Part shown: in pieces, positions 1 through 64,000 of the stretch
How positions within the stretch are numbered: the first letter of the stretch is position 1
Layout: the number at the start of each line of letters is the position of its first letter
From: Halomarina oriensis
GTDB lineage: Archaea > Halobacteriota > Halobacteria > Halobacteriales > Haloarculaceae
Assembly: GCF_009791395.1 (NCBI RefSeq)
Contig: NZ_WSZK01000015.1
Location: 558,001 to 622,000, forward strand
Direction of reading: 5' to 3'
DNA length: 64,000 bases
Program-made: the position numbers and the translations under genes
Notes under the pieces: model-generated
Seen by the model: only the letters and a program-made list of their open reading frames with translations
Told to the model about the DNA's origin: nothing
Databases searched by the model: none

Positions 1-1
1 C

Positions 2-208
2 GGGTGGACGCTCGTCTACACCGGTATCCACTTCTACGCGGTCAACGCCGGGCAGTACGCCGTCTTCGGCGTCCTCAGCGGCGTCGTCGTCATCTTCACC
101 GCGCTCTACATCTCCGCGTCGGCCCTGCTCGTCGGCATCGTCGTCAACGTCGCGGTGGCCACGCGGCGAGACGACGTCCCTCACGTCGCCCGACGTCACG
201 AGCGATAG
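2..208 (+). CDS. YihY/BrkB-like membrane protein, C-terminal fragment
   Basis: The window opens inside this gene; only the last 68 codons and a TAG stop are present. The visible part is a hydrophobic stretch (roughly residues 18-55) with the pattern of the final transmembrane helices of the YihY/BrkB (UPF0761) family, including a small-residue run ending in VGIVVNVAV, then a short basic-acidic tail. The family forms polytopic inner-membrane proteins of unsettled function, although old annotations call them ribonuclease BN. Assignment rests on a short C-terminal piece, so another polytopic family is possible. It converges on trmG10 with about 23 bp between the stops. Confidence 0.55.
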   Translation, partial: GWTLVYTGIHFYAVNAGQYAVFGVLSGVVVIFTALYISASALLVGIVVNVAVATRRDDVPHVARRHER

Positions 209-231
209 ACCGTCGAGGCGACGACCCGCCG

Positions 232-1299
232 TCACTCCAGAACGAGCGCGTACCGGTCGAGCGAGCGGTGGACGCGGTGACGGAAACGGCTCTCGACGGC
301 CCACCCCGCGTCGGCGGCCACGCCGTCCCACTCCCGGTCGGCGACGAGGACACAGCGCGGGGCGACCCGTCGCGCCTCGGTCAGTGCTTTGGAGACGAGT
401 TCCCGGAGGTCGCCGACCACCTTCGACTGGCGACCGTACGGAGCGTCGAAGACGACGGCGTCGAACGTGCCGTCGGCGAAGGGGAGGCGGGTCGCGTTCG
501 CCCGGACGAGGTCGAACGCTCCGGCCCCGTCGGCCCCGTCGAGTGCGTCGGCGAGGTTCTGCCGTGCGCCGCGGACCATCTTCCACTGGGCGTCGCTGCC
601 GACGACGTCCGCGCCGACCAGGCCGGCCTCGACGAGGACGCCGCCGGTCCCACACATCGGGTCGAGGACGCGCGTGTCGGGGCCGGCCCCCGCGACGTTG
701 ACGAGCGCACGGGCGTACAGTGGGTCCATGCTCCCCGGCTGGAAGAACGGCCGGTCGCTGGGGAGTCGCTCGCCGAACCCACGCTCGCTCCGTTCTGCGA
801 GCCAGCCGACCGCACAGACCGTCTCGCCGGCCTCGGCGTCCGGGTCGTCGGGGTCACCGCCGACGCGCGAGAACAGCGCTCGCAACTCGTGGTCGGGGTC
901 GTCGAGGTCGACGTCGAACCCGCGGCCGACGAGGACGCTCCCGAGTTCGCGCTCGACGCGCTGGGTGTCGACAGCCGTGAGACCGCGCACGTCGTTGGCC
1001 CGGACGGCGACGGTCCCGTCCCCCAGCGGTCCGTCGCGGTCGGAGACCACGGGCAGGGACGCGCGGTCGACGGTGGCGGCGTCGAGGAGTCGGCGGACGT
1101 CGTCGACGGTCGCTTCGGGCACGCTCGTCGTGCCGACGAGTCGGCTGGCGCGGTGGGTCAACGCGAGCGTCCGAACCCGACTGCCGACGCCGCGAGCGGT
1201 GGCGAGGCCCGTCGCCAGCGGCCGGACGTCGCTGCAGACGCTCGCCGCCTCGCGGCGGGCGAACGCGTCGTCCTCGCCGCCGAGTTCCAGCACGTACAC
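232..1299 (-). CDS. trmG10: tRNA (guanine(10)-N2)-dimethyltransferase TrmG10
   Basis: Class I SAM methyltransferase that in archaea makes N2-methyl or N2,N2-dimethylguanosine at position 10 of tRNA. A THUMP-like RNA-binding region (about residues 60-145) precedes the Rossmann domain, with SAM motif DPMCGTGG near 213-220 and catalytic motif DAPYG near 285. Most relatives have (D/N)PPY, so the Ala is a mild deviation. The start is ambiguous. GTG at 1299 gives the family-like N-terminus VYVLELGGE. An in-frame GTG at 1383 would add 28 residues and sits about 28 bp below a TTTAAA box, so transcription may begin there and leave a leader of about 80 nt. Confidence 0.85.
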   Translation of the reverse strand: MYVLELGGEDDAFARREAASVCSDVRPLATGLATARGVGSRVRTLALTHRASRLVGTTSVPEATVDDVRRLLDAATVDRASLPVVSDRDGPLGDGTVAVRANDVRGLTAVDTQRVERELGSVLVGRGFDVDLDDPDHELRALFSRVGGDPDDPDAEAGETVCAVGWLAERSERGFGERLPSDRPFFQPGSMDPLYARALVNVAGAGPDTRVLDPMCGTGGVLVEAGLVGADVVGSDAQWKMVRGARQNLADALDGADGAGAFDLVRANATRLPFADGTFDAVVFDAPYGRQSKVVGDLRELVSKALTEARRVAPRCVLVADREWDGVAADAGWAVESRFRHRVHRSLDRYALVLE

Positions 1300-1386
1300 A
1301 TCCGCGTTCGTCCGGGCGCAGGCAAGAGCGTGCCGATAGTACCGGAACTGCCACGAACGACGACCTGTCAGTCCGACCCCCACACA

Positions 1387-1416
1387 CTTATAAAGGTTAA
1401 ATACGTGGTTTAAATC
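1387..1416. promoter_or_regulatory. Compact divergent promoter of tbp and trmG10
   Basis: This AT-rich interval in GC-rich DNA holds two TATA-like boxes. TTATAAAGGTTAAA (1389-1402) lies 21-34 bp before the tbp ATG on the plus strand. TTTAAA (about 1409-1414), read on the minus strand, lies about 28 bp before the GTG at 1383. The two pre-initiation complexes would overlap, so the genes may compete for TBP, one of their own products. Confidence 0.6.
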
Positions 1417-1422
1417 GTGTCA

Positions 1423-1986
1423 ATGACCGACCCCAAGGAAACCATCAACATCGAGAACGTGGTGGCCTCGACGGGCATCGGCCAGGAGCTGGACCTCCAG
1501 AGTGTTGCGATGGACCTCGAAGGGGCCGACTACGACCCCGAGCAGTTCCCTGGTCTCGTCTACCGGACCCAGAACCCCAAGAGCGCGGCGCTCATCTTCC
1601 GTTCCGGGAAGATCGTCTGCACGGGCGCGAAGTCGACCGACGACGTCCACGAGAGCCTGCGCATCGTCTTCGACAAGCTCCGTGACCTCCAGATTCAGGT
1701 GGACGAGGACCCCGAAATCGTCGTCCAGAATATCGTCACCTCGGCCGACCTCGGGCGGACGCTCAACCTGAACGCCATCGCCATCGGCCTCGGTCTGGAG
1801 AACATCGAGTACGAACCCGAGCAGTTCCCCGGTCTCGTCTACCGCCTCGACGACCCCGACGTCGTCGCGCTCCTGTTCGGGTCGGGAAAACTCGTCATCA
1901 CCGGCGGGAAACAGCCCGTCGACGCCGAGCACGCGGTCGACAAGATCGTCTCGCGGCTCGAAGACCTCGGGCTGCTCGACGGCTGA
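1423..1986 (+). CDS. tbp: TATA-box-binding protein TBP
   Basis: General transcription factor that binds the TATA box and recruits TFB and RNA polymerase. The 187-residue protein is two pseudo-repeats of about 90 residues, each with the block YxPEQFPGLVYR and a GKxVxTG strand (RSGKIVCTG in the first, GSGKLVITG in the second). Length and acidity are normal for haloarchaeal TBPs. ATG at 1423 starts with the conserved MTDPKETINIENVVAS; a GTG two codons upstream (1417) is possible but unneeded. Haloarchaea often encode several TBPs; whether this is the main one cannot be told from the window. Confidence 0.97.
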   Translation: MTDPKETINIENVVASTGIGQELDLQSVAMDLEGADYDPEQFPGLVYRTQNPKSAALIFRSGKIVCTGAKSTDDVHESLRIVFDKLRDLQIQVDEDPEIVVQNIVTSADLGRTLNLNAIAIGLGLENIEYEPEQFPGLVYRLDDPDVVALLFGSGKLVITGGKQPVDAEHAVDKIVSRLEDLGLLDG

Positions 1987-2040
1987 CTCGCGCGACACGA
2001 CAACGCAGGATACAACCCCCCAGCGGTCGAACGATGGGGT

Positions 2041-2415
2041 ATGATTCCGGCGCAGGTGGACGTGACGGGGGGCGGGATGCTGGCTATCGTCGTCACGTTC
2101 CTCCTCGCGTGGCTGTTCTACTCGGTCGCGCTCCACCTCGCGGCGACGTTCTTCCTCGGCGACGTCCCCACGCAACGAGCGGCGACGGCGGCGCTCGCGC
2201 CCGCCGTGTTCTCGATGCTGCTCCAACTCGGTCAGATCGGTGGGGCTGACATCCCCATCGCCGTCTTCATCGTCCTCTCGTTCGTCGCCGCGCTGTTCGC
2301 CATCCACCTCGTCTACCGCCTGCGCTGGACGACGGCGACGGCGTTGACGCTGCTGTACTTCGCGTTCGCGTTCGCACTCGGACTGGCGCTGTACAACATC
2401 ATCACCTTCCTGTGA
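2041..2415 (+). CDS. Conserved haloarchaeal four-helix membrane protein
   Basis: Small hydrophobic protein of 124 residues with about four predicted transmembrane segments (roughly 12-35, 50-68, 72-92, 98-120) and no recognised catalytic motif. Its stop overlaps the GTG start of the following CPBP protease gene by 4 bp, so the two are almost certainly co-transcribed and may work together in the membrane. Function is unknown. Confidence 0.75.
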   Translation: MIPAQVDVTGGGMLAIVVTFLLAWLFYSVALHLAATFFLGDVPTQRAATAALAPAVFSMLLQLGQIGGADIPIAVFIVLSFVAALFAIHLVYRLRWTTATALTLLYFAFAFALGLALYNIITFL

Positions 2416-3350
2416 GCACCCTCTACACCGCCGACCGGCGACTTCGCGCACCGATTCGACTCCTCCTCGGGAGCCTCCTCATCGTCGTCGCCGCCTCGCT
2501 CGTGACGGCCACCGTCACCCCGTTCGGGAGCGCACGACTCCTGCTCGTCACCGCCAGCGGCGTCGGCGCGACGTTCGGCGTGTTGCTCGTCGCGCGCGTC
2601 GTCGACCGGCGGACGTTCGCGGACCTCGGACTGGACCTCGACCGGCGGTGGGCCGTGGACCTCGTCGCCGGCCTGGTGCTCGGCGTCGTCCTGATGGCGG
2701 GCGTGTTCCTCGCGCAACTGGCCGGCGGGTGGGCGCGTATCGCGCAGGCTGGCGTCCCGGACCTCGTCGGCTGGTTCGGCACGCTCGTGCTCTTTCTCGT
2801 CGTCGGCTTCTACGAGGAACTGTTCGTCCGCGGGTGGCTGTTGACGAACGTCGCCGAGGGGTTCGCGTGGCTGGGCGAGCGCCTCGCCACCGCCATCGCC
2901 GTCTTCGCCTCGGCCGCCGTCTTCGGCGTCCTCCACCTCGCCAACCCGAACGCGACGCTCGCGAGTACACTGGGCATCACCGCCGCCGGCGTCTTCCTCG
3001 GGTGGGCGTTCGTCCGCACCGCGAGCCTCGCGCTCCCGGTGGGCGTCCACGTCACGTGGAACTTCGCGCAGGGGTCGGTGTTCGGCTTCCCAGTCAGCGG
3101 CATCGGGACGCCCGCCACCGTCGTCGAGACGGCCGTGACCGGCCCGGAACTCGTGACCGGCGGGGCGTTCGGTCCCGAGGCGGGACTCGTCGGCCTCGGC
3201 GCGTCGGTAGCGGGCACGCTCGCCGTCTCCGGATACGTTCGGCTCCGGGGCGTGCCGTCGCTGTCGGAGGCGCTCGCGTGGACGACGGTCCCCGAACTCG
3301 TCGCCCGAGGCGACGAACGGCCGGACGCCGGCGCCGACGGGACGGACTGA
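2412..3350 (+). CDS. CPBP family intramembrane metalloprotease
   Basis: Polytopic membrane protein of 312 residues with the CPBP (CAAX protease and bacteriocin-processing, Abi) signature: EExxxR at residues 135-140 (EELFVR) and FxxxH at 171-175. These residues form the metal-dependent active site in the Rce1 fold. About eight hydrophobic segments are visible. The GTG start overlaps the previous stop in a GTGA arrangement. Haloarchaea have many CPBP proteins with mostly unknown substrates; protein maturation or quality control at the membrane is an inference. The C-terminal 30 residues are hydrophilic. Confidence 0.85.
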   Translation: MSTLYTADRRLRAPIRLLLGSLLIVVAASLVTATVTPFGSARLLLVTASGVGATFGVLLVARVVDRRTFADLGLDLDRRWAVDLVAGLVLGVVLMAGVFLAQLAGGWARIAQAGVPDLVGWFGTLVLFLVVGFYEELFVRGWLLTNVAEGFAWLGERLATAIAVFASAAVFGVLHLANPNATLASTLGITAAGVFLGWAFVRTASLALPVGVHVTWNFAQGSVFGFPVSGIGTPATVVETAVTGPELVTGGAFGPEAGLVGLGASVAGTLAVSGYVRLRGVPSLSEALAWTTVPELVARGDERPDAGADGTD

Positions 3351-3374
3351 GACCGAGGGGCCGGCGCTCGGCGG

Positions 3375-4223
3375 CTACTCCACCAGTCGCTCGATCTCGG
3401 TGACGAGGATACCGGTCGCCCCCTCCTCGCGGAGTTTGGCGATGGTCTCGAACACGTCGCGTTCGTCGACGACGACGTGGACAGCGAGCGTCTCCCCACC
3501 GTTGGCGACGTCCATCACCGTCGGGCCGCCGAGACCGGGAATCACGTCCTCGACCGCTTCCAGACGGTCCCGTGGGACGTTCATCATCAGGTAGCGTTTG
3601 CCCCGTGCGGAGACGACCGACTGGAGGGCAGTGCGGACCTGCTCGGCCTTCTCGCTCCCGGCCGCGTCGGGACGGGCGAACAGGCGCACCGACGACTGCA
3701 TCACCTCCTCGACGACCGCGAGGCGGTTCATCCGCAGTGTGGTCCCCGTCGAGGTGATGTCGACGATGGCGTCGGCGATGTCGACGTGTGGCGTGAGTTC
3801 CGTGGCTCCCGACACCTCCGCGATGGCGACGTCGATATCTCGCTCGGCGAAGAACTCGCGGGTGATACGCGGGAACTCGGTGGCGACCGTGCCGCCCGCG
3901 AGGTCGTCGACCGACTCGACGTCGGACTCCTCGGGGGCGGCGAGGACGAGGCGACACTGGCCGAATTCGAGGTCCAGCAGGTCTTCGAGGGCCGTGCCGG
4001 ACTCGCGTTGCTGGTCGAGGCCCGTGATACCGAGGTCGGCCGCGCCGTCGGCGACGTACTCCGGGATGTCGGCGGCGCGGGCGAACAGGACGGTGACGTC
4101 GGGGTCGACGGTCTCGGCGTACAGTTTCCGGTCCGCGCCGTCCGTCAGGTGCAAGCCCGCGTGTTCGAGCAGGTCGATGGTCGGGTCGTGCAGACGGCCC
4201 TTGTTGGGGACGGCGATTCGCAT
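3375..4223 (-). CDS. hisG: ATP phosphoribosyltransferase HisG, long form
   Basis: First enzyme of histidine biosynthesis, joining ATP and PRPP to N1-(5-phosphoribosyl)-ATP. The 282-residue protein starts [11 protein letters not shown], the usual HisG N-terminus. It carries the two periplasmic-binding-like catalytic lobes, with a PRPP-binding block (SGTTLRMN type, here STGTTLRMN) near 175. The C-terminal ACT-like regulatory domain (about 210-282) identifies the long form, which is feedback-inhibited by histidine and needs no HisZ. ATG at 4223 is chosen on homology; an in-frame upstream extension lacks conservation. No other his genes are near, as is common in haloarchaea. Confidence 0.95.
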
Positions 4224-4563
4224 TGGTGAGTGGTGCATTGGAGGGAGGTTGTGTGTTTCGCCGCTAGCAGGTGGTTGGTGGTGTGAGAAGTGAGTGGGAG
4301 CGACCAGTGAGAACGCCGCCGAAGCCCTCGACCCAACGACTCGCGCGACCACGTCTGCGCTCCTCGTTCGCTGTCGCTCACTGCGGTGCTTGCCGGGTCG
4401 TGCGTCGTCCTTGGTCCTCGCCCTTCGAATCCACCAGGACCGCCGCGGCAGCCCTGCCCTTTCCCGAGTCGCGCGGCCTCACGTGCGCTCGGCACACGCT
4501 CCCGGCCACCGGCACCTCCACGATCCCGACACACTAACGCCCCCACCACGAAAAGCCGGCCAC
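4224..4563. other. Intergenic region between hisG and dadD
   Basis: Gene-free 340 bp between two divergently oriented genes, so it must contain both promoters. The middle part (about 4310-4450) resembles the dispersed, GC-rich, stem-forming intergenic repeats of haloarchaea, with alternating GCTCCTCGTTCGCTG-like and GTCGCTCACTGCGG-like stretches. No convincing open frame or RNA gene was seen. Confidence 0.4.
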
Positions 4564-5871
4564 ATGACCACACTCGGCATCACCGACGGGCAGGTGTTGC
4601 GACCGGACGGAACCGTCGAGAGAGCGGACGTCCTCGTCGACCAGGAGACCGGCGAGATTCTCGACGTCGAACCCGACATCGGGACGAGCGCCGACGAGAC
4701 GCTGGACGCGAGCGACTCGCTCGTCATGCCGGGCCTCGTCAACGCCCACACCCACGCCGCGATGACGCTCCTCCGGGGGTACGCCGACGACAAACCCCTC
4801 GAATCGTGGCTCCGCGAGGACGTCTGGCCCGCCGAGGCCGAGTTGACCCCCGACGACGTCGCCGCGGGCACGAAACTGGGGATGCTGGAGATGATTCGCT
4901 CGGGCACCACCGGATTCGTCGACATGTACTTCGAGGTGCCCGACGTCGTCGCGGCCATCGACGAGTCGGGGATGCGCGCTCGCGTCGGCCACGGCGTCGT
5001 CACCGTCGGGAAGGACGACGAGGCCGCCCACGAGGACGCCGCCGAGTCGATCGCCGTCGCCCGCGAGTTCGACGGCGCGGCCGACGGCCGGGTCCGGACC
5101 GCGTTCATGCCCCACTCGCTGACGACGGTGAGCGAGGCGGTGTTCCGCGAGTACGTCCCGCGAGCACGCGAGGAGGGCGTCCCGGTCCACCTCCACGTCA
5201 ACGAGACGCGCCACGAGGTCGACCCTATCGTCGAGGAACGAGAGATGCGGCCCGTCGAGTACGCCCGCGATGTGGGCCTGTTCGACCCCGCATCCGACGA
5301 ACGGGACTTCCTCGCCCACGGCGTCCACAGCGATTCGAGCGAAGTGGAGACGCTCGCGGAGGTGGGCGGGGGCGTCGTCCACTGCCCGGCCTCGAACATG
5401 AAACTCGCCAGCGGGATGGCTCCCGTGCAGGCGATGCTCGACGCGGGCGTCCCCGTCGGACTGGGCACCGACGGCGCGGCGTCGAACAACGACCTCGACC
5501 TGTTCGGCGAGATGCGCGACGCCGCGATGGTCGGGAAACTCGCCACGGACGACGCCAGCGCCGTCGCCGCCCCCGACGTGGTCCGGATGGCGACCGAGGG
5601 GGGCGCGACGGTCGCGGGACTCCCCGGCGGGCGCATCGAACCCGGCGCGGCCGCGGACCTCGCCGTCGTCGGCCTCGACGGCCCCCACCTGACGCCCGCC
5701 CACGACCTGGTGAGCCACCTCGTCTACGCCGCGTCGGGACGGGACGTGCGCCACACCGTCTGTGACGGGCAGGTGCTGATGCGCGACCGTGAGGTGCTGA
5801 CGCTCGACGCCGAGGCGGTGCAGGAGGCGGCGAGCGAACGGGCGTTCGACCTCGTCTCGCGGGCGGAGTAG
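4564..5871 (+). CDS. dadD: Amidohydrolase, 5'-deoxyadenosine/SAH/MTA deaminase type
   Basis: Zinc amidohydrolase of 435 residues in the MtaD/DadD family, which deaminates 5'-deoxyadenosine, 5'-methylthioadenosine or S-adenosylhomocysteine to the inosine form. Metal ligands are visible: HTH at 62-64 (NAHTHAAM), HLHVNE near 209-214 with the catalytic Glu, a further His in LAHGVH, and the Asp in GLGTDG. It is followed by the secreted protein gene and then ahcY, a functionally related gene about 1.3 kb away. Substrate preference cannot be read from sequence; guanine or cytosine deaminase activity is less likely. Confidence 0.85.
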   Translation: MTTLGITDGQVLRPDGTVERADVLVDQETGEILDVEPDIGTSADETLDASDSLVMPGLVNAHTHAAMTLLRGYADDKPLESWLREDVWPAEAELTPDDVAAGTKLGMLEMIRSGTTGFVDMYFEVPDVVAAIDESGMRARVGHGVVTVGKDDEAAHEDAAESIAVAREFDGAADGRVRTAFMPHSLTTVSEAVFREYVPRAREEGVPVHLHVNETRHEVDPIVEEREMRPVEYARDVGLFDPASDERDFLAHGVHSDSSEVETLAEVGGGVVHCPASNMKLASGMAPVQAMLDAGVPVGLGTDGAASNNDLDLFGEMRDAAMVGKLATDDASAVAAPDVVRMATEGGATVAGLPGGRIEPGAAADLAVVGLDGPHLTPAHDLVSHLVYAASGRDVRHTVCDGQVLMRDREVLTLDAEAVQEAASERAFDLVSRAE

Positions 5872-6044
5872 GGGGCGACGACCACCGGACCGAACGCGAA
5901 CCACTCGATTTGGCCCTGAACGCCGAGAGGAGCTTTTGAACGTTCTAACGGGTTCTCTCTCCGTCTCTCGGTAGCTCCGAACGCTCCGAACCGGCTGAAC
6001 TTACTGACTAACTTATTTGAAGTACATTCAGTTATTCGAGTGTG

Positions 6045-7076
6045 ATGAGCACCAGTCGAAGTCTGTTCGCCGTGTGTGCGACGGCGTTGCTCGTGGTCGG
6101 TGCGTTCTCCACGGGAGCGGTCGCACTCGGAGCACAGTCGGCCGGCGGCCTCGCCGTCGACGTGAGCCAGTCCGAGAACGTCGTCGTGACGGTCACGGAC
6201 GACGGGGCCGGCGTCGAGAACGCCAGCGTCACCGTCGCACCCGTCGAGGAGAACGTCAGCGTCGCCACCGGCGAGTACACGACCGACGCGAACGGGACGG
6301 TCGCTCTGGAGACGCCCGAAGAAGACGTCGCCGTCGTCGTGACGGCCACGACCGACGACGACGTCGCCAGCACTACCGTCACGCTGGTCGGGGCGGAGGA
6401 GGCCGACGAGTTCGACGTCACCGTCGACCAGGACGACGGCGTGACCGTGTCGGTCACCGAGAACGACTCGGGCGTCACGAACGCCTCCGTCACGGTCGAC
6501 CCACCGGTCACGAACAGCTCCACGTACGCGGGCGTCGGGAACTACACGACCGGTCCGAACGGGACGGTCGCCCTCCCGACCCCCGAGGAGAACGTCACGG
6601 TCGACGTGACCGCGACGGCGGACGACGAGACGGCCACGACGTCGGTGATGCTCGCCGTCGAGGACGACGAGGAACCGGAGAGCTTCGGCGCTCGCGTCTC
6701 CGCGTTCGTCCGTGAACTGCTCGGCGGTGAGGACGGTGACTCGGAGAAGCCGTTCGGTCAGGTCATCTCCGAGTTCGTCACCGAGAACAACCCCGGTACC
6801 GACGAGAAGCCCGACCACGCCGGTCCGCCGGAGCACGCCGGCGCGAAGGACAAAGACGACGAGAGCGACGACGAAGACGAGGAGGACGACGACCGTCGCG
6901 GTCCACCCGAACACGCGGGGAACGACAAGGGCGACCAGAGGGACAAGTCGACCAAGAAGCACGGTGCGGAAACCGACGACGAGGACGACGAAGAAGAAGA
7001 GAACGAGGACGACGAGGAGACCCAAGAGGAGGAGCGCCGAGCCTCCCACGGCCCCGTCGTCAGCGTCGACTTCTGA
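6045..7076 (+). CDS. Secreted acidic protein with two Ig-like repeats and a charged tail
   Basis: A Sec-type signal peptide (basic start, hydrophobic core to about residue 30, Ala-rich end) precedes two similar beta-rich modules. Both contain GVxNASVTV, an NGTVAL loop and a closing alternating VDVTATA strand, as in carboxypeptidase-regulatory-like or invasin-type domains. Many N-x-S/T sequons suggest N-glycosylation. The last 110 residues are highly acidic and contain two copies of a GPPEHAG motif. No C-terminal anchor or lipobox is seen, so it is probably released or held by charge. ATG at 6045 follows a TTATTT box at about 6013. Function unknown. Confidence 0.7.
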   Translation: MSTSRSLFAVCATALLVVGAFSTGAVALGAQSAGGLAVDVSQSENVVVTVTDDGAGVENASVTVAPVEENVSVATGEYTTDANGTVALETPEEDVAVVVTATTDDDVASTTVTLVGAEEADEFDVTVDQDDGVTVSVTENDSGVTNASVTVDPPVTNSSTYAGVGNYTTGPNGTVALPTPEENVTVDVTATADDETATTSVMLAVEDDEEPESFGARVSAFVRELLGGEDGDSEKPFGQVISEFVTENNPGTDEKPDHAGPPEHAGAKDKDDESDDEDEEDDDRRGPPEHAGNDKGDQRDKSTKKHGAETDDEDDEEEENEDDEETQEEERRASHGPVVSVDF

Positions 7077-7161
7077 GCGGGCCTCGCCGACACCGAGCGA
7101 TTATCCGATTTCTCGACCCGGTAGCGGTAGCGTTTTCCTGTCCCCCCCGGTCGATGCAGAC

Positions 7162-8559
7162 ATGACCGAGACCGTCAGCGAGTACCTCACGACGGCGACG
7201 GCCGACGAGGAGTCGGACGTGGCCTTCGAGAGTCTCGCGGCCGCGCAGGAGTCGGGGCGCAAGAAAATCGACTGGGCACGCCAGCACATGCCCATCCTCG
7301 CCGCCCTGCGCGAGGAGTTCGAGGAGTCGACGCCGTTCGAGGGCCAGCGCATCGCCATGGCGATGCACGTCGAGGCCAAGACCGCCGCGCTGACCGAGAC
7401 GCTCGCCGCCGGTGGCGCACAGGTCGCCATCACGGGCTGTAACCCGCTGTCGACCCACGACGACGTGAGTGCCGCGCTCGACGCCAACGAGAACATCGAC
7501 TCCTACGCGAAACGCGCCGTCGACGACGAGGAGTACTACGAGGCCATCGAGGCGACCATCGCCATCGAACCCACCGTCACCGTCGACGACGGCGGCGACC
7601 TCGTCCTCCGCATCCACGAGAAACACCCCGACCTCGTCGAGGGCATCATCGGCGGCTGTGAGGAGACGACAACGGGCGTCCACCGTCTGCGTGCGATGGA
7701 CGACGACGGCGCGCTCGACTACCCCGTCTTCGCGGTCAACGACACGCCGATGAAACGCCTGTTCGACAACGTCCACGGCACCGGCGAGTCCTCGCTGGCG
7801 AACATCGCCATGACGACGAACCTCTCGTACGCGGGCAAGAACGTCGTCGTCGCGGGCTACGGCGACTGTGGCCGCGGTGTCGCCAAGAAGGCCGCCGGCC
7901 AGAACGCCCACGTCATCGTCACCGAAGTCGACCCACGCCGTGCGCTCGAAGCCCACATGGAGGGCTACGAGGTCTGCTCCATGCAGGAGGCCGCCGAGAA
8001 GGCCGACGTGATTCTGACGACGACGGGCAACCGCGACGTCGTCACGGCCGAGCACTTCGAGGTGATGAACGACGGCGTCCTGCTCGCCAACGCGGGCCAC
8101 TTCGACATCGAAGTCAATCTCGACCAGCTCTCCGATATGGCGACGAACGTCCGTGAAGTCCGGGACGGCGTCCGCGAGTACGAGATGGACGACGGCCGCC
8201 GCCTGAACGTGCTGGCGGAGGGGCGCCTCGTCAACCTCGCCGGCCCGCTCTCGCTGGGCCATCCGGTCGAAGTGATGGACCAGAGCTTCGGCGTGCAGGC
8301 GGTCTGTGTCCGCGAACTCGTCGCCGCCGACAAGGGCGGCCTCGGCGAGCGTATCGCAGAGCGCGTTCGTGAGCGACTGGGTCGGAGCGGTGGCCTGACG
8401 CCAGCGGGCGAGCGAACCTACGACGCGGGCGTCCACGACGTGCCCGACGCGCTGGACCGCGAAGTCGCGCGTATCAAGCTGAACGCCGAGGGCATCGACA
8501 TCGACGACCTGACCGACGAACAGGTCGAGTACATGGGCGACTGGCAGCACGGGACGTAA
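7162..8559 (+). CDS. ahcY: Adenosylhomocysteinase / S-inosylhomocysteine hydrolase family
   Basis: NAD-dependent hydrolase that recycles S-adenosylhomocysteine, the product inhibitor of SAM methyltransferases. The 465-residue protein has the family blocks: DWARQHMPILA at the N-terminus, FDNVHGTGESS before the cofactor domain, the NAD loop GYGDCGRG, an NAGHFDIE segment and a C-terminal region reaching toward the active site. An extra Arg-rich stretch (near residues 395-420) is longer than in many bacterial enzymes. Some archaeal members act on S-inosylhomocysteine; the nearby DadD-type deaminase makes that possible here. ATG at 7162 gives a normal haloarchaeal start. Confidence 0.95.
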   Translation: MTETVSEYLTTATADEESDVAFESLAAAQESGRKKIDWARQHMPILAALREEFEESTPFEGQRIAMAMHVEAKTAALTETLAAGGAQVAITGCNPLSTHDDVSAALDANENIDSYAKRAVDDEEYYEAIEATIAIEPTVTVDDGGDLVLRIHEKHPDLVEGIIGGCEETTTGVHRLRAMDDDGALDYPVFAVNDTPMKRLFDNVHGTGESSLANIAMTTNLSYAGKNVVVAGYGDCGRGVAKKAAGQNAHVIVTEVDPRRALEAHMEGYEVCSMQEAAEKADVILTTTGNRDVVTAEHFEVMNDGVLLANAGHFDIEVNLDQLSDMATNVREVRDGVREYEMDDGRRLNVLAEGRLVNLAGPLSLGHPVEVMDQSFGVQAVCVRELVAADKGGLGERIAERVRERLGRSGGLTPAGERTYDAGVHDVPDALDREVARIKLNAEGIDIDDLTDEQVEYMGDWQHGT

Positions 8560-8610
8560 GCCGGCCACTACCGCCCGAAACGGCCGAATTCGATTCTTGC
8601 CTACACACCT

Positions 8611-8634
8611 AACAACCGTTCGTTATTTTTACTT
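8611..8634 (+). terminator. T-rich terminator-like tract after ahcY
   Basis: A pyrimidine-rich tract with TTATTTTTACTT (8621-8632) lies about 60 bp past the ahcY stop. Archaeal RNA polymerase terminates at T-runs without needing a hairpin. ACCTAACAA, the motif repeated in the integrated element, occurs once just before it (8607-8615), probably by chance. Confidence 0.4.
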
Positions 8635-8661
8635 CGCTCTCGGTTCTGATTGAGACGGCCG

Positions 8662-9870
8662 TTACTTTTCGCTCAGTAGTCGAGCAGGAGAGGGGATATC
8701 ATCGGACGGTCGGTCCAGAAGTTCGAGTACGTCAACAGCCGCGAATTCTCGGTAGCGCTGTTTTCCGGTCGTCTCCTCTAGTACGCCTTCTGAAACGAGT
8801 TCGTCGATAGCTTTGTTCGCCGCGGGGTAGGTCATGTCGATCAGTTCGGCCGCTCTGGATACCGTGAATACGGGTTCTACGAAGACCGCATCGGCAAGCG
8901 CACGGACGGACGGAGACGTGTCTCCGAACCTCGATCGGTAGCTCTCACGGAGCCCTATAAGGAGTTTAGCGCGACTGAACCCGTCGTCTGCCTGTTCGCG
9001 TATCCCGTCGAGGAAGAACAGCAACCAGTCGTTCCAGGCACCGTCTTCATTCACGGCCAACAAGGAATCGGTGTACGCTGAGCGATTTCGGTTGATATAT
9101 GAACTCAGATAGAACAGCGGATAAACGAGAATATCGGTTGCTATGAGGAGAAGTACAATTAACAACCGACCGACACGCCCGTTACCGTCAGCGAACGGGT
9201 GAAGCGTTTCGAACTGGTAATGGAGAATAGCGATATCCATCAAGTCCGGATATCGGCCGACTGAGCGGACATACCGTTCGAAATCCTCCATTTTTCTGAC
9301 GGCGACTTCTGCTTTTGGAGGGACGAATCGGATCTGTGTGCCGAGGCTGCCAGTGTCCTCCTCTATCCAAGCAAACCCCGATCGAAACTGCCCCGGACGC
9401 AGATCTTCGTCGTCCGTTCGGCCGTCTTCCATCAACCGTTCGTGAACCGTTTTCAACAACTCGTTGGTGACGTTCGTACGTGAGCGGCCTTCGGCGGTCA
9501 AACGGTTGACCGCCTCTCGAAGTGCTTCTGCGTAGTTCCGAGCTTCCCGAACGTCCTTCGATGAGATTCCCTGTCGGTACATGTCCGTCACCGTCACCCG
9601 TGTTCCCTCTACTTGCGAGGACTGTTCTGCTTCCTTGTAGATGAATAGACCGAGAACGATATCGGGGTTCGGAATTTCGCTCCAGAACCCGTCCAGTCTC
9701 CCTAACGAGTGCATGGCTCGACCGTAGGCGGCCACGACCTCGTCGGAAAGCGTCAGCTCTGGAGGGAGATCGTCCGGAAGGTAGAACTTCGAAACAGGGG
9801 CAGACACACTCGAATCGACAGGTAAGTACCTGCCAGGAGCCGGTGAATCAATGAGGTACCCGTCTTTCAT
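8662..9870 (-). CDS. Fic family protein with C-terminal winged helix
   Basis: Predicted AMP-transferase (or other nucleotidyl-transferase) of 402 residues. The catalytic motif HPFADGNGRVGR is complete at 224-235, with His224 as general base. An inhibitory-helix motif (S84-xxx-E88-G89, in EQSSQVEGT) lies N-terminal to it, as in self-inhibited class II Fic proteins. The last 80 residues look like a winged-helix DNA-binding domain, a common fusion in prokaryotic Fic proteins thought to self-regulate. Base composition is visibly less GC-rich than the flanks, suggesting recent acquisition. No antitoxin-like partner is adjacent. Confidence 0.88.
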   Translation of the reverse strand: MKDGYLIDSPAPGRYLPVDSSVSAPVSKFYLPDDLPPELTLSDEVVAAYGRAMHSLGRLDGFWSEIPNPDIVLGLFIYKEAEQSSQVEGTRVTVTDMYRQGISSKDVREARNYAEALREAVNRLTAEGRSRTNVTNELLKTVHERLMEDGRTDDEDLRPGQFRSGFAWIEEDTGSLGTQIRFVPPKAEVAVRKMEDFERYVRSVGRYPDLMDIAILHYQFETLHPFADGNGRVGRLLIVLLLIATDILVYPLFYLSSYINRNRSAYTDSLLAVNEDGAWNDWLLFFLDGIREQADDGFSRAKLLIGLRESYRSRFGDTSPSVRALADAVFVEPVFTVSRAAELIDMTYPAANKAIDELVSEGVLEETTGKQRYREFAAVDVLELLDRPSDDIPSPARLLSEK

Positions 9871-10134
9871 TAGCGTCTGTCATGTGTTTCTAAGTAAAAG
9901 CTTTTCTTGGGTCGAATACTCAGAACACGGTTCCGACGTATGGCTAAACGTTGTTCGGCTATCGTTTACTGAGAGAGAATCAAACAAACGGAACCAAGAA
10001 TTGCTTGAATGACGGACGTCCACATTGGTACCCCTCCGTGGCATGAAGGTCGATCCAACGCCAAACAAGTCGCCCTCTGTCAGTTTCACCGCGCTCTCCA
10101 CGCGCTTAAGCCCCTTCGGCCGAGAAGCAGGCAC

Positions 10135-10556
10135 ATGCCGGGCAACAGGAAGGGGGACCGCCGCGAGCGCGAACTCGTCAACGAACTCCACGACCGGGGA
10201 TTCGCCGTCATGCGCGCCCCCGCGAGCGGTCGAGCACCGACCGCGAACTACCGGACGTGCTGGCGGGAAACGGCGAGGACTTCTACGCAATCGAGGCGAA
10301 GGCGTCGAACGGCCGGCCCATCTATCTCACGGGCGAAGAGGTCGAAGCGCTGGTCTACTTCTCGCAGAACTTCGGCGCGAAACCGCGTATCGGCGTCCGG
10401 TTCGACCGCGAGGAGTGGTACTTCTTCCACCCCGCGGACCTCTACGTCACCGACGGTGGCAACTACCGCGTCAAGCAGGAGACGGCGCTGGCGGAGGGCA
10501 CCGACATCGAGGAACTTACGGGCGGCCCCGCCCAGACGAAGCTCTCGGGGAACTGA
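10135..10556 (+). pseudogene. hjc: Holliday-junction resolvase Hjc, frameshifted
   Basis: Archaeal endonuclease that cuts four-way junctions in recombination. ATG at 10135 begins the conserved N-terminus ([15 protein letters not shown]) with the first catalytic Glu. After MRAPASG the frame must move at about 10229-10230, where one base is missing, to continue [20 protein letters not shown], the IEAKAS motif and the rest of the fold to the TGA at 10554-10556. All catalytic residues are present when both frames are joined. GCTTAAG (10104-10110) is a well-placed TATA box. Sequence error or true loss are both possible. Confidence 0.85.
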
Positions 10557-10579
10557 ACGCCGAGGCGCACGACGCCCGC

Positions 10580-11323
10580 TCAGGGCGTCGGCAGGGAGTC
10601 GAGTTCGGTCTCGTGCTCGTCGGCGGCGTCCTCGTCGTCGGGGCGCGGGAGCACCCGATCGAGGCGCGACAGCGGGAAGGAGTACCGTCGAAGCTCCTCG
10701 AACGGGGTGTTCGGGTCGCCCGAGAACGGGTAGACCGCTCGGACGATGGGGTCCTCACGGGGGTAGTACCGGTTGTTCGGGTAGTCGGCGACGGTGGTCT
10801 CCTCGGCGTCGTCCGATGCGGCGGCATCGCTCTCGAGGTCCGCGAGCGTCCGCTCGCGCTTCTTCGGGACGGTCACCTCGGCCGCCCGCTGGTCGGTCGT
10901 CTCGACGACGACGAGCAGCGCGTCGGTCTCACGGTCACGAACCGTCGTCCCCGGCGTGAGTCGGCAGTCGTCACAGACCGCGGGGTCGTCCTCGCGGACG
11001 AACGCGTCGTGACCGCAGGCGACACACTCGATGGCGCGGCGGCCGGGCGCGGGGGCTCTTCCCCCCGTTATTTCGAGTGCAACTCGACGGATGTGCTTAC
11101 AGCGCACGCCGCGCATCTGGTGGTCGGGACAGCTACAGCGACCCTCCAGGAGGTCGACGGCGTAGGTGTGGCCGCTGTCGCTCTCTATCTCGTAGATGCC
11201 ACCGCCGAGCGCTGTAACGGCCATCTTCTCCGTCCACGCGCGAGCAGCACGCGGGTCGAGCAGTCGCGTGTCGGGTGCGAGGGCGCTTCGTGGTGACGCT
11301 GGTGTGTGTTCGGTTGGCGTCAT
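10580..11323 (-). CDS. SWIM zinc-finger protein with second zinc ribbon
   Basis: Protein of 247 residues with a SWIM finger ([15 protein letters not shown], CxC-xn-CxH) near residues 62-80 and a C4 ribbon (CVACGH... CDDC) about 25 residues later. SWIM domains mediate DNA or protein contacts and in archaea are often linked to recombination or mobile-element genes. The C-terminal half has a conserved-looking YPNNRYYP segment and an acidic end. It converges on hjc with 23 bp between stops. ATG at 11323 is used because the upstream extension is not protein-like. Exact function unknown. Confidence 0.75.
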
Positions 11324-11530
11324 GATTCGGTTCGGGAAGCGGACCGTTCCGCTCCACGCGAAACGTAGGTTCTCGACGGGCATGAACCGCTCGCTCGCGT
11401 GTGCGCGGTGGAACTGAAGGTGGTCGGCGAGGGGAGTCGAGCGAACGCGAGCGTCGGGCGAGCGGGGCGGACGGCGGAGGAGAGCGCCCGGTTCGAAGCG
11501 CTTTTGCTGTGACCGTCGGAACCGGCGGGT

Positions 11531-11731
11531 ATGCCCTTGGACCGGGAGACAGTGACAGAAATCATCGTCTCCGTCGTCTCCGTCGGACTCTTCATCGCCG
11601 CCGTCGTCTTCGTCGGCAGCACCTACAACTCGGAGGGACTCACCAACCAGGGTGCGTTCGCCCTCATCGGGTCCATCGCCGGGTTCATCCTGCTGATGAC
11701 CGTCGTGGCCGTTTTCCTCTCGCGGCAGTAG
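11531..11731 (+). CDS. Small two-helix membrane protein
   Basis: Protein of 66 residues with two hydrophobic helices (about 9-30 and 42-62) joined by a short polar turn, and no soluble domain. Codon use fits the genome. It lies alone between two minus-strand genes. Function is unknown. Confidence 0.65.
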   Translation: MPLDRETVTEIIVSVVSVGLFIAAVVFVGSTYNSEGLTNQGAFALIGSIAGFILLMTVVAVFLSRQ

Positions 11732-11785
11732 TCCGGGCCTCGACTGGGGTGTGCCAGCGCTCGGACCGTCGTCCTCGACTCTCGC

Positions 11786-12784
11786 TCACTCCGCTTCGAG
11801 CGCGTCGGCGTAGTACTCCAGCGGGTGGTCGATGGTCTCACAGCGGTCGTCCGGGTCGAGACAGTCGCCGTACGCCTGCATCGTCGCACAGCTCGGCGGC
11901 GGGTAGAGCCCCCCGTCGAGACGGTCGGCAGTGTACGTCAGCGACTCGTCGGCCACCCCGACGAGCGTCGTCACGGCGTCGCCGTCCATCCCGAGCGAGG
12001 AGAGAAACGAGACGAGCGCGAACCGCCCCGACGCCCCCAGGTCCTCCTCGTCGCTCCGCGCTCGCTCCAGCAGGCCTCGCATACACGGCGGGAACTGGCC
12101 GGGGTCGACCCGGTCGAACGACCGGGGGTAGGAGGCGGTGGCGAGCGCCGATTCGACCTCGCTGACGACGGGGCCGAGCGGGTCCGCGATCTCCTCGGGG
12201 ACCGTCAGCGGCAACCCCTCCGCCACCCGGCGCTCGACGGCCCGGTCGAGCAGGTCGTAGAGGTCCCGACGGGTGACGGTCACCCAGCCGTCGTCGAGTT
12301 CGCGGGTGACGAGTCGCCAGCCGCTGCCCTCCGGCGCGAGGTCGAGGTACGTCCCGACGGCGACGCGGAACTCGTCGTCGTGACTCCGGACGACGCCCGC
12401 GAGGTCGAACTCGCGGAGGACCGTCTCGACGGTGAGCGGGTCGCCGCCGAGCGTCGACTGGCGGCCGCGCTCGAACTCCTCGACGAACCGCTCGTGGGCG
12501 GTGGCGGCCTCGCTGGCGGCGTACTTCTCGACCGCACCGGGGGCGTCGACCAGCGAGACCAGCACGCGGGCGATGGGGTACGAGAGCACCTCGGTCCGCG
12601 CGTCGACACGCTGATCGCTGGCCTGTTCGACGGTGCCCGCGACGAGCGCGCGCTGGACGCGCTCTCGGCCCCGTTCGACCGCGGGGTGCCCCTCCCGAAT
12701 CAGCGTCACGAGGTCGACGCCCGCCTCACCAACCGCCTGGCGGGCGCTCTCGAAGAACGGGTAGCGCGCGTGGTGGGCGTCCAT
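11786..12784 (-). CDS. priL: DNA primase large subunit PriL
   Basis: Regulatory subunit of the archaeal/eukaryotic-type primase; it binds the catalytic subunit PriS and helps start RNA primers. The 332-residue protein has the helical N-terminal domain and the C-terminal iron-sulfur domain, whose four Cys ligands are visible: C234 (PPCMRGL), C299 (PSCATM), C308 (YGDC) and C315 (DRCET). ATG at 12784 gives the conserved start MDAHHARYPFF. A TATA-like element reading TTATTC on the minus strand (about 12810-12816) lies 28 bp upstream, suggesting a leaderless mRNA. pcn is 2.6 kb away; priS is not in the window. Confidence 0.93.
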   Translation of the reverse strand: MDAHHARYPFFESARQAVGEAGVDLVTLIREGHPAVERGRERVQRALVAGTVEQASDQRVDARTEVLSYPIARVLVSLVDAPGAVEKYAASEAATAHERFVEEFERGRQSTLGGDPLTVETVLREFDLAGVVRSHDDEFRVAVGTYLDLAPEGSGWRLVTRELDDGWVTVTRRDLYDLLDRAVERRVAEGLPLTVPEEIADPLGPVVSEVESALATASYPRSFDRVDPGQFPPCMRGLLERARSDEEDLGASGRFALVSFLSSLGMDGDAVTTLVGVADESLTYTADRLDGGLYPPPSCATMQAYGDCLDPDDRCETIDHPLEYYADALEAE

Positions 12785-12970
12785 GTCTACCCGTTCCTGC
12801 GAGCGGGCGTGAATAAGCCCGACGGTTGAGTGGGGCAGAGCCGGTCGGGGCGGGCGTTCGGTACGGCGGAGACGAGGCCGGCGACACCTCCCGTCCTCGA
12901 AAGCACCGGACGTGAATCGCACGACGCCGAGAGCGAACGGCTAAGTCCGTCGACGCACACCCTACAGCAC

Positions 12971-13558
12971 GTGCGGTTCCGTTACCCCTGTCCGGACTGT
13001 CGCTCGACCAACAGCCTCCACGACCCCGACTGCCGGTTCGACGGCACGCCGTGGCCCGAGGTCGAACGCGCCTACACCGACGTACTCGTCGCACTCGCCG
13101 ACGGCACGAAGAGCGAGGGACGCATCCGCGAGGCGACCGACGGCCCGTGGGACCCGCTGCACTCGGCCGCACTGAGTCGCCTCCGTCACGAACAGCGACT
13201 CAAGGAGACACGCGGTGGAGCCCTCGAACTCCGCTCGGCCGAGGAGTTCAAAGAGCAGGTCTCGGAACCGACCCAGGAACCCATCAGAACCGTCTACGAG
13301 AAAGGGTCGGTGCCGGGCACCCACGACAACGCCGTCTTCGCCATGGTCGCGTACTACGAGATGGTCGGCCTCTCGTGGGCGGAGACCCGTGAACAGGTCG
13401 TCGCGTGGCTCCACGAGACGGGCACGTGGACACGCGGCGGCTTCGAGGAGGCCTCTCCGGAGCAGTTGGTCGACTCGAAACGCCACGTCTACGACCAGGG
13501 TTACGGCTGGAAGGAGAAGGCCCGCGCGGCGAAGGCGATTATCGATAGGTCACTGTAG
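12971..13558 (+). CDS. Conserved haloarchaeal zinc-ribbon protein
   Basis: Protein of 195 residues starting at GTG 12971, with a Zn knuckle CPDC...CRFDG at the N-terminus followed by a helical domain of about 170 residues. An ATG-less extension upstream is rejected because conserved-looking sequence begins at the GTG. The C-terminus (WLHETGTWTRGGF, RHVYDQGYGWKEKARAAK) is helical and basic. It is divergent from priL with about 186 bp between, so a replication link is possible only by position. No known catalytic motif. Confidence 0.65.
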   Translation: MRFRYPCPDCRSTNSLHDPDCRFDGTPWPEVERAYTDVLVALADGTKSEGRIREATDGPWDPLHSAALSRLRHEQRLKETRGGALELRSAEEFKEQVSEPTQEPIRTVYEKGSVPGTHDNAVFAMVAYYEMVGLSWAETREQVVAWLHETGTWTRGGFEEASPEQLVDSKRHVYDQGYGWKEKARAAKAIIDRSL

Positions 13559-13777
13559 GCGTCGGATAAGAGAGCGCCGTCGGACCACGGGACGACCGCC
13601 GGTTCGTGTTTCGTGACCCACGTGACGTGTAGGCGAACATTCGAGTGGAGCGTCGAGACCACTCGGACCGACGGACGTGCCCGTAAGACTGGGTGTAGTG
13701 GAGTCGTTCGGTCATCGGACGGTGGACGATGCGCAGGCGGCGGGGTTTTGTCGACTCACAGCCGACGTTCCGGAGCC

Positions 13778-14494
13778 ATGGAAGAGGGAGACAGAGACTG
13801 GGACGAGTTCGACCCGAAGGCGCGTGAAGAACGCGAGATCGGCCGCGAGATGGTCTCGAAGAGCACGGGGCTCGGTTCGGTCATGGCGCACTTCTATCGG
13901 GGAGAGATGAGCGTCGTTACGACTTGGCGTAGTCGCCTTGACGAGACCATCAACTGGGCGGTGACGATTATTTCGGCGATTCTCATCTACGCGTTCTCGA
14001 CCGAGGGGAACCACGTGATTCTCCTCACCGGGATGGTGGTCATCGCCGTCTTCCTCGGAATCGAGGCTCGACGGTACCAAGCCTACGACGTGTACCGAGC
14101 ACGGGCGCGAATGCTCCAAGAGAACCTCTTTGCGAACACGCTCGATCCCTCACAAGGAGTCGAACACCGCAACTGGCGTCGCGAGTTGAGTGAGGACTAT
14201 CGCAATCCGGCCATCAAGACACCGTACGTGGAGGCGCTCGCGCGGCGGCTTCGTCGAATCTACCTCCCGTTTTTCGTACTCATGCTCGCCGCATGGCTGT
14301 TCAAGCTCACGGCGTTTTCGGACCAGCCAGTGCTCGAAGCAGCCGCGGTAGGGAGCGTCTCTGGACTCGTCGTCTGCAGCGTCGTGGGACTGTTCTACGT
14401 CGGCATCGTCGCGATCTCGTTCTGGCCGCGCGAGCGTCGGTCGAAGGGGGAGTTCGGCGAGTACGAACCCGGCGAGTGGAAAGAGAGCGACTGA
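13778..14494 (+). CDS. DUF2270 membrane protein
   Basis: Protein of 238 residues matching the DUF2270 pattern: a hydrophilic N-terminus with FYRGEMSVVTTWRSRLD, two helices at about 50-90, the block RRYQAYDVYRARARMLQENLFA, then two more helices at about 165-215 and an acidic tail. Function is unknown; relatives occur widely in archaea and some bacteria. It converges on pcn with about 190 bp between stops. Confidence 0.82.
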   Translation: MEEGDRDWDEFDPKAREEREIGREMVSKSTGLGSVMAHFYRGEMSVVTTWRSRLDETINWAVTIISAILIYAFSTEGNHVILLTGMVVIAVFLGIEARRYQAYDVYRARARMLQENLFANTLDPSQGVEHRNWRRELSEDYRNPAIKTPYVEALARRLRRIYLPFFVLMLAAWLFKLTAFSDQPVLEAAAVGSVSGLVVCSVVGLFYVGIVAISFWPRERRSKGEFGEYEPGEWKESD

Positions 14495-14686
14495 ACCCTC
14501 GTGAGCCAGAGCGGGGGAGACTCTCGACCGGACACGTTTCGGCGTGAAACGAAGGAAGACGGAGATGTCGTCGTCGCGGCTCCGGACGGGACGCACTTCG
14601 TAGAACGACCGAGTCAGGTCCCTTCACCGGTAGGCGCATCGATTGGAGTGCGAGGGCTCGGCCAGTGGGTCGGAACTGACGGAGAG

Positions 14687-15430
14687 TCAGTCGCTCTGGA
14701 TGCGCGGCGCGAGCATGTAGGTGACGTTGCCCTGCCCTTCGGCGATGTCGAAGTGCATCTTGACGGGGAAGTCCTCGCCGAGTTCGACGGTGACCTCGGC
14801 GTCCTTCGGGATGGCCTTGTTCATCTCCTTGAGGTAGTCGAGACTGAACAGCGAGTGGGCGTCGCCGGCGGTGAGGTCGATGAGGTCCTCGCGGTCGAGG
14901 ACGAAGTGGACGTCGTCGGTGTCGCCCTGCGCCTCGACGTAGAAGTGCTCGTCGTCCTCGTCGACGCCGAGGACGATGTGCTCGGAGACCATGTCGGCGG
15001 CCTTGACGGCGCGGTCGATGTGACTCCCTTCGAGGACGATTTCGGCGGCGAGGTCGAGGTCCGGGAGGTCCGGTTCCTGCCGGATGGAGTCGGGGTCGAT
15101 GAGGGCGAGGGTGTACTCCAGCCCTTCCATGCTGATGTGGAGTTTTCGCGTCTCCTCGTCGAGTTCGAGGTGGACGAGCTGGTCGGCGCTCGCCATCTTC
15201 ACCATCTCTTCGAGCCGCGAGAGGTCGACGCCGATGACGCCGCCGTCCGTCTCGTAGGACTCGAACGCCGCAGGGGAGAGCGAAAGGTCGACCATCCCCA
15301 CGTTCGCGGGGTCGACCGCACGAATCGTGAGCTCGTCCTCGTCGAGCCGAATCTTGCACTCTTCGACCAGCACGCCGACGGAGTCGAGCGCCGCCCGGAG
15401 CGTCCCCGAACTCACGATAGCCTTGAACAT
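14687..15430 (-). CDS. pcn: DNA polymerase sliding clamp PCNA
   Basis: Ring-forming processivity clamp for DNA polymerases, ligase and FEN1. The 247-residue protein starts [11 protein letters not shown] and has two similar halves of about 120 residues, with the central block [16 protein letters not shown] and the interdomain connector near 115-130. Low basic content on the inner helices and high acidity elsewhere are typical of haloarchaea. ATG at 15430 lies 21-30 bp downstream of a TTTTTAA box on the minus strand. No PIP-box partner gene is adjacent. Confidence 0.96.
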
Positions 15431-15450
15431 ACGAACGAGTAACTGGGGAT

Positions 15451-15460
15451 GGGTTAAAAA
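15451..15460 (-). promoter_or_regulatory. TATA box of pcn
   Basis: Read on the minus strand, TTTTTAACCC is centred about 26 bp upstream of the pcn ATG, the usual spacing for a leaderless haloarchaeal mRNA. Confidence 0.55.
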
Positions 15461-15591
15461 CCTAAACGATTGACTCGCACGCAGGCGGGCGCGAGCCGAG
15501 CGAGCGAGGACACGCTCGCCGACCACCGTCGACGCGGAAACCGGACCACGCGGGCCCAACAGTCAAACGAGTGGCGCGAGTCGGATGCTGT

Positions 15592-16221
15592 ATGGACAGC
15601 GACACCGCCGTCAGTCGTCGTCGCATGCTCGTGACCGCCGGGACGAGCGTCGCCGCGCTCACGGCCGGGAGCGGCGTCGCCGCCGCACAGGACAACGGGA
15701 GCGACGGTGGAGGGGCGTCGATAGCGGTTCCCGGCATCATCCCCGAGACCGGGTCCATCAGCGCCGACGAGGACTACACCGGGTTCCTGTTGAAACTCGA
15801 CGACGAACTCGACGTCAGCTACGACGGCATCGAGAGCTGTAGCGCCGAGAACTGGTCGCCGTCGGACCCACGGGCGTTCAACGCGAAGCTCGTCGACACG
15901 GTCAACGCCGGGGCAGAGGACTCCTACGAGGTCATCCCGTCCTCGGTCGCCCTCCCGCAGGATACGGAGTTCACCACCGGCGACCTGTTCGTCGTCAACA
16001 ACCAGTCGACGTGTTCGGGCGGCGGCTTCCTCAACGTCCAGATGGAGAACGTCCGGTCGAGCGAGGGCCGTGTCCGCTACAACTTCACCAGGGAGAGCGA
16101 CCCAGGCAGTGGTGACGGGTCGGGAGCCATCGGTCCGGGGTTCGGCCCGGTGGCGGCGCTCGGCGGCGTCCTCGGCGGTGCCTACGCGCTCGCTCGGCGT
16201 GGTCGGAGCGACGGGGACTGA
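15592..16221 (+). CDS. Tat-exported PGF-CTERM protein
   Basis: Secreted protein of 209 residues. The N-terminus has a twin-arginine signal (SRRRMLVTAG) with an Ala-rich cleavage region near residue 34. The C-terminus has the tripartite PGF-CTERM sorting signal: Gly/Ser-rich spacer, PGFGPVAAL motif, hydrophobic helix and basic end, which in haloarchaea is removed by archaeosortase ArtA with lipid attachment at the cell surface. Two Cys residues (in ESCSAEN and QSTCSGG) may form a disulfide. The mature domain is not recognised. Confidence 0.78.
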   Translation: MDSDTAVSRRRMLVTAGTSVAALTAGSGVAAAQDNGSDGGGASIAVPGIIPETGSISADEDYTGFLLKLDDELDVSYDGIESCSAENWSPSDPRAFNAKLVDTVNAGAEDSYEVIPSSVALPQDTEFTTGDLFVVNNQSTCSGGGFLNVQMENVRSSEGRVRYNFTRESDPGSGDGSGAIGPGFGPVAALGGVLGGAYALARRGRSDGD

Positions 16222-16318
16222 ACGCGACAGCGCCGGTCGGACGGGACGGCGAGAGCCACGGACGGCGGCCGACGGTCGAACGAAGGGCGTATCCACTCGC
16301 GTCGTCTACGCGAGGGAA

Positions 16319-16390
16319 ATGGCGCGCAAGGACGACTACTACAACAATCCTTGCCGTCTTGTTACCTATACTATGCCGTCGAAGCGGTGA
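16319..16390 (+). pseudogene. Displaced 5' end of rlmE (stub left of attL)
   Basis: ATG at 16319 opens MARKDDYYN, the typical first residues of haloarchaeal RlmE/RrmJ. After the shared TACTACAAC (16337-16345) the frame runs into element DNA and stops at 16388-16390 after 14 unrelated codons. The rest of rlmE is about 14.9 kb away at 31198-31956. The sequence before this ATG probably still holds the original rlmE promoter (CGTATCC near 16289-16295), now driving only the stub or the element's left arm. Confidence 0.85.
16337..16345 (+). repeat. attL core
   Basis: TACTACAAC, identical to 31216-31224. Upstream AAGGA at the same distance (16329-16333 and 31207-31211) is also shared, so the recognised site may be AAGGA-N4-TACTACAAC. 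The core encodes Tyr-Tyr-Asn of RlmE. Confidence 0.75.
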
Positions 16391-16941
16391 GAACGGACTT
16401 CAGAACGCCGAGGAGATGGACGCCACGTATGGGAGGGACGTGGTGGTCCGCAGGCGAGAGACGGAAGTTGATTTGCCAGCAAGCTACCCTGCCTACTCCT
16501 CCTCGGCAACGGTAGTTCGGGGGCGGGGCGTATTGGTGCTCCGAGGGAGGGGACTCGTTCGCTGGACTGGTAGTGGGGTCGTAAGCATACTTCGGCAGTT
16601 TGGAGTTTACAAGCCACCCGTTTGAGGGCATACACGTCGAGGAGCATAATCAGTTCATCCGCCGCCTGTCAGCGACGAACCGCTCCGAAGCGCACTACCG
16701 AGTTCCAGAAGCCATCACACTATTTTCCGTCGCGGCCACCACCAAACAGGGGCTTGACCGCATCGGTCACCTCGGGCCGAGTCGAAATCGAGGATGATTC
16801 AGTAGTTGTTGGTGCGGCTCTCATCATCGGGAAACTCAATCATATACACCCCCGCTGTGTCATCCTCTGCCAGAGGAAAGTCGGATATACGCCGCTTCGA
16901 CTAACACAACTGCTTTCACACTCTCTCCGCACCACGTAATT
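16391..16941. other. Left arm of the element, no convincing gene
   Basis: About 550 bp with only short, poorly coding frames on both strands. A minus-strand piece near 16800-16870 reads like protein (VYMIEFPDDESRTNNY then stop), so this may be a decayed gene. No tRNA, transposase remnant or clear repeat was seen. Confidence 0.4.
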
Positions 16942-17220
16942 ATGTCAAGCGAGAATTCGGTTCGCGTCTGGCTGGTCGAACGAACGTACTCAGATGATGA
17001 GCAGAACCTCATCATCCTCGTCTACGCAACACCGGACGGCACGCAGTACTTCAGAAAAGAACGCGCCCTCACGAGCTTCACGGATACCCGAGATACGACC
17101 GCCGCACTCGACGTTGACCCCGACAACCTCGGTAGCGTTAACGAGACGGAACTCCGCGAGCAGTACGCCACCGAAGCAACGCGAATGGCAGACGAACACG
17201 ACCCCGACGACCCGATTTAA
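16942..17220 (+). CDS. Small acidic protein of unknown function
   Basis: Protein of 92 residues starting at ATG 16942. It has a mixed alpha/beta pattern (VRVWLVERTY, NLIILVYAT, TQYFRKERALTSF), a helix rich in Glu and Arg, and an acidic tail. The gene is followed 49 bp later by the metal regulator and may be transcribed with it. No family recognised. Confidence 0.6.
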   Translation: MSSENSVRVWLVERTYSDDEQNLIILVYATPDGTQYFRKERALTSFTDTRDTTAALDVDPDNLGSVNETELREQYATEATRMADEHDPDDPI

Positions 17221-17269
17221 CCCCCTTTCCAGCGACTCAGTTTAGTATTCGCGGCTCGAACCCGAGAAC

Positions 17270-18040
17270 ATGAAGGAATTCGTCTTCGCGCTCGACTACG
17301 ACCCGGGGTGCAACGCAATCGCAGATGCGCTTGCACAGTACCCGGACGCACAAATCCGGTCGCTTTCCTGCCACGTCACGTCCTCCAGCGTCTGGCGCGT
17401 TGACCACGTAACCGGGTCGCAGGCCGCGCTGAACGCGATTGAAACCGTCTTCCTCGACCCCGAGCACTGCACGGACTGTCTGGCAACTCAGGACTGCGGG
17501 GCCGAATGCGATAACACCGTTCTCGACCGTGACGAGGATACCCTCGTCGTCTACTCGCGGTGGTCGAAAGCCCGCGCGTGTACGTCCGTTCCGCACCTCG
17601 CACTCGACCATCTGGGTGACGGATTGCTGTTCGAGACGCACCGCTCCGAGCGGCGGTATGAATGGCGCGTCATCGCGCCTGACGATGCGAACATCAGCGA
17701 GTTCCACGACGCGCTTCGGGAGGAACTCTGTCGCTGTACGGACATCGAGTTCGTTCGTATCTCCGGCATCGACCCGTCGGTCACCAGCCCACCAGACGGC
17801 ACCTCGATGTCGGCTGAGCAGACCGAGGCACTGACCGCCGCCGTGAAACACGGTTACTATGAGACTCCGCGCGGCATAGAACTCGGGGAACTGGCCGAGA
17901 GACTGGAGATGCCTCGTTCGACGCTCTCCTATCGGCTCCGGCGAGCCGAGGCTCAGTTAGCCACCTCGTTTGTCGGGGGAGACGCCGGGTTCATCGACGC
18001 CCCATCGGAATCGGTCGAAGTTGGCGTGCGCCAAAGGTAA
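17270..18040 (+). CDS. HTH_10 (bacterio-opsin activator-like) regulator with Cys cluster
   Basis: Protein of 256 residues. The C-terminal HTH_10 domain (about 190-240: LTAAVKHGYYETPRGIELGE, then LEMPRSTLSYRLRRAE) is typical of haloarchaeal Bat-like regulators. The N-terminal 170 residues form a sensor-like region with CTDCLATQDCGAEC near 66-79, a probable metal site, plus CRC near 149-151. It ends 32 bp before the Zn/Cd-type ATPase gene on the same strand, so it is likely the metal sensor that controls it. Metal identity is inferred only. Confidence 0.82.
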   Translation: MKEFVFALDYDPGCNAIADALAQYPDAQIRSLSCHVTSSSVWRVDHVTGSQAALNAIETVFLDPEHCTDCLATQDCGAECDNTVLDRDEDTLVVYSRWSKARACTSVPHLALDHLGDGLLFETHRSERRYEWRVIAPDDANISEFHDALREELCRCTDIEFVRISGIDPSVTSPPDGTSMSAEQTEALTAAVKHGYYETPRGIELGELAERLEMPRSTLSYRLRRAEAQLATSFVGGDAGFIDAPSESVEVGVRQR

Positions 18041-18072
18041 TCGATAACCCCGTCCCGCGTCCAGTTTTTCGT

Positions 18073-20589
18073 ATGAGTGATGAGTCGGAGTCGGCTTCGA
18101 CGGGCCGACAGGCGGTGCAGGAGACGGTCACGCTCTCTGTACCCGAGATGGACTGTCCATCCTGTGCGGAGAAGGTCACCAAGAGCGTGAAGCGGCTCGA
18201 TGGATTGACCGAGGTAACTCCGAAGCCAACTACCGGAACGCTCAGCGTTGCGTACGACCCGGCGACGACCAGTCGCGAGGCCATCGTTGACCGCGTAGAG
18301 AACGCGGGGTACAAAGTTGAGAACAGCGGTGGACACCAAACGGCGAAGTTCACCGTCCCCGAGATGGATTGTGCGTCGTGCGCTGGCAAGGTCGAGAACG
18401 CGCTCGGGAAGCTCGACGGAGTGACCGAACGCGAAACTCGACCCACAGCGGGCACGGTGAGCGTCACCTACGATTCTTCGAAGCTCTCGCACGGGGAGAT
18501 TATCGCGGCGATTGAGGGCGCAGGGTATGAGGTGACGAATGCGGACGGCACCTCCGCCGAGACCGATTCCGGGGGGATGGCACCGCCCAGCGATGTCTGG
18601 ACGAGCAGTCGCGCGATGAAGACGTGGGCGAGCGGCGCGTTCGTCGCAATCGGTCTCCTCGTCGAGTTCATTCTCACGGGACTGAACACGACCGTCGTCA
18701 CGGTTCTCGAATACGGGTTCACCGTCGCGGACGTAGCGTTGTTGCTGGCAGTCGCGTTCGCCGGGGTACCCGTCGTTCGCAACGGCTACTACTCGGCCAA
18801 GAACCTGAACCTCGACATCGACCTGCTGATGGGGACGGCCATCATCGGTGCGACCGCCATCGGGCTCTACGAGGAGGCGGCGACGCTCGCGTTCCTGTTC
18901 AGCATCGCGGAGTTGATGGAGACGTACTCGATGGACCGCGCACGGAACTCCCTGCGCGAACTGATGGACCTCTCGCCCGACGAGGCGACGGTCCGGCGGG
19001 ACGGTGAGGAACGAACCATCCCCGTTGACGAGGTGGAGGTCGGAGATACCGTCATCGTCCGCCCCGGGGAGAAAATCCCTGTGGACGGCCAAGTCATCGA
19101 GGGTGAAAGTGCAGTTAATCAGGCCCCGATTACCGGCGAGAGCGTGCCCGTGGACAAGACCACCGAGGATGAAGTCTTCGCGGGCACCATCAACGAGGAC
19201 GGGTATCTCGAAGTGCGAGCGACCTCTGCGGCGTCGGACACGACCATCGCGAAGATTGTCGAGATGGTCGAGGACGCCCAGAGCAACAAGACCGAGCGCG
19301 AGCAGTTCGTGGAGCGGTTCGCGGACTACTACACGCCAATCGTCGTCGGGCTGGCAATCCTCACGATGACCATCCCTCCGTTAGCGTTCGGGCTCGGCTG
19401 GCAGACGTGGTTCGTACGCGGACTCACGCTTCTCGTCATCTCCTGTCCGTGCGCGTTCGTCATCAGCACGCCCGTCAGCGTGGTCTCCGCGATTACGAGT
19501 GCCGCGAAGAACGGCGTCCTCATCAAGGGCGGCAACCACCTCGAAGCGATGGGCGCAGTCGAGGCGGTCGCGACGGACAAGACGGGGACGCTCACGAAGG
19601 GCGAACTCACGGTGACGGATGTCGTCCCCCTGAACGGGAACGCCGAATCGGACGTACTTCGGACCGCCCGCTCGCTCGAACAGCGGAGCGAACACCCGAT
19701 TGCGACGGCCATCATCGACCACGCCGAGGATGCGGACGTAGCGGGGACGGACGTGACCGACTTCGAGAGCATCACCGGCAAGGGCGTTCGCGCGACGCTC
19801 GACGATACGACCTACTACGCTGGGAAACCCGGACTCTTCAAAGAACTCGGGTTAGACTTGGACCACTCGCACTACAGCACTGACGGCGGAGTCGCCGTTG
19901 AGGGCGCGACTGAGCGGTGTGACCGGGGCGAGTGCGTGAACCTCCACGACGAGTTGGTACCCAAACTGCAGGCGGAAGGGAAGACCATCGTCGTGGTCGG
20001 CACTGACCACGAGGTGACGGGTCTCATCGCCATCGCTGACGAGGTGCGGCCCGAGGCCAAACGCGCTGTCGAGAAGTTGCAGGAACAGGGCGTCGAGGTC
20101 GTGATGCTGACCGGCGACAACGAGCGGACGGCGCAGGCGATTGCCCAGCAGTTGGGGATTGACGACTATCGAGGGGAACTCCTACCCGAGGAGAAGGTCA
20201 GCGCGATAGAGGAACTCAAAGAGGAGTACGACGGCGTGGCGATGGTCGGTGATGGTATCAACGACGCACCCGCGCTCGCGACTGCGACTGTGGGCATCGC
20301 GATGGGCGCGGCAGGCACGGACACGGCCATCGAGACCGCTGACATCGCGCTGATGGGCGACGACCTCGCGAAGCTCCCGTACCTGTACGGGCTCTCGCAC
20401 AAGGCGAACGGGGTGATACGTCAGAACATCTGGTCGAGCCTTGGTGTGAAATTCCTGCTCGCCCTCGGCGTGCCGCTCGGCTACGTTAGCGTCGCGCTCG
20501 CGGTACTCGTCGGTGATATGGGGATGAGTATCGGCGTGACAGGGAACGCGATGCGTCTCTCGCGGTTGACCCCAGAGCGGTTCCGCTGA
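18073..20589 (+). CDS. Heavy-metal P-type ATPase, Zn/Cd/Pb type with two HMA domains
   Basis: Metal-exporting P1B-type ATPase of 838 residues. Two N-terminal HMA domains carry EMDCPSCAEK (about 29-38) and EMDCASCAGK (about 97-106). The membrane site CPC is at 458-460, the phosphorylated Asp at 502 (DKTGTLTKG), SEHPIATAI marks the nucleotide site and GDGINDAPALA the hinge. The last helix region has GDMGMSIGVTGNAMRL, whose Asp is characteristic of the P1B-2 (zinc, cadmium, lead) class. An insertion near 600-625 contains His and Cys (DHSHYS, CDRGEC), perhaps an extra metal site. The regulator gene precedes it. Confidence 0.93.
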   Translation: MSDESESASTGRQAVQETVTLSVPEMDCPSCAEKVTKSVKRLDGLTEVTPKPTTGTLSVAYDPATTSREAIVDRVENAGYKVENSGGHQTAKFTVPEMDCASCAGKVENALGKLDGVTERETRPTAGTVSVTYDSSKLSHGEIIAAIEGAGYEVTNADGTSAETDSGGMAPPSDVWTSSRAMKTWASGAFVAIGLLVEFILTGLNTTVVTVLEYGFTVADVALLLAVAFAGVPVVRNGYYSAKNLNLDIDLLMGTAIIGATAIGLYEEAATLAFLFSIAELMETYSMDRARNSLRELMDLSPDEATVRRDGEERTIPVDEVEVGDTVIVRPGEKIPVDGQVIEGESAVNQAPITGESVPVDKTTEDEVFAGTINEDGYLEVRATSAASDTTIAKIVEMVEDAQSNKTEREQFVERFADYYTPIVVGLAILTMTIPPLAFGLGWQTWFVRGLTLLVISCPCAFVISTPVSVVSAITSAAKNGVLIKGGNHLEAMGAVEAVATDKTGTLTKGELTVTDVVPLNGNAESDVLRTARSLEQRSEHPIATAIIDHAEDADVAGTDVTDFESITGKGVRATLDDTTYYAGKPGLFKELGLDLDHSHYSTDGGVAVEGATERCDRGECVNLHDELVPKLQAEGKTIVVVGTDHEVTGLIAIADEVRPEAKRAVEKLQEQGVEVVMLTGDNERTAQAIAQQLGIDDYRGELLPEEKVSAIEELKEEYDGVAMVGDGINDAPALATATVGIAMGAAGTDTAIETADIALMGDDLAKLPYLYGLSHKANGVIRQNIWSSLGVKFLLALGVPLGYVSVALAVLVGDMGMSIGVTGNAMRLSRLTPERFR

Positions 20590-20718
20590 TGTCTGTCGTA
20601 GGCGTCGTTCATGGGCGAGGCCCATAGAGAGGGGTCGGGAGTTCTCATACACGGGGAAATCACCGTGTTCACACGTTCGGCGTCGTCCACGCAGGCTGAA
20701 CGGTTATCCCGGGGTGAA

Positions 20719-20734
20719 GGTGCTCCTTTGCACC
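20719..20734 (+). promoter_or_regulatory. Small hairpin before the wHTH gene
   Basis: GGTGC-TCCTTT-GCACC forms a 5-bp stem with a 6-nt loop ending 19 bp before the ATG at 20754. It could be an operator half-site pair or an RNA hairpin; no further evidence. Confidence 0.3.
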
Positions 20735-20753
20735 GCGCGAACAGACCACCGCT

Positions 20754-21338
20754 ATGACCGACCCGAACCTCGCCCGTCACATCGACCGGCAGGCCGCCCG
20801 CTTCCTCCGCGCCGTCGAGTACTACGGCGGCGAAGCGACGATGACCGAAATCCGCCAACGGACTGGCCTCTCGCGGGACGTGGCTAACCACCGGTTCCAG
20901 CGGTTGGAGGACCTCGAACTAATCGAGATTTCGTACGCGGACGAGGGGTACGGGGACCGAAGGCCGCCGAAGGTGGCGCACCTCACCGGCCTTGCGCGGA
21001 AAGAAATCGAGCGCGGATTGCTCAGAATCCTCCGCGACGACGGCGATTCGACGGAGGGAGTCCTTGACGTGGAATCGGAGATGCGAGAGGTACGCGACCG
21101 GCTGGACCGCCATCAACGGCGACTTGACGTGCTCTCAGCGTCCGACCCCGAGGACGACCTCCATGAGCGAATCGACGCCGTGCAAGACCGACTGAACGAC
21201 ATCGAGACGTACAGCGACGAGTGGAATGAGGCCGCCGAATTCTACCTCCGGGCACTTCGCGCGGCGCTGGAGGACCACGGAATCGACGTGGGCGAGTATC
21301 TCCGAGAAGCCCAGCGCGAACCAGACTCGTCTGCCTGA
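20754..21338 (+). CDS. Winged-helix protein with C-terminal coiled coil
   Basis: Protein of 194 residues. Residues 10-75 form a winged helix (RFLRAVEYYGGEATMTEI, TGLSRDVANHRFQRLEDLEL) of the MarR/ArsR-like type common on haloarchaeal plasmids and proviruses. Residues 100-155 are a heptad-rich coiled coil (VRDRLDRHQRRLDVL... ERIDAVQDRLNDIE), followed by a helical tail. Such proteins often control element maintenance genes, but no target is obvious. It is separated from the ATPase by about 160 bp and probably has its own promoter. Confidence 0.7.
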   Translation: MTDPNLARHIDRQAARFLRAVEYYGGEATMTEIRQRTGLSRDVANHRFQRLEDLELIEISYADEGYGDRRPPKVAHLTGLARKEIERGLLRILRDDGDSTEGVLDVESEMREVRDRLDRHQRRLDVLSASDPEDDLHERIDAVQDRLNDIETYSDEWNEAAEFYLRALRAALEDHGIDVGEYLREAQREPDSSA

Positions 21339-21343
21339 GTGTT

Positions 21344-21445
21344 TCAAAACGGCCGCAGGTCACGCCAACGAAAGTCCACCTCCTCTCCGTCGTCCAACTG
21401 CACTCGGTACAGTACCCCGTCGCGTTCGTCACCTGTCTTCGGTTT
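21344..21445 (-). pseudogene. Possible remnant of a small gene
   Basis: A minus-strand frame of 33 codons without a start codon reads GDERDGVLYRVQLDDGEEVD and RWRDLRPF before TGA; its amino-acid pattern looks like real protein (beta strand pairs). A stop lies just upstream, while a GTG-starting piece (VKTEDR) sits in another frame. It may be a frameshifted or decaying microgene. Low confidence. Confidence 0.3.
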
Positions 21446-21547
21446 TCACTTCGTTGGAGATTAGGAAGCATCAGCGGGTTTCTATCGACCGACAAGTGTC
21501 AGTGTGAAGATAGTGCTCTAACATCCACCGTCAGCGACCTATCACGT

Positions 21548-21712
21548 ATGGTTCGCGATGTAGAACGCATCAGCCACGAGACCGCGCTCGATGGGACGTG
21601 CCCGGAGTGTGGAAGCCACGATTGTTACCCGGCTCTCGTCCGCGACGCCCGGGGAGTCCTTGACCTCGGCGCGCACTGTGACGACTGCCTCCAATCCGAG
21701 GTGCTGACGTAG
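21548..21712 (+). CDS. 54-residue zinc-finger microprotein
   Basis: Reads MVRDVERISHETALDGTCPE, then CGSHDC, then HCDDCLQSEVLT. Two CxxC pairs (CPEC and CDDC) plus one extra Cys suggest one zinc ribbon. The stop TAG is followed directly by the ATG of the next gene, starting a tightly packed set of small genes. No family recognised. A single ribbon this small more likely binds a protein or nucleic acid than catalyses a reaction. Confidence 0.6.
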   Translation: MVRDVERISHETALDGTCPECGSHDCYPALVRDARGVLDLGAHCDDCLQSEVLT

Positions 21713-22079
21713 ATGCTCGAACTCGTAACGGTCCTCGTGACGGGCATCGTCGGCGTGGCCTTCATCGGCTATTTCACTCCCAAAATCATCGTCTGGGGGT
21801 CGCTCGGAACCGCGATGATGTGGGCGATGGCACACCTCATCCCTGCGTTTGAGCCGGGCGAGGTGCTTGCGACGATTTGGCCCCACATCTTCGACCTGAT
21901 GATGGTCTACCCGACCGCCATCGGATTGGCGTGGGAGTCGCAGATGGCGGACGCTGGAATCCTCGGGGGGGCTGGCAGTCATATTGTGGGCCGCAATCCT
22001 GCTCCCGCCGTATCTGGCTGGTATCTGGTTCGGATTGCTGACGTGGCCGGAGCTTCTCGTCTTCAGGGTGATTCTTTAA
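21713..22079 (+). pseudogene. Membrane protein gene with frameshift in a G7 run
   Basis: ATG 21713 opens a hydrophobic protein: helices at about 3-20, 24-45 and 58-75. At the run of seven G (21965-21971) the frame turns into non-membrane sequence. With six G it would continue GGLAVILWAAILLPPYLAGI and a further hydrophobic stretch to TAA at 22077-22079, giving about 121 residues with four helices. The zinc-ribbon gene starts 3 bp later, which supports this end. Sequencing error, decay or slippage are all possible. Function unknown. Confidence 0.6.
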
Positions 22080-22081
22080 TT

Positions 22082-22339
22082 ATGACTGATGATTCACCCC
22101 GGTCCCGTACGGCGCGTTGGGAACTCGCCAAGTGGGACTGTCCAGAATGCGGGGGCGAACTGGGGCCGCTCGACGACCGTGACCCTTCGGTCTCGCAGGA
22201 CGATATTTGGCCCGACGACGGGGGATTCGATGAGGCCGCCTACGACGCCGCGAACCGGCTGACTACACCAGTCGTTATTTGCTCTGACTGCGGGTGTGAC
22301 TTCGACGTTCGGTTCGAGAAGCGCGAGGAAAAGGAATGA
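22082..22339 (+). CDS. Small zinc-ribbon protein, paralogue A
   Basis: Protein of 85 residues with WDCPECGG near the N-terminus and VVICSDCGCDFDVRF near the C-terminus, one predicted zinc ribbon split by a 45-residue acidic loop. The next gene encodes a paralogue with the same layout. Without the upstream frameshift, ATG 22082 would be 3 bp past the preceding stop. TTTAATTA (22075-22082) could serve as a separate promoter element only if a longer leader is used. Its end overlaps the next start by 4 bp (ATGA). Confidence 0.6.
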   Translation: MTDDSPRSRTARWELAKWDCPECGGELGPLDDRDPSVSQDDIWPDDGGFDEAAYDAANRLTTPVVICSDCGCDFDVRFEKREEKE

Positions 22340-22593
22340 GCGACATCGAAACCACCCTATGGGAGCACGTTGTCTGGATTTGCCCGCACTGTGGAGACGA
22401 GGACTTCCCCTCGCGCCTGCAACTGGTCGATTCGCGCGACGTGTCGATTGAATCCCGGGAGGTCTGGGAGGGCGAGTACGATGCTGAGTTGCATAGGCGA
22501 AAATACGCCACGGAAACAGCGGTCTACTGCACGGATTGTAAAACCGTGTTCGACGTGTCGTTCACGCCACGCTCGCGAGAGGCGGACGAATGA
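22336..22593 (+). CDS. Small zinc-ribbon protein, paralogue B
   Basis: Protein of 85 residues, same length and plan as the preceding one: WICPHCGD at the start, an acidic middle with EVWEGEYDAEL, then AVYCTDCKTVFDVSF at the end. Shared positions (W-x-CPxCG, YDA, VxCxDC, FDVxF) show a tandem duplication followed by divergence. It overlaps both neighbours by ATGA, so translation is probably coupled. Function unknown. Confidence 0.62.
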   Translation: MSDIETTLWEHVVWICPHCGDEDFPSRLQLVDSRDVSIESREVWEGEYDAELHRRKYATETAVYCTDCKTVFDVSFTPRSREADE

Positions 22594-22937
22594 GCGACGA
22601 CGAGTATATGACTCGGGTCGCAGTCCACGGGAGTGTCCCCGAGGACGTGCCCGGAGACATCGAGGTTACCAACGAGGAGCGCGACGCTATCGTGGAGATA
22701 CTCTTCGTTCGGTCGGACGACGAATATCGAGTGATGTCTCGCCACCATCAGACCCTCTTTCTCGACCACGGCGGTGGCCCGTTCGACGAGTTCGGAGATG
22801 CTCTGGAGTCCGCTATCGAGACCGCGCGCGACGAGGGGCTTCCGCTCCTCCGGCGCATCTACTCATGGGTGCCTGTGAGCGAGGCCGACGAACTCGGGGC
22901 CGACCGCATCCCGATTCCGTGGGAAGACGACGAATAA
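22590..22937 (+). CDS. Acidic protein of unknown function in the zinc-ribbon cassette
   Basis: Protein of 115 residues without Cys, with alternating strands and helices (DAIVEILFVRSDDEYRVMSR, DALESAIETARDEGLPLLRR) and an acidic end. The start overlaps the previous stop by ATGA. No family recognised. Its fixed place among ribbon genes suggests it is a partner in the same complex. Confidence 0.55.
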   Translation: MSDDEYMTRVAVHGSVPEDVPGDIEVTNEERDAIVEILFVRSDDEYRVMSRHHQTLFLDHGGGPFDEFGDALESAIETARDEGLPLLRRIYSWVPVSEADELGADRIPIPWEDDE

Positions 22938-22948
22938 CCCGACTCCCG

Positions 22949-23074
22949 ATGAAAGCAGTCCTACACAGACCCGTTTCTCCCGTACTGACGCAGAAACTCC
23001 GGGGGTTCGTGCGTCATAGGAGACGCGCCGCTCGGGAATCAGCAGGGATGGGTCCTGATTGGGTGTCTCGATGA
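22949..23074 (+). CDS. Possible 41-residue basic peptide
   Basis: Starts ATG 22949, 11 bp after the preceding stop, and reads MKAVLHRPVSPVLTQKLRGF then an Arg-rich stretch. Its TGA overlaps the ATG of the next gene (ATGA at 23071-23074), as elsewhere in this cassette. The high positive charge is unusual in a halophile and would suit nucleic-acid binding, but the frame may also be chance. Confidence 0.35.
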   Translation: MKAVLHRPVSPVLTQKLRGFVRHRRRAARESAGMGPDWVSR

Positions 23075-23508
23075 GCCACGCTCTCGAACTCGTTCGCGAC
23101 GTGCCGGAACACATCCGGTTCTACGATAACGAACGTGCGCTTTGCGGGGCCGATTGTACTGGCGAGAGCGCCCGGGTCGTTTCTGACGACCGAGACCCCG
23201 TGGCCGACGCGTCTCTCCACCTCTGCGCTGAGTGTGCCCGAGCGTGGGAAGCTCGTGCCGGAACGGTCGAACGTGAACCGACAGTTCGCTGTGCGTGTGA
23301 CCGCGCTGAGGGCGGACGCCTCTGGAAATGCGCTGAGGTCGTTCCGGCCAGCACCGCCCGGGCACTCAAACATCCCGCCGCCGACGGCCTCGCACCCGTC
23401 TGCCCAGATTGCTACCAGTGGATTCGAGAACATCCGCTGAACGACGTTGAAACGCCGATGGGTGAGGCGAAGACGTGGGCAGAAGTCAGTCGCGTTCACC
23501 CAGATTGA
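23071..23508 (+). CDS. Multi-zinc-ribbon protein
   Basis: Protein of 145 residues with several Cys pairs: CGADC near 28-32, CAEC near 54-57, CACD near 74-77, KC near 87 and CPDC near 112-115. This could bind two or three zinc ions. The C-terminus (YQWIREHPLNDVETPMGEAK) looks helical. Last gene of the overlapping cassette. Its end overlaps the convergent methyltransferase gene by 23 bp. ATG 23071 is preferred over an upstream ATG at 23059 because of the ATGA overlap. Confidence 0.62.
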   Translation: MSHALELVRDVPEHIRFYDNERALCGADCTGESARVVSDDRDPVADASLHLCAECARAWEARAGTVEREPTVRCACDRAEGGRLWKCAEVVPASTARALKHPAADGLAPVCPDCYQWIREHPLNDVETPMGEAKTWAEVSRVHPD

Positions 23509-24691
23509 GACGCTCGAATACCGCAAATGTCTCACGTGCCATCTCCGCTTTCTCCCTTGCCCGATAGTAGTGTGTGGACGCAGTTTTGTACGTAATCCCC
23601 ATTTCATCTCCCACCTGTTCCCACGTTAACCCACCCGCCCGCAACAGTGTGGCTTCCACCTCTCGTTCCGTAAGCCGACCAGTGGGGCCTGCAATTTGCT
23701 TCGAACTCGTTCTTACAGAATCAGTAGGAACGCGGTCGGTCACTTCCCAGAGGGATTTCAGCAGAGCGTACGCGATGTGTTCTGCGAGCTTCGGCGGAAC
23801 CGCGTTCCCTACCTGTCGCGTTCGAGCGTCGCGGTTTTCCCATCCGGCAAAGTCGTACGTCGGCGGGAACGACTGAAGCACAGCGCACTCGCGAATACTC
23901 AACTCCCGGTCCTCGAACGGGTGGATGTGACGATTCGATGCGGTTATCGTGCGCGCCGGTTTCGTTGGGTCAAGCCGTACTTGACGGTGCTTTCCGTGGA
24001 GACTCTCCCCCACGTTTAGTTGCGCTATTTTCTCGACCGTCGTCGGCCTATGGTCTGTCCACTCGTTATCCGGTAACAACTCTCCAGTAACCTGACTAAG
24101 CGCCTCCTGTACGGGGATTGGCTCACCACCCAGCGGTTCGGGATGCGTTGGTTCTCCACCCCTGACCCCGAAGAAGATAACCCGATGGCGGTTCTGCGGA
24201 ACTTCGAAATCAGCCGCATTCAGGACCTCGTATGCGACGTTGTATCCAAGCGAGTCCGCGCACTCGACGAGCGCGGCCATCGTTTCGCCCCCCTTGTGTT
24301 CGAGGAGCCCGGGGACGTTCTCCATCGCGAACGCGTGTGCATCGGCGGCTTCAACAACTTCGAGGAACGTCCATACGAGGTCGTTAATCGGGTCGTCAGG
24401 GTCTCGGTCGCTACTCTGGCTATAGCCTTGACAGGGCGGCCCCCCAATTACAACGTCCACGTCAGCCGGGGTGAGACCAACGAGGTCGAGGAGGTCCTCT
24501 CCAGTTGGGCCGCCATCGTCGAGCAAACGAGAGAGGTCTGCGGGTACGGCGAGCGTATCGTGGTGCAATCGGAACGTTTCGAGGGCCGCTGGCTCATAAT
24601 CGATGGCTCCGACCACCTCGAACCCTGCGCGGTGGAAACCGAGGGAGAAGCCGCCTGCACCGCAGAACAAGTCGAGAACCTTGGGGGCCAT
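23486..24691 (-). CDS. C5 cytosine DNA methyltransferase with C-terminal HTH
   Basis: Methylates cytosine C5 in a sequence-specific way. Motif I (DLFCGAGGFSLGF, about 7-19), motif IV with the catalytic Cys87 (GGPPCQGYS), motif VI (ENVPG), motif VIII (QNRHRVIFFG) and motif X (QVGNAVPPKLAEHIAYAL) are all present in order. After about residue 330 a 70-residue extension contains a helix-turn-helix (TEREVEATLLRAGG, TWEQVGDEMGITYKTASTHY) like LuxR or sigma-region-4 domains. No restriction gene is adjacent, so this is an orphan enzyme, perhaps self-regulating or protecting the element. Confidence 0.92.
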   Translation of the reverse strand: MAPKVLDLFCGAGGFSLGFHRAGFEVVGAIDYEPAALETFRLHHDTLAVPADLSRLLDDGGPTGEDLLDLVGLTPADVDVVIGGPPCQGYSQSSDRDPDDPINDLVWTFLEVVEAADAHAFAMENVPGLLEHKGGETMAALVECADSLGYNVAYEVLNAADFEVPQNRHRVIFFGVRGGEPTHPEPLGGEPIPVQEALSQVTGELLPDNEWTDHRPTTVEKIAQLNVGESLHGKHRQVRLDPTKPARTITASNRHIHPFEDRELSIRECAVLQSFPPTYDFAGWENRDARTRQVGNAVPPKLAEHIAYALLKSLWEVTDRVPTDSVRTSSKQIAGPTGRLTEREVEATLLRAGGLTWEQVGDEMGITYKTASTHYYRAREKAEMARETFAVFERLNLGERD

Positions 24692-24734
24692 ACAAACCGT
24701 CTGGCAGACTGACTCTTAGATTCACCGGGGACTA

Positions 24735-24860
24735 ACGGACCGCACTATAAGTGATATTTTAGTTATAACTTGGCGGAAGAGGGGTCTACTATATAAACAG
24801 TACTATATTATAGTTATATGGTAAGTCAAATATTCCGACAAGAATTATATACGCCAGCTT
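24735..24860. promoter_or_regulatory. AT-rich regulatory region with TATA box
   Basis: Strikingly AT-rich for this genome, with repeated TTATA and AGTTATA strings (for example ACTATATAAACAGTACTATA). TTATATA (about 24845-24851) lies about 27 bp before the ATG at 24875 and is the likely promoter of that gene. The rest may be a binding region for a regulator or a DNA-unwinding segment. Confidence 0.5.
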
Positions 24861-24874
24861 CGTAGTGGTGGACG

Positions 24875-25255
24875 ATGGCAACCGCAAACCATCCTGAAAG
24901 CCCCGCCGAATCGTTCCGCACCCTCGCAACAGACCTCATCGAGAGTGGCGTCGTCAGCATACTGGCCCTCAAAGAACCGCTCTTGGACGGCCAGCTGATA
25001 CTCTCCATTCACGCGGACACCGATGCGGACCCCGACCGCATTCATGCAGTCGCAGAACGCGCCCGCACTGTTCGTCTCGATGACCACCTCTTCACCGTCA
25101 GCATCGAGCCGGAACTGTTCCGTACTACCGCCCTCGGCCACGAAACGGTCTTCTTCAAACCTCCCCGGGAAGGGAAGGCAAGCCGAGTCGCGCACTCGAC
25201 ATCGCTGGATGAGGGTATCGACCGGCTTCTCGTCACAGTCTCCAACGAGGAGTAG
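24875..25255 (+). CDS. Protein of unknown function
   Basis: Protein of 126 residues with alternating helix and strand pattern (SFRTLATDLIESGVVSILAL, DGQLILSIHADTD, RIHAVAERARTVRLD) and no Cys or catalytic motif. It has its own strong AT-rich promoter and is followed by the iteron-like region, so a role in element maintenance is possible but unproven. Confidence 0.6.
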   Translation: MATANHPESPAESFRTLATDLIESGVVSILALKEPLLDGQLILSIHADTDADPDRIHAVAERARTVRLDDHLFTVSIEPELFRTTALGHETVFFKPPREGKASRVAHSTSLDEGIDRLLVTVSNEE

Positions 25256-25486
25256 CCTACGTACTCCCGAGTTTTATCGACTATCCACGTAGAACGCGTG
25301 TTCACAACCGCAGTACTGTAAACAGTCTGACCACCTCCGAACGCGCTCCAGAACTGGTCCAACCTCGAAACACTAACTAACTAAACATATTTACGGTAGT
25401 TGTCCGTAGTTGGTAGTACACAGGCTGAGTGGATGGGAACGGAAGCCCATCGACCCTCCTAACGAGCCCTCCCGCTCCTATCAAAG

Positions 25487-25736
25487 TTGTTAGGTGCGAA
25501 CCACCCGAGTTTGTTAGGTCAGCCCCGAAAACCGCCCTGAACGAGGGGTCAACGTAACCTTGACTTGTTGAAAAGTCAAGTGAAGTTGTGTTAGTGTGCT
25601 TCCGTTAGAGCCGACCCTATCTCTCTAAACCCGTTTTTCTACCCTCACACCAACAAAACCACCAACATCCGACCTAACAACTTTGTTAGGTCTGGTAGTG
25701 TAAGAGTATATAAATTGACTGCTCAACACCTAACAA
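25487..25736. repeat. TTGTTAGGT motif array (five copies)
   Basis: Plus-strand TTGTTAGGT at 25487-25495, 25511-25519 and 25683-25691; reverse copies ACCTAACAA at 25672-25680 and 25728-25736. The first two are 24 bp apart on the same face of the helix. The pair at 25672-25691 forms a 20-bp palindrome with a 2-bp centre. Degenerate copies (CTGTTAG) occur at 25740 and 25760. Confidence 0.75.
25559..25580 (+). other. Perfect hairpin in the iteron-like region
   Basis: CTTGACTT-GTTGAA-AAGTCAAG gives an 8-bp stem and 6-nt loop, lying between the two groups of TTGTTAGGT motifs. Confidence 0.6.
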
Positions 25737-25770
25737 TCCCTGTTAGTACGACCGGCTCTCTGTTAGGGAG

Positions 25771-26079
25771 CTACTCCACCGGGCTGACTCGCTGACGATA
25801 GATGTGATAGAGTTCGGCTTCGTGGATATGGCGGCACTTCGTCTCGGCCTCCGTCTGCATCATCACGTTCCGCTGGTTCTGTGACCATTCCTCGCACTCG
25901 CACCGTACCTCATCCCACGGCCTCGGAACATCATCCGGGGCCTCCACCAGAACGACCTCGAACACGCCGACCTTGTAGCGAATCTCACGAGTCACGCCTG
26001 AACGGTCGAGACTGACCAGTATCAAGCAGACATCTTCTTTCGACCCCAACCCTTTTGCACCGAACTCGGACGTTTGCAC
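25771..26079 (-). CDS. Short SWIM-like zinc-finger protein
   Basis: The C-terminal part reads EVRCECEEWSQNQRN then KCRHIHEAELYHIYRQ, a CxC-xn-CxH arrangement like a SWIM finger, preceded by a beta-rich region (VCLILVSLDRSG, YKVGVFEVVLVEAP). The start is uncertain: GTG at 26079 gives 102 residues and avoids the divergent gene at 26095, while the frame is open up to 26235. Haloarchaeal plasmids often carry small SWIM proteins of unknown role. The stop lies close to the motif array. Confidence 0.6.
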   Translation of the reverse strand: MQTSEFGAKGLGSKEDVCLILVSLDRSGVTREIRYKVGVFEVVLVEAPDDVPRPWDEVRCECEEWSQNQRNVMMQTEAETKCRHIHEAELYHIYRQRVSPVE

Positions 26080-26094
26080 CCGGTTTGCATTTCG

Positions 26095-26259
26095 ATGTCT
26101 ATGGATACGCGTTTCGACCTTGAGGCCGCCGGATACGAGCCAGTAGAGGATGACCCGGGATGGGTTCGATGCACCTTCTGTAGCACGAAAGTGTACGTCG
26201 GTCGCGGCGAGAAGCTCGTTGACCTCGCGCGACACAAAGACAGGTGCGAATGGCGATAA
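26095..26259 (+). CDS. Small zinc-finger protein (intact copy)
   Basis: Protein of 54 residues, MSMDTRFDLEAAGYEPVEDD then GWVRCTFCSTKVYV and HKDRCEWR. Ligands CxxC...HxxxC indicate a BED/C2HC-like finger. A decayed copy of the same gene lies at the end of the element beside the integrase. ATG 26095 and ATG 26101 are both possible starts. It is divergent from the SWIM gene with about 15 bp between starts. Confidence 0.65.
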   Translation: MSMDTRFDLEAAGYEPVEDDPGWVRCTFCSTKVYVGRGEKLVDLARHKDRCEWR

Positions 26260-26310
26260 CGGTTTTAGTGCTACTCAACACAACAACTCATCTTCGTCGT
26301 CCAAATCGCG

Positions 26311-26865
26311 TTACTCGACGTTTTCGACCAATTCGTCGAACGTCTCGTCTTCGCTGATTTCAGTCAGTGCCCGGTTGAGTAGCTCGCGAACGATGAACTC
26401 CTCGTAGTGCTGAGTCTCGCAGTACTCGCACGGCTTCATCTCCCGGGCGACGCCTTCGATGGCCTCGCCGTGTTCGCGGTACAACTGTTCGACCAGCGAA
26501 ACGACCCCCTCCCGTGCAGTCTCCTGTGCCCCGGTGAGTGCTTCGTCACTACCTTCAGGGAGGTCGTACGCGAACACGCGCGTGTTCGATTTGTAGTATT
26601 TGAGCGTCCCACCGCTGGCGTCTTCGAGCCGAGCGATTTCGACGAGACCAGCGTCTTTCAGAACGTTGACGTGGTGACGTACTGTTGTCTCTACCTTCTC
26701 CTCCCCACGTCGCTTCAGTTCCTCGTGAATCTCGCTGATGGTCATCTCGCGGTCGGCCAGCATATCGAGAATCTTCGCGCGTACGTCGTTCTCCAACGCC
26801 TTGGCCTTCTCCGGGGCAGTCGTGATGACGTTCCGCACTGGAACGTCAGTTTCGAGGAGAGACAT
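26311..26865 (-). CDS. ArsR-like winged-helix metal regulator
   Basis: Protein of 184 residues. Residues 22-95 form a winged helix (ENDVRAKILDMLADREMTIS, VETTVRHHVNVLKDAGLVE) of the ArsR type. The C-terminal region carries CEYCETQHYEEF near 147-158, a probable metal-sensing site. The gene is divergent from the copper-type ATPase gene and shares a 130-bp control region with it, so it most likely represses or activates that gene in response to copper or silver. Start ATG 26865 fits a normal N-terminus (MSLLETDVPV). Confidence 0.8.
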   Translation of the reverse strand: MSLLETDVPVRNVITTAPEKAKALENDVRAKILDMLADREMTISEIHEELKRRGEEKVETTVRHHVNVLKDAGLVEIARLEDASGGTLKYYKSNTRVFAYDLPEGSDEALTGAQETAREGVVSLVEQLYREHGEAIEGVAREMKPCEYCETQHYEEFIVRELLNRALTEISEDETFDELVENVE

Positions 26866-26995
26866 CCTTGCCACCGAGTACGGGAGTGAGTACCCTAAGG
26901 CTGTCGCAACCTCCTTCAACCTATAGAATTTGGATGCTACTATTACAACTCTCATCATAACGCCTTTCACTGTTCCACTCCAAGTCTATCCCACG
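26866..26995. promoter_or_regulatory. Shared control region of the copper-type regulator and ATPase
   Basis: 130 bp between divergent starts. GAGTAC occurs twice as direct repeats 12 bp apart (26876-26881 and 26888-26893), a candidate regulator site next to the regulator's own start. AT-rich CTATAGAATTTGG (about 26920-26932) and ATCATAA near 26955-26961 are candidate TATA elements for the two directions. Confidence 0.5.
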
Positions 26996-29296
26996 ATGAG
27001 TACCACACACGTCCAGTACGACATCGGGGGGATGTCGTGTTCGTTCTGCGCCGAGAGCATCCGCAAGGCGTACGAGCGAACGGAGGGCGTCGAGGAGGTG
27101 AACGTCAGTCTCGCCCACGAAGAGGTCCGAATCCGGTACGATAGCGGCGTGCTGGCCGAGGTCGACCTCAAGGACACGCTCCGAGACCTCGGGTACACCA
27201 TCCGCGACCCGGACAAGCAGAAACGATTCGAAGAGCAACAGCGAGAAGTCGAGCAGGCCACCCGCCGATTGACGCTCTCGGGCGCGGCGGCCATCGCGAC
27301 CGCCGGGCTGATGCTGTTCATGATATTCGTCCGGGGGACTTTCGAATCGCAGGCGCTCTGGATGGACCTCGTGACGCTGGGCCTCGCACTCGGAACGATG
27401 TTCGGTCCCGGGCGCTACATCACCGAGAAGGCGTACAACAGCCTCCGACGCCGCATCTTCAACCAGCACGTACTCCTCGAAGCCGGGGCATTCGCCGGAC
27501 TGCTTGGCGGCTTCCTCGGCCTGTTCGTCTTTCCGACGTTCCCAACAGTCCACTTCTTCGCTGTCTCGGTGTTCATCACGACGTATCACATCCTCTCGGA
27601 GTACACCAGCCTCATCGTCCGTACACGGGCATCACGAGCCGTACAGGGCCTACTTGACCTTCAGCCCGACACCGCCCGTCGCGTTCGCGACGGTGAGGTC
27701 GAAGAAGTCGAGGTGGACGAACTGGAATCGGGCGACCACGTGCGCATCAAACCCGGAGAGAGCATCCCCGTTGATGGCACAGTACTCGAAGGCGAAAGCG
27801 CCGTAGATGAGAGCGTCGCGACGGGCGAGTCTGTCCCAGTGGACAAGGGACCGGGCGACGAGGTGATTGGTGGAAGCGTCAACGAAACTGGGACACTCCT
27901 CGTGGAAGTAACTGCGACCGGCGACGACGCGTTCCTGAATCAAGTTGCGAGGCAAGTTGAGGAAGCGAGGACGATGAAACCCGGCGTCGTCCAGTTAGCA
28001 GACCGCGTGCTGAAGTACTTCGTCCCGGGCGTCCTCACCATCGCAGTCGCGTCTTTCCTGTTCTGGATACTCGTCCCTGTCGTCTGGTCAGGCGGCCCGT
28101 TCGGGACGGAGGCGAACGTCCAGCGTGGTGCGTTCGCGGCGCTGGCCGTCCTCGTTCTCGGGTACCCGTGTGCGCTTGGGATGGCGACGCCGCTTGCACT
28201 CATTCGAGGTGGCGGGCTCGCCGCGAACCGGGGAATTCTGATGCGGAGCGGGGATGCCTTCCAGATATTCCAAGACGTGGACACCATCGTCCTCGACAAG
28301 ACCGGAACCATCACCAAGGGTGAGCCTGCCGTCGAGGAGGTTGTCGCATTCGATGGCAACGAATCCGATGTGTTAACACGAGCGGCCAGTGCGGAGGCGT
28401 TTAGCGAACACCCCCTCGCGGATGCCATTCTCGATTGCGCAGACGAACGTGGCGTCGAGTTCCCCGACCCAGACGAGTTCGACAGTGTGACCGGGAAGGG
28501 GATTCGGGCAGAGGTAGATGAAATGCGGATTCTCGTTGGAAAACCCGGGTGGCTCACCGAGGAGGGCATCGATATGACTACTGCCCGGGACGACATCGAC
28601 CGCCTCCAAGCACGAGGCTATACCGTCGTCTGCGTCGCCGTGGATGAGACGGTCGTCGGCCTCGTTGCCATCGGTGACCCCGTGAAGAACGACGCCGCAG
28701 AGACCGTCGAACGGATGAAGGACGCCGGAATCACACCCGTGATGATTACCGGCGATAACGAACGAACTGCGACTGCCGTCGCAGAGACGGTCGGTATCGA
28801 CCGAGTGATGGCCGACGTGCTTCCCGACGACAAGCGCGACGAGATACGACGATTACAGGAGGGCGGTGAACGCGTCGCGATGGTCGGGGACGGCATCAAC
28901 GACGCGCCCGGGCTAACGCAAGCCGACATCGGCATCGCCATCGGCGCGGGCACTGACATCGCCATCGAGTCGGCGGACATCGTGTTGATGGGCGACCGGC
29001 TCGGTGGTGTGATGGATTCCTACGAGATTGGTAAGAGCAGTTATCGGAAGACGAAGCAGAACCTGCTGGCCGCGTTCTCGTTCAACGGTATCGGCGTGGC
29101 CGCCGCGACGACGGGCCTCGTCCACCCGGTGTTCGCGATGATTGCGATGGTCCTCTCCGTCTCGGTCGTCCTCGTAAACAGCTTCGCGGGGCAGTTGCTT
29201 CGGGGCGAGCGCCTCAATACGGACTTCACCGCCGAGTCCGACACCTCTGCGGTCGATACGGACGCGTCTGCTGGTGCTGAAATGAAGACGGCCTAA
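26996..29296 (+). CDS. Heavy-metal P-type ATPase, copper-like, with YPC membrane motif
   Basis: Metal-exporting ATPase of 766 residues with one N-terminal HMA domain (GGMSCSFCAES, about 10-20). The usual membrane CPC is YPC at 390-392 (LGYPCALGMATP). The phosphorylated Asp is 434 (DKTGTITKGE), followed by SEHPLADAI and GDGINDAPGL. The last two helices have FSFNG and VLSVSVV where classical copper ATPases have YN and MxxSS, so the transport site is altered while retaining Cys392, Asn and Ser. Divergent regulator and downstream HMA chaperone gene support copper or silver handling. ATG 26996 is chosen on HMA alignment. Confidence 0.9.
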   Translation: MSTTHVQYDIGGMSCSFCAESIRKAYERTEGVEEVNVSLAHEEVRIRYDSGVLAEVDLKDTLRDLGYTIRDPDKQKRFEEQQREVEQATRRLTLSGAAAIATAGLMLFMIFVRGTFESQALWMDLVTLGLALGTMFGPGRYITEKAYNSLRRRIFNQHVLLEAGAFAGLLGGFLGLFVFPTFPTVHFFAVSVFITTYHILSEYTSLIVRTRASRAVQGLLDLQPDTARRVRDGEVEEVEVDELESGDHVRIKPGESIPVDGTVLEGESAVDESVATGESVPVDKGPGDEVIGGSVNETGTLLVEVTATGDDAFLNQVARQVEEARTMKPGVVQLADRVLKYFVPGVLTIAVASFLFWILVPVVWSGGPFGTEANVQRGAFAALAVLVLGYPCALGMATPLALIRGGGLAANRGILMRSGDAFQIFQDVDTIVLDKTGTITKGEPAVEEVVAFDGNESDVLTRAASAEAFSEHPLADAILDCADERGVEFPDPDEFDSVTGKGIRAEVDEMRILVGKPGWLTEEGIDMTTARDDIDRLQARGYTVVCVAVDETVVGLVAIGDPVKNDAAETVERMKDAGITPVMITGDNERTATAVAETVGIDRVMADVLPDDKRDEIRRLQEGGERVAMVGDGINDAPGLTQADIGIAIGAGTDIAIESADIVLMGDRLGGVMDSYEIGKSSYRKTKQNLLAAFSFNGIGVAAATTGLVHPVFAMIAMVLSVSVVLVNSFAGQLLRGERLNTDFTAESDTSAVDTDASAGAEMKTA

Positions 29297-29502
29297 GCGA
29301 CGACCTCGTAGCCAGCATCGTGGATGGCGGTTCCGAGGTCGTCGTCGCTCACATCGTCTTCAACGACGACTTCGACCGCACCCGCCTCGTGGTCCGCTTC
29401 GGCGCGGCGGACTCCGCCTACGTTCTTCAGTGCCTTCTCGACGTTGCGCTCGCATCCGTTACAGGACATCCCTGTGACCTCGATACTTCGGCGTTGTACC
29501 AT
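29293..29502 (-). CDS. Heavy-metal-associated (HMA) chaperone, CopZ-like
   Basis: Protein of 69 residues, a single HMA fold with the metal loop GMSCNGCERNV (about 10-20), VEKALKNVGGV after it and a GYEVV end. Such proteins carry Cu(I) to P-type ATPases. The 3' end overlaps the ATPase gene by 4 bp in convergent orientation, so it is not co-transcribed with it. ATG at 29502 gives the standard start MVQRRSIEVTGM. Confidence 0.88.
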   Translation of the reverse strand: MVQRRSIEVTGMSCNGCERNVEKALKNVGGVRRAEADHEAGAVEVVVEDDVSDDDLGTAIHDAGYEVVA

Positions 29503-29619
29503 AGACGTATCTCCGAGCTTCGCGGGAATCAGACTTACGATGAACGTTGTAGCGGTAGAACACAGATGAACCGCTCGATGGACGGGTGACGCCCCCAGCG
29601 AACGCTTGATACATCTCAA

Positions 29620-29718
29620 GATGGGTCCGAGGCGAGCGTTGTTGGGGAAGGTGTACGCCGGTCGCGGCGAGAAGCTGTTAGATTCGCCCATTACATAACG
29701 CGGTGTGAGTGGCGTTAG
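29620..29718 (+). pseudogene. Decayed copy of the small zinc-finger gene
   Basis: DNA matches the 3' half of 26095-26259: TGTACGCCGGTCGCGGCGAG here and TGTACGTCGGTCGCGGCGAG there, then CGGTGTGAGTGGCG against AGGTGCGAATGGCG. The reading frame is broken by at least one shift, and the first Cys codon region is altered. Read across frames it gives KVYAGRGEKL and TRCEWR. It ends over the last bases of the integrase gene. Confidence 0.7.
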
Positions 29719-31166
29719 TCGCCCTCAGCGTGTTCCTCGGCAAGCTCCTCCAGTTCTTCGAGGGTGTAATCTTCGATGTTCTCCGTCAGCCGGTACTCGC
29801 TCTCGTTTTCGAGGTAGTTCTCGGCCATCGCCTCGTCCCCGACCAAGAAGGTCGAGAAGATGTCCTCAACCTCCGAATCGCTGAGGTCGGTATCGAGCCC
29901 CTGTTCGCTGTCCATCAGCAGGGTTGCGCGCATGAACGCCTTCTTGACGTGTTCGAACTCGGACTTGGGGAGGCGTGCGTACGGCGGCGCGCTTCCCTTC
30001 CGACGATTGTACTGCTGTATCACAGGGTCGTTCTCATCGGCAATCCGCGAGAAGTACTCCCACCACTCCGGCGGCTCTTCCGTCACCCGGAGGGTACAGC
30101 TTGCGCAGTACCGGCCCCCCGGCGGGAGGATGGCCCCACATCGGGGGCACTCCTTCATCGTCTCCTCTTCGGTGTCGTCAATCTGAACGCCCATCCGTTT
30201 CGCCGTTACCTCGGCGTCCTCGGTCGCCGTCGTGTGGGTGTAGCGTCCGTGCATCGGCGTATCATCGGTCCACCCCATCACGGTCTCGATGTCACGTTTG
30301 TCGAGCCAGTCCATCTTCCGCATCTCGGTCGCACGAGCGTGCCTGAGCGCGTGGGGATGGATACGAGCGGAGTCGATGTCGCTCCGACTGGCTGTCCGCT
30401 TAATCATCGTGTATATCGCGTGAGAGGACAGCCGTTCACCCTCGTCGCGGCCCGCTCGAATCGAGCAGAAGAGCGGGGCCTCTGGTTCGTCTGGTGTGGG
30501 GTGGTTGTTCAACCAGCGGTCGAGATACCCTTTGCTCCAACTCAGCGGCCTCTCCCGTCCCTCGCCCGTCTTCACGCCCGTCTTGTGGGGGAGGCGAATC
30601 CGGGCGAAACGCTCGGTACGGTAGTCGCGGATGTCCAACTGAACGGCGGCGGTCCGTCTGAGCGCCGCTTCGTACATCACCGCGATGAGGGCGGCGTCAC
30701 GTTCAGTGTGGGTAGCTTCGATGAGTTCGGTGACCTCCTCGGGCTTCAGCACCCACTCCTCGTCGATTTTCGAGTGTTCGATTTTCGGTGCGCTAATCTC
30801 CGATTTGTCGGCAGGGGACTTGTTCGACCAGTCCGCAAAGGCACGGGCGGCATAGCAGGTGTTCCGCTTGGTCCCGTCGCTGAGGTCTCGCTCTCTCGCG
30901 ACGCGTCTGATTGCGTCCTCCCAGTCCTCGGAGTGCCACTCCTCCGGGTCGTCGGCCAGCAATTCGTTCTCGTACCCGTGGGCTACGAGATACCGCAGTT
31001 CTCGTGCATAGTTCCTCGCGGTGCTCGGGGCCAAATCCTCTCGCCGGTCGTAGAGAAAGTCGAGAACCCGTCCTGAGTGTTCGGGCCGGAGTTCTTCCTT
31101 CACCTTAACCTTCTGGCGCTCTAAATACTCCTCAGAATGCGTCCTGTACTCGTCTGTGTCCGACAT
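29715..31166 (-). CDS. Tyrosine recombinase / integrase with zinc ribbon
   Basis: Phage-integrase-type recombinase of 483 residues. A SAM-like core-binding domain (about 30-125) precedes the catalytic domain: Arg170 (EAALRR), Lys195 (PHKTG), His272-x-x-Arg275 (HALRHARA), and Tyr309 (GRYTHT) as nucleophile. A C4 zinc ribbon follows (CPRCG at 340-344, CASC at 354-357), then an acidic helical tail of about 120 residues. The gene points away from rlmE, with its start only 32 bp from that start, placing it at the right edge of the element. ATG 31166 gives MSDTDEYRTH. Confidence 0.92.
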   Translation of the reverse strand: MSDTDEYRTHSEEYLERQKVKVKEELRPEHSGRVLDFLYDRREDLAPSTARNYARELRYLVAHGYENELLADDPEEWHSEDWEDAIRRVARERDLSDGTKRNTCYAARAFADWSNKSPADKSEISAPKIEHSKIDEEWVLKPEEVTELIEATHTERDAALIAVMYEAALRRTAAVQLDIRDYRTERFARIRLPHKTGVKTGEGRERPLSWSKGYLDRWLNNHPTPDEPEAPLFCSIRAGRDEGERLSSHAIYTMIKRTASRSDIDSARIHPHALRHARATEMRKMDWLDKRDIETVMGWTDDTPMHGRYTHTTATEDAEVTAKRMGVQIDDTEEETMKECPRCGAILPPGGRYCASCTLRVTEEPPEWWEYFSRIADENDPVIQQYNRRKGSAPPYARLPKSEFEHVKKAFMRATLLMDSEQGLDTDLSDSEVEDIFSTFLVGDEAMAENYLENESEYRLTENIEDYTLEELEELAEEHAEGD

Positions 31167-31197
31167 ACTGAAATTCCTGTGAACGGAGATAGTATTC

Positions 31198-31956
31198 ATG
31201 ACAGATAAGGATATGTACTACAACCGCGCGAAGCAGGAGGGCTACCGTTCTCGCGCGGCGTACAAGCTGAAGCAGTTGAACGAGGAGTCACACCTCGTCG
31301 AGGCGGGCGACACCGTCGTCGACCTCGGCGCAGCGCCCGGCGGGTGGCTACAGGTCGCCGCGGAACTGGTGGGCGACCACGGCACCGTCGTCGGCGTCGA
31401 CCTCCAGCGCATCGAGGACGTCGACGGCGTCGAGACGGTTCGCGGCGACATGACCGACGAGGACGTTCGGGCCGAACTGGTCGACCGAGTCGGAGAGGCG
31501 GACGTCGTCCTCTCGGACATGGCTCCGAACATGACCGGAGAGTACAACCTCGACCACGCCCGCTCGGTCCACCTCGCTCGCCAGGCGTTCGAGACGGCGA
31601 TGGAAGTGCTCGCGCCGGGCGGTGACTTCGTCGCCAAGGTGTTCGACGGGCCGGACCTCGCGGACCTGAAGGCGGACGTCGAACACGAGTTCCGCTACGT
31701 CCGGGAGGTCCGCCCGAAGGCCTCGCGCAAGGAGTCCTCCGAACTCTACCTCGTCGCCAAACGCCGACTCACCGCCCCCGTCCGCGAGGGCGACGAGGTC
31801 GACGTGACTATCGAGGACGTCGGCAGCGAGGGCGACGGTATCGCCAAGATCGAGGGCTACACGCTGTTCGTGCCGGACACCGAGACGGACGACGAGGTGA
31901 CGGTCCGTGTGACGGACGTGAAAGCGCGCTTCGGCTTCGCGGAGCAGACGGAGTAG
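31198..31956 (+). CDS. rlmE: 23S rRNA 2'-O-ribose methyltransferase RlmE (RrmJ/FtsJ) with TRAM domain
   Basis: Methylates the 2'-O of a uridine in the A loop of 23S rRNA. The 252-residue protein has the SAM loop DLGAAPGGWLQ (42-52), SDMAPN, VAKVFDG and the catalytic Lys-Asp-Lys-Glu residues, plus a C-terminal TRAM RNA-binding domain (about 190-250) usual in archaeal RlmE. The first nine codons (MTDKDMYYN) come from the inserted element and replace MARKDDYYN, which remains at 16319. The reading frame and fold are restored. Its promoter must now be the 31-bp gap before it or element DNA beyond. Confidence 0.95.
   Translation: MTDKDMYYNRAKQEGYRSRAAYKLKQLNEESHLVEAGDTVVDLGAAPGGWLQVAAELVGDHGTVVGVDLQRIEDVDGVETVRGDMTDEDVRAELVDRVGEADVVLSDMAPNMTGEYNLDHARSVHLARQAFETAMEVLAPGGDFVAKVFDGPDLADLKADVEHEFRYVREVRPKASRKESSELYLVAKRRLTAPVREGDEVDVTIEDVGSEGDGIAKIEGYTLFVPDTETDDEVTVRVTDVKARFGFAEQTE
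31216..31224 (+). repeat. attR core
   Basis: TACTACAAC within codons 7-9 of rlmE, identical to 16337-16345. Together these mark the crossover region of the integrated element. Confidence 0.75.
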
Positions 31957-31983
31957 TCGGCCCGACGGGGCCGGTCGCGGCGT

Positions 31984-32451
31984 TCAGACGCGGACGACGA
32001 CCGTGTCGGCCAGTCGGTCACCGAGTCGGCGGCGGTCCGAAACCGCGAAGGCGACGATACCGACGACGTAGCTGACCGGCAGGAAGTCGACGAGTCGGAC
32101 GACGTTCCGGACCAGCGACGACCGGAGCGTCAGCGGCGAACCGTCGGCGTTCCGGACCCGGATGGCGACGAGGTGTTTGCCGACGGTCCGACCGAACCGC
32201 CACTCTGCGAGCGTGTGGTAGCTCAGCCCGAGGGCGACCCACAGCGAGACCCCGACCAGCGAGGCGGTCCCTTCGAGGTCGGCGTTCGTCGTCCCTCCGG
32301 TCGTCGTGATGTCGCCGGTGACCGCGGCGATGGGGAAGATGGCGACGAACAGGAGCGTGAACCAGACGAACGAGTCGATAGCGATGGCGACGCCGCGGAT
32401 TCCCAGACCGCACCGCCTGGGACCGGTCGCAGTCGCGTTGCTGGAGGGCAT
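31984..32451 (-). CDS. RDD family membrane protein
   Basis: Protein of 155 residues with three to four hydrophobic helices and the RDD family pattern: GIRGVAIAIDSFVW at the start, a WRFGRTVGKHL loop and a final RRRLGDRLADTVVV block. RDD proteins have been linked to transport or stress in some bacteria; the role here is unknown. It converges on rlmE with 27 bp between the stops. Confidence 0.85.
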   Translation of the reverse strand: MPSSNATATGPRRCGLGIRGVAIAIDSFVWFTLLFVAIFPIAAVTGDITTTGGTTNADLEGTASLVGVSLWVALGLSYHTLAEWRFGRTVGKHLVAIRVRNADGSPLTLRSSLVRNVVRLVDFLPVSYVVGIVAFAVSDRRRLGDRLADTVVVRV

Positions 32452-32495
32452 CGTTGTTAGCTCCGGCCCAGCCCCTGATAAATCTCCGGGGACGT

Positions 32496-33224
32496 TCAGT
32501 CCGAGGGCGTCACGCGTGGGGCGACACCGCGGTCACGGGCCGCCCGGACGACGAGGTAGACGAACGGCGTGTCGACGACGGCGATGAGCAGTTTCAGCAG
32601 GTACTGGCCCACGACGAGCGCCAGCAGTTCCGACCCGCCGGTGACGGACCCGACGCCGAGGACGGCAGGGGCGACGGCGAACGCGACGGTGACGAAGATG
32701 ACGGTGTCGAGCAGTTGGCTCGTCGCTGTCGACCCGACGTTGCGGAGCCACAGCATCTCGCCGTCGGTCGCTTCGCGGATGCGGTGGAAGACCAGTACGT
32801 CCCAGTTCTGGCTGACGAGGTAGGCGAGTAGGCTCCCGACGACGATGTTCGTCGACGCGCCGAGGACGGCCGCGAACTGGTCGGCGAACCCCGAGTCGGC
32901 GGCGGGTGCGGCGATGGTGCCCCAGACGAGGACGAGCAGGACGAGGTTCATCACGAACCCGACGTTGACCATCGTCTGGGCCGCACGGCGGCCGTAGAGT
33001 TCGGAGTAGCAGTCGGAGGCGAAGAACGTGACGGCGTAGGCGAGCGCCGCACCGGGGAGCGCGAGTGCGGGGCCGACGACGGGCAGCGACACCGGCAGCG
33101 AGAACAGCAGAATCTTCGAGGCGGTCAACTGCGCGGTGACGAGTGCGGTGACGAACAGGGCGACGAGCGCGACGGCGGCGACCGGCAGGACGCTCGCCGA
33201 CGCCGTCCGCCGCACCTCACTCAT
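32496..33224 (-). CDS. Queuosine/archaeosine precursor transporter, VUT/YhhQ family
   Basis: Integral membrane protein of 242 residues with about six helices and the VUT_1/YhhQ pattern: ALVTAQLTASKI near the start, FFASDCYSELYGRRAA, NVGSTATSQLLDT and a C-terminal DTPFVYLVVR. Family members import 7-deazaguanine precursors (preQ0, preQ1) used for queuosine in bacteria and archaeosine in archaea. The start overlaps the upstream ribbon-helix-helix gene by 8 bp, indicating an operon. Confidence 0.88.
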   Translation of the reverse strand: MSEVRRTASASVLPVAAVALVALFVTALVTAQLTASKILLFSLPVSLPVVGPALALPGAALAYAVTFFASDCYSELYGRRAAQTMVNVGFVMNLVLLVLVWGTIAAPAADSGFADQFAAVLGASTNIVVGSLLAYLVSQNWDVLVFHRIREATDGEMLWLRNVGSTATSQLLDTVIFVTVAFAVAPAVLGVGSVTGGSELLALVVGQYLLKLLIAVVDTPFVYLVVRAARDRGVAPRVTPSD

Positions 33225-33393
33225 CGTCCTCCAAGCGGCCGTGGCGGGCGTCGATGTCGTCGAGCAGGTCGAGCGTCTTCCGAACCGAGGCACGAATCGC
33301 GTCGCTACGGTTGACGAACTTCCCCTGGTCACCGACGTGGGCGTCGAGGTCCTCCAGTAGCTCCTGTGGAATCTCGACACTGATCTTGGGCAT
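33217..33393 (-). CDS. Ribbon-helix-helix regulator
   Basis: Protein of 58 residues, starting MPKISVEIPQELLEDLDAHV, then FVNRSDAIRASVRKTLDLL. This is a complete CopG/MetJ-type ribbon-helix-helix fold: an N-terminal strand for base contacts and two helices. The end overlaps the transporter start by 8 bp, so it likely controls its own operon. A toxin partner is not seen, making an antitoxin role unlikely. Confidence 0.85.
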   Translation of the reverse strand: MPKISVEIPQELLEDLDAHVGDQGKFVNRSDAIRASVRKTLDLLDDIDARHGRLEDDE

Positions 33394-33476
33394 GGACGGT
33401 CGTTACCGACCACGGCCCAAAACCTGTCGGTTCGACGGTCTCGCTCGGTGATAGCGTGACGGACGTCGACGACTGC

Positions 33477-33875
33477 TCAGTGCGCCCGGAAGAGATGGAC
33501 GAGTTCGCGGCAGGCGTAGCCGGCGAGGAAGCCGAGCAACGCACCGCCGAGACAGAGCACGGCGACGGTCCCCGCGGTGTCGACGGCGAGCGCTTCGGGG
33601 CGACCGAACAGCACGAACGCGACCGACGGAACGACGCCGATGACGATACCTTCGAGGAGGCCACCGCCACGAACCGCCGAGACGCCCGCGACCAGCGGCG
33701 GCGTCGCAAACAGCACCACCGGCAGCACCCGACCGTACAGCGCGTCGCTGAGCGCACCGCCGGGGAGCACGACGAGCGAGACGACGAGCAGCAAGGAGAG
33801 CGCGTACACACCCGAGACGTACCACTCGCGCGTCCCCCGTTCCCCCCGGAGCAGCGTCTCTGTGGCTCCACTCAT
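33477..33875 (-). CDS. Four-helix membrane protein of unknown function
   Basis: Protein of 132 residues with hydrophobic segments at about 20-40, 48-65, 72-90 and 100-120 after a polar N-terminus. It lies alone between the ribbon-helix-helix gene and tatCt with its own upstream region. No family recognised. Confidence 0.65.
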   Translation of the reverse strand: MSGATETLLRGERGTREWYVSGVYALSLLLVVSLVVLPGGALSDALYGRVLPVVLFATPPLVAGVSAVRGGGLLEGIVIGVVPSVAFVLFGRPEALAVDTAGTVAVLCLGGALLGFLAGYACRELVHLFRAH

Positions 33876-34038
33876 CGTCTCCTCGACACGGAGGGAACCA
33901 TCAGACGTGCGAACATACCGCTCCTGTCCTCGTGTGGCGTGATAGCTTTACCGAACGTGAGAGACTGTCGCAGTATCAGGTATGAAGGTCTCGCCGACGG
34001 CCGTTTCGTCGTGAAGGTCCCCGGCGCTCGGGACGGGG

Positions 34039-36336
34039 TCAGTCGGCACCCTGGCCGGTCGACCGGGGGGCCCGTCGGCCGCCGAGGGTGTACAGCCAGA
34101 GGACGCCGAGGCCGACGCCGTACATCAGCGCGACGGGGATGGCGATGAGGAACATCGTGAACAGTCCCCGCGGCGTGAAGAACGCCGAGAGCGCGAAGAC
34201 GGCGGTGACGGCCTCGCGCCAGCGGTCACGCTGGATACGGAACGGGACGATGCCGCCACGGTGGAAGAGGAGCATCGTCGTCGGGATGGCCGTCAGCAGG
34301 CCGATGCCGAGCGTCGTGAAGAAGACGAGCCAGCCGTAGGAGCTGATCTGGTACTTGATGAGCATCCCGTTGCCGACGATGTCGGCGGCGAGCCACGAGA
34401 TGACGGTCGGTGCGACGACGAGGAAGCCGAAGATGCTCCCGAGGACGATGGAGACGGCCGTCGTGACGGCCCACGTGAACAGCACGCCGCGGTTGCCCGA
34501 GACGAACCCGCGGTCCTTGAGCGCCGGCCACACGTAGTAGAGCAAGAGCGGGAGGACGGCGGCCGCACCGAAGATGAGCGAGAGCTTCACCTGGAAGACG
34601 AGCGCCTCGACGGGGTGGAGCGCGACGATCTCGAACGCTTCGGGGGAGACGGACTCCGAGAGCCGAACCACGTAGTTCGGCGAGAGCGACCCCGCGCCCC
34701 CGGTGATGGGGTCGGGGGCGACCAGCGGGACGTCGATGGAGCCAGCGGTCGGCAGTCGGCTGAGGAACACCCGCTGGAGGTCACCGATACCGCCGGAGTA
34801 GAGCCACGCGAACGAGAGCCCCATCACGACCATGAAGACGGCGATGAGGCGGAACGACTTGGAGGCGAGACTGCCGAGGATGAACTGCACGTCGTAGAGG
34901 TAGCCCCCGATGTCCTCCTCGTCCGTCTCGTCGTCGGTGAACGCGCCCAGCATCCCCGCACTCGTGCGGGTGACGACGCCCGAGTCGTCGGCGTCCGCCC
35001 CGTCCCCGGCGTCGGCGTCGGCGGCCTCCGTCTCCGCTTTCGCTTCTCGGCCGGCTTCGGCCTCGTCGAACCGGTCGAGGACGGCCTGGGCCTTCTCGTG
35101 GTCGCCGTCGTCCATCGCCGTGCCCGCGACGTCGAGTGCCTCCTCCTCGTCCATCTCGGCGAACGCCTCGGGTGGGGCGGCCCGGACGCCCGCGGCGTCG
35201 AGCGCCCGCATGTCGATGGCCGACGGGTCGCCGTACGGCCCGCGACCGGCGGCGGCCATCTCGCTGGCGGCCTCCAGACAGAGGTAGACGTAGTAGACCA
35301 TCAGCGCCATCGTCAGGAGGAAGGCGACGACGACACTGGTCGCGACGATGGCCTCGGCGCGGGGAATCCCCCACAGCGACTCGACCGTGGGGAGTTCGGG
35401 CGGGCGAACCACCGTCGGTATCGCCGGCTGAACGACGTCGTTGAAGTAGACGCCGGCACCGTAGGCGATGGTGGCGTAGGTGGCGACGAACGAGGCGACG
35501 GCCATCACCATCAGCCGGGGAGCCATGTCGCGCATCTCCGCCCGGAAGTCCACCTCGGCACTCCCCCGGTGGACGGTGACGACGAACTTCGTGAACCCGA
35601 GGCTGAGGCCGTAGAGGAACAGCAGGGGAACCGCCCACATCACCTGCGTGAACGGGTCGGGCGGGGAGAACACCGCGCCGAACGCGAAGATGGCGACGAC
35701 CGCGTAGCGCCACTTGTCGCGGAACGTCTCGTAGCGGACGATTTCGGCGTACGCGAGCGCCGCCATCGCCAGCGGCAGTTGGGCCGCGAGACCGAACGAG
35801 AACGTCAGGAAGAGGACGAACTGGATCCACTCGGTGATGCCGTAGTCCGGCGAGAACCCCGCTTGCGCGGCGTTGGAGGCGAGGAACTCGAACATCACCG
35901 GGAAGAAGACGTAGTAGCCGTAGAGGATGCCCAGCGCGAACAGCACGGCGGCGACGAGTCCCATCCCGACGAGCTGCCACGTCGGTATCTTCTTCTCGGG
36001 CCACACGCCCCGACGTTTGAGCGCGTCACGCCCGAAGTAGACGATGACGGGGAGCGCGAGCAACCCGCCGACGACGAGTCCGATCTTCGCCTGCAGGAGG
36101 ATGACCTCGAACGGGGTCCGCGTGATGACGTTCGCCTGCGGGGCGCTACTGAGCAGGTCGGCCTTCAGCCGGTCCCACCCGAAGTAGTAGAGGAACATGA
36201 TGGTCCCCAGCAGGCCGAACAGGAACACGAGCGCCACCTTCTGGAGGTCTTTCTGTGCCGCGCGAAGTATCTCGCCGACGGCCGCCCGGCCGTCGACCAA
36301 CGCGCGTTTCGTATCGTCACCGATGGCGCTCGACAC
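34039..36336 (-). CDS. tatCt: TatCt, tandem-fused twin-arginine translocase subunit
   Basis: Membrane receptor subunit for folded proteins with twin-arginine signals. The 765-residue protein contains two TatC-like six-helix domains (about 30-330 and 470-750) joined by an acidic linker with extra helices, the haloarchaeal TatCt architecture. The first domain keeps LQKVALVFLFGLLGT and PLAMAALAYAEIVRY; the second has DVQFILGSLASKSFRL and GIVPFRIQRDRWREA. Start GTG 36336 (VSSAIGDDTKRAL) fits the family N-terminus. It is divergent from tatCo. Halophiles use Tat heavily, and several Tat substrates are in this window. Confidence 0.92.
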   Translation of the reverse strand: MSSAIGDDTKRALVDGRAAVGEILRAAQKDLQKVALVFLFGLLGTIMFLYYFGWDRLKADLLSSAPQANVITRTPFEVILLQAKIGLVVGGLLALPVIVYFGRDALKRRGVWPEKKIPTWQLVGMGLVAAVLFALGILYGYYVFFPVMFEFLASNAAQAGFSPDYGITEWIQFVLFLTFSFGLAAQLPLAMAALAYAEIVRYETFRDKWRYAVVAIFAFGAVFSPPDPFTQVMWAVPLLFLYGLSLGFTKFVVTVHRGSAEVDFRAEMRDMAPRLMVMAVASFVATYATIAYGAGVYFNDVVQPAIPTVVRPPELPTVESLWGIPRAEAIVATSVVVAFLLTMALMVYYVYLCLEAASEMAAAGRGPYGDPSAIDMRALDAAGVRAAPPEAFAEMDEEEALDVAGTAMDDGDHEKAQAVLDRFDEAEAGREAKAETEAADADAGDGADADDSGVVTRTSAGMLGAFTDDETDEEDIGGYLYDVQFILGSLASKSFRLIAVFMVVMGLSFAWLYSGGIGDLQRVFLSRLPTAGSIDVPLVAPDPITGGAGSLSPNYVVRLSESVSPEAFEIVALHPVEALVFQVKLSLIFGAAAVLPLLLYYVWPALKDRGFVSGNRGVLFTWAVTTAVSIVLGSIFGFLVVAPTVISWLAADIVGNGMLIKYQISSYGWLVFFTTLGIGLLTAIPTTMLLFHRGGIVPFRIQRDRWREAVTAVFALSAFFTPRGLFTMFLIAIPVALMYGVGLGVLWLYTLGGRRAPRSTGQGAD

Positions 36337-36425
36337 ACCGGACCTAGCCAACTGGGTGCTATCAATCTTTTCCGTCGCCGTCGGGTGAGAAGGCTTACAA
36401 CCACCCGGTGACGTACTCGGACGTA
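36337..36425. promoter_or_regulatory. Divergent promoter of tatCt and tatCo
   Basis: 89 bp between the two starts. GCTTACAAC (36391-36399) lies about 30 bp before the tatCo ATG. AT-rich TATCAATCTTTTCC (about 36360-36373) is a candidate element for the tatCt direction. Shared control would balance the two subunits. Confidence 0.5.
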
Positions 36426-37814
36426 ATGACCGGCGACGAGCGGCGTGGGCCCGACGAGGAACGGTCGGGGAGCGACGCGAGCCCGCCGGATTCGTCGGAG
36501 ACCGGCGACTTAGACGACCTCGACGACCTCTCCTACAGGGAACTCCAGTCGCTCGCCGCCGACCACGGTGTCTCGCCCGTCGGGAAGACGTCGAACGACC
36601 TCCGCGAACACATCGCCGAGGCACGAGCCGAAGAGCGCGGCGAACAGGACGGCGACACCGACGACGACGAGGAGTCGACCGGCGGGACGCTGACCGAGAT
36701 TCCGACCGTCGACCCCGACGACCCGGAGGCCGGGACACCCGCAGCGGAGACGAACGGTGACGCCGGAACGGACGACGACGCCGAGACGGACGAGGAGGCG
36801 GGCGACCCGGCGGTCAACCCCGACGGCTCGATTCCGGACTGGGTCAAAAGCGAGGAGCCGACCATCGACGAGGTGCTCGGCCCGTCGGAGGCCGACCGCG
36901 AGGACGAGGACCCCGCCGAGGACCGTGTGAGTCCCGATGAGGAGATGGACGGCGAGAACCCGTTCGAGAACGTCGGAGCGGACCCCGACGGCGCTCGCGC
37001 CCAGTCCGACGGCGGCGCGACCGTTCCCGCCTCCGGCGAGCGGAACGTCGACTACGACTACTACGACGAGGACGACGGCTTCATCGAGGGACCCGAGAGC
37101 GACCAGGAGATGCCGCTCGCGGACCACATCGAGGAGATGATCAAGCGACTCGGCGTCGTCATCCTCTCGATGGCGCTGGTGAGCGTGCTCGTCCTGCCGT
37201 TCGCCGTCGACCTCATCAACTTCATCTGGTACTCGATTCTCGGGTCGGTCCAGAGCAGCGTCACCAGCCCACGGGCCTACCAGCCACTGGCGCTCGTGCT
37301 GGCCCGCCTGAAGGTGGCGACGCTCGCGGGCTTCGTCATCGCGTTACCGGTGTTCGTCTACGAGACGTACCTGTTCATGCGCCCCGGACTCTACAAACAC
37401 GAGCGGCGCTACTACCTCGCGGCGGTGCCGACGAGCCTCGTCCTCGCGTTCATCGGCGTCGCGTTCGCGTTCTACCTCGTCCTCCCCTTCATCTTCAGCT
37501 ACTTCGTCAACTACTCCGAGCAGGCCGCAGAGGTGGCGTTCGGCCTGAGCGAGACGTTCGGCCTGATGCTCCTGCTGATGGGCTTTTTCGCCGCCGTCTT
37601 CCAGATTCCGCTGCTCATCATGCTCGCGGTGATGATGGGGCTGACCACCCGCCAGTGGCTCGCCGACCGCCGCCTCTACTTCTGGGGTGGGTTCCTCGGC
37701 GTCGCACTGCTGTTCAGTCCCGACCCGACCGGCCTCGCGCCGTTCATCGTCGCCATCACGATGGTGACGCTGTTCGAGGCGACGCTGCTCCTCCTGCGCT
37801 GGACCCAGCGCTAG
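36426..37814 (+). CDS. tatCo: TatCo, twin-arginine translocase subunit with long N-terminal domain
   Basis: Second TatC subunit, 462 residues. The C-terminal 245 residues are a normal six-helix TatC (MPLADHIEEMIKRLG, FVYETYLFMRPGLYKHERR, GLTTRQWLADRR). The N-terminal 215 residues are cytoplasmic and very acidic, with a Rho_N/SAP-like helical motif at about 34-68 (LSYRELQSLAADHGVS). TatCo with an extended N-terminus is usual in haloarchaea; the helical motif has no assigned role. ATG 36426 is used, as a GTG 18 bp upstream adds nothing conserved. Confidence 0.92.
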   Translation: MTGDERRGPDEERSGSDASPPDSSETGDLDDLDDLSYRELQSLAADHGVSPVGKTSNDLREHIAEARAEERGEQDGDTDDDEESTGGTLTEIPTVDPDDPEAGTPAAETNGDAGTDDDAETDEEAGDPAVNPDGSIPDWVKSEEPTIDEVLGPSEADREDEDPAEDRVSPDEEMDGENPFENVGADPDGARAQSDGGATVPASGERNVDYDYYDEDDGFIEGPESDQEMPLADHIEEMIKRLGVVILSMALVSVLVLPFAVDLINFIWYSILGSVQSSVTSPRAYQPLALVLARLKVATLAGFVIALPVFVYETYLFMRPGLYKHERRYYLAAVPTSLVLAFIGVAFAFYLVLPFIFSYFVNYSEQAAEVAFGLSETFGLMLLLMGFFAAVFQIPLLIMLAVMMGLTTRQWLADRRLYFWGGFLGVALLFSPDPTGLAPFIVAITMVTLFEATLLLLRWTQR

Positions 37815-37870
37815 GAGCGTCAGGTGGTGTTGTGACCGGAGTCGTCGGTTTCGCCGTCGGAGCTGGTAGT

Positions 37871-38051
37871 AACACCTCGAAAGCCCCGAGGCTCAGGACT
37901 CGGGGATGGCTGACGAACGGGCCGAGGCGGGGGGACTGAAAGGGGCCGCGTTCTCGGTAGCCGAGGCGACGTAAGCACTGGAACGAGGCGAAGCCGAGCG
38001 AAGCGCGCAGCGAGTCGCAGGCACCGAGAACGCGGGGGCTTTCGAGGTGTT
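37871..38051. repeat. Nested inverted-repeat element
   Basis: A perfect 17-bp inverted repeat (AACACCTCGAAAGCCCC at 37871-37887; its complement at 38035-38051) brackets 181 bp. Inside, CGCGTTCTCGGT (37947-37958) pairs with ACCGAGAACGCG (38023-38034), giving a second 12-bp arm. It has no open frame, and could be a MITE-like repeat or a structured RNA locus. It fills most of the 300-bp gap between tatCo and the phosphatase gene; nothing else was seen in that gap. Confidence 0.7.
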
Positions 38052-38114
38052 CTCGTCATCGACGGCCGGACAGTTTCGCCAACACCCAAGCCATCCGCAC
38101 CCGAAGAGTCCCCA

Positions 38115-38789
38115 ATGCCGACAGTCGTGCTGGTGCGACACGGGGAGACGCCGTGGAACCGAGACGAGCGGATGCAGGGGTGGGCACCCGTCCCGCTCTC
38201 CGAGCGTGGTCACGAGCAGGCCGCGGCGGCCGCCGCGTTCCTCGCCGACGACTACGACGTGGACCGCGTCGTCGCCTCGGACCTGCTGCGGACCCGCGAG
38301 ACGGCCGAGTCGCTCCGCGAGGCGCTCGACGACCCGCCCGTCGAGTTCGACCGCGCGTGGCGCGAACGTGACATCGGGGTGTACCAGGGGTTGAGCTACC
38401 GGGACATGCTGGAGCGGTTCCCGACGTTCGGACTGGGCGAGGCCGCCGCACACGCCGCGACCGAGGTCCCCGACGGCGGCGAGAGCATCGTCGAGATGCG
38501 TGACCGCGTCCTCGACGGCTTCCGGACCGTGGCCGGCGAGTCCGGGACGACGCTCGTCGTCACCCACGGCGGTCCCATCCACCAGGTCCTGGGTCACGCG
38601 AAGGGGATGGACGTGACCGAGGCCGTCCTCGAACACACGCAGGCGAACTGTGCGGTCAACGAGTTCGACGTCGACGGCGAGACGGTGACGGTCCGTCGGG
38701 AGAACGCGACGCCGTGGGAGGAGGGCGAGGACGGTGTCGAGCCGCGGACGCGAGCGGGTCTGGACGCAGAGCGACGGGACGGCGACTGA
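38115..38789 (+). CDS. Histidine phosphatase family protein
   Basis: Protein of 224 residues in the phosphoglycerate-mutase-like clan. RHGETPWN (8-15) contains the catalytic His; further ligands are in SDLLRTRETA, the acid-base Glu in WRERDIGVYQG and the second His in VVTHGGP. Members include phosphatases for sugar phosphates, nucleotides or cobalamin precursors; substrate cannot be told. The C-terminal 20 residues are acidic. It stands alone downstream of the inverted-repeat element. Confidence 0.9.
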   Translation: MPTVVLVRHGETPWNRDERMQGWAPVPLSERGHEQAAAAAAFLADDYDVDRVVASDLLRTRETAESLREALDDPPVEFDRAWRERDIGVYQGLSYRDMLERFPTFGLGEAAAHAATEVPDGGESIVEMRDRVLDGFRTVAGESGTTLVVTHGGPIHQVLGHAKGMDVTEAVLEHTQANCAVNEFDVDGETVTVRRENATPWEEGEDGVEPRTRAGLDAERRDGD

Positions 38790-38807
38790 CCGGCGGGCCA
38801 GCGTGTT

Positions 38808-39728
38808 CTACCGCGACGGGTACTCCGCCTCGAAGACGTTCGTGACGGGGTCGGTCTCGTCTGACCCGTCGGAGTCGGTCTCGGCGTCGTCCGCAGCCCC
38901 TTCGTCCGCAGCCCCCTCGCCCGCCGGACTCACGCTGCCCGTCGCGTAGCCGTGGAGGTCCAGCGTGACGTGGTCGAACCCGGCCGCCTCGCAGTGCTCG
39001 CGGGCCGCCTCGACGAACGCGGGGTCGAGCGCGGCGTCGAGTTCGTCCTCGCCCACCTCGATGCGGGCGAGGCCGTCGTGGTCGCGGACGCGGAACTGTT
39101 CGAAGCCCCACTCGCGGAGCAGTGACTCGGCACGTTCGACGCGCGTCAGGCGTTCCTCGGTGACTTCGAGACCCGTGGGAATCCGCGAGGAGAGACAGGC
39201 CATCGCGGGTTTGTCGGCGACCGAGAGGCCGTAGTCGCGGGCTATCTCTCGGACCTCCTCCTTCGTGACGTCGTGGGCCAACAGCGGCGAGAGCACGTCG
39301 AGTTCGGCGACCGCTCGCAGACCGGGGCGGTGGCCCTCGCCGGGGTCCGAGGCGTTGGTCCCGTCACAGACGGTGTCGATACCGAGCGACCGGGCGTGGT
39401 CGTACATCGCGCCGAGACGCATCGTCCGGCAGTGATAACAGCGTTCGTCGTCGTTCTGGACGAAGTTCGGGTCCTCCAGTTCGGAGAACTCGACGACCTC
39501 GTGGCGGATACCGATCTCCGCAGCGACCTGCCGGGCGTCGTCGAGTTCGGCGTCGGGGAGCGTCTCGCTCTTGGCGGTGCAGGCGACGGCGGCCTCGCCC
39601 AGCGCGTCGTGGGCGAGGGCGGCGACGACGCTCGAATCGACGCCGCCGGAGAAGGCGACGAGCACCCCGTCGCGGGCGGCGAGGCGCTCGCGGGCGGCGT
39701 CGCGCTTGGCCGCGATGTGTCCGTCCAT
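38808..39728 (-). CDS. larE: ATP-dependent sacrificial sulfur transferase LarE-like
   Basis: PP-loop ATPase of 306 residues. SGGVDSS (27-33) is the pyrophosphatase loop. CYHCR (97-101) and the sulfur-donor Cys178 (MACLSSRIP) match LarE, which builds the nickel-pincer cofactor of lactate racemase by giving up a cysteine sulfur; some relatives use a three-Cys Fe-S cluster. The C-terminal 50 residues are an acidic, Ala/Asp-rich tail. Neither larB nor larC is in the window, so the cofactor role is inferred. Confidence 0.88.
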   Translation of the reverse strand: MDGHIAAKRDAARERLAARDGVLVAFSGGVDSSVVAALAHDALGEAAVACTAKSETLPDAELDDARQVAAEIGIRHEVVEFSELEDPNFVQNDDERCYHCRTMRLGAMYDHARSLGIDTVCDGTNASDPGEGHRPGLRAVAELDVLSPLLAHDVTKEEVREIARDYGLSVADKPAMACLSSRIPTGLEVTEERLTRVERAESLLREWGFEQFRVRDHDGLARIEVGEDELDAALDPAFVEAAREHCEAAGFDHVTLDLHGYATGSVSPAGEGAADEGAADDAETDSDGSDETDPVTNVFEAEYPSR

Positions 39729-39893
39729 ACGGGCGACTGGGACGCCGAGGAGTAAAGCCCTCACGTCCTGGCGGCGCTCGCGTGGCTCGTCGTAGGCGGT
39801 GGTCCGCGCCCGCCCGACGACGGAGACGATGGGGACGGCGACAGGCACGGGCGGGCACAACGCTCAGGAGGATGGCGTGAGTCAGCACGACCC

Positions 39894-40220
39894 ATGTCCG
39901 AACGGGACGACACGACGACGGGAGGCGTGGAGACGCCGAAGTACCCCGAGGACCACGACGGGTCACACCTGCTCGGTGTCGAGGAGCGTGGTGCCCCGCT
40001 GTACTACAACGCCGAGTCGAACACGGTCTACACCGGGAAGGTCGACTCGGGCGAGTTGATGAGCGACTGGGCCGACGAGAAGGTGCTCGGCGACCGTTCG
40101 CTCTCCGACTACCTCGACTCGGAGTCGAGCGGCTGGCAGTCGCTCTCGGCGTACGCCAAGCGTCACCTCCCCGGTGTCGAGGCCGACGGGGACGACGCGA
40201 CCGAGGAGGGACGACGATGA
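39894..40220 (+). CDS. Small acidic haloarchaeal protein, tandem paralogue 1
   Basis: Protein of 108 residues. It shares a plan with the next gene: GSHLLGVEERG (there GGSHIYYDERD), a central acidic part, and GWQSLSAYAKRHLP (there GWDWLSEFTREHVP). The end overlaps the next start by ATGA, so they are a co-translated duplicated pair. No enzyme motif; a small alpha/beta fold is likely. Confidence 0.68.
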   Translation: MSERDDTTTGGVETPKYPEDHDGSHLLGVEERGAPLYYNAESNTVYTGKVDSGELMSDWADEKVLGDRSLSDYLDSESSGWQSLSAYAKRHLPGVEADGDDATEEGRR

Positions 40221-40549
40221 CCGACCGCCGGCCGGACGCCTCGGCGGACGACCGTGTCGACCCGCCGGACCGCGACCACCTGCGCGACGACGCGCCACAG
40301 CTCATCGGGCAGGCCGCGGGCGGGAGTCACATCTACTACGACGAGCGCGACCGGACGATGTTCGAGGGGCCGGCCCCCGACGAACTGGGGCGTGACGACC
40401 GGACGAACGAACAGCCGGTCGGCACGCGAGGGGTCGAGGGGATCGTCGACGCCATCAACGACCGCGAGGGCTGGGACTGGCTCTCGGAGTTCACCAGGGA
40501 GCACGTCCCCCTCGCTGGCAGCGACGAGGAGTCGGACCGGGAGGAGTGA
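40217..40549 (+). CDS. Small acidic haloarchaeal protein, tandem paralogue 2
   Basis: Protein of 110 residues, paralogue of the preceding gene (see shared motifs there). It contains QLIGQAAGGSHIYYDERDRT, an EGPAPDEL segment and the C-terminal helix WLSEFTREHVPLAG. The two may form a heterodimer. Function is unknown. Confidence 0.68.
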   Translation: MTDRRPDASADDRVDPPDRDHLRDDAPQLIGQAAGGSHIYYDERDRTMFEGPAPDELGRDDRTNEQPVGTRGVEGIVDAINDREGWDWLSEFTREHVPLAGSDEESDREE

Positions 40550-40645
40550 CGCCGGCGACCGGGGACCGACCACGCGGCGACCCGGACGACACCACACCGC
40601 ACGCGGAGCGACGGACCTTTGGCAACCGACTGCAACGGCGGGGGT

Positions 40646-42694
40646 ATGGACCTCGAAGCCATCCAGGGTGTCGGCTCGAAGACGGCCGACCGGCTTCGAC
40701 AGTTGGACGACGCCGAGCGTGCCCTCGAAGCCGGTGACGTCGCCGCGCTCGCCCGAGCACCGGGCATCACCGAGGGCACCGCCGCCCGCATCGCCCGGAA
40801 CGCCATCCGGCAGCGCCACGGCGACACCGAGGACTTCCTGCGGACCGACCGTGCCCGCGAACTGTACGGCGAGGCGCTCTCGCTCGTACAAGAGCGGGCT
40901 GTCACGGAGTACGCTCGCAAGCGACTGGAGACGTTCTACCCGAGTGCCAGCGCCTCCCGCATCGCGGAGGTACAGGCGTTCGTCGAGGCGGCCGCCGAAC
41001 ACGACCCGACCCCCGAGGTGCGCGAGGCGCTGGCGGGTGTCGAACCGCTCACCGAACCGCGAGACCTGCGCGTCAGAGACCGCTGTGTGGCGACGGGCGA
41101 CGCCGAGACGTACGCCCGCGCCGAGGCGGCGTTCCCCGAGGTGAGCGTCGAACTCGTCGAGGACGCGACGGGTATCGGTGAACTCGCACGCGGCTACTCG
41201 ACGGTGGTCGTCCTCGACGAACGGTTCGCCGGCCTCGACATCGACGGCGACGTACGCGTCCTCCCGGACGCGTTCGACCGGGTCGACGAAGTGGTGCCCG
41301 AACGCCTGCTGCGTTTCTTCGCGGACAACCGCGAACGACTGGCGGCGGCCGCGACGGTCCACGAACGGGCTGGACTCGACCCCGCGTGTGACCTCGACGT
41401 GCTCCGGGACGGACTGGAGCGCCTGACCGACGACGGGACCGTCAAGGGCGACGCGGACCTCCATCGACTGCGCGATGCGGTCGACGACCTCGACGTCGCC
41501 GTCTCGACGGCCGAGAGCGTCGCCAACGACCGTCTACGAGAGGCCATCCAGTCACAGGACGTCACCATCGAGGGGGCGGACCTGCTCTCGCTGGTCGAGC
41601 AGGGCGCACGAGTGGACTCGTTGCTCGAGACCGAACTCGCCGACGAGTTCGACGCGGCCATCGCCGCCGCCCGCGACCACCTCGCGGACGCGCTCGCCGT
41701 GCCGGACTACGACGACCTGGTCGAACAGGCGTTCGTCGAGGAGCCGACGTTCCCCGTCGAACACCAGGAGGAGGCGGTCAACCGCCTCCGACGCGAACTC
41801 AAGGCCGCCCGCGACCGACGCGCGGCGACGTTGAAGGCGACGCTCGCAGCGGACCTCGCGGACCTGCGCGACCCGGCGGGGACGCTCGTCAGGGCCGCTC
41901 TGGACCTCGACGTCGAACTCGCGGTGGCCCGCTACGCCGCCGACTTCGACTGTACCGTCCCGGAGTTCGTCGAACGCGATGGCGACGGTGCCGAGGGGAC
42001 CTCGGCTGGCAGCCGAACCGCCTCGCGTTCCGGCGACGGCACCGACGCGGGACTCGTCGTCGAGGGCGGGCGCTCCCCGCTGTTGGACGTCGACTTCGAG
42101 GAGGTCGACCCGGTCGACTACGGCGTCGAGGGGGTCGCGCTGCTCTCGGGGGTGAACTCGGGAGGCAAGACGTCGACCATCGACCTGGTGGGACTGGTCG
42201 TCGTGCTCGCCCAGATGGGCCTGCCGGTGCCCGCCGAGCGCGTCGAACTCCGGCGGTTCGACGCGCTCCACTACCAGGCGAAGAGTCAGGGCACCCTCGA
42301 CGCGGGGGCGTTCGAGGCCACCCTCCGGGAGTTCGGCGACCTCGTGGAGGGACCGGGCGTTCGACTGGTGCTCGTCGACGAACTGGAGTCCATCACGGAA
42401 CCCGGCGCGAGCGCCCGCATCATCGCCGGTATCCTCGAATCGCTCCACGAACAGCGTGCGACGGCGGTGTTCGTCTCGCATCTCGCGGGCGAGATTCGGG
42501 ACGCGACGGAGTTCGACGTACAGGTCGACGGTATCGAGGCCGTCGGGTTGGTCGACGGCGAGTTGCAGGTCAACCGCTCGCCCGTGAAAGGGCGACTGGC
42601 CCGCTCGACACCCGAACTCATCGTCGAGAAACTGGCCGACGACGCGGGCGACGGCGACGGCTTCTACCGGCGGTTGTTGGCGAAGTTCGAGTAG
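40646..42694 (+). CDS. HhH-MutS-family ATPase (MutS-like)
   Basis: Protein of 682 residues. An N-terminal helix-hairpin-helix (IQGVGSKTADRLRQL, about 5-19, and APGITEGTAARIARN) is followed by a long coiled helical lever region (about 130-460) and a MutS ABC-ATPase domain: Walker A GVNSGGKTS near 502-510, Walker B LVLVDELES near 575, and a SHLAGEI switch. The MutS mismatch-recognition domain I is absent, so this is not canonical MutS; it resembles archaeal MutS5/MutS2-like proteins with an added DNA-binding hairpin. A role in recombination or structure-specific DNA binding is likely. Confidence 0.82.
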   Translation: MDLEAIQGVGSKTADRLRQLDDAERALEAGDVAALARAPGITEGTAARIARNAIRQRHGDTEDFLRTDRARELYGEALSLVQERAVTEYARKRLETFYPSASASRIAEVQAFVEAAAEHDPTPEVREALAGVEPLTEPRDLRVRDRCVATGDAETYARAEAAFPEVSVELVEDATGIGELARGYSTVVVLDERFAGLDIDGDVRVLPDAFDRVDEVVPERLLRFFADNRERLAAAATVHERAGLDPACDLDVLRDGLERLTDDGTVKGDADLHRLRDAVDDLDVAVSTAESVANDRLREAIQSQDVTIEGADLLSLVEQGARVDSLLETELADEFDAAIAAARDHLADALAVPDYDDLVEQAFVEEPTFPVEHQEEAVNRLRRELKAARDRRAATLKATLAADLADLRDPAGTLVRAALDLDVELAVARYAADFDCTVPEFVERDGDGAEGTSAGSRTASRSGDGTDAGLVVEGGRSPLLDVDFEEVDPVDYGVEGVALLSGVNSGGKTSTIDLVGLVVVLAQMGLPVPAERVELRRFDALHYQAKSQGTLDAGAFEATLREFGDLVEGPGVRLVLVDELESITEPGASARIIAGILESLHEQRATAVFVSHLAGEIRDATEFDVQVDGIEAVGLVDGELQVNRSPVKGRLARSTPELIVEKLADDAGDGDGFYRRLLAKFE

Positions 42695-43034
42695 CGTGGT
42701 TCTGCGCGAACGAGCGAAGCGAACGAGCGAGGACCACGAGAACGCGAACGGCGAACGGAAGCGAGCCGTGAGCGGGGAGAGCCTCGGAGTTCCCGTGAGG
42801 GTCAGCGAACGGGAGCACGGAAGACGAGCGTTACGAGGCGTCCGGAGCGAGCGAAGCGAACGAGAACGAGGAGACGCGAGCGGGGAGTGCAACGGCCCGT
42901 GAGCGCCTGTCGGCCCCGATAGCCGCTCGGTCCACGAGCACCCCGATAACGGCAGTATTCACTCACGCGAACCGACGTGTCAGACGGGTGTCCGCCCAAC
43001 AGTTAAGTCGTCTCGGTAGCGAGGTGAAAGTGAA
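42695..43034. other. Gene-free region upstream of orc/cdc6
   Basis: 340 bp without a gene. GAGCGAAGCGAACGAG occurs twice (42712-42727 and 42849-42864), as in dispersed haloarchaeal intergenic repeats. No origin recognition box was seen. AGTTAAGTC (about 43002-43010) lies 25-33 bp before the orc start and is its likely TATA box. Confidence 0.45.
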
Positions 43035-44156
43035 ATGGCCGACGACGAGATGCTGTCGTGGGACGAGTCCGTGTTCCGCGACGAGCACGTCTTCGAGATC
43101 GACTACGTCCCCGAGACGTTCTACCACCGCGACGAGCAGATGCAGAACCTGAAGTACGCGCTGCGGCCCGCCGCGCGTGGGTCGCGCCCGCTGAACGTGA
43201 TGATGCGCGGGCCGCCGGGGACGGGGAAGACGACGGCCGTCGGAAAGCTCTTCGACGAGTTACAGGCCGTCTCGGACGTGAACGTCGCGCAGGTGAACTG
43301 CCAGGTCGACTCGACGCGCTATGCCGTCTTCTCCCGGCTGTTCGAGGAGATGTTCGAGTACGAACCGCCGACCAGCGGCATCTCGTTCAAGAAGCTGTTC
43401 GGCCAGATTACCGACAGACTCGTCGAGGACGACGAGGTGCTCGTGGTCGCGCTCGACGACGTCAACTACCTGTTCTACGACGACGAGGCCAGCGACACGC
43501 TCTACTCGTTGCTGCGGGCACACGAGGCGCACTCGGGAGCGAAGATCGGCGTCGTCCTCGTCTCCTCTGACCTCGACCTGGACATCATCGAGGAGTTGGA
43601 CACGCGCGTCCAGTCGGTGTTCCGCCCCGAGGAGGTGTACTTCCCGCGCTACGACGAACCGGAGATAGCAGACATCCTCGGCGAACGCGTCGAGTACGGC
43701 TTCGTCCACGGCTCGTGTGGCCCCGAAATCGTCGACCGGGTCGCGGAACTGACCGCCGACACCGGTGGTGACCTGCGCGTGGGCATCGATCTGCTCCGAC
43801 GGGCGGGTCTGCAAGCGGAGATGCGCGCCTCACGGAGCGTCGAACTGGAGGACGTCGATTCGGCCTACGACAAGTCGAAGTACGTCCACCTCTCGCGGCA
43901 TCTCCAGGGGCTCTCGGACTCCGAACGGGCGCTGGTCGCCGTCGTCGCCGAACACGACGGCGAGCGGGCCGGCGAGGTCTACGAGGCGTTCGAGGAGGAG
44001 ACCGGACTGGGCTACACACGCTACTCCGAACTCATCAACAAACTCGACCAGTTGGGCCTCATCGACGCCACCTACACCAGCGTCGAGGGACGTGGCCGCT
44101 CGCGGACGCTCTCGCTGGCCTACGACGCCAACGCGGTACTCGAACGGCTGGACTGA
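43035..44156 (+). CDS. cdc6: Orc1/Cdc6-type replication initiator
   Basis: AAA+ ATPase of 373 residues that binds origins and helps load MCM. Walker A is GPPGTGKTT (59-67), Walker B VVALDDVNYL near 137-146, sensor residues are in SSDLDLDII and the C-terminal winged helix (about 290-370) has SDSERALVAVVAEHDGERA and RYSELINKLDQLGL. Haloarchaea encode many Orc1/Cdc6 copies, often next to their own origin; no origin repeats are visible here, so it may act elsewhere or in trans. Confidence 0.94.
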   Translation: MADDEMLSWDESVFRDEHVFEIDYVPETFYHRDEQMQNLKYALRPAARGSRPLNVMMRGPPGTGKTTAVGKLFDELQAVSDVNVAQVNCQVDSTRYAVFSRLFEEMFEYEPPTSGISFKKLFGQITDRLVEDDEVLVVALDDVNYLFYDDEASDTLYSLLRAHEAHSGAKIGVVLVSSDLDLDIIEELDTRVQSVFRPEEVYFPRYDEPEIADILGERVEYGFVHGSCGPEIVDRVAELTADTGGDLRVGIDLLRRAGLQAEMRASRSVELEDVDSAYDKSKYVHLSRHLQGLSDSERALVAVVAEHDGERAGEVYEAFEEETGLGYTRYSELINKLDQLGLIDATYTSVEGRGRSRTLSLAYDANAVLERLD

Positions 44157-44207
44157 GCGGGGGCGCCGGAGCAGAAGACAGTTCCTCGTCGGCGCGAAGC
44201 GATCGAC

Positions 44208-44663
44208 ATGCGCCTCTCCAGAGCGGTCGGTAGCGCGGTCGGCTACTGCTGTGTCACGCTGGCCGCGCTCGGCGTCCTCTACGCCGCCCTGTTCGTCTAT
44301 CAGAGCGCCGTCCCGGGGCTCACTGCGGCGCGGACGTTCGGCGTGATGATGGGCCTCGGAGTCGCGCTGACGGGCGGCCTGTTTGGCTACACCATCCGGA
44401 AGAAGGTCAGCGGACAGGCACTCCCCGTCGACGACGACATCTCGACGGCGTTCTGGGGCGTCGCTGATCGAACTGCCCCACGTTCGGTCTCGACGGACCG
44501 ACGCGGTCGGGAGGCGAGGGCCACCCGTTCCCGTCGGGTACTGTCCGGTGGTGCTCCGACAGTGCCTCGGAGCGCTCGCCTACACCCGTTCGATGGCGTT
44601 GATGTACCCGACTTCGACGTAGGACTCCGTCCCGGTCTGCCACGCCTGCAACACCGGTCGTGA
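44208..44663 (+). CDS. Two-helix membrane protein with anomalous C-terminus
   Basis: The first 75 residues form a plausible protein with two helices (about 8-30 and 42-62). After DDDISTAFWG the sequence turns Arg/Ser-rich and lacks the acidic bias of haloarchaeal proteins, and it overlaps the convergent gene by 84 bp. The real gene may be shorter, with a frameshift near 44460, or the tail may be non-homologous. Function unknown. Confidence 0.45.
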   Translation: MRLSRAVGSAVGYCCVTLAALGVLYAALFVYQSAVPGLTAARTFGVMMGLGVALTGGLFGYTIRKKVSGQALPVDDDISTAFWGVADRTAPRSVSTDRRGREARATRSRRVLSGGAPTVPRSARLHPFDGVDVPDFDVGLRPGLPRLQHRS

Positions 44664-44936
44664 CCAGGTGCCGTCCGCCGCCTGTCGTGCGGATATCTCG
44701 AGGGTCCCGCTCCACCCCTCGGCCGTATCGAGTTTGTGGTCCATACTCTCCGGAAGGTCGCTCACGGCGGCGATCTGGACGATCAACAGTCCCCTGTCTA
44801 TCGAGTTGTGCGCATCTGGTGGCGTATACTCACTGGCGACGACCTCGATTCGCTCCACGACGTCCCTCCCGTCGACGACTTCGACCAGAAAACGGTCGTT
44901 TTCGTCACACTGAACCAACAGTTCCGCTGTACTCAT
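44580..44936 (-). CDS. Uncharacterised acidic protein
   Basis: Protein of 118 residues of mostly beta-strand pattern (AELLVQCDENDRFLVEVVDG, WSGTLEISARQ) with no membrane or catalytic motif. A TATA-like ACACTTATG on the minus strand (about 44964-44972) is 28 bp before its ATG. The next gene upstream, carS, is separately transcribed. Not recognised. Confidence 0.62.
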   Translation of the reverse strand: MSTAELLVQCDENDRFLVEVVDGRDVVERIEVVASEYTPPDAHNSIDRGLLIVQIAAVSDLPESMDHKLDTAEGWSGTLEISARQAADGTWSRPVLQAWQTGTESYVEVGYINAIERV

Positions 44937-45035
44937 CGACCGTCTCGATTCGCAGAGTTCGCATAAGTGTTTGTCTCGGTATCGAGACCGTGTCTCTACC
45001 GGCTCGATTTCCGAAGGGCACCCTCGGCCGTCGGG

Positions 45036-45581
45036 TCACCAGGGTTCGTCCTTCAGCCCTAGCAGGTACGCCGCGACGTTCGTCCCGACGTGGAGTAGCG
45101 GCGTGACGACGAGCACCACGGCCACGGCGGGACGCGTGAACGTCCGCCCGAACCACGCCGGCGCGACGAGACGAGCGAACGCGAGCGACCCGGCGACGAA
45201 GTCGAGTTGGTCGAGGCCGGGAGCCATCGCGCCACGGTCACGCCCCGAGCGACGCTTGAGGAACGACCCGACGACGTCGCCGAACATCGCTCCCGCGGCG
45301 AGGGCGACGCCGGCGCGGAGCGGGAACCGCGGGAGGGAGAACGACGTGGTCGTCTCGATACGGTCCGCGACCCGGTTGAGGCCGCAGGCGGCGAGCGTAC
45401 CGACGAGGATGCCGCCCGCAGTCCCCCGCCAGGTCTTGCCGTCGCCGAGCAGTCGCTCCCCGTTCCACTCGCGGCCGCCGTCGAGAGGCGGGCCGCCGCC
45501 CAAGAGCACCGCGGCGTTGTTCGGGAGGTACGAGGGTAACATCGCCCAGAAGGCGGCGACGAGCGTCGAGAGACCGGTCAT
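45036..45581 (-). CDS. carS: CDP-archaeol synthase CarS
   Basis: Archaeal membrane enzyme that activates unsaturated archaetidic acid with CTP, a late step of ether-lipid synthesis. The 181-residue protein has five hydrophobic helices and the family block FGDVVGSFLKRRSGRDRG near 100-117, with LDGGREWNGERLLGDGKTWR near the start. It overlaps nothing and has its own upstream region. Confidence 0.92.
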   Translation of the reverse strand: MTGLSTLVAAFWAMLPSYLPNNAAVLLGGGPPLDGGREWNGERLLGDGKTWRGTAGGILVGTLAACGLNRVADRIETTTSFSLPRFPLRAGVALAAGAMFGDVVGSFLKRRSGRDRGAMAPGLDQLDFVAGSLAFARLVAPAWFGRTFTRPAVAVVLVVTPLLHVGTNVAAYLLGLKDEPW

Positions 45582-45722
45582 ACCGGGACGTGCTCGTGGT
45601 GGTGAGTAAACAGTACCGAAGGGCGTCGCCGGCCGGAGTCGGTGTCGACTCGGACGACGGCCGGGACGCGGGCGAACCGGGGATAAACACGCTCAAGTCG
45701 GCGGGCGGCAGAACTTGCCACG

Positions 45723-46550
45723 ATGATACCTCCGGTTGCGAACCGATTCGTCGCGGGCGAGAGCGCCGCGACGGTGCTCGACCACGCCCGTCGGATGGAG
45801 GCGTCGGGCGTCAAGAGCATCTGTAATCTGCTGGGTGAACACTACGACGAGCGCGGACCGGCCGACGAGGACACCGCCGCCTACCGTCGACTGCTCCGGG
45901 ACATCCCCGACTCGCTCGACGCCTGCGTCTCGGTCAAACCCTCGCAGTTGGGCATCGAGATGGGAAGCGACGTGTTCGGCGAGAACCTCGCCGCGATCGT
46001 CGAGGTGGCCGCGGAGGAAGGCCGGTTCGTCTGGGTCGACATGGAGGGCCACGACACCATCGACGCCACGCTCGACGCGTTCGAGGCGGCCGCACGCGAC
46101 TACCCGGAGATGGGTCTCTGCCTCCAGTCGAACATGAAACGCACCGACGAGGACCTGCGCGACGTCGCGGAGTACGCTGGGAAGATTCGCCTCGTCAAGG
46201 GTGCGTACGACCCGCCGCGCGAACTCACACACCAGGGGAAAGACGCCGTGAACGAGGCCTACGAACGGCATCTGGAGTACCTCTTCCGGGAGTTCGAGGG
46301 GGGCGTCGCGGTAGGGAGTCACGACCCGCGGATGATCGACCACGCCATCGAACTCCACGAGGAGTACGGGACGGACTTCGAGATACAGATGCTGATGGGG
46401 GTTCGGGAGGACGCGCAGGTCGACCTCGCACGGGAGTACGAGGTGTACCAGTACGTCCCCTACGGCGACCGGTGGGCGTCGTACTTCTACCGGCGGGTGC
46501 TCGAACGCAAGGAGAACGCGCTGTTCGCGCTTCGAGCGATTCTCTCCTGA
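45723..46550 (+). CDS. Proline dehydrogenase
   Basis: FAD-dependent oxidation of proline to pyrroline-5-carboxylate. The 275-residue monofunctional protein has the beta-alpha barrel with VSVKPSQLG, RLVKGAYDP, QMLMGV and the C-terminal signature YVPYGDRWASYFYRRVLE that binds proline. GGATAAAC (45680-45687) is a possible TATA element at -36 to -43. The partner P5C dehydrogenase is not in the window. Confidence 0.93.
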   Translation: MIPPVANRFVAGESAATVLDHARRMEASGVKSICNLLGEHYDERGPADEDTAAYRRLLRDIPDSLDACVSVKPSQLGIEMGSDVFGENLAAIVEVAAEEGRFVWVDMEGHDTIDATLDAFEAAARDYPEMGLCLQSNMKRTDEDLRDVAEYAGKIRLVKGAYDPPRELTHQGKDAVNEAYERHLEYLFREFEGGVAVGSHDPRMIDHAIELHEEYGTDFEIQMLMGVREDAQVDLAREYEVYQYVPYGDRWASYFYRRVLERKENALFALRAILS

Positions 46551-46576
46551 GCGGCGAACGGTCGAGGGGACGCGAC

Positions 46577-47254
46577 TCAGTCGTCGCGGTCGACGCCGTT
46601 AGTGGTGCCGCGGCCGGCGTGGAGCGTCGGCATCTCCTCTTCGACGTCGATGTGGACGCCGCTCTCCTTGGCGTCGCCGAACCCGGCCGAGAGGATGCGT
46701 GTCAGAGCGTCCTCGACCGTCTCGTCGACCTCGGTGTAGTCGTTCGGTTCGACCTCGACGACGAACCCGGTGGTGATGTTCGGGGCGGTCGGGAGGAACA
46801 GCAGTTCACGGCCGTCTTTCGACTTCTTACCGGTCTTGAACGCGGTCATCCGCATCCCGTTCCACGTCTCGACCTTGACCGGACTCTGGAGGTCCTCGGG
46901 GCCGGAGACGGCCGTCTCGACGGCCATCTTCGAGGCGTTGTAGACGACGCGGAGGCCGGGCAGGCGGTTCATCGAGGAGTCGATACCGCTCTCGACGAGG
47001 TTGCCGAAGGTGGTGCGCATCATGTAGCCCACCGACAGCGTGAGCAGGAGGAGGACGGCCAACAGGAGGCCGACCTCGACGTACGGAGTCGCCGCTTCCC
47101 ACCCGTCCGGCATGTCGGTGGGGTCGATACTGATGACGCCGAGGCCGGCGAGTTTGACGAACAGCCAGCGGAGGATGTAGAGGGTGACGAGGACCGGACC
47201 GAGGACGATGAGGCCACTGGCGAAGTCACGTTTCCACGAGCCTAGTGACACCAT
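46577..47254 (-). CDS. DUF502 membrane protein
   Basis: Protein of 225 residues with two N-terminal helices (about 10-35 and 60-85) and the DUF502 core: RLPGLRVVYNASKMAVET, VKVETWNGMRMTAF, FLPTAPNITTGFVVEV. The family is widespread and of unknown function, possibly linked to envelope transport. The C-terminus (DVEEEMPTLHAGRGTT) is soluble. It converges on the proline dehydrogenase gene with 26 bp between stops. Confidence 0.85.
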   Translation of the reverse strand: MVSLGSWKRDFASGLIVLGPVLVTLYILRWLFVKLAGLGVISIDPTDMPDGWEAATPYVEVGLLLAVLLLLTLSVGYMMRTTFGNLVESGIDSSMNRLPGLRVVYNASKMAVETAVSGPEDLQSPVKVETWNGMRMTAFKTGKKSKDGRELLFLPTAPNITTGFVVEVEPNDYTEVDETVEDALTRILSAGFGDAKESGVHIDVEEEMPTLHAGRGTTNGVDRDD

Positions 47255-47290
47255 TTACCGGAGTAAACGGGGGTGGGATTATCAGCTTTC

Positions 47291-47449
47291 CTACCGGTAG
47301 TCCTCGACACTGACGGCCTGTGTCAGCGGCACGGAGAGCCACGTCTCGTCACGGGAGATGTCGGCGATGACGAGTCGCTGGTCCGCGACGGCCGCCATCA
47401 CCTCGCCGTCCCCACTCGCGTCCGTCTGTGCCGCCGAGTCAGGTGACAT
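47291..47449 (-). CDS. 52-residue acidic haloarchaeal protein
   Basis: Starts ATG 47449 and reads MSPDSAAQTDASGDGEVMAA, VADQRLVIADISRDE, TWLSVPLTQAVSVEDYR. The second half looks like two beta strands joined by an acidic turn. It lies just upstream of the DUF502 gene, so they may be co-transcribed. Codon use is normal, and the reading frame is intact. Function unknown. Confidence 0.6.
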   Translation of the reverse strand: MSPDSAAQTDASGDGEVMAAVADQRLVIADISRDETWLSVPLTQAVSVEDYR

Positions 47450-47644
47450 CACGTAACAGTATCTGGTATTCGACTATAAACGTGTCGGAACGTGTTGCCG
47501 GTTGTTCGTGAGTGAAAGGTCGATTTCACTCAACACGGCGTATTAGTCGCGGGAGACGTTACCAACGTGATGTGCGGACACCCACCATGACAGCATCGAC
47601 CCAGAAATCGGCGGCAGACGGCGTCGGCGTGGAGACAACGGCAG

Positions 47645-47650
47645 TTTTAT
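47645..47650 (+). promoter_or_regulatory. TATA box of the Dpp-type operon
   Basis: TTTTAT centred about 31 bp before the substrate-binding protein ATG at 47679, consistent with a leaderless or near-leaderless transcript. Confidence 0.45.
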
Positions 47651-47678
47651 CAGCAACCACCAGATATGGAGGATTGGA

Positions 47679-49613
47679 ATGACAGACAGTAGCGGACTTT
47701 CCCGTCGTCGGTTCCTGCAGGCGACCGGTGGGGCGGCCACGGCCGCCGCACTCGCAGGGTGCCTCGGCATTGGCGGCGACGGCGACGGTGACGGCAACGG
47801 CAACGACAGTGACGGCAACGGCACTGGGAACGGCACCGGCGACGGTGGCGAGGACATGGAGCCCCAGCAGGGCGGGACGTACCGCAAGCTGAACTCCACC
47901 ATCTCGACGTTCGACCCCGTCAACGCGGGGGACACCGCGTCGGGGCAGATCGTCCAGCAGGTCTTCGACGGCCTGACGAACTACCCCAACGGCGAGACGC
48001 AGCCGACGAACCTGCTCGCCGAGAGCGTCGAGCGCTCCGAGGACGACACGACCTACACGTTCACCCTCAAGGACGCGACGTTCCACAACGGTAATCAGGT
48101 CACCGCACAGGACTTCGTCTACTCGTTCGAGCGCCTGGCACGCTCGCCGTACACGGTTCGTGCGTACTTCATCCTCGACTCGCTGGGTGTCACGCACGAG
48201 ACCGACGAGGACGGCAACTACGTCCCCGACTCGATGGGCGTCGAGGCACAGGACGAGAGCACGCTCGTCATCAACCTCGACGAGCCGTTCCACTCGACGC
48301 TGGCGATGCTCGCGTACTCCTCGTTCGCGGCCGTCCCGTCGGACGCCATCGGTCTGGACATCGACGCGGAGCAGACCGGCAGCGGCGAGGAGGTCGAACC
48401 CGCCCCCGAGTACACCGAGTTCTCCGAGAACAACCCCATCGGTGCCGGCCCGTTCGTCTTCGAGAACTGGGAGAAGGGCACCTCCGCGGACGTCACCCGC
48501 TACGACGACTACCACGGCCAGACGGCGTACGTCGACGCCGTCCACTGGCAGGTCATCGAGGACGACACGGCCGCGTTCAACTACGCGATGTCGAAGAACG
48601 TCGACACGTTCGGCGTGCCGACCCCGCGATACAGCCAGAACAAGATTCAGAACGCCTCGAAGGACGACGCCGGTCGGACCGAGGGGCAGTACGGTCCGTT
48701 CGACGCGAACGGCGAGACCGTGGACTACCTGAAGGTCCCCGAGGTGTCGACGTTCTACTTCGCGTTCAACACGCAGAACGTGCCAAAGCCCGTCCGGCAG
48801 GCGGTCGCCTACATCACGGACCAGGAGAGCCTCGCGTCGTCCGTGTTCAAGAGCCGTCAGGAGCCCGCCTACCACCTCACGCCGCCGCTCATCTACCCCG
48901 GTGAGGGGAGCGCCTACGACTCTCACGTCGAAGAGGCGTACCCCTACGGGACGAGCTCCGACATCGAGGGCGCACAGCAGGTGATGGAGGAGGCCGGCTA
49001 CGGCGAGAACAACCGGTTCACGATGCAGTTCACGCACTACGTGAGCCAGACCTGGTCCGAGATCGCACAGATCCTGCGCCAGCGTCTCTCCGGTGCGTAC
49101 ATCGACATGAACATCGAGCAGGCGGAGTTCGCAACGCTGCTCGAACGCGGTCAGAACGGCAACCTCGAAGCGTACACGCTCGGGTGGATCGCCGACTGGC
49201 CGGCTGCGGACAACTTCCTGCAGCTCATCAACCCGCCGAACACCTACACGGGCGAGCCCGGTGTGTTGACGTACACCAACTGGGGTCGTGACGAGGAGAC
49301 CGAGGCGTCGCAGGCCGCCGCGGAAGCCTGGCAGACCATTCAGGACAACCCCGGCCCGAGCGAGGAAGCACTCAACGCCCGCAACGAGGCGTACATCCAG
49401 ATGGAGGAGGCGAACTGGGAGGACGTCGTCCTCGTCAACGCCTTCCACGGTGCGACCGAGCGCTTCAAGTACCCGTACCTGCACGCGCCGAAGTTCGGTG
49501 CGATGGGCAACTCCCGCCAGATGTACAACACGTTCTGGAAGGAGCAGGAGGGCCGCCGCACGGTCACCGGCACGCCGCCGGGCAACAGTTCGGGCAACGG
49601 CTCCGGACAGTAA
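47679..49613 (+). CDS. ABC transporter substrate-binding lipoprotein, Dpp/Opp type
   Basis: Extracellular binding protein of 644 residues, SBP family 5 (peptides, nickel, opines, sugars). A twin-arginine signal (SRRRFLQATGG, 8-18) runs into a lipobox with Cys28 (ALAGC), so it is Tat-exported and lipid-anchored. A Gly/Asp/Asn-rich linker follows. The mature fold has YTFTLKDATFHNGNQVTAQD and GWIADWPAADNFLQLINPP, both typical of the family. It is the first gene of a five-gene operon; a hairpin after it may keep its mRNA more abundant than the rest. The substrate is not predictable. Confidence 0.93.
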   Translation: MTDSSGLSRRRFLQATGGAATAAALAGCLGIGGDGDGDGNGNDSDGNGTGNGTGDGGEDMEPQQGGTYRKLNSTISTFDPVNAGDTASGQIVQQVFDGLTNYPNGETQPTNLLAESVERSEDDTTYTFTLKDATFHNGNQVTAQDFVYSFERLARSPYTVRAYFILDSLGVTHETDEDGNYVPDSMGVEAQDESTLVINLDEPFHSTLAMLAYSSFAAVPSDAIGLDIDAEQTGSGEEVEPAPEYTEFSENNPIGAGPFVFENWEKGTSADVTRYDDYHGQTAYVDAVHWQVIEDDTAAFNYAMSKNVDTFGVPTPRYSQNKIQNASKDDAGRTEGQYGPFDANGETVDYLKVPEVSTFYFAFNTQNVPKPVRQAVAYITDQESLASSVFKSRQEPAYHLTPPLIYPGEGSAYDSHVEEAYPYGTSSDIEGAQQVMEEAGYGENNRFTMQFTHYVSQTWSEIAQILRQRLSGAYIDMNIEQAEFATLLERGQNGNLEAYTLGWIADWPAADNFLQLINPPNTYTGEPGVLTYTNWGRDEETEASQAAAEAWQTIQDNPGPSEEALNARNEAYIQMEEANWEDVVLVNAFHGATERFKYPYLHAPKFGAMGNSRQMYNTFWKEQEGRRTVTGTPPGNSSGNGSGQ

Positions 49614-49647
49614 GCGGACCGCCGAAACGTACCGTTTTTCGACCTAA

Positions 49648-49663
49648 CGCGCCTAGCGGCGCG
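49648..49663 (+). other. Hairpin between substrate-binding and permease genes
   Basis: CGCGCC-TAGC-GGCGCG, a perfect 6-bp GC stem with a 4-nt loop, preceded by a T-run at 49635-49639. In the 184-bp gap it could stabilise the upstream mRNA or limit read-through. Confidence 0.45.
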
Positions 49664-49797
49664 CGTAAACAACGAAAGAGATAATTGCCGCACCCCAAAA
49701 TTCAGCGACAAGCTACAATGATAGCCACGAACAGCGACGGCGGCGCTCGTGTCGGTGAGCCGACGCGGTGCTGCCACGAACGAAACAGGGTGGCACG

Positions 49798-50832
49798 ATG
49801 AGCCGCTGGAGCTACTTCGCTCGGCGTCTCGTCCTCGCCGTCCCGGTGCTGCTGTTCTCGATGTCCATCGCGTTCGTCATCCTCCGGATGGGGCCTATCG
49901 ACCCCGTGTCGGCGATCGTCGGGACGCAGAACGACCCCGCCTACCGGCAGGCGGTCGCGCGGAGCATCGGACTCATCGACGCACAGGGCAACCCCATCCC
50001 GCTGTGGGAGCAGTACTTCGCGTTCATGCGAGACCTCCTCACCTTCGACCTCGGCCGGTCGTGGGTCATCAGCCGCGGCACGTCGGTCAGCGAACTCATC
50101 GCTAGCCGTGCGCCCCGCACCATCTGGCTCGGCTTCTGGTCGGTGCTGGTGGCGCTGCTCGTCGGCATCCCGCTCGGCTTCTACGCCGGCCTCAACCCGA
50201 ACACGTTCTCGGACTACACCGCGTCGTTCGGCGGCATCATCTGGCGAGCGATGCCGAACTTCTGGCTCGGCATCATCATCTCCTCGCTGCTGGTCGCCTC
50301 CGCACAGTTGACCGGCGGCGCGTTCAACTGGGCGGACTGGATCGTCGAGACGTCGGGGGGTGGCGTCACGGCACCGCCGTTGACGGACCTCACCGACCCC
50401 GAGAACCTCGCTATCGCCATCAAACAGATACTACCGGCCGCGCTCGTCCTCGGGTCGTCTTCGATGGGTAACGAGATGCGTATCGGTCGGACCGCCGTGC
50501 TGGAGACGGTCAACTCCAACTACGTCGAGACCGCTCGCGCGAAGGGACTCCCGGAACGCGTCATCGTCTGGAAGCACATCTTCCGGAACGCGCTCATCCC
50601 GCTCGTCCCGGTCATCACCGCGGAGGCGTTCCTGCTCATCGGTGGGTCCGTCGTCGTCGAGGCCATCTTCGCCATCAACGGGTTGGGGAAGCTGTTCTTC
50701 GACGCTGCGATACAGGGTGACCTGCCGCTTGCCGGGTCGCTCCTGTACATCTTCGTCCTCATCACGCTGAGCATCAACATCCTGCAGGACTTCCTGTACA
50801 CCATCATCGACCCACGAATCGGGTACGACTGA
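49798..50832 (+). CDS. ABC transporter permease, DppB type
   Basis: Inner-membrane permease of 344 residues, six helices. The EAA motif for ATPase contact is visible as NYVETARAKGLPERVIVWKH near 240-260. The N-terminus (RRLVLAVPVLLFSMSIAFVI) and the GPIDPV turn are typical of DppB/OppB. The gene follows the binding-protein gene and is 2 bp before the second permease. Confidence 0.92.
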   Translation: MSRWSYFARRLVLAVPVLLFSMSIAFVILRMGPIDPVSAIVGTQNDPAYRQAVARSIGLIDAQGNPIPLWEQYFAFMRDLLTFDLGRSWVISRGTSVSELIASRAPRTIWLGFWSVLVALLVGIPLGFYAGLNPNTFSDYTASFGGIIWRAMPNFWLGIIISSLLVASAQLTGGAFNWADWIVETSGGGVTAPPLTDLTDPENLAIAIKQILPAALVLGSSSMGNEMRIGRTAVLETVNSNYVETARAKGLPERVIVWKHIFRNALIPLVPVITAEAFLLIGGSVVVEAIFAINGLGKLFFDAAIQGDLPLAGSLLYIFVLITLSINILQDFLYTIIDPRIGYD

Positions 50833-50834
50833 CA

Positions 50835-52343
50835 ATGAGCACGCAACACCAATACGAAGACGTACCGCTCCGCGAGCGCATCGCGGCGAACCCGCAGCCC
50901 GCCGCTCTCTGGGCCGTCGGGTTGGTCGTGCTGTTGCTCCTGCAACTGGGTGCCATCGTCTCGACGCTGGGCACCGCTCTCGAACTGTTCGCGAGCGTCA
51001 TCATCGGTGCGTTCCACGGGACACCCAGCGGCATCTCGCCGGCCAGCAACGTCGCCGGCGCGGGCGTCGTCGCCGCGCTCAACGGACTCGAACAGTTCGG
51101 TCGGTCGCTCCCGACGCTGCTCTCGCGTGAGTTCATCCCCAACCAAGGGCACGCGACGACGGAGGGCGGCTGGGACGGGACGTTCCTCGGCCTTCCACCG
51201 GCGTTCGCGTGGGCGTTCCGCGTGTTCCTCATCTACGCCTACATGTTCTTCTTCCTGTGGTGGCTCTGGTTCGGCTACCGGACCTTCGTCAGCCACTACC
51301 GACAGGCCGACTGGACGCCGCGTGACGACGTCGTCCGCCGACTGCGCACCCACCGCTGGGGGCAGTTCGGACTCGTCATCGTCGTGCTGTTCGTCGGACT
51401 GGGCCTGTTCGCTCCGACCGTCTCGCCGGTCACCTACGACGAGGACGTCATCAACCCGCTGGAGTACGAAGTCGAGTATCTCGACGACAGCGGCGAGGTC
51501 CAGACCATCCTCTCGGCCGACGCGAACCTCCAGTCCGCCTCCCGTGGGAACCCCTCCTCGAACGTCGGACCGCTCTCGTACGACGACTTCGGGCGGTTCC
51601 ACCCGTTCGGGACGATGAACAATCCGGGTGGTGATCTGTTCACCTTCATGGCCTACGGGGCGCGTGTCTCGCTGTTCATCGGCCTCATCGCGATGGGTAT
51701 CAGCGGCTTCATCGCCGCGTTCTTCGGCCTGCTGACCGCGTACTACAAGGGGCTCTCCGACCTCGCGGTGGTGGTGGTGAGCGACTCCATCCAGGCGATA
51801 CCGGTGTTCCTGTTGGTCATCCTGGTCAGTGTGGTGTTCCAGGGGCACTGGTTGGCGGAGTTCTACGACGGCGGCTTACTGTTCGCGCTCGTGTTCGGCT
51901 TACTGTACTGGCCGGGGCTGTGGCGTGCGGTGCGTGGGCCCGCCTTCCAGGTGTCCGAACAGGAGTGGGTCGACGCGGCCCGCTCGTACGGGCAGGGCTC
52001 CATCACGACGATGCGCAAGCACATGCTCCCGTACATCCTGGGCTACCTGCTCATCTACGGCTCGCTGATGATCGGTGGCATCATCATCTCCGTCTCGGCG
52101 CTGTCGTTCCTGGGTATCGGCATCTCGCCGCCGACCCCGGAGTGGGGTCGAGCAGTCGCCGACGGCCGGGGGTACGTCACGACGGCGTCGTGGCACATCG
52201 CGTTCATCCCCGGCATCCTCATCGTGCTGGTCGTGACCGCGCTCAACGCACTGGGTGACGGTATCCGCGACGGCATCGACCCACAGAGCGAGAGTGGCGA
52301 GAGCGGTGCTTCCGAGGCCGCTGCCGCAGGGGGTGGTGGGTGA
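50835..52343 (+). CDS. ABC transporter permease, DppC type
   Basis: Second permease, 502 residues, longer than the usual 300. Two additional helices and a soluble loop of about 120 residues lie in the N-terminal half before the classical DppC core (FTFMAYGARVSLFIGLIAMG onward). The EAA loop is present (EWVDAARSYGQGSITTMRKH). The stop overlaps the next start by one base (TGATG). Confidence 0.92.
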   Translation: MSTQHQYEDVPLRERIAANPQPAALWAVGLVVLLLLQLGAIVSTLGTALELFASVIIGAFHGTPSGISPASNVAGAGVVAALNGLEQFGRSLPTLLSREFIPNQGHATTEGGWDGTFLGLPPAFAWAFRVFLIYAYMFFFLWWLWFGYRTFVSHYRQADWTPRDDVVRRLRTHRWGQFGLVIVVLFVGLGLFAPTVSPVTYDEDVINPLEYEVEYLDDSGEVQTILSADANLQSASRGNPSSNVGPLSYDDFGRFHPFGTMNNPGGDLFTFMAYGARVSLFIGLIAMGISGFIAAFFGLLTAYYKGLSDLAVVVVSDSIQAIPVFLLVILVSVVFQGHWLAEFYDGGLLFALVFGLLYWPGLWRAVRGPAFQVSEQEWVDAARSYGQGSITTMRKHMLPYILGYLLIYGSLMIGGIIISVSALSFLGIGISPPTPEWGRAVADGRGYVTTASWHIAFIPGILIVLVVTALNALGDGIRDGIDPQSESGESGASEAAAAGGGG

Positions 52344-53713
52344 TGAGTATCCAGCTCACCCGCGAAGAGGACCCCATCCTCACCGTGGAGAACCTCCAGA
52401 CGTCGTTCTTCACGGACAAGGAGACCATCCGCGCGGTCGACGACATCAGCTACACCATCCAGCGCGGCGAGACCGTCGGTATCGTCGGCGAGTCCGGGTC
52501 GGGCAAGTCCGTCACGGCCCGCTCCATCATGGGGCTGGTCGACTCGCCCGGTCGTGTCATGGGCGGGTCGATTCGCTTCCGCGAACCGACGACCGTCGAC
52601 CGACTCGCACGGCTGTTCCCGAAGCGGACCGCCGAAGTCGACGAGCTACGCGAGGAACACGATCTCGTGGAACTCGTCGAACGCCTGCTGAACGGCAGGC
52701 ACACCGCCAGCGAACTCGCCGGGGAGGAGTACGCCGGCGCGGACGCGGAGACGCTCGTCCGCGACGGCGCGGTCGACATGGCCGACCTCGTCGAGGACGG
52801 CTACGCGGCGGAACTCGGCATCGTCAACGAGAGGACGTTCGTCGTCCGCGACGGCTCGGAGGGCTACGTCGAAGTGACGAACGCGCCGACGGAGGGGCTC
52901 CGGAAGCTCCGTGGCCGCGGAATCGCCATGATCTTCCAGGACCCGCTGACGTCGCTCAACCCCGTCTACACCATCGGCAACCAGATCAAGGAGGCGCTGC
53001 GTCTCCACCGTGGACTGACGGGTAAGCGAGCGACCGAGGAGGCCGTCCGCCTGCTCGAAGCGGTGTCCATCCCGGACGCCCGGCGTCGTATCGACGAGTA
53101 CCCCCACCAGTTCTCGGGCGGGATGCGCCAGCGGGCGGTCATCGCCATGGCGCTGGCCTGTGAGCCGGAACTGCTCATCTGTGACGAGCCGACGACGGCG
53201 CTCGACGTGACCATCCAGGCACAGATTCTCGAACTGCTGGAGGAGATACAAGAAGAGCGGAACCTCTCGATCATGTTCATCACCCACGACATGGGTGTGA
53301 TGGCCGAGATCGCCGACCGCATCAACGTGATGTACGCCGGCGAACTCGTCGAGAGCGCGCCGGCACGGGTGCTGTTCGACGACCCGAAACACCCCTACAC
53401 GCAGGGGTTGCTGGAATCGATTCCGAGCCGGAACGTCGGCGGCGAGCGCCTGCGGACCATCGAGGGCGACGTCCCGACGCCGAACGAGAAGCCGACGTAC
53501 TGTCGGTTCGCGCCGCGCTGTCCGGAGGCGTTCGACGCCTGCGACGCGGTCCACCCGGTCAACGTGGACGTGAGTACGGGCGACGCGAACCACACTGCGG
53601 CCTGCCTGCTGTACCCCGAGGACATGGCGCGGGAGGACGCCGTCGCCTACCACCAGTCGCGTGGCGGCGAGACGGCGCAGGCGGCCCCCGACGAGGTGAA
53701 CGACGATGAGTGA
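52343..53713 (+). CDS. ABC transporter ATPase, DppD type, with large insertion
   Basis: ATP-binding subunit of 456 residues. Walker A is GESGSGKS (49-56), the Q-loop Q199, the signature FSGGMRQRA near 256-264 and Walker B LLICDEPTT follow. About 105 residues (80-188), mostly helical and acidic, are inserted between Walker A and the Q-loop where most DppD proteins have 15-20. The C-terminal oligopeptide-type domain includes CRFAPRCPEAFDACD, which in this family can bind an Fe-S cluster. ATG 52343 is preferred to GTG 52340. Confidence 0.93.
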   Translation: MSIQLTREEDPILTVENLQTSFFTDKETIRAVDDISYTIQRGETVGIVGESGSGKSVTARSIMGLVDSPGRVMGGSIRFREPTTVDRLARLFPKRTAEVDELREEHDLVELVERLLNGRHTASELAGEEYAGADAETLVRDGAVDMADLVEDGYAAELGIVNERTFVVRDGSEGYVEVTNAPTEGLRKLRGRGIAMIFQDPLTSLNPVYTIGNQIKEALRLHRGLTGKRATEEAVRLLEAVSIPDARRRIDEYPHQFSGGMRQRAVIAMALACEPELLICDEPTTALDVTIQAQILELLEEIQEERNLSIMFITHDMGVMAEIADRINVMYAGELVESAPARVLFDDPKHPYTQGLLESIPSRNVGGERLRTIEGDVPTPNEKPTYCRFAPRCPEAFDACDAVHPVNVDVSTGDANHTAACLLYPEDMAREDAVAYHQSRGGETAQAAPDEVNDDE

Positions 53714-55466
53714 GACCGAAGAACTACGACGGACGGAACGGACGGACGGACGCAGGGACCTCGTGAACGTCAACGGGCTGAAGACGTACTACGAGGGGGG
53801 TGGCCTCATCAACTCCCAGCCGGTCAAGGCCGTCGACGGTGTGGACTTCCACATCGAGCGCGGCGAGACGCTGGGGCTGGTCGGCGAGTCCGGCTGTGGG
53901 AAGACGACCCTCGGCCGGACGCTCGTCCGCCTCGAACGCGCCACCGACGGGGAGGTGCTGTTCGACGGCGATGACATCACGACGTTCTCCGGCAAGCGCG
54001 TCAAGCGGTGGCGTCGGGACGCCCAGATCGTCTTCCAGGACCCCGAATCCAGTCTCAACGACCGGATGACCATCGGCGAGATCATCCAGGAACCGCTCAA
54101 CGTCCACGACTGGCCCGACCTCGACGTCGACGTCGTCGGGACCCAGAAGCAGGTGGAGGTGACCGGTGACGGGAGCGTCAACCAGGACGAGCGCGAAGCC
54201 GACATCACCGTCGAGGTGCCTGGTGGGGCAGTGACGGTTCGAGACGGCGTCCCACTGCCCGAGGACCGTGTCTCGGTCGACGTCACCGAGAGCGACTCGA
54301 CGGTCACCGTCAGGGTGGACGTCGACGTCGCCCGAAAGCGCCTGCGCCGCGCTCGGGTCCGCGAACTGCTGACGACGGTGGGCCTCCGGGAGGAACACTA
54401 CTTCCGCTACCCCCACCAGTTCTCGGGGGGCCAGCGCCAGCGTATCGGTATCGCCCGCGCACTGGCGCTCGAACCGGAGTTCGTCGTGCTGGACGAACCC
54501 GTCTCCGCACTCGACGTGAGCGTCCAGGCGAAGATCCTCAACCTGCTGGAGGACCTCCAGGAGGAGTTCGGGCTGACCTACCTGTTCATCGCCCACGACC
54601 TCTCGGTCGTCCGGCACATCTGTGACCGCGTCGCCGTCATGTATCTCGGCCACATCATGGAGATCGGCGACTCCGAGGAGCTGTTCGAGAACCCGAAGAA
54701 CCCGTACACACAGTCGTTGCTCTCGGCGATTCCGGAGACGGACCCGACCGACGACAAACAGCGCATCACGCTGCGCGGGACGCCGCCGAGTCCGCGCGAC
54801 CCGCCACAGGGCTGTCCGTTCAGCACGCGCTGTCCGGTGAAGATTCACCCCTCGGAGTACGAACACCTCGACGAAAAGACGTGGGAGGGCATCGAACTGT
54901 TCCGCGAGATCCTCCGCGAACGGCAGCGGGCCGACCGGAGTTTCACCGAGCGAGCGCGCGCCATCCTCGGGATGGAGACCCGCTTCTCGGGCATCGACGA
55001 GATCGTCCGCGAGGTGTTCCCGCACCGACTCACCCAGGAGCGCGAACAGGCGCTCGACCGGGCGGTCGAGGCGGCGGCCTCGAACCGTGAGGACGAGGCC
55101 CGTGAGATCCTCGGGACGAACTTCGACCCGAGCGAGACCGATGCGGACTTCGACGACCTCGTCGACTCGTTCATCAGCGACGTCCACGCGGGCAGTCACG
55201 GCCAGGCCCGCTCGCGCATCCGTGAACGGTTCGGCGAGATGGACGTCCCCGGCGAGGTCCGGGGCGACGTCGACCGGGCCGTCGAGCACGTCCGCGACGG
55301 TGACGAGCAGGCCGCACGCGAACTGCTGCGCGAGGAGTTCGGCAGCGTCTGTGACACCGAACCGCCGGACCACCACTCGGTGAGCCAGTCGGGACGGACG
55401 AGTTACTGTCACCGCCACCTCGCGGAGCACGAGGAGCCCGAAGTCGCCTTCGAGCGACAGAGCTGA
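53706..55466 (+). CDS. ABC transporter ATPase, DppF type, with insertion and C-terminal extension
   Basis: Partner ATPase of 586 residues; the usual length is about 330. Walker A GESGCGKT (60-67), QIVFQDPESSLN, signature FSGGQRQRIG near 239-248, and Walker B FVVLDEPVSALD are present. A 70-residue beta-rich insertion (about 138-208, DVDVVGTQKQVEVTGDGSVN) and about 200 extra C-terminal residues with long charged helices (REILRERQRADRSFTERARA) follow the normal CPFSTRCPVK end. Overlaps the previous gene by 8 bp. Confidence 0.92.
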   Translation: MSETEELRRTERTDGRRDLVNVNGLKTYYEGGGLINSQPVKAVDGVDFHIERGETLGLVGESGCGKTTLGRTLVRLERATDGEVLFDGDDITTFSGKRVKRWRRDAQIVFQDPESSLNDRMTIGEIIQEPLNVHDWPDLDVDVVGTQKQVEVTGDGSVNQDEREADITVEVPGGAVTVRDGVPLPEDRVSVDVTESDSTVTVRVDVDVARKRLRRARVRELLTTVGLREEHYFRYPHQFSGGQRQRIGIARALALEPEFVVLDEPVSALDVSVQAKILNLLEDLQEEFGLTYLFIAHDLSVVRHICDRVAVMYLGHIMEIGDSEELFENPKNPYTQSLLSAIPETDPTDDKQRITLRGTPPSPRDPPQGCPFSTRCPVKIHPSEYEHLDEKTWEGIELFREILRERQRADRSFTERARAILGMETRFSGIDEIVREVFPHRLTQEREQALDRAVEAAASNREDEAREILGTNFDPSETDADFDDLVDSFISDVHAGSHGQARSRIRERFGEMDVPGEVRGDVDRAVEHVRDGDEQAARELLREEFGSVCDTEPPDHHSVSQSGRTSYCHRHLAEHEEPEVAFERQS

Positions 55467-55904
55467 TGGACCGTTCGACGACAGCCGAGCAGTTCGGTTC
55501 GACCGGCCCCGACCGGACGCGCCAACTCGTCGACCTCGTCGCGTACGTGCTGGGTGTCGTGCTGGTGTTCGGCGTCGTCCTCGGAGTCATCAGCGTGGCG
55601 CTCGGGACCGGTCTCCTGGGCGTCAAGTGGGGGGCTGTTCGTCGTCGGCGTGCTGCTGGGGAGCTACGCCACGCTGAAGATTCGACCGACCAGACCCGGC
55701 AGCGACCCGCGGGAGGCACGCTTCCCCATCGACAACGGGGAGGAGACGCCGTTCCAGGCACGGGTCCAGCGCCTGCTTCCGATGCGTCTGCGCCTCGAAC
55801 ACGACGACCGTATCGCCGACGGGGCGAAACTGTTCGTCGCCAGTCTCGCCATGCTGGGCGTCTCCCTGGCGATGGAAGCGGTGTTCGGAATCGCCGTCTC
55901 GTGA
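55466..55904 (+). pseudogene. Membrane protein gene with frameshift in a G6 run
   Basis: ATG 55466 overlaps the ATPase stop (TGATG). It encodes a hydrophobic helix (about 22-50). At G6 (55629-55634) the frame changes; with one G fewer it continues KWGLFVVGVLLGSYATLKIR and a C-terminal helix to TGA at 55902-55904, giving about 145 residues. The restored protein has two to three helices. It may be a transporter accessory. Whether the shift is real is unclear. Confidence 0.6.
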
Positions 55905-55994
55905 CCGACGGGCGGTGACGAACGGGACGAGACGACCGGCTCCCGTCGGACGCGGCCCAACAGCTTTTACCGGCTCAGTCGCCCACCATGGGGT

Positions 55995-56600
55995 ATGCCC
56001 GAAATCGGAGAGGACACCGACTACGCGGACCGCATCGCCACGAACGCCGAGGCGTTGAAGGGGGCGTGGAACGCGACCCGCGAGGAGCTGTACGGGATGG
56101 CCGACGAACTGGAAGCGGAGGGCTGGGAGACGCTCGCCGTCGCCGCCGACCACGTCGCCCCGGAGGGGCCGAACTTCGAACCGCAGGGTCGGTTCGGCCT
56201 CTCGTTCACGCTGGTCGACAACCTCGCCGACGACGTCGAGTCGTTCGTCGCCGAGACGGCCGGTCTGAGCGCGGCCGAGTACGACGACCTCATCGAGGGC
56301 GAGACGCGAGAACTCGACGCGTTCGACCGGTTCGAGGTGTTCCAGCGCGAGACCGACGGACACGTCTACATCCTCGTCGCCTACTTCGACGACGACCAGC
56401 AGCGGGCGCTGTTGCTCGCCGGGGCCTACCAGGTGATGTTCGCCAACCCGCTCCGGAAGACCGTCGTCGAGCGCGACGAGACGTACACGCACATCCTGCG
56501 ACTCGACGAGACACCCGTCGCCAGCTTCTACCACGAGGAGTGGGAGCCGTTCTTCCCGAACGCGAAACAGCGACTCGCCGACGCGCCGGACGAGGAGTAG
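55995..56600 (+). CDS. Conserved haloarchaeal protein of unknown function
   Basis: Soluble acidic protein of 201 residues, alpha/beta pattern with AADHVAPEGPNFEPQGRFGL, VFQRETDGHVYILVAYFDDD and YHEEWEPFFPNAKQRL. No Cys, no membrane helix. An ATG in the other frame at 55988 is not used. It stands alone downstream of the ABC operon. Not recognised. Confidence 0.68.
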   Translation: MPEIGEDTDYADRIATNAEALKGAWNATREELYGMADELEAEGWETLAVAADHVAPEGPNFEPQGRFGLSFTLVDNLADDVESFVAETAGLSAAEYDDLIEGETRELDAFDRFEVFQRETDGHVYILVAYFDDDQQRALLLAGAYQVMFANPLRKTVVERDETYTHILRLDETPVASFYHEEWEPFFPNAKQRLADAPDEE

Positions 56601-56812
56601 CGAGGCCAGAACGAGGGGCGGTCTCGGACGAAGCGAGGAGTGTGGCAAGCGCCGAGTAACGGGCCGGTACGAGCGAGGACCGCCGACGGACGAACGCCGA
56701 GTGCGACGGGCCGTCGACCGGGCCGTGGGGGCGAGCGAATGCGGCGGCCGTCGTGTGAACCCGCGTCGTGGATGTGCAACGCCTTTGTACGCGGGCGGAG
56801 TCAGTGTGCATC

Positions 56813-57673
56813 ATGAACGTCGCAGACGCCATGACGCCGGGCGACGAGGTCGTGTCGGTGTCCCTGCCGGGCAACCGCGACGACGCGCTGGAGTATCTCC
56901 GCACGGGCGAGTTCTCCTCCGTCGCCGTCGTGAAACCGAACGAGGACGGCGAGGTGTTCCGTGGCCTCGTCTCCCGAGAGGGTCTCATCAACAACCCCGA
57001 CGAGGACCAGCTCGCGTTGCTGGTCGAGGACGGCCCGACCATCGGTTCGGACGCCTCGCTCGAGGAACTCGCCGCGGTGATGCGCGAACACGACGCGCGC
57101 CGGGTGCCGGTCGTCGACGGCGACACGCTGGAGGGAATCGTCACCATCACGGACGTCGTCCGGGCTATCGCCGAGGGGAACGCCGACGGCGACAGCGAGG
57201 TCGGTGTGCTGGCGACCCGCGAGGTCAACTGTGTCTACGCCGAGACCCCGCTGGCGGTCGTCGAGCGCGAACTCTCGCACGCGGACGTCCCGTACGGTAT
57301 CGTCGTCGGCGAGGACGACGAGGGCGACGTCGACATCGTCGGCATCGTCACCGAGGCCGACCTCATCGAGGTGGCGAAGGTCGTCGAGGGCGAGGGCGAG
57401 ACGGGCGACTCCATCGCCGACGAGGACGACGACTGGAAGTGGGAGGGCATCAAGGCCGTCGGCAACCGCTACGTGCCGACGCGGGACGTCGAGTTCCCCG
57501 CGGGTACCGCCCGCGAGTTCATGAGCGACGAGCTAGTGACCGTCTCGCGGACGAAGACCGCCCAGCACGCCGCCCGCGAGATGCTCAGACACGACATCGA
57601 ACAGATACCCCTCGTGAGCGGCAACGACCTCGTGGGTATCGTCCAGGACATGGACCTGCTGAAGGCGCTATGA
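56813..57673 (+). CDS. CBS-domain protein (two CBS pairs)
   Basis: Protein of 286 residues made of four CBS motifs in two Bateman pairs (about 5-120 and 130-285). Repeats end in VPVVDGDTLEGIVTITDVVR, DVDIVGIVTEADLIEV and IPLVSGNDLVGIVQDMDLLK. Such modules bind adenine nucleotides or SAM and regulate partners. The stop overlaps the glyS start by 4 bp, so they are co-expressed; a link to aminoacylation is only inferred. Confidence 0.85.
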   Translation: MNVADAMTPGDEVVSVSLPGNRDDALEYLRTGEFSSVAVVKPNEDGEVFRGLVSREGLINNPDEDQLALLVEDGPTIGSDASLEELAAVMREHDARRVPVVDGDTLEGIVTITDVVRAIAEGNADGDSEVGVLATREVNCVYAETPLAVVERELSHADVPYGIVVGEDDEGDVDIVGIVTEADLIEVAKVVEGEGETGDSIADEDDDWKWEGIKAVGNRYVPTRDVEFPAGTAREFMSDELVTVSRTKTAQHAAREMLRHDIEQIPLVSGNDLVGIVQDMDLLKAL

Positions 57674-59445
57674 GCGACGCATCCGACGAACACCCCGAGA
57701 CCGACCTGATGGAACTGGCGAAGCGGCGTGGGTTCTTCTTCCAGGCCAGCGAGGCCTACGGCGGTGTCGCCGGCTTCTACACCTACGGCCCGGAGGGTGC
57801 GACGCTGAAACAGCAGGTCGAGGACGCCTGGCGCGACCGGTTCGTCACCCGCGAGGGCCACATGGAGATCGACGCCCCGACCGTCATGCCCGAACCCGTC
57901 TTCGAGGCGTCGGGCCACCTCGACACGTTCGACGACATGATCGTCGAGTGTCCCTCGTGTGGCGAGTCCCACCGCGCCGACCACCTCGTCGAGGACGCGA
58001 CGGACGTCGCCGACGCCGAGGCGCTCCCGACCGAGCAGGTCGAAGCCCTCATCGTGGACCACGGGCTCGACTGCCCGGCGTGTGGCGAACCGCTCGCGGG
58101 CGTCGACGTGACGGACTTCAACCTCATGTTCGAGACGGCCATCGGCCCCGGTTCCTCACAGGCCGGCTACCTCCGCCCGGAGACCGCACAGGGCATCTTC
58201 GTCGAGTTCTCGCGGCTCAAAGAGTACGCCCGCAACCAGTTGCCGTTCGGCGTCGCCCAGATCGGTCGCGCCTACCGCAACGAGATCTCCCCGCGGCGCG
58301 GTCTCGTCCGCGTCCGGGAGTTCACGCAGGCGGAACTCGAACACTTCGTCGACCCCGAGACCGACGAACCGCCGCTCGAACGGGTCGCGGACGTCGAACT
58401 ACCGCTGTACTCCGCCGACGCCCAGCAGGGCGACGGCGACATCGAGACGCTGACCGTGGCGGAGGCCGTCGACGAGAACGTCGTCACGAGCGACTGGGTG
58501 GCGTTCTACCTCGGACTGGCCCGCTCGTTCTACGAGCGCATCGGCGTCGACATGGAGCGGTTCCGGTATCGCCAGCACCTCCCCGGCGAACTCGCGCACT
58601 ACGCGAGCGACTGCTGGGACGCCGAGGCGGAGGTCGACGGCAACTGGATCGAGATAACAGGCTTCGCCTACCGGGGGGACTACGACCTCTCGAAGCACGC
58701 GAAGTACGCCGACGCGGACTTCACCGTCTTCCAGCAGTACGACGACCCGGTCACCGTCGAGCGTGCGGTCGTCGACCCGGATATGAGCGTCCTCGGTCCC
58801 GAGTTCGGTAGCGCCGCGGGCGACATCGCCGCGGAACTCGACCGGATGGCCGCCGCCGGCGACGAGCAGTTCGAGAACCTGAGCGACGACGACGTCATCA
58901 GGGTGGAGGCGAACGGCACGGCGTGGGGCGTCCCCGCCGACGCCGTCGACTACCACGTCGAGGAAGTGACCGAGGCCGGCGAACACGTCACACCACACGT
59001 CGTCGAACCGTCGTTCGGCGTCGACCGACTCGTCTACACCGTGCTCGACCACGCACTGGAGACCGACGAGGTCGACGGTGAGACCCGGTCGTACCTCGGT
59101 CTCCCCGCGGAGGTCGCGCCGACGACCGTCGGCGTCTTCCCGCTGATGAGCAAGGACGGCATGGACGACCGGGCGCGTGACCTCGCGGGCACGCTCCGGC
59201 AGGCCGGCCTGAGCGCGACCTACGACGACTCGGGAGCCATCGGTCGGCGCTACCGCCGCCAGGACGAGGTCGGGACGCCCTACGGCGTCACCGTCGACTA
59301 CGAGACACTGGAGAACGACACCGTGACGCTCCGTGACCGCGACTCGACCGATCAGATCCGTCTGTCGGTCGAGGACCTGCCCGCCGCCATCACCGCCCTC
59401 CGGACCGGCGGCGACCTCGCCGACTGGGGCGACCCGGTCGAGTAG
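57670..59445 (+). CDS. glyS: Glycyl-tRNA synthetase, alpha2 type
   Basis: Class II aminoacyl-tRNA synthetase of 591 residues that charges tRNA-Gly. Motif 1 lies near 75, motif 2 in GVAQIGRAYRNEISPRRGLV, and motif 3 in EPSFGVDRLVYTVLDHAL. A zinc-like insertion has CPSCGESH and CPACGEPL. The C-terminal anticodon-binding domain (about 470-590) has ETDEVDGETRSYLGLPAEV at its start. This is the eukaryotic/archaeal homodimeric form. ATG 57670 overlaps the preceding gene. Confidence 0.95.
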   Translation: MSDASDEHPETDLMELAKRRGFFFQASEAYGGVAGFYTYGPEGATLKQQVEDAWRDRFVTREGHMEIDAPTVMPEPVFEASGHLDTFDDMIVECPSCGESHRADHLVEDATDVADAEALPTEQVEALIVDHGLDCPACGEPLAGVDVTDFNLMFETAIGPGSSQAGYLRPETAQGIFVEFSRLKEYARNQLPFGVAQIGRAYRNEISPRRGLVRVREFTQAELEHFVDPETDEPPLERVADVELPLYSADAQQGDGDIETLTVAEAVDENVVTSDWVAFYLGLARSFYERIGVDMERFRYRQHLPGELAHYASDCWDAEAEVDGNWIEITGFAYRGDYDLSKHAKYADADFTVFQQYDDPVTVERAVVDPDMSVLGPEFGSAAGDIAAELDRMAAAGDEQFENLSDDDVIRVEANGTAWGVPADAVDYHVEEVTEAGEHVTPHVVEPSFGVDRLVYTVLDHALETDEVDGETRSYLGLPAEVAPTTVGVFPLMSKDGMDDRARDLAGTLRQAGLSATYDDSGAIGRRYRRQDEVGTPYGVTVDYETLENDTVTLRDRDSTDQIRLSVEDLPAAITALRTGGDLADWGDPVE

Positions 59446-59449
59446 CCCC

Positions 59450-60043
59450 GTGGTGGTCCCCGCCGAGGTCCAGCGCCGGATGGTCCACGCCACCGGCGCG
59501 ACCATCCCGCTCGCGTACCTCCTGTTCGACCTGCCGTGGTTCTGGGTGCAGGTCGCCTGGAGCGTCGCCGCCCTCGGCGGCCTGCTTCTGGAGGCGCTGC
59601 GCCTCTCCGGGGTCGTCAACTGGCGACTGTTCGACACGCTGACCCGCGAGTACGAGCAGGAGAACCTCGCGGGGTACGCGCTGTATCTGCTGTCGATGGC
59701 GGCCGTCGCGTGGCTGTTCCCGCCGAGTACCGTCCCCGGCGCGGCCGTCGCGGGGATGCTGATGCTCGCGCTCGGCGACCCGGTCAGCGGTCTCGTCGGG
59801 TCGGGTGAACTCCAGTCGGTCAAGGGCGCGCCGTCGCTACTGGCGATGTTCGCCGTCTGTCTCGCCATCGCGTTCGGTGTCGGCCTCGCGCTCGCTCCGG
59901 CCGTCGTCGGGGCGGCCGCGGCGACGCTCGCCGACGGCGTCAAGCCCGTCGTCGCCAGCTACGTCGTCGACGACAACCTCACCATCCCGCCGGCGGCGGC
60001 CGTCGGCGTCACGCTCGGCTGGCTCCTCCCCGGCGTCCTCTGA
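59450..60043 (+). CDS. Dolichol-kinase-like membrane protein
   Basis: Polytopic membrane protein of 197 residues in the SEC59/DGK1-like CTP-dependent kinase family: QRRMVHATGATIPLAYLLF at the start, LALGDPVSGLVG and a DGVKPVVASYVVDDNLTIP end. In archaea it may make dolichyl phosphate, the N-glycan carrier, which would suit the glycosylation sequons of the secreted protein above. GTG 59450 follows the glyS stop by 4 bp; GTG 59453 is also possible. Confidence 0.82.
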   Translation: MVVPAEVQRRMVHATGATIPLAYLLFDLPWFWVQVAWSVAALGGLLLEALRLSGVVNWRLFDTLTREYEQENLAGYALYLLSMAAVAWLFPPSTVPGAAVAGMLMLALGDPVSGLVGSGELQSVKGAPSLLAMFAVCLAIAFGVGLALAPAVVGAAAATLADGVKPVVASYVVDDNLTIPPAAAVGVTLGWLLPGVL

Positions 60044-60429
60044 CGGCCGCCACGCTGAGGGGGACGTGGAAACGCGCACCACCGAGCGACAGCGCCGTCG
60101 GCCACGTCGAGACCGCCGTCGTCAGCCGGTCGGCAGACGTTCGGCAGCCAGGCGTCAGACGGAGACGGATAAACCAACGGTGGGACGTCAACGTCCGGTG
60201 CCGGTCGACCGAGCGACCGGCGGGCGAACGTCCGTCAGACACACGGCAGACGCGGTAGACGTTCACCATCGTCAGACGCCGCCGAGTGTCACGGTTCTGG
60301 ACCCGAAACGAAGGGGTTGGCGCGTGTGGCGAACGGCCGGGCCGGCGGGAGTCGGACCGGGAGCCAGTGGGTGGGTCGAGGGAGCGCCCCGAGCGACGAT
60401 TTATGTCCCGAGGGCCGCTCCGTGGAGGC
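60044..60429. other. Gene-free region upstream of the antiporter pair
   Basis: 386 bp without a convincing gene; open frames on the minus strand lack haloarchaeal acidity. TTTAT (60400-60404) lies 26-30 bp before the ATG at 60430, a likely TATA box for the khtT-like gene. Sequence between about 60100 and 60300 is of mixed composition with no repeat noticed. Confidence 0.5.
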
Positions 60430-60924
60430 ATGACCGTCTACGAGAGCGACCTCCCCGGTGTCGGCAAGAAGTTCGAGGTGGAACTCGACGGCGACACTCG
60501 GCTCGTCATCGTCATCCACAACACGGGCAAGCGAGAGCTGTTCCTCCGCGAATCGGAGGACGCGGACGCCGAGAAGCTGTTCACGCTCTCCGACCGTCTC
60601 GCCCGACAGGTCGGGACCATCATGGAGGGCGCGTACTTCCAGCCCATCCGCACTGAGAGCATCGAGACGGTGCTCTCGGACGACACGCTCATCGAGTGGG
60701 CGAAGGTGATGGGTGACTCCCCGCTGGTCGGTCAGACGCTCGCCGAGTCGCGGCTGCGTCAGAACCTCGGCGTCTCGGTGGTCGCCGTCCAGCGCGGCGG
60801 TGAGACCATCGAGAACCCCGGTGCCGACACGACGATTCGGGCCGACGACACGCTCGTCGTCCTCGGGTCGCGGGAGGCGTGCCGGCGACTCGACGACGTG
60901 GTGACCGGAGACGTGGATGGCTGA
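60430..60924 (+). CDS. KhtT-like regulatory subunit (TrkA-C domain)
   Basis: Cytosolic protein of 164 residues. The N-terminal 70 residues are a KhtT-like or CpaA-type domain (VYESDLPGVGKKFEVEL), the C-terminal 80 residues a TrkA-C (RCK-C) ligand domain (LVGQTLAESRLRQNLGVSVV). It overlaps the antiporter start by 8 bp. In KhtTU systems the T subunit gates K+ export in response to pH and nucleotides. Confidence 0.85.
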   Translation: MTVYESDLPGVGKKFEVELDGDTRLVIVIHNTGKRELFLRESEDADAEKLFTLSDRLARQVGTIMEGAYFQPIRTESIETVLSDDTLIEWAKVMGDSPLVGQTLAESRLRQNLGVSVVAVQRGGETIENPGADTTIRADDTLVVLGSREACRRLDDVVTGDVDG

Positions 60925-62116
60925 GGGGACGACGCTGCTGGCCGTCGGCGCGATGTTCCTCGCGCTCGTCGTCGCGGGGGTCGTCGCCCGACGACTGGGC
61001 GTGTCGGTCATCCCGCTGTACATCGTCGCGGGCATCGGTGTCGGGGAACTGGCGACCCGCGTCCTCCCGGAGACGACCCCGCTGGTGCCACAGCCAGCCA
61101 GCGAGTTCGTCGCGCTCGGGGCGGAGTTGGGCATCGTCTTCCTGCTGTTCTTCCTCGGACTGGAGTTCAGCGTCGACCGCCTGCTGGCGAGTCGTGACCG
61201 CCTGCTGTCGGCGGGCCTGCTCGACCTCGGCGTGAACTTCCCGGTCGGGATGGCCATCGGCCTCGCCGCCGGGTGGTCGCCGGTCGAGGCGTTCGTCCTC
61301 GGCGGGGTCGTCTACGTCTCCTCCAGCGCCGTCATCACGAAGTCGCTCATCGACCTGGGGTGGATCGCCAACGCCGAGTCCGAACCGATGCTCGGGACGC
61401 TCGTCTTCGAGGACCTCGCCATCGCCCTCTACCTCGCGGTGCTGTCGGCTATCGTCTTCGGCGGTGGCGACCTGGCGACGGCCGTGGAGGGCGTCGGTGT
61501 CGCCGCCGGCTTCCTGCTGGTGCTCGTCGCCGGCGTGGCGAAGGGGGACGCGCTGTTCGCACGCTACCTCGACGTCGACTCCAACGAACTGTTCGTCCTG
61601 CGGGCGGTGGCCGTGACGACGCTGGTGGGCGGCGTGGCACTCGAACTCGGCGTCAGCGAGGCCGTCGCCGCCTTCTTCGTCGGGATGGGGTTCTCCTCGA
61701 CCCAGCACGTCCACGCCCTCGAACGACTGCTCGCCCCCATCCGCGACGTGTTCGCCGCCGTCTTCTTCTTCTACATCGGCCTGACGACCGAACTGGGGCT
61801 GGTGGGGGCGGTCGTCGGTCTGCTCGCCGTCGCCGTCGTCCTCACCACCGCGTCGAAACTCGTCTCGGGCTACCTGACGGGCCAACGGGTCTACGGGCTC
61901 GACCACCGGCGGTCGGTGCGCGTCGCCGCCGGCATGGTCACCCGCGGGGAGTTCTCGCTCATCATCGCGGCGCTCGTGGCGGGCGCGAGTTCGACGGTGC
62001 TCTCGGGGACGATTCCCGCCTTCGCCGTCGGCTACGTGCTCGTCATGAGCGTGCTCGGGACGCTGGCGATGCAGTACGCCGACCGTATCGCGGGGCTGGT
62101 GCCGGGGGGGTCGTAG
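60917..62116 (+). CDS. CPA2-type cation:proton antiporter (KhtU/Kef-like)
   Basis: Membrane antiporter of 399 residues with about 12 helices. Typical features: GLEFSVDRL, the SSSAVITKSLIDLG block with the conserved Ser, LGTLVFEDLAIALYL with the FED motif, FFVGMGFSSTQH and FFFYIGLTTEL. It lacks its own RCK domains, matching use of the preceding KhtT-like subunit. Likely K+ (or Na+) efflux, important in osmotic adjustment of a salt-in halophile. Confidence 0.9.
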   Translation: MAEGTTLLAVGAMFLALVVAGVVARRLGVSVIPLYIVAGIGVGELATRVLPETTPLVPQPASEFVALGAELGIVFLLFFLGLEFSVDRLLASRDRLLSAGLLDLGVNFPVGMAIGLAAGWSPVEAFVLGGVVYVSSSAVITKSLIDLGWIANAESEPMLGTLVFEDLAIALYLAVLSAIVFGGGDLATAVEGVGVAAGFLLVLVAGVAKGDALFARYLDVDSNELFVLRAVAVTTLVGGVALELGVSEAVAAFFVGMGFSSTQHVHALERLLAPIRDVFAAVFFFYIGLTTELGLVGAVVGLLAVAVVLTTASKLVSGYLTGQRVYGLDHRRSVRVAAGMVTRGEFSLIIAALVAGASSTVLSGTIPAFAVGYVLVMSVLGTLAMQYADRIAGLVPGGS

Positions 62117-62164
62117 CGCCACGAAACGCAACACCGAACCGACCCCCCGACGGACGCACTCCCA

Positions 62165-63073
62165 GTGAGTGTCGTCTCGAACCTGCTCTACCTGCTCGTC
62201 GTACTGGCGCTCGGCATCGCCGGGCGACGAGTCGGCCTCCTGACCGAGTCGTGGCGAGACCGACTCACGGCGGTGGCGTTCTACGTCGCGCTCCCGGCAC
62301 TCGTGTTCGGGTCGACCGCCGGACGTAACCTCGCCGAGGTGCTGGAACCGCGACTCGTCGTCGGGTTCTGGGCGGTGCTGGTCGTCGTCGCGGCCGTCGG
62401 CTGGGTCGTCCACCGCAACGAGTCCTCGCCGGCCGTCCGGAGCGTCGCCGTCGTCCAGTCGTACCACTGCAACCTCGGTTTCCTCGGACTCCCCATCACG
62501 GCGGCGGCGTTCGGCGGGGTCGTGACCGCGAAAGCGAGCCTCCTGCTCGGTGTCGGCGCGTTGACACAGGTGCCGCTCACACTGGGGGTGTTCGCGTTCC
62601 TCACCGACGCGGACGCGGCCCTCGGCGAGGAACTACGCGGGCTACTCACCAACCCGGTGTTGCTCGCGCTGGGAGCCGGCCTCGGCTGTGCGGCGTTCGA
62701 CGTGACCGTCCCCGCGACGGTGTCGACGGCACTCGGTGTGGTCGCCGACCTCGCGCTCCCGGCCGCGCTGCTCGCCATCGGCGCGTCGCTGTCGCTGGCG
62801 GGCACGCTCCCCGACCGCTCGACGGTCGGGGCGGTCCTCCTCGTCAAACTGGTCGTCATGCCCGTCGTCGCGCTGGTGACCTTCCGGACGCTGGCGGCGG
62901 ACCCCTCGACGACCCGTGCGGGCGTCCTGATGCTCGCCATGCCGACGGCCGTCTCGACGTTCGTCTACGCGAGCGAACTCGGAGGGGACGCCGACCTCGC
63001 CTCGGCGAACGTGTTTCTCACCACCGTCGCCTCGGTGGGTACCATCCTCCTCGTGGTACAGGTCGTGGGGTGA
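62165..63073 (+). CDS. AEC family transporter
   Basis: Auxin-efflux-carrier-type permease of 302 residues with ten helices in two inverted repeats: ALPALVFGSTAG and YHCNLGFLGLPITAAAFGG in the first, DLALPAALLAIGASLSL and AMPTAVSTFVYASELGGD in the second. Family substrates include dicarboxylates and small organic acids; unknown here. GTG 62165 is the most likely start. Confidence 0.85.
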   Translation: MSVVSNLLYLLVVLALGIAGRRVGLLTESWRDRLTAVAFYVALPALVFGSTAGRNLAEVLEPRLVVGFWAVLVVVAAVGWVVHRNESSPAVRSVAVVQSYHCNLGFLGLPITAAAFGGVVTAKASLLLGVGALTQVPLTLGVFAFLTDADAALGEELRGLLTNPVLLALGAGLGCAAFDVTVPATVSTALGVVADLALPAALLAIGASLSLAGTLPDRSTVGAVLLVKLVVMPVVALVTFRTLAADPSTTRAGVLMLAMPTAVSTFVYASELGGDADLASANVFLTTVASVGTILLVVQVVG

Positions 63074-63088
63074 CGCCGGACGGAAGGC

Positions 63089-63439
63089 TCAGCAGAACGG
63101 CCCCGGCAGGACCTGGTCGTTCGTGGCGAGCAGGCGGACGACCGGTTCGTAGACGCCGAACCGGGGACCACGGGAGACCCGGCCCCGTTCGCGGTCCCAC
63201 TCGACGACCCCCTCGGCCTCCAGTTTCGGCAGGTCGGCGTGGTACAACTGGAGCGCGTTCTCGGCCGGACCGTCTCCGTCCCCGGAGCACGACGCTCCTC
63301 CGGCCGGTTCGAGTGCGGTCCCCGAACGCGTGAACCGGCCGCTCGACACGTCGATGCTCTCGACGTCACACAGTGTGACGAGCAGTCGCCGCCGGGACGC
63401 CGAAGCGAGGACATCGAACACCGTCGAGACGTCTGACAT
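63089..63439 (-). CDS. HTH protein, DUF7344-like
   Basis: Protein of 116 residues starting ATG 63439, with winged-helix pattern (VFDVLASASRRRLLVTLCDV, QLYHADLPKLEAEGVVEWDR) split by a Gly/Ser-rich loop. Haloarchaea have many such single-domain regulators. It lies between the AEC gene (convergent) and hef (divergent), and may regulate either. Confidence 0.72.
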   Translation of the reverse strand: MSDVSTVFDVLASASRRRLLVTLCDVESIDVSSGRFTRSGTALEPAGGASCSGDGDGPAENALQLYHADLPKLEAEGVVEWDRERGRVSRGPRFGVYEPVVRLLATNDQVLPGPFC

Positions 63440-63613
63440 GCGCAAGACACCTGTTCGATAGGTAATAAGTCTTGTTCGGGAGTGTACCGTTCGGGACACT
63501 CGAAGCGGCCCGCAGGGTTCGGTACTGAACCACTCGACGCGCTCGGGGGGCGCCGGTTCACTTTCACCGCGATACGCGAACCCTTAACCACGAACGCGCG
63601 TCACTACCCTCAA

Positions 63614-64000
63614 ATGGCGGCCAGTAGCGAGTCGGACACCGAACTCATCGACGGCCCGCTTCTCACGCCGGGCCTGCTCCAGCGCCGGGAGTATCAGGTC
63701 GAACTCGCCGAGGCCGCGCTCCGCGACCACACGCTGGTCTGTCTCCCGACGGGTCTCGGCAAGACGGCGGTGAGCCTCCTCGTCACCGCCCAGCGCCTCC
63801 ACGAAGCCGGCGGGAAGGCGCTCTTCCTCGCGCCGACGAAACCGCTCGTCAACCAGCACGCCGACTTCTACCGCGAGGCGCTGACGGTTCCGGACGACGA
63901 CATCGTCGTCTTCACGGGCGAGGTCAGACCCGACGACCGGGCCGAACTGTGGGACTCCGCACGGGTCGTCATCGCCACGCCGCAGGTCGTCGAGAACGAC
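63614..64000 (+). CDS. hef: Hef helicase/nuclease, N-terminal part
   Basis: The window ends inside this gene; 129 codons are visible. ATG 63614 follows a CCTTAACC TATA-like box (63580-63587). The start of an SF2 helicase is clear: LQRREYQVELAEAAL (Q motif region), LPTGLGKTAV (Walker A, motif I), LAPTKPLVNQHADFYRE (motif Ia) and VIATPQVVEN (motif Ib). Hef is the archaeal relative of FANCM/XPF, acting at stalled forks with Hjc as the alternative pathway. Confidence 0.88.
   Translation, partial: MAASSESDTELIDGPLLTPGLLQRREYQVELAEAALRDHTLVCLPTGLGKTAVSLLVTAQRLHEAGGKALFLAPTKPLVNQHADFYREALTVPDDDIVVFTGEVRPDDRAELWDSARVVIATPQVVEND

Follow-up and report, generated by a model that had tools for sequence, protein, structure and literature searches.

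Integrative elements of the SNJ2 type, with small accessory proteins, were reportedly described by Wang et al. in 2018. Such elements combine a tyrosine integrase with small accessory proteins in haloarchaea (PMC8371274), and the locus considered here does likewise. In the Brz/Brb system of Halobacterium, a small zinc-finger protein and a co-transcribed small basic protein tune transcription (PMC3184054); here too, a small zinc-finger gene lies beside a small basic ORF (PMC2253796, PMC3184054). The haloarchaeal C(P)XCG micro-proteins, known from Haloferax volcanii (PMC11241148, PMC6562870), are small, are of the zinc-ribbon type and have two CPxCG-like knuckles, all of which recalls the proteins described below. 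Pleolipoviruses and pL6-family plasmids (PMC11431627, PMC10599561) resemble the locus in that they, too, are mobile DNA of haloarchaea and have short genes that overlap, some of them for CxxC and TMD proteins. Finally, the Lar restriction alleviation proteins share with it the combination of a small two-knuckle zinc protein, mobile DNA and nearby methyltransferases.

The window (the whole 64-kb stretch of Halomarina oriensis DNA analysed here) contains a run of small genes on the forward strand at 21548–23508. The run is real: the listing of ORFs and the sequence itself give successive gaps of 0, +2, −4, −4, +11 and −4 bp, and of the five ORFs of 40–150 residues in the window that have at least two CxxC motifs, four lie within it, the fifth being an internal piece of the integrase gene. 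Its membrane protein gene was found in seven elements, the window included, from three haloarchaeal families (by genome handle); the six others are in Haloarcula amylolytica JCM 13557, Haloferax marinum, Haloprofundus marisrubri and three genomes designated G486 (of the same family as Haloferax marinum), G282 and G241. The first gene of the run (21548–21712) encodes a 54-residue zinc ribbon with two CxxC motifs (CPEC...CDDC), 75% identical in amino acids to that of Haloarcula amylolytica at a dN/dS of 0.19. The membrane protein gene (21713–22079) is followed by genes for two 85-residue ribbons, A (22082–22339; 90% amino acid identity and dN/dS 0.16 to Haloarcula amylolytica) and B (22336–22593; 98% to the same genome, with dN/dS 0.06–0.12 against its relatives). 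Ribbon B has homologues just behind the membrane gene in G486 (71%) and Haloferax marinum (67%). Ribbons A and B are 42–45% identical and therefore paralogous, as the original prediction had held. Behind them comes a 115-residue acidic protein (22590–22937) with no cysteine and 30 Asp or Glu residues, which is 99% identical to that of Haloarcula amylolytica and 51% to that of G486, where it also lies behind ribbon B; its dN/dS against relatives is 0.06–0.40, and its structural model (pLDDT 42) is unusable. The last gene (23071–23508) encodes a 145-residue two-ribbon protein with nine cysteines (67% to Haloarcula amylolytica, 45% to Haloferax marinum), in which the pairs C25/C29, C52/C55 and C111/C114 are conserved and dN/dS is 0.19–0.23; a degenerate copy of this gene is all that genome G387 has of the cassette.

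Every ORF of the cassette except one has a dN/dS well below 1, which indicates purifying selection, and the predicted 54-residue ribbon, acidic Cys-free protein and multi-ribbon protein were all confirmed as ORFs under such selection. The exception is the 41-residue basic ORF (22949–23074), which has a dN/dS of 0.91 against Haloarcula amylolytica and was seen only in that genome and the window; it is probably not a conserved protein for these two reasons, and the basic peptide of the original prediction lacks support as a protein. The proposed compact cassette of seven genes is thus partly confirmed, with corrections for the 41-residue ORF and for the membrane gene, which is frameshifted.

The frameshift is caused by one extra G in a run of seven (21965–21971), which puts the last c. 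38 codons out of frame and leaves the assembly with no intact membrane protein; as assembled, the frame 21713–22339 reads through from the membrane segment into ribbon A, giving a product of 208 residues. The extra G may be an assembly error, a mutation or slippage, and the operon may be inactive in the window because its own membrane gene is frameshifted. Intact homologues have 120–122 residues in Haloarcula amylolytica, G486, Haloferax marinum, Haloprofundus marisrubri and G282, and 136 residues in G241, with a dN/dS that is mostly 0.09–0.32, although one pair gives 0.64. Four helices had been predicted for the protein; four helical segments are indeed present in its model (pLDDT 77), yet hydropathy gives only two strong transmembrane peaks. 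A fold search with this model gave no significant match to solved or viral folds.

The cassette is part of a 14.9-kb integrative element that has inserted into the 5′ end of rlmE. At this site G486 has a related element whose integrase is 98% identical, and the near-identity of the window with G486 ends at TACTACAAC (31216–31224, forward strand), inside the 5′ end of rlmE; a repeat of the same att core lies at 16337–16345, also on the forward strand, and the element is therefore taken as 16337–31224. It enters the 5′ end of a protein-coding gene, apparently supplying a replacement start, the displaced start seemingly being left at the left end. The integrase gene (29715–31166, reverse strand) encodes a tyrosine integrase with XerA/XerC-type similarity. 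The backbone includes a MarR-type winged-helix/coiled-coil protein (20754–21338, forward; PF12802) that is 87% identical in G486 and 67% in Haloarcula amylolytica and has a related gene in Haloferax marinum; a 126-residue ORF (24875–25255, forward; 42% to the Haloarcula amylolytica element); and a small Cys/His protein, SWIM-like by eye (25771–26235, reverse), which belongs to a family of genes of 70–71 residues in Haloarcula amylolytica, Haloferax marinum, Haloprofundus marisrubri, G486 and G282, and of which the Haloferax marinum copy has no Pfam match. The regions 17270–20589 and 26311–29502 contain two heavy-metal ATPases (CopA-like by inspection), an HVO_2928-like regulator, an ArsR-type regulator and a small HMA-like protein; these metal genes are probably copper resistance cargo.

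All seven membrane genes are found in loci with a tyrosine integrase and common backbone genes. Element borders were established for the window and G486 (at rlmE), and none were found for the elements of Haloarcula amylolytica, Haloprofundus marisrubri and G282. In Haloferax marinum and G241 a 17-bp repeat indicates insertion at a ferredoxin gene, at its 3′ end; this att core occurs at 3813–3829 and 15252 of locus L041 and at 7357 and 18151 of L044, with a third copy at 16061 in L041. The conserved core is the membrane gene with a small zinc-ribbon ORF immediately behind it, an arrangement seen in 6/7 elements (four with homologous ribbons, two with apparently unrelated ones). In Haloferax marinum ribbon B lies behind the membrane gene and the two-ribbon protein follows as well; in G486 ribbon B is followed by the acidic protein; and in Haloprofundus marisrubri and G282 other small ORFs with two CxxC motifs take this place, with a slightly negative codon-model score and no relatives for a selection test. 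In G241 no ribbon lies directly behind the membrane gene. The pairing was assessed over the 200 genes of at least 100 residues in eight loci, of which seven have a two-CxxC ORF within 60 bp behind them, six of these being membrane genes: this is 6/7 membrane genes against 1/193 control genes (Fisher p = 6e-10, or 1e-5 when the four homologous cases count once).

The window's full gene set was found elsewhere only in Haloarcula amylolytica, where ribbon B and the acidic protein are 98–99% identical in amino acids. This is the closest copy; DNA identity to it peaks over about 22050–22950 and drops on either side, which suggests recombination. The check that had been proposed, for a conserved gene order among haloarchaea, thus succeeded for the core, in six of seven elements, but for the full set it gave only this one other genome. 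When 392 and 342 genomes sampled from the order were searched with the acidic protein, only the window's genome and Haloarcula amylolytica matched strongly, and three marginal matches lay near E = 1e-3; the membrane gene was absent from the results for 125 G322-family genomes, in a search that had no positive control.

A conserved sequence, TGTCAGTGTGAAGATAGTGCTC, lies upstream of the cassette (21497–21518, forward strand). In five elements the pattern TGTCAGTGNNAAGATAGTGCTC lies 49–53 nt ahead of the start codon of the first cassette gene; it is exact, and found once per genome, in the window's genome, Haloarcula amylolytica, Haloprofundus marisrubri and G486, and is inexact in Haloferax marinum. 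To judge from its sequence and placing, it is the probable operator or promoter of the cassette. In IMG/VR the pattern was present in 39 contigs, and among those above 48% G+C no relative was seen.

Convergent with the cassette, at 23486–24691 on the reverse strand, is a gene for a C5-cytosine DNA methyltransferase (PF00145, E = 1e-60) with a C-terminal LuxR-type HTH (PF00196, just under the cut-off). Each of the seven elements has a DNA methyltransferase or restriction-modification gene close to the cassette, the types differing: a C5-methyltransferase in the window, Haloarcula amylolytica and Haloprofundus marisrubri, the last with a NotI-type nuclease and methyltransferase as well; an N6/N4 methyltransferase with an Mrr-type nuclease in Haloferax marinum, and an N6/N4 methyltransferase in G241; one of type IIG in G486; and one of type I in G282. 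C5-methyltransferases are scarce (one in the Haloprofundus marisrubri genome, about four or five each in those of Haloarcula amylolytica and Halomarina oriensis). It should be borne in mind that this proximity, counted from membrane-gene-bearing elements alone, may only mirror mobile-element cargo. The LuxR-type HTH is a stand-alone protein in Haloferax marinum, G486 and G282, forms the methyltransferase C-terminus in the three C5-methyltransferase carriers, and in the window aligns with the stand-alone HTH genes of the sister elements. In Haloprofundus marisrubri a TATA-binding-protein gene (L042:10062–10598) lies between the cassette and the NotI-type nuclease gene, and a protein related to a pleolipovirus ATPase is encoded near the cassette, at the contig end (L042:12791–13960).

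No cassette member reached the curated threshold of a Pfam or NCBIfam family, and matches in PHROGs were only weak; the lack of a recognised function that had been noted holds against all three. Membership of ribbon B in the Lar family was rejected, at 17.3 bits against a cut-off of 28.6 for PF14354 and 13.4 against 39.6 for TIGR03655; the best value for the Lar profile over six ribbons was E = 0.0056. In INPHARED the cassette had no relative except an ICP1 match to ribbon B (31.8%, E = 0.08), and in IMG/VR, queries with ribbon B, the acidic protein, the multi-ribbon protein and the membrane protein gave nothing beyond one match to 24 residues of a ribbon. Phage and plasmid tblastn searches with cassette and backbone proteins were negative or marginal. 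The proposal of a set specific to mobile elements of halophiles fits the seven integrase loci and the absence of convincing relatives among phages, plasmids and IMG/VR. The original prediction overlooked that the membrane gene is frameshifted, and it missed where the element begins and ends, the sequence upstream of the cassette and the restriction-modification genes nearby.

The locus combines operon-like packing and selection on its proteins with the upstream sequence, the membrane–ribbon pairing and nearby methyltransferase or restriction-modification genes. The explanation that we favour, although tentatively and at somewhat less than an even chance, is that the cassette is an accessory operon, transcribed as a unit, which belongs to a family of elements integrated in haloarchaeal chromosomes, with a constant membrane protein and variable zinc ribbons, that serves defence or exclusion. 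For the putative complex of the original prediction, the observations go as far as operon organization and co-conservation. The sequence about 50 nt upstream would drive or control the operon, and the genes would make one transcript; the constant part would be the membrane protein of 120–136 residues, accompanied by a variable part of one to four small zinc ribbons, to which the window adds the acidic protein. The ribbons might work at the membrane, binding either nucleic acid or the membrane protein; the operon would serve to defend the element or to keep out other mobile DNA, and an element-encoded HTH of the LuxR type, stand-alone or fused to a C5 methyltransferase, would control it. A bolder version, which we consider improbable, is that a constant small membrane effector has swappable ribbons and an operator read by the free or methyltransferase-fused HTH, so that the operon responds to the cell's state of methylation or restriction.

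Defence or exclusion at the membrane is probably the likeliest function, ahead of anti-restriction, transcription control and a toxin–antitoxin role. The strongest of the rivals, although unlikely, is an establishment or anti-restriction module whose small proteins are made early after entry and blunt the new host's restriction or regulators. Ribbon B does have a weak, sub-threshold likeness to Lar (PF14354, E = 0.0056; TIGR03655, E = 0.07) and methyltransferases are nearby, but every ribbon match is below its curated cut-off and unrelated ribbons match equally well or better. The cassette also has a conserved membrane protein, which to our knowledge is not typical of such modules. The same protein tells against a transcription-regulatory set of the element, comparable with Brz/Brb, since Brz and Brb as described have no conserved membrane partner of this kind; the haloarchaeal precedent of a zinc-finger protein and a co-transcribed basic protein tuning transcription (PMC3184054) speaks for such a set, but here the basic ORF is under no detectable selection, and we regard this explanation, too, as rather unlikely.

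Alternatively, the membrane protein might be toxic and be restrained by the ribbons or the acidic protein, as a toxin–antitoxin or abortive-infection pair. A small hydrophobic protein closely coupled to small soluble ones would suit this, as would the position among restriction-modification genes and a membrane gene that is broken in the window; however, no known toxin family was matched and in G241 the membrane gene is not immediately followed by a ribbon, which leaves the pair improbable in our view. Least probable, and very unlikely, is that these are fast-evolving hitchhikers with no conserved role, held together by element mobility alone: the distribution is patchy, the window copy is frameshifted and complete seven-gene sets number two, but dN/dS is well below 1, the upstream sequence is fixed in letters and distance, and the pairing is kept across families. 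To return to the favoured reading, if defence or exclusion is indeed the function, a membrane and zinc-ribbon component would join the means by which haloarchaeal integrative elements act against competing DNA. The cassette now has a defined core, with proteins named by no family library, and a probable control sequence upstream of it; cultured strains of Haloarcula amylolytica and Haloferax marinum have it intact.

Each of the systems with which we began differs from this locus in specific ways. Unlike Lar, the cassette ribbons fall below the cut-offs and match unrelated ribbons as well or better. A Brz/Brb-type pair was rejected on the dN/dS of 0.91 of the basic ORF; unlike that pair, the locus has a basic ORF with no detectable selection, a conserved membrane partner and a place on an element. 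Kinship of the cassette genes with pleolipoviruses or the pL6 family was likewise rejected, as INPHARED and IMG/VR gave no convincing relatives; the elements differ from these in integrating at rlmE and ferredoxin genes. No spike, VP3 or ATPase genes of this kind came to notice in the window element; near the Haloprofundus marisrubri cassette there is, as noted, a protein related to a pleolipovirus ATPase. In SNJ2-type elements the accessory proteins share a transcript with the integrase and assist it, whereas here the cassette lies far from the integrase gene, whose measured similarity is of the XerA/XerC type. The C(P)XCG micro-proteins are defined as having at most 70 residues and two C(P)XCG motifs: only the 54-residue ribbon comes near this, with one CPECG and one CDDC, whereas ribbons A and B have 85 residues. 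The cassette's ribbons of 85–145 residues have a long insert between the knuckles, and, unlike the micro-protein genes, those of the cassette belong to a conserved operon that includes a membrane protein gene and is carried by integrative elements.

Follow-up and report, generated by a model that had tools for sequence, protein, structure and literature searches.

To our knowledge, the replication mode of most haloarchaeal integrative elements is not known. Haloarchaeal origins are recognised by an AT-rich stretch enclosed by G-string-bearing inverted repeats, located beside orc1/cdc6 genes (PMC3528665). In SNJ2, the origin is the noncoding stretch that immediately follows rep, where a variable palindrome is found beside a hairpin (PMC13107129). 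The locus described here is a gene-free region in a 14.9-kb integrative element of Halomarina oriensis. The whole stretch of DNA analysed, a window of 64,000 nucleotides, provides the coordinates used below unless a contig is named. Like the Orc1/Cdc6 origins (ORB), the locus has inverted repeat blocks flanking lower-GC intergenic DNA; unlike them, it has no adjacent orc1/cdc6 gene, an ORB-type G-string was not found in it, and its repeats measure 9-10 bp instead of ~20-30 bp. With the rolling-circle origin of SNJ2 and the betapleolipoviruses (RepSNJ2, Rep-Arvir) it shares an element-specific palindrome and a hairpin in noncoding DNA of an integrase-bearing haloarchaeal element, whereas its element has no DUF7845 protein, the gap between hairpin and palindrome is tens to ~100 nt compared with ~10 nt in SNJ2, and its hairpin is at chance level. 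PF25227 (DUF7845) had a single match in the genome, on contig C24, and the palindromes downstream of that match are unrelated to the locus.

Repeats in the gene-free region

The features of the locus, its element and the related elements are listed in Table 1. A first-pass annotation had described the region as free of genes and placed between converging ones; no plausible open reading frame was found in it, and the flanking 126-aa and SWIM-type genes do point towards each other. Rfam and tRNA searches of the region gave no matches. DNA similarity to the region was found in none of the other 145 genomes of the family and in none of the plasmids, and relatives of the SWIM, 126-aa and 115-aa proteins were not found among viral contigs. 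A literature text search for TTGTTAGGT returned only unrelated papers among the matches listed. The locus is known from one element only.

Table 1. Coordinates of the locus, the surrounding element and the Rep-like modules of related elements (window positions unless a contig is named)
Feature	Position	Strand	Sequence or remark
Gene-free locus	25256-25770		GC 0.49, compared with 0.60 for the element
Palindrome A	25477-25494		CCTATCAAAGTTGTTAGG, one mismatch; contains the 25487 copy of TTGTTAGGT
Half-site	25511-25519	+	TTGTTAGGT
Hairpin	25559-25580		CTTGACTT-gttgaa-AAGTCAAG; not significant
Palindrome B	25671-25692		GACCTAACAA-CT-TTGTTAGGTC; contains the 25672(-) and 25683(+) copies
TATA box	25707-25714		TATATAAA; by sequence, usable for either strand
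Site C	25728-25746		ACCTAACAATCCCTGTTAG, imperfect palindrome; contains the 25728(-) copy
Weaker half-site	25758-25769	+	TCTGTTAGGGAG
126-aa protein	24875-25255	+	Haloarcula amylolytica homologue with 45% identity
~74-aa SWIM-type zinc-finger protein	25771-25995	-	CxC...CxH; right-hand neighbour, conserved in four elements
Small zinc-finger ORF	26098-26259	+	Divergent from the SWIM gene; kept in relatives
Integrative element, 14.9 kb	16337-31224		Site empty in G055 and G056, two genomes of the same genus
Core direct repeat	16337-16345 and 31216-31224		TACTACAAC; core also read in G054
Tyrosine integrase of the element	29715-31199	-	
~450-470-aa protein with noncoding region	L023:8255-9652 with 9653-10230		
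~450-470-aa protein with noncoding region	L025:5037-6434 with 6435-7020		
~450-470-aa protein with noncoding region	L029:7991-9331 with 9332-9697		

The 4,069,707-base genome contains seven exact copies of TTGTTAGGT, five of them within 250 bp (25487-25736), compared with a chance expectation of 0.06 for the whole window. As had been reported, three copies of the cluster are on one strand (25487+, 25511+, 25683+) and two on the other (25672-, 25728-), and all are exact. The remaining two copies are found inside a gene on another contig and at 8607-8615 (minus strand) of the window, outside the element, where the motif lies between converging AdoHcyase and Fic genes by a low-GC Fic island. The 22-bp inverted pair CCTAACAANNTTGTTAGG has its single exact genome site in the locus, with a one-mismatch copy at 25477-25494, and was present in 0 of 391 sampled genomes elsewhere in the order. 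The core GTTAG was counted 12 times in the 515 bp, compared with a mean of 2.1 in 1000 dinucleotide shuffles, and TGTTAG 8 times, compared with 0.5 expected. The repeats also form inverted arms of 19 nt with 95% complementarity, 176 nt apart, and a second pairing of 23 nt with 74% complementarity, 208 nt apart. The motif cluster is a real feature.

Some details of the earlier description were revised. What had been called a perfect 20-bp palindrome does consist of two 10-bp arms, but it is not perfect, the centre CT not being self-complementary. A near-identical palindrome (25477-25494) had been overlooked, as had the weaker half-sites at 25741 and 25761. The TATA box was present as described; it is placed between palindromes B and C, yet no gene starts there. 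The 8-bp hairpin exists as well, but an equally good one was obtained in 74 of 2000 shuffles and the window has 30 such hairpins, and it is therefore no evidence on its own.

In searches of viral sequences, exact palindromes were found mostly on low-GC or otherwise unrelated contigs, and the two-copy direct-repeat pattern gave >100 matches and was uninformative. Palindromes of the form GCCTAACAAATTTGTTAGGC are repeated on IMG/VR contigs L011 (6911-6974) and L018 (3964-7798) and resemble integron attC ends.

The integrative element and its relatives

The ends of the element were defined by alignment with two genomes of the same genus (G055 and G056), in which the DNA to the left of 16345 runs directly into that to the right of 31216, with TACTACAAC shared. 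The element sits within the coding sequence of rlmE (FtsJ), at its 5' end. It brings a new rlmE start (ATGACAGATAAGGATATG...), the original start being orphaned at 16319, and the N-terminus of the rlmE product was swapped by the insertion (16319-16345 and 31198-31224). Besides the integrase, the element encodes small zinc-finger proteins, a C5 DNA methylase and a pair of heavy-metal P-type ATPases with their regulators. Positions 26159-26259, from the 3' part of the small zinc-finger ORF, recur as a decayed copy at 29620-29718, beside the integrase gene, and an ArsR/P-type ATPase/HMA cassette looks to have been inserted between these direct repeats.

Related elements were found by searches with the two flanking proteins of the locus. 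One fully syntenic element was obtained, from Haloarcula amylolytica JCM 13557 (G007), together with partly syntenic elements from Haloferax marinum (G438) and Haloprofundus marisrubri SB9 (G321). The H. amylolytica element has 83.5% DNA identity to positions 21497-23442 of the window. The small membrane protein encoded at 21713-22339, which is conserved in this element family, diverges from its H. amylolytica counterpart after ~90 residues, a frameshift or a minor rearrangement being possible causes, and with such a protein the window element may be decaying.

Left of the SWIM gene, the H. amylolytica and Hfx. marinum elements have a 465-471-aa gene and ~600 bp of noncoding DNA; H. amylolytica has them between its 126-aa and SWIM genes, Hfx. 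marinum ahead of its SWIM gene. The 126-aa homologue of H. amylolytica is directly upstream of this 465-aa Rep-like gene, which is absent from the window element; the window genome as a whole has no homologue of it. The noncoding DNA after the gene aligns closely between the two genera and contains inverted arms of 29-30 bp, ~305 bp apart. A 49%-identical protein in a third genome, G241, is followed by similar arms 295 bp apart. The arms of the relatives have GGGTTGCTTCCCGCCC behind a G-string in common, with small changes in G241, and flank DNA of 46-48% GC. In three haloarchaeal genera, the ~450-470-aa protein was always followed by a noncoding region with inverted arms of GGGTTGCTTCCCGCCC and a G-string ~300 bp apart and by a stretch rich in TAGTAGTAG.

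Going by this arrangement, the ~465-aa protein and the inverted-arm region are a candidate new initiator-origin module. The protein had no family match in Pfam, PHROG or NCBIfam and no relative among the phages, plasmids and viral contigs searched, and its AlphaFold2 model (pLDDT 35) was unusable. In the Hpf. marisrubri element, an MCM helicase gene (L024:8551-10638) was observed close to the SWIM/zinc-finger pair and would give this element family another means of replicating.

Candidate functions of the locus

The locus is read here, tentatively and with some hesitation, as a cis-acting replication or maintenance site of the 14.9-kb element, perhaps an orphaned one. This is favoured because the syntenic slot holds an origin-like module in relatives and because the motif is near-unique. 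In this slot the window element has GTTAG-type clusters of its own, inverted and placed around a centre of lower GC. We infer both protein binding and a replication or maintenance function: a DNA-binding protein would recognise TTGTTAGGT and occupy the inverted clusters (left ~25477-25519, right ~25671-25769) around the lower-GC centre, and the occupied clusters would initiate replication or keep the excised circle from being lost. The cognate protein could be encoded by the element or the host and have escaped recognition, or could have been lost together with the Rep-like gene.

No sequence similarity was found between the noncoding module of the relatives and the locus, nor were the GGGTTGCTTCCCGCCC arms found in it. 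Domain searches of the element proteins found no DUF7845/Rep-Arvir, Orc1/Cdc6 or partition ATPase domain, which bears out the first-pass statement that no known Rep gene is present. The accompanying reading as an iteron-based origin was upheld in part: the region is a cluster of repeats in a haloarchaeal element, and its place in the syntenic slot of an origin-like module supports the idea by position, but the Rep-like gene is missing and the motif is not shared. An origin is thus possible but unproven. Absence of the motif from related elements had been named as a point against that reading, and the relatives do lack TTGTTAGGT. A more specific version is considered rather unlikely. In it, the locus would be an origin using an undescribed initiator for TTGTTAGGT, and the slot would accept several initiator-origin cassettes that are unrelated and can replace one another, the ~465-aa module being a second such cassette.

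The alternative that survives best, possible although of limited probability, is an operator array. A dimeric repressor would bind palindrome B and site C around TATATAAA, with the left cluster reached by looping, and would control transcription of a noncoding or antisense RNA from one strand or from both. This explanation is kept alive because the initiator and the G-string are missing, the motif is not conserved, and palindrome B and site C fit the TATA box: the start expected ~25 nt past the box would fall in site C on the plus strand and in palindrome B on the minus strand. Dimer-type palindromes would also suit a regulator, and the predicted folding of each strand is slightly better than that of shuffled sequences (z -2.6, -3.1), but this excess is largely expected from inverted repeats anyway. 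No open reading frame starts at either predicted start site, and no TATA box is suitably spaced from the left cluster. Related sites were not found at promoters of regulator genes in the element; other TGTTAG matches were single and weak.

It is unlikely that the locus is a decayed or orphan remnant, left behind when a different Rep-type module lost its protein gene, and now without function. The absence from the window genome of the Rep-like gene of two syntenic or partly syntenic relatives and the divergent C-terminus of the membrane protein at 21713-22339 would agree with such decay, but five letter-perfect copies are not to be expected after long neglect, unless the loss was recent. A partition (parS-like) centromere, also proposed in the first pass, is very unlikely and was rejected, since clustered palindromes would fit but no ParA/Soj-type ATPase was found among the element proteins and nothing positive speaks for it.

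The lowest probability is given to a recombination site of the integron attC-like or arm-type integrase kind. The R''/R' ends of attC sites follow the consensus RYYYAAC/GTTRRRY. The ACCTAAC/GTTAGGT 7-mers of the locus fit it, and some viral contigs (L011, L018) carry repeated GCCTAACAA..TTGTTAGGC palindromes, but the attC reading was rejected because the spacing is far below that of attC, the integrase scored 30 bits against an integron-model cut-off of 265, and the mapped att core TACTACAAC (16337/31216) has no TTGTTAGGT and lies ~9 and 5.5 kb off. With these distances to the element ends the locus is mid-element and is not an attachment site.

Comparison with known systems

Considered as an Orc1/Cdc6 origin, a Rep-Arvir origin or an integron, the locus lacked defining features that were tested: an adjacent orc1/cdc6 gene and a G-string in its inverted repeats for the first, an upstream DUF7845 Rep gene for the second, and paired R/L boxes of attC length with an integron integrase for the third. 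The ~465-aa module shares with it the syntenic slot and inverted arms around lower-GC DNA, but differs in sequence, in arm spacing (~300 bp compared with ~180-210 in the locus) and in having a protein gene. Bacterial iteron origins resemble the locus in their clustered short repeats, and the 9-bp word of the locus is nearly unique in the genome; unlike them, the locus has neither a regular tandem array nor a Rep gene. At most, it would work like an iteron-bearing origin, and membership of a family cannot be claimed. The arms of the relatives have G-strings and a lower-GC layout like those of haloarchaeal origins (PMC3528665), with an undescribed protein in place of orc1/cdc6. Neither the locus nor the Rep-like/inverted-arm module of the relatives could be matched to a described Rep family in these searches, and together they provide two small, clonable origin candidates.
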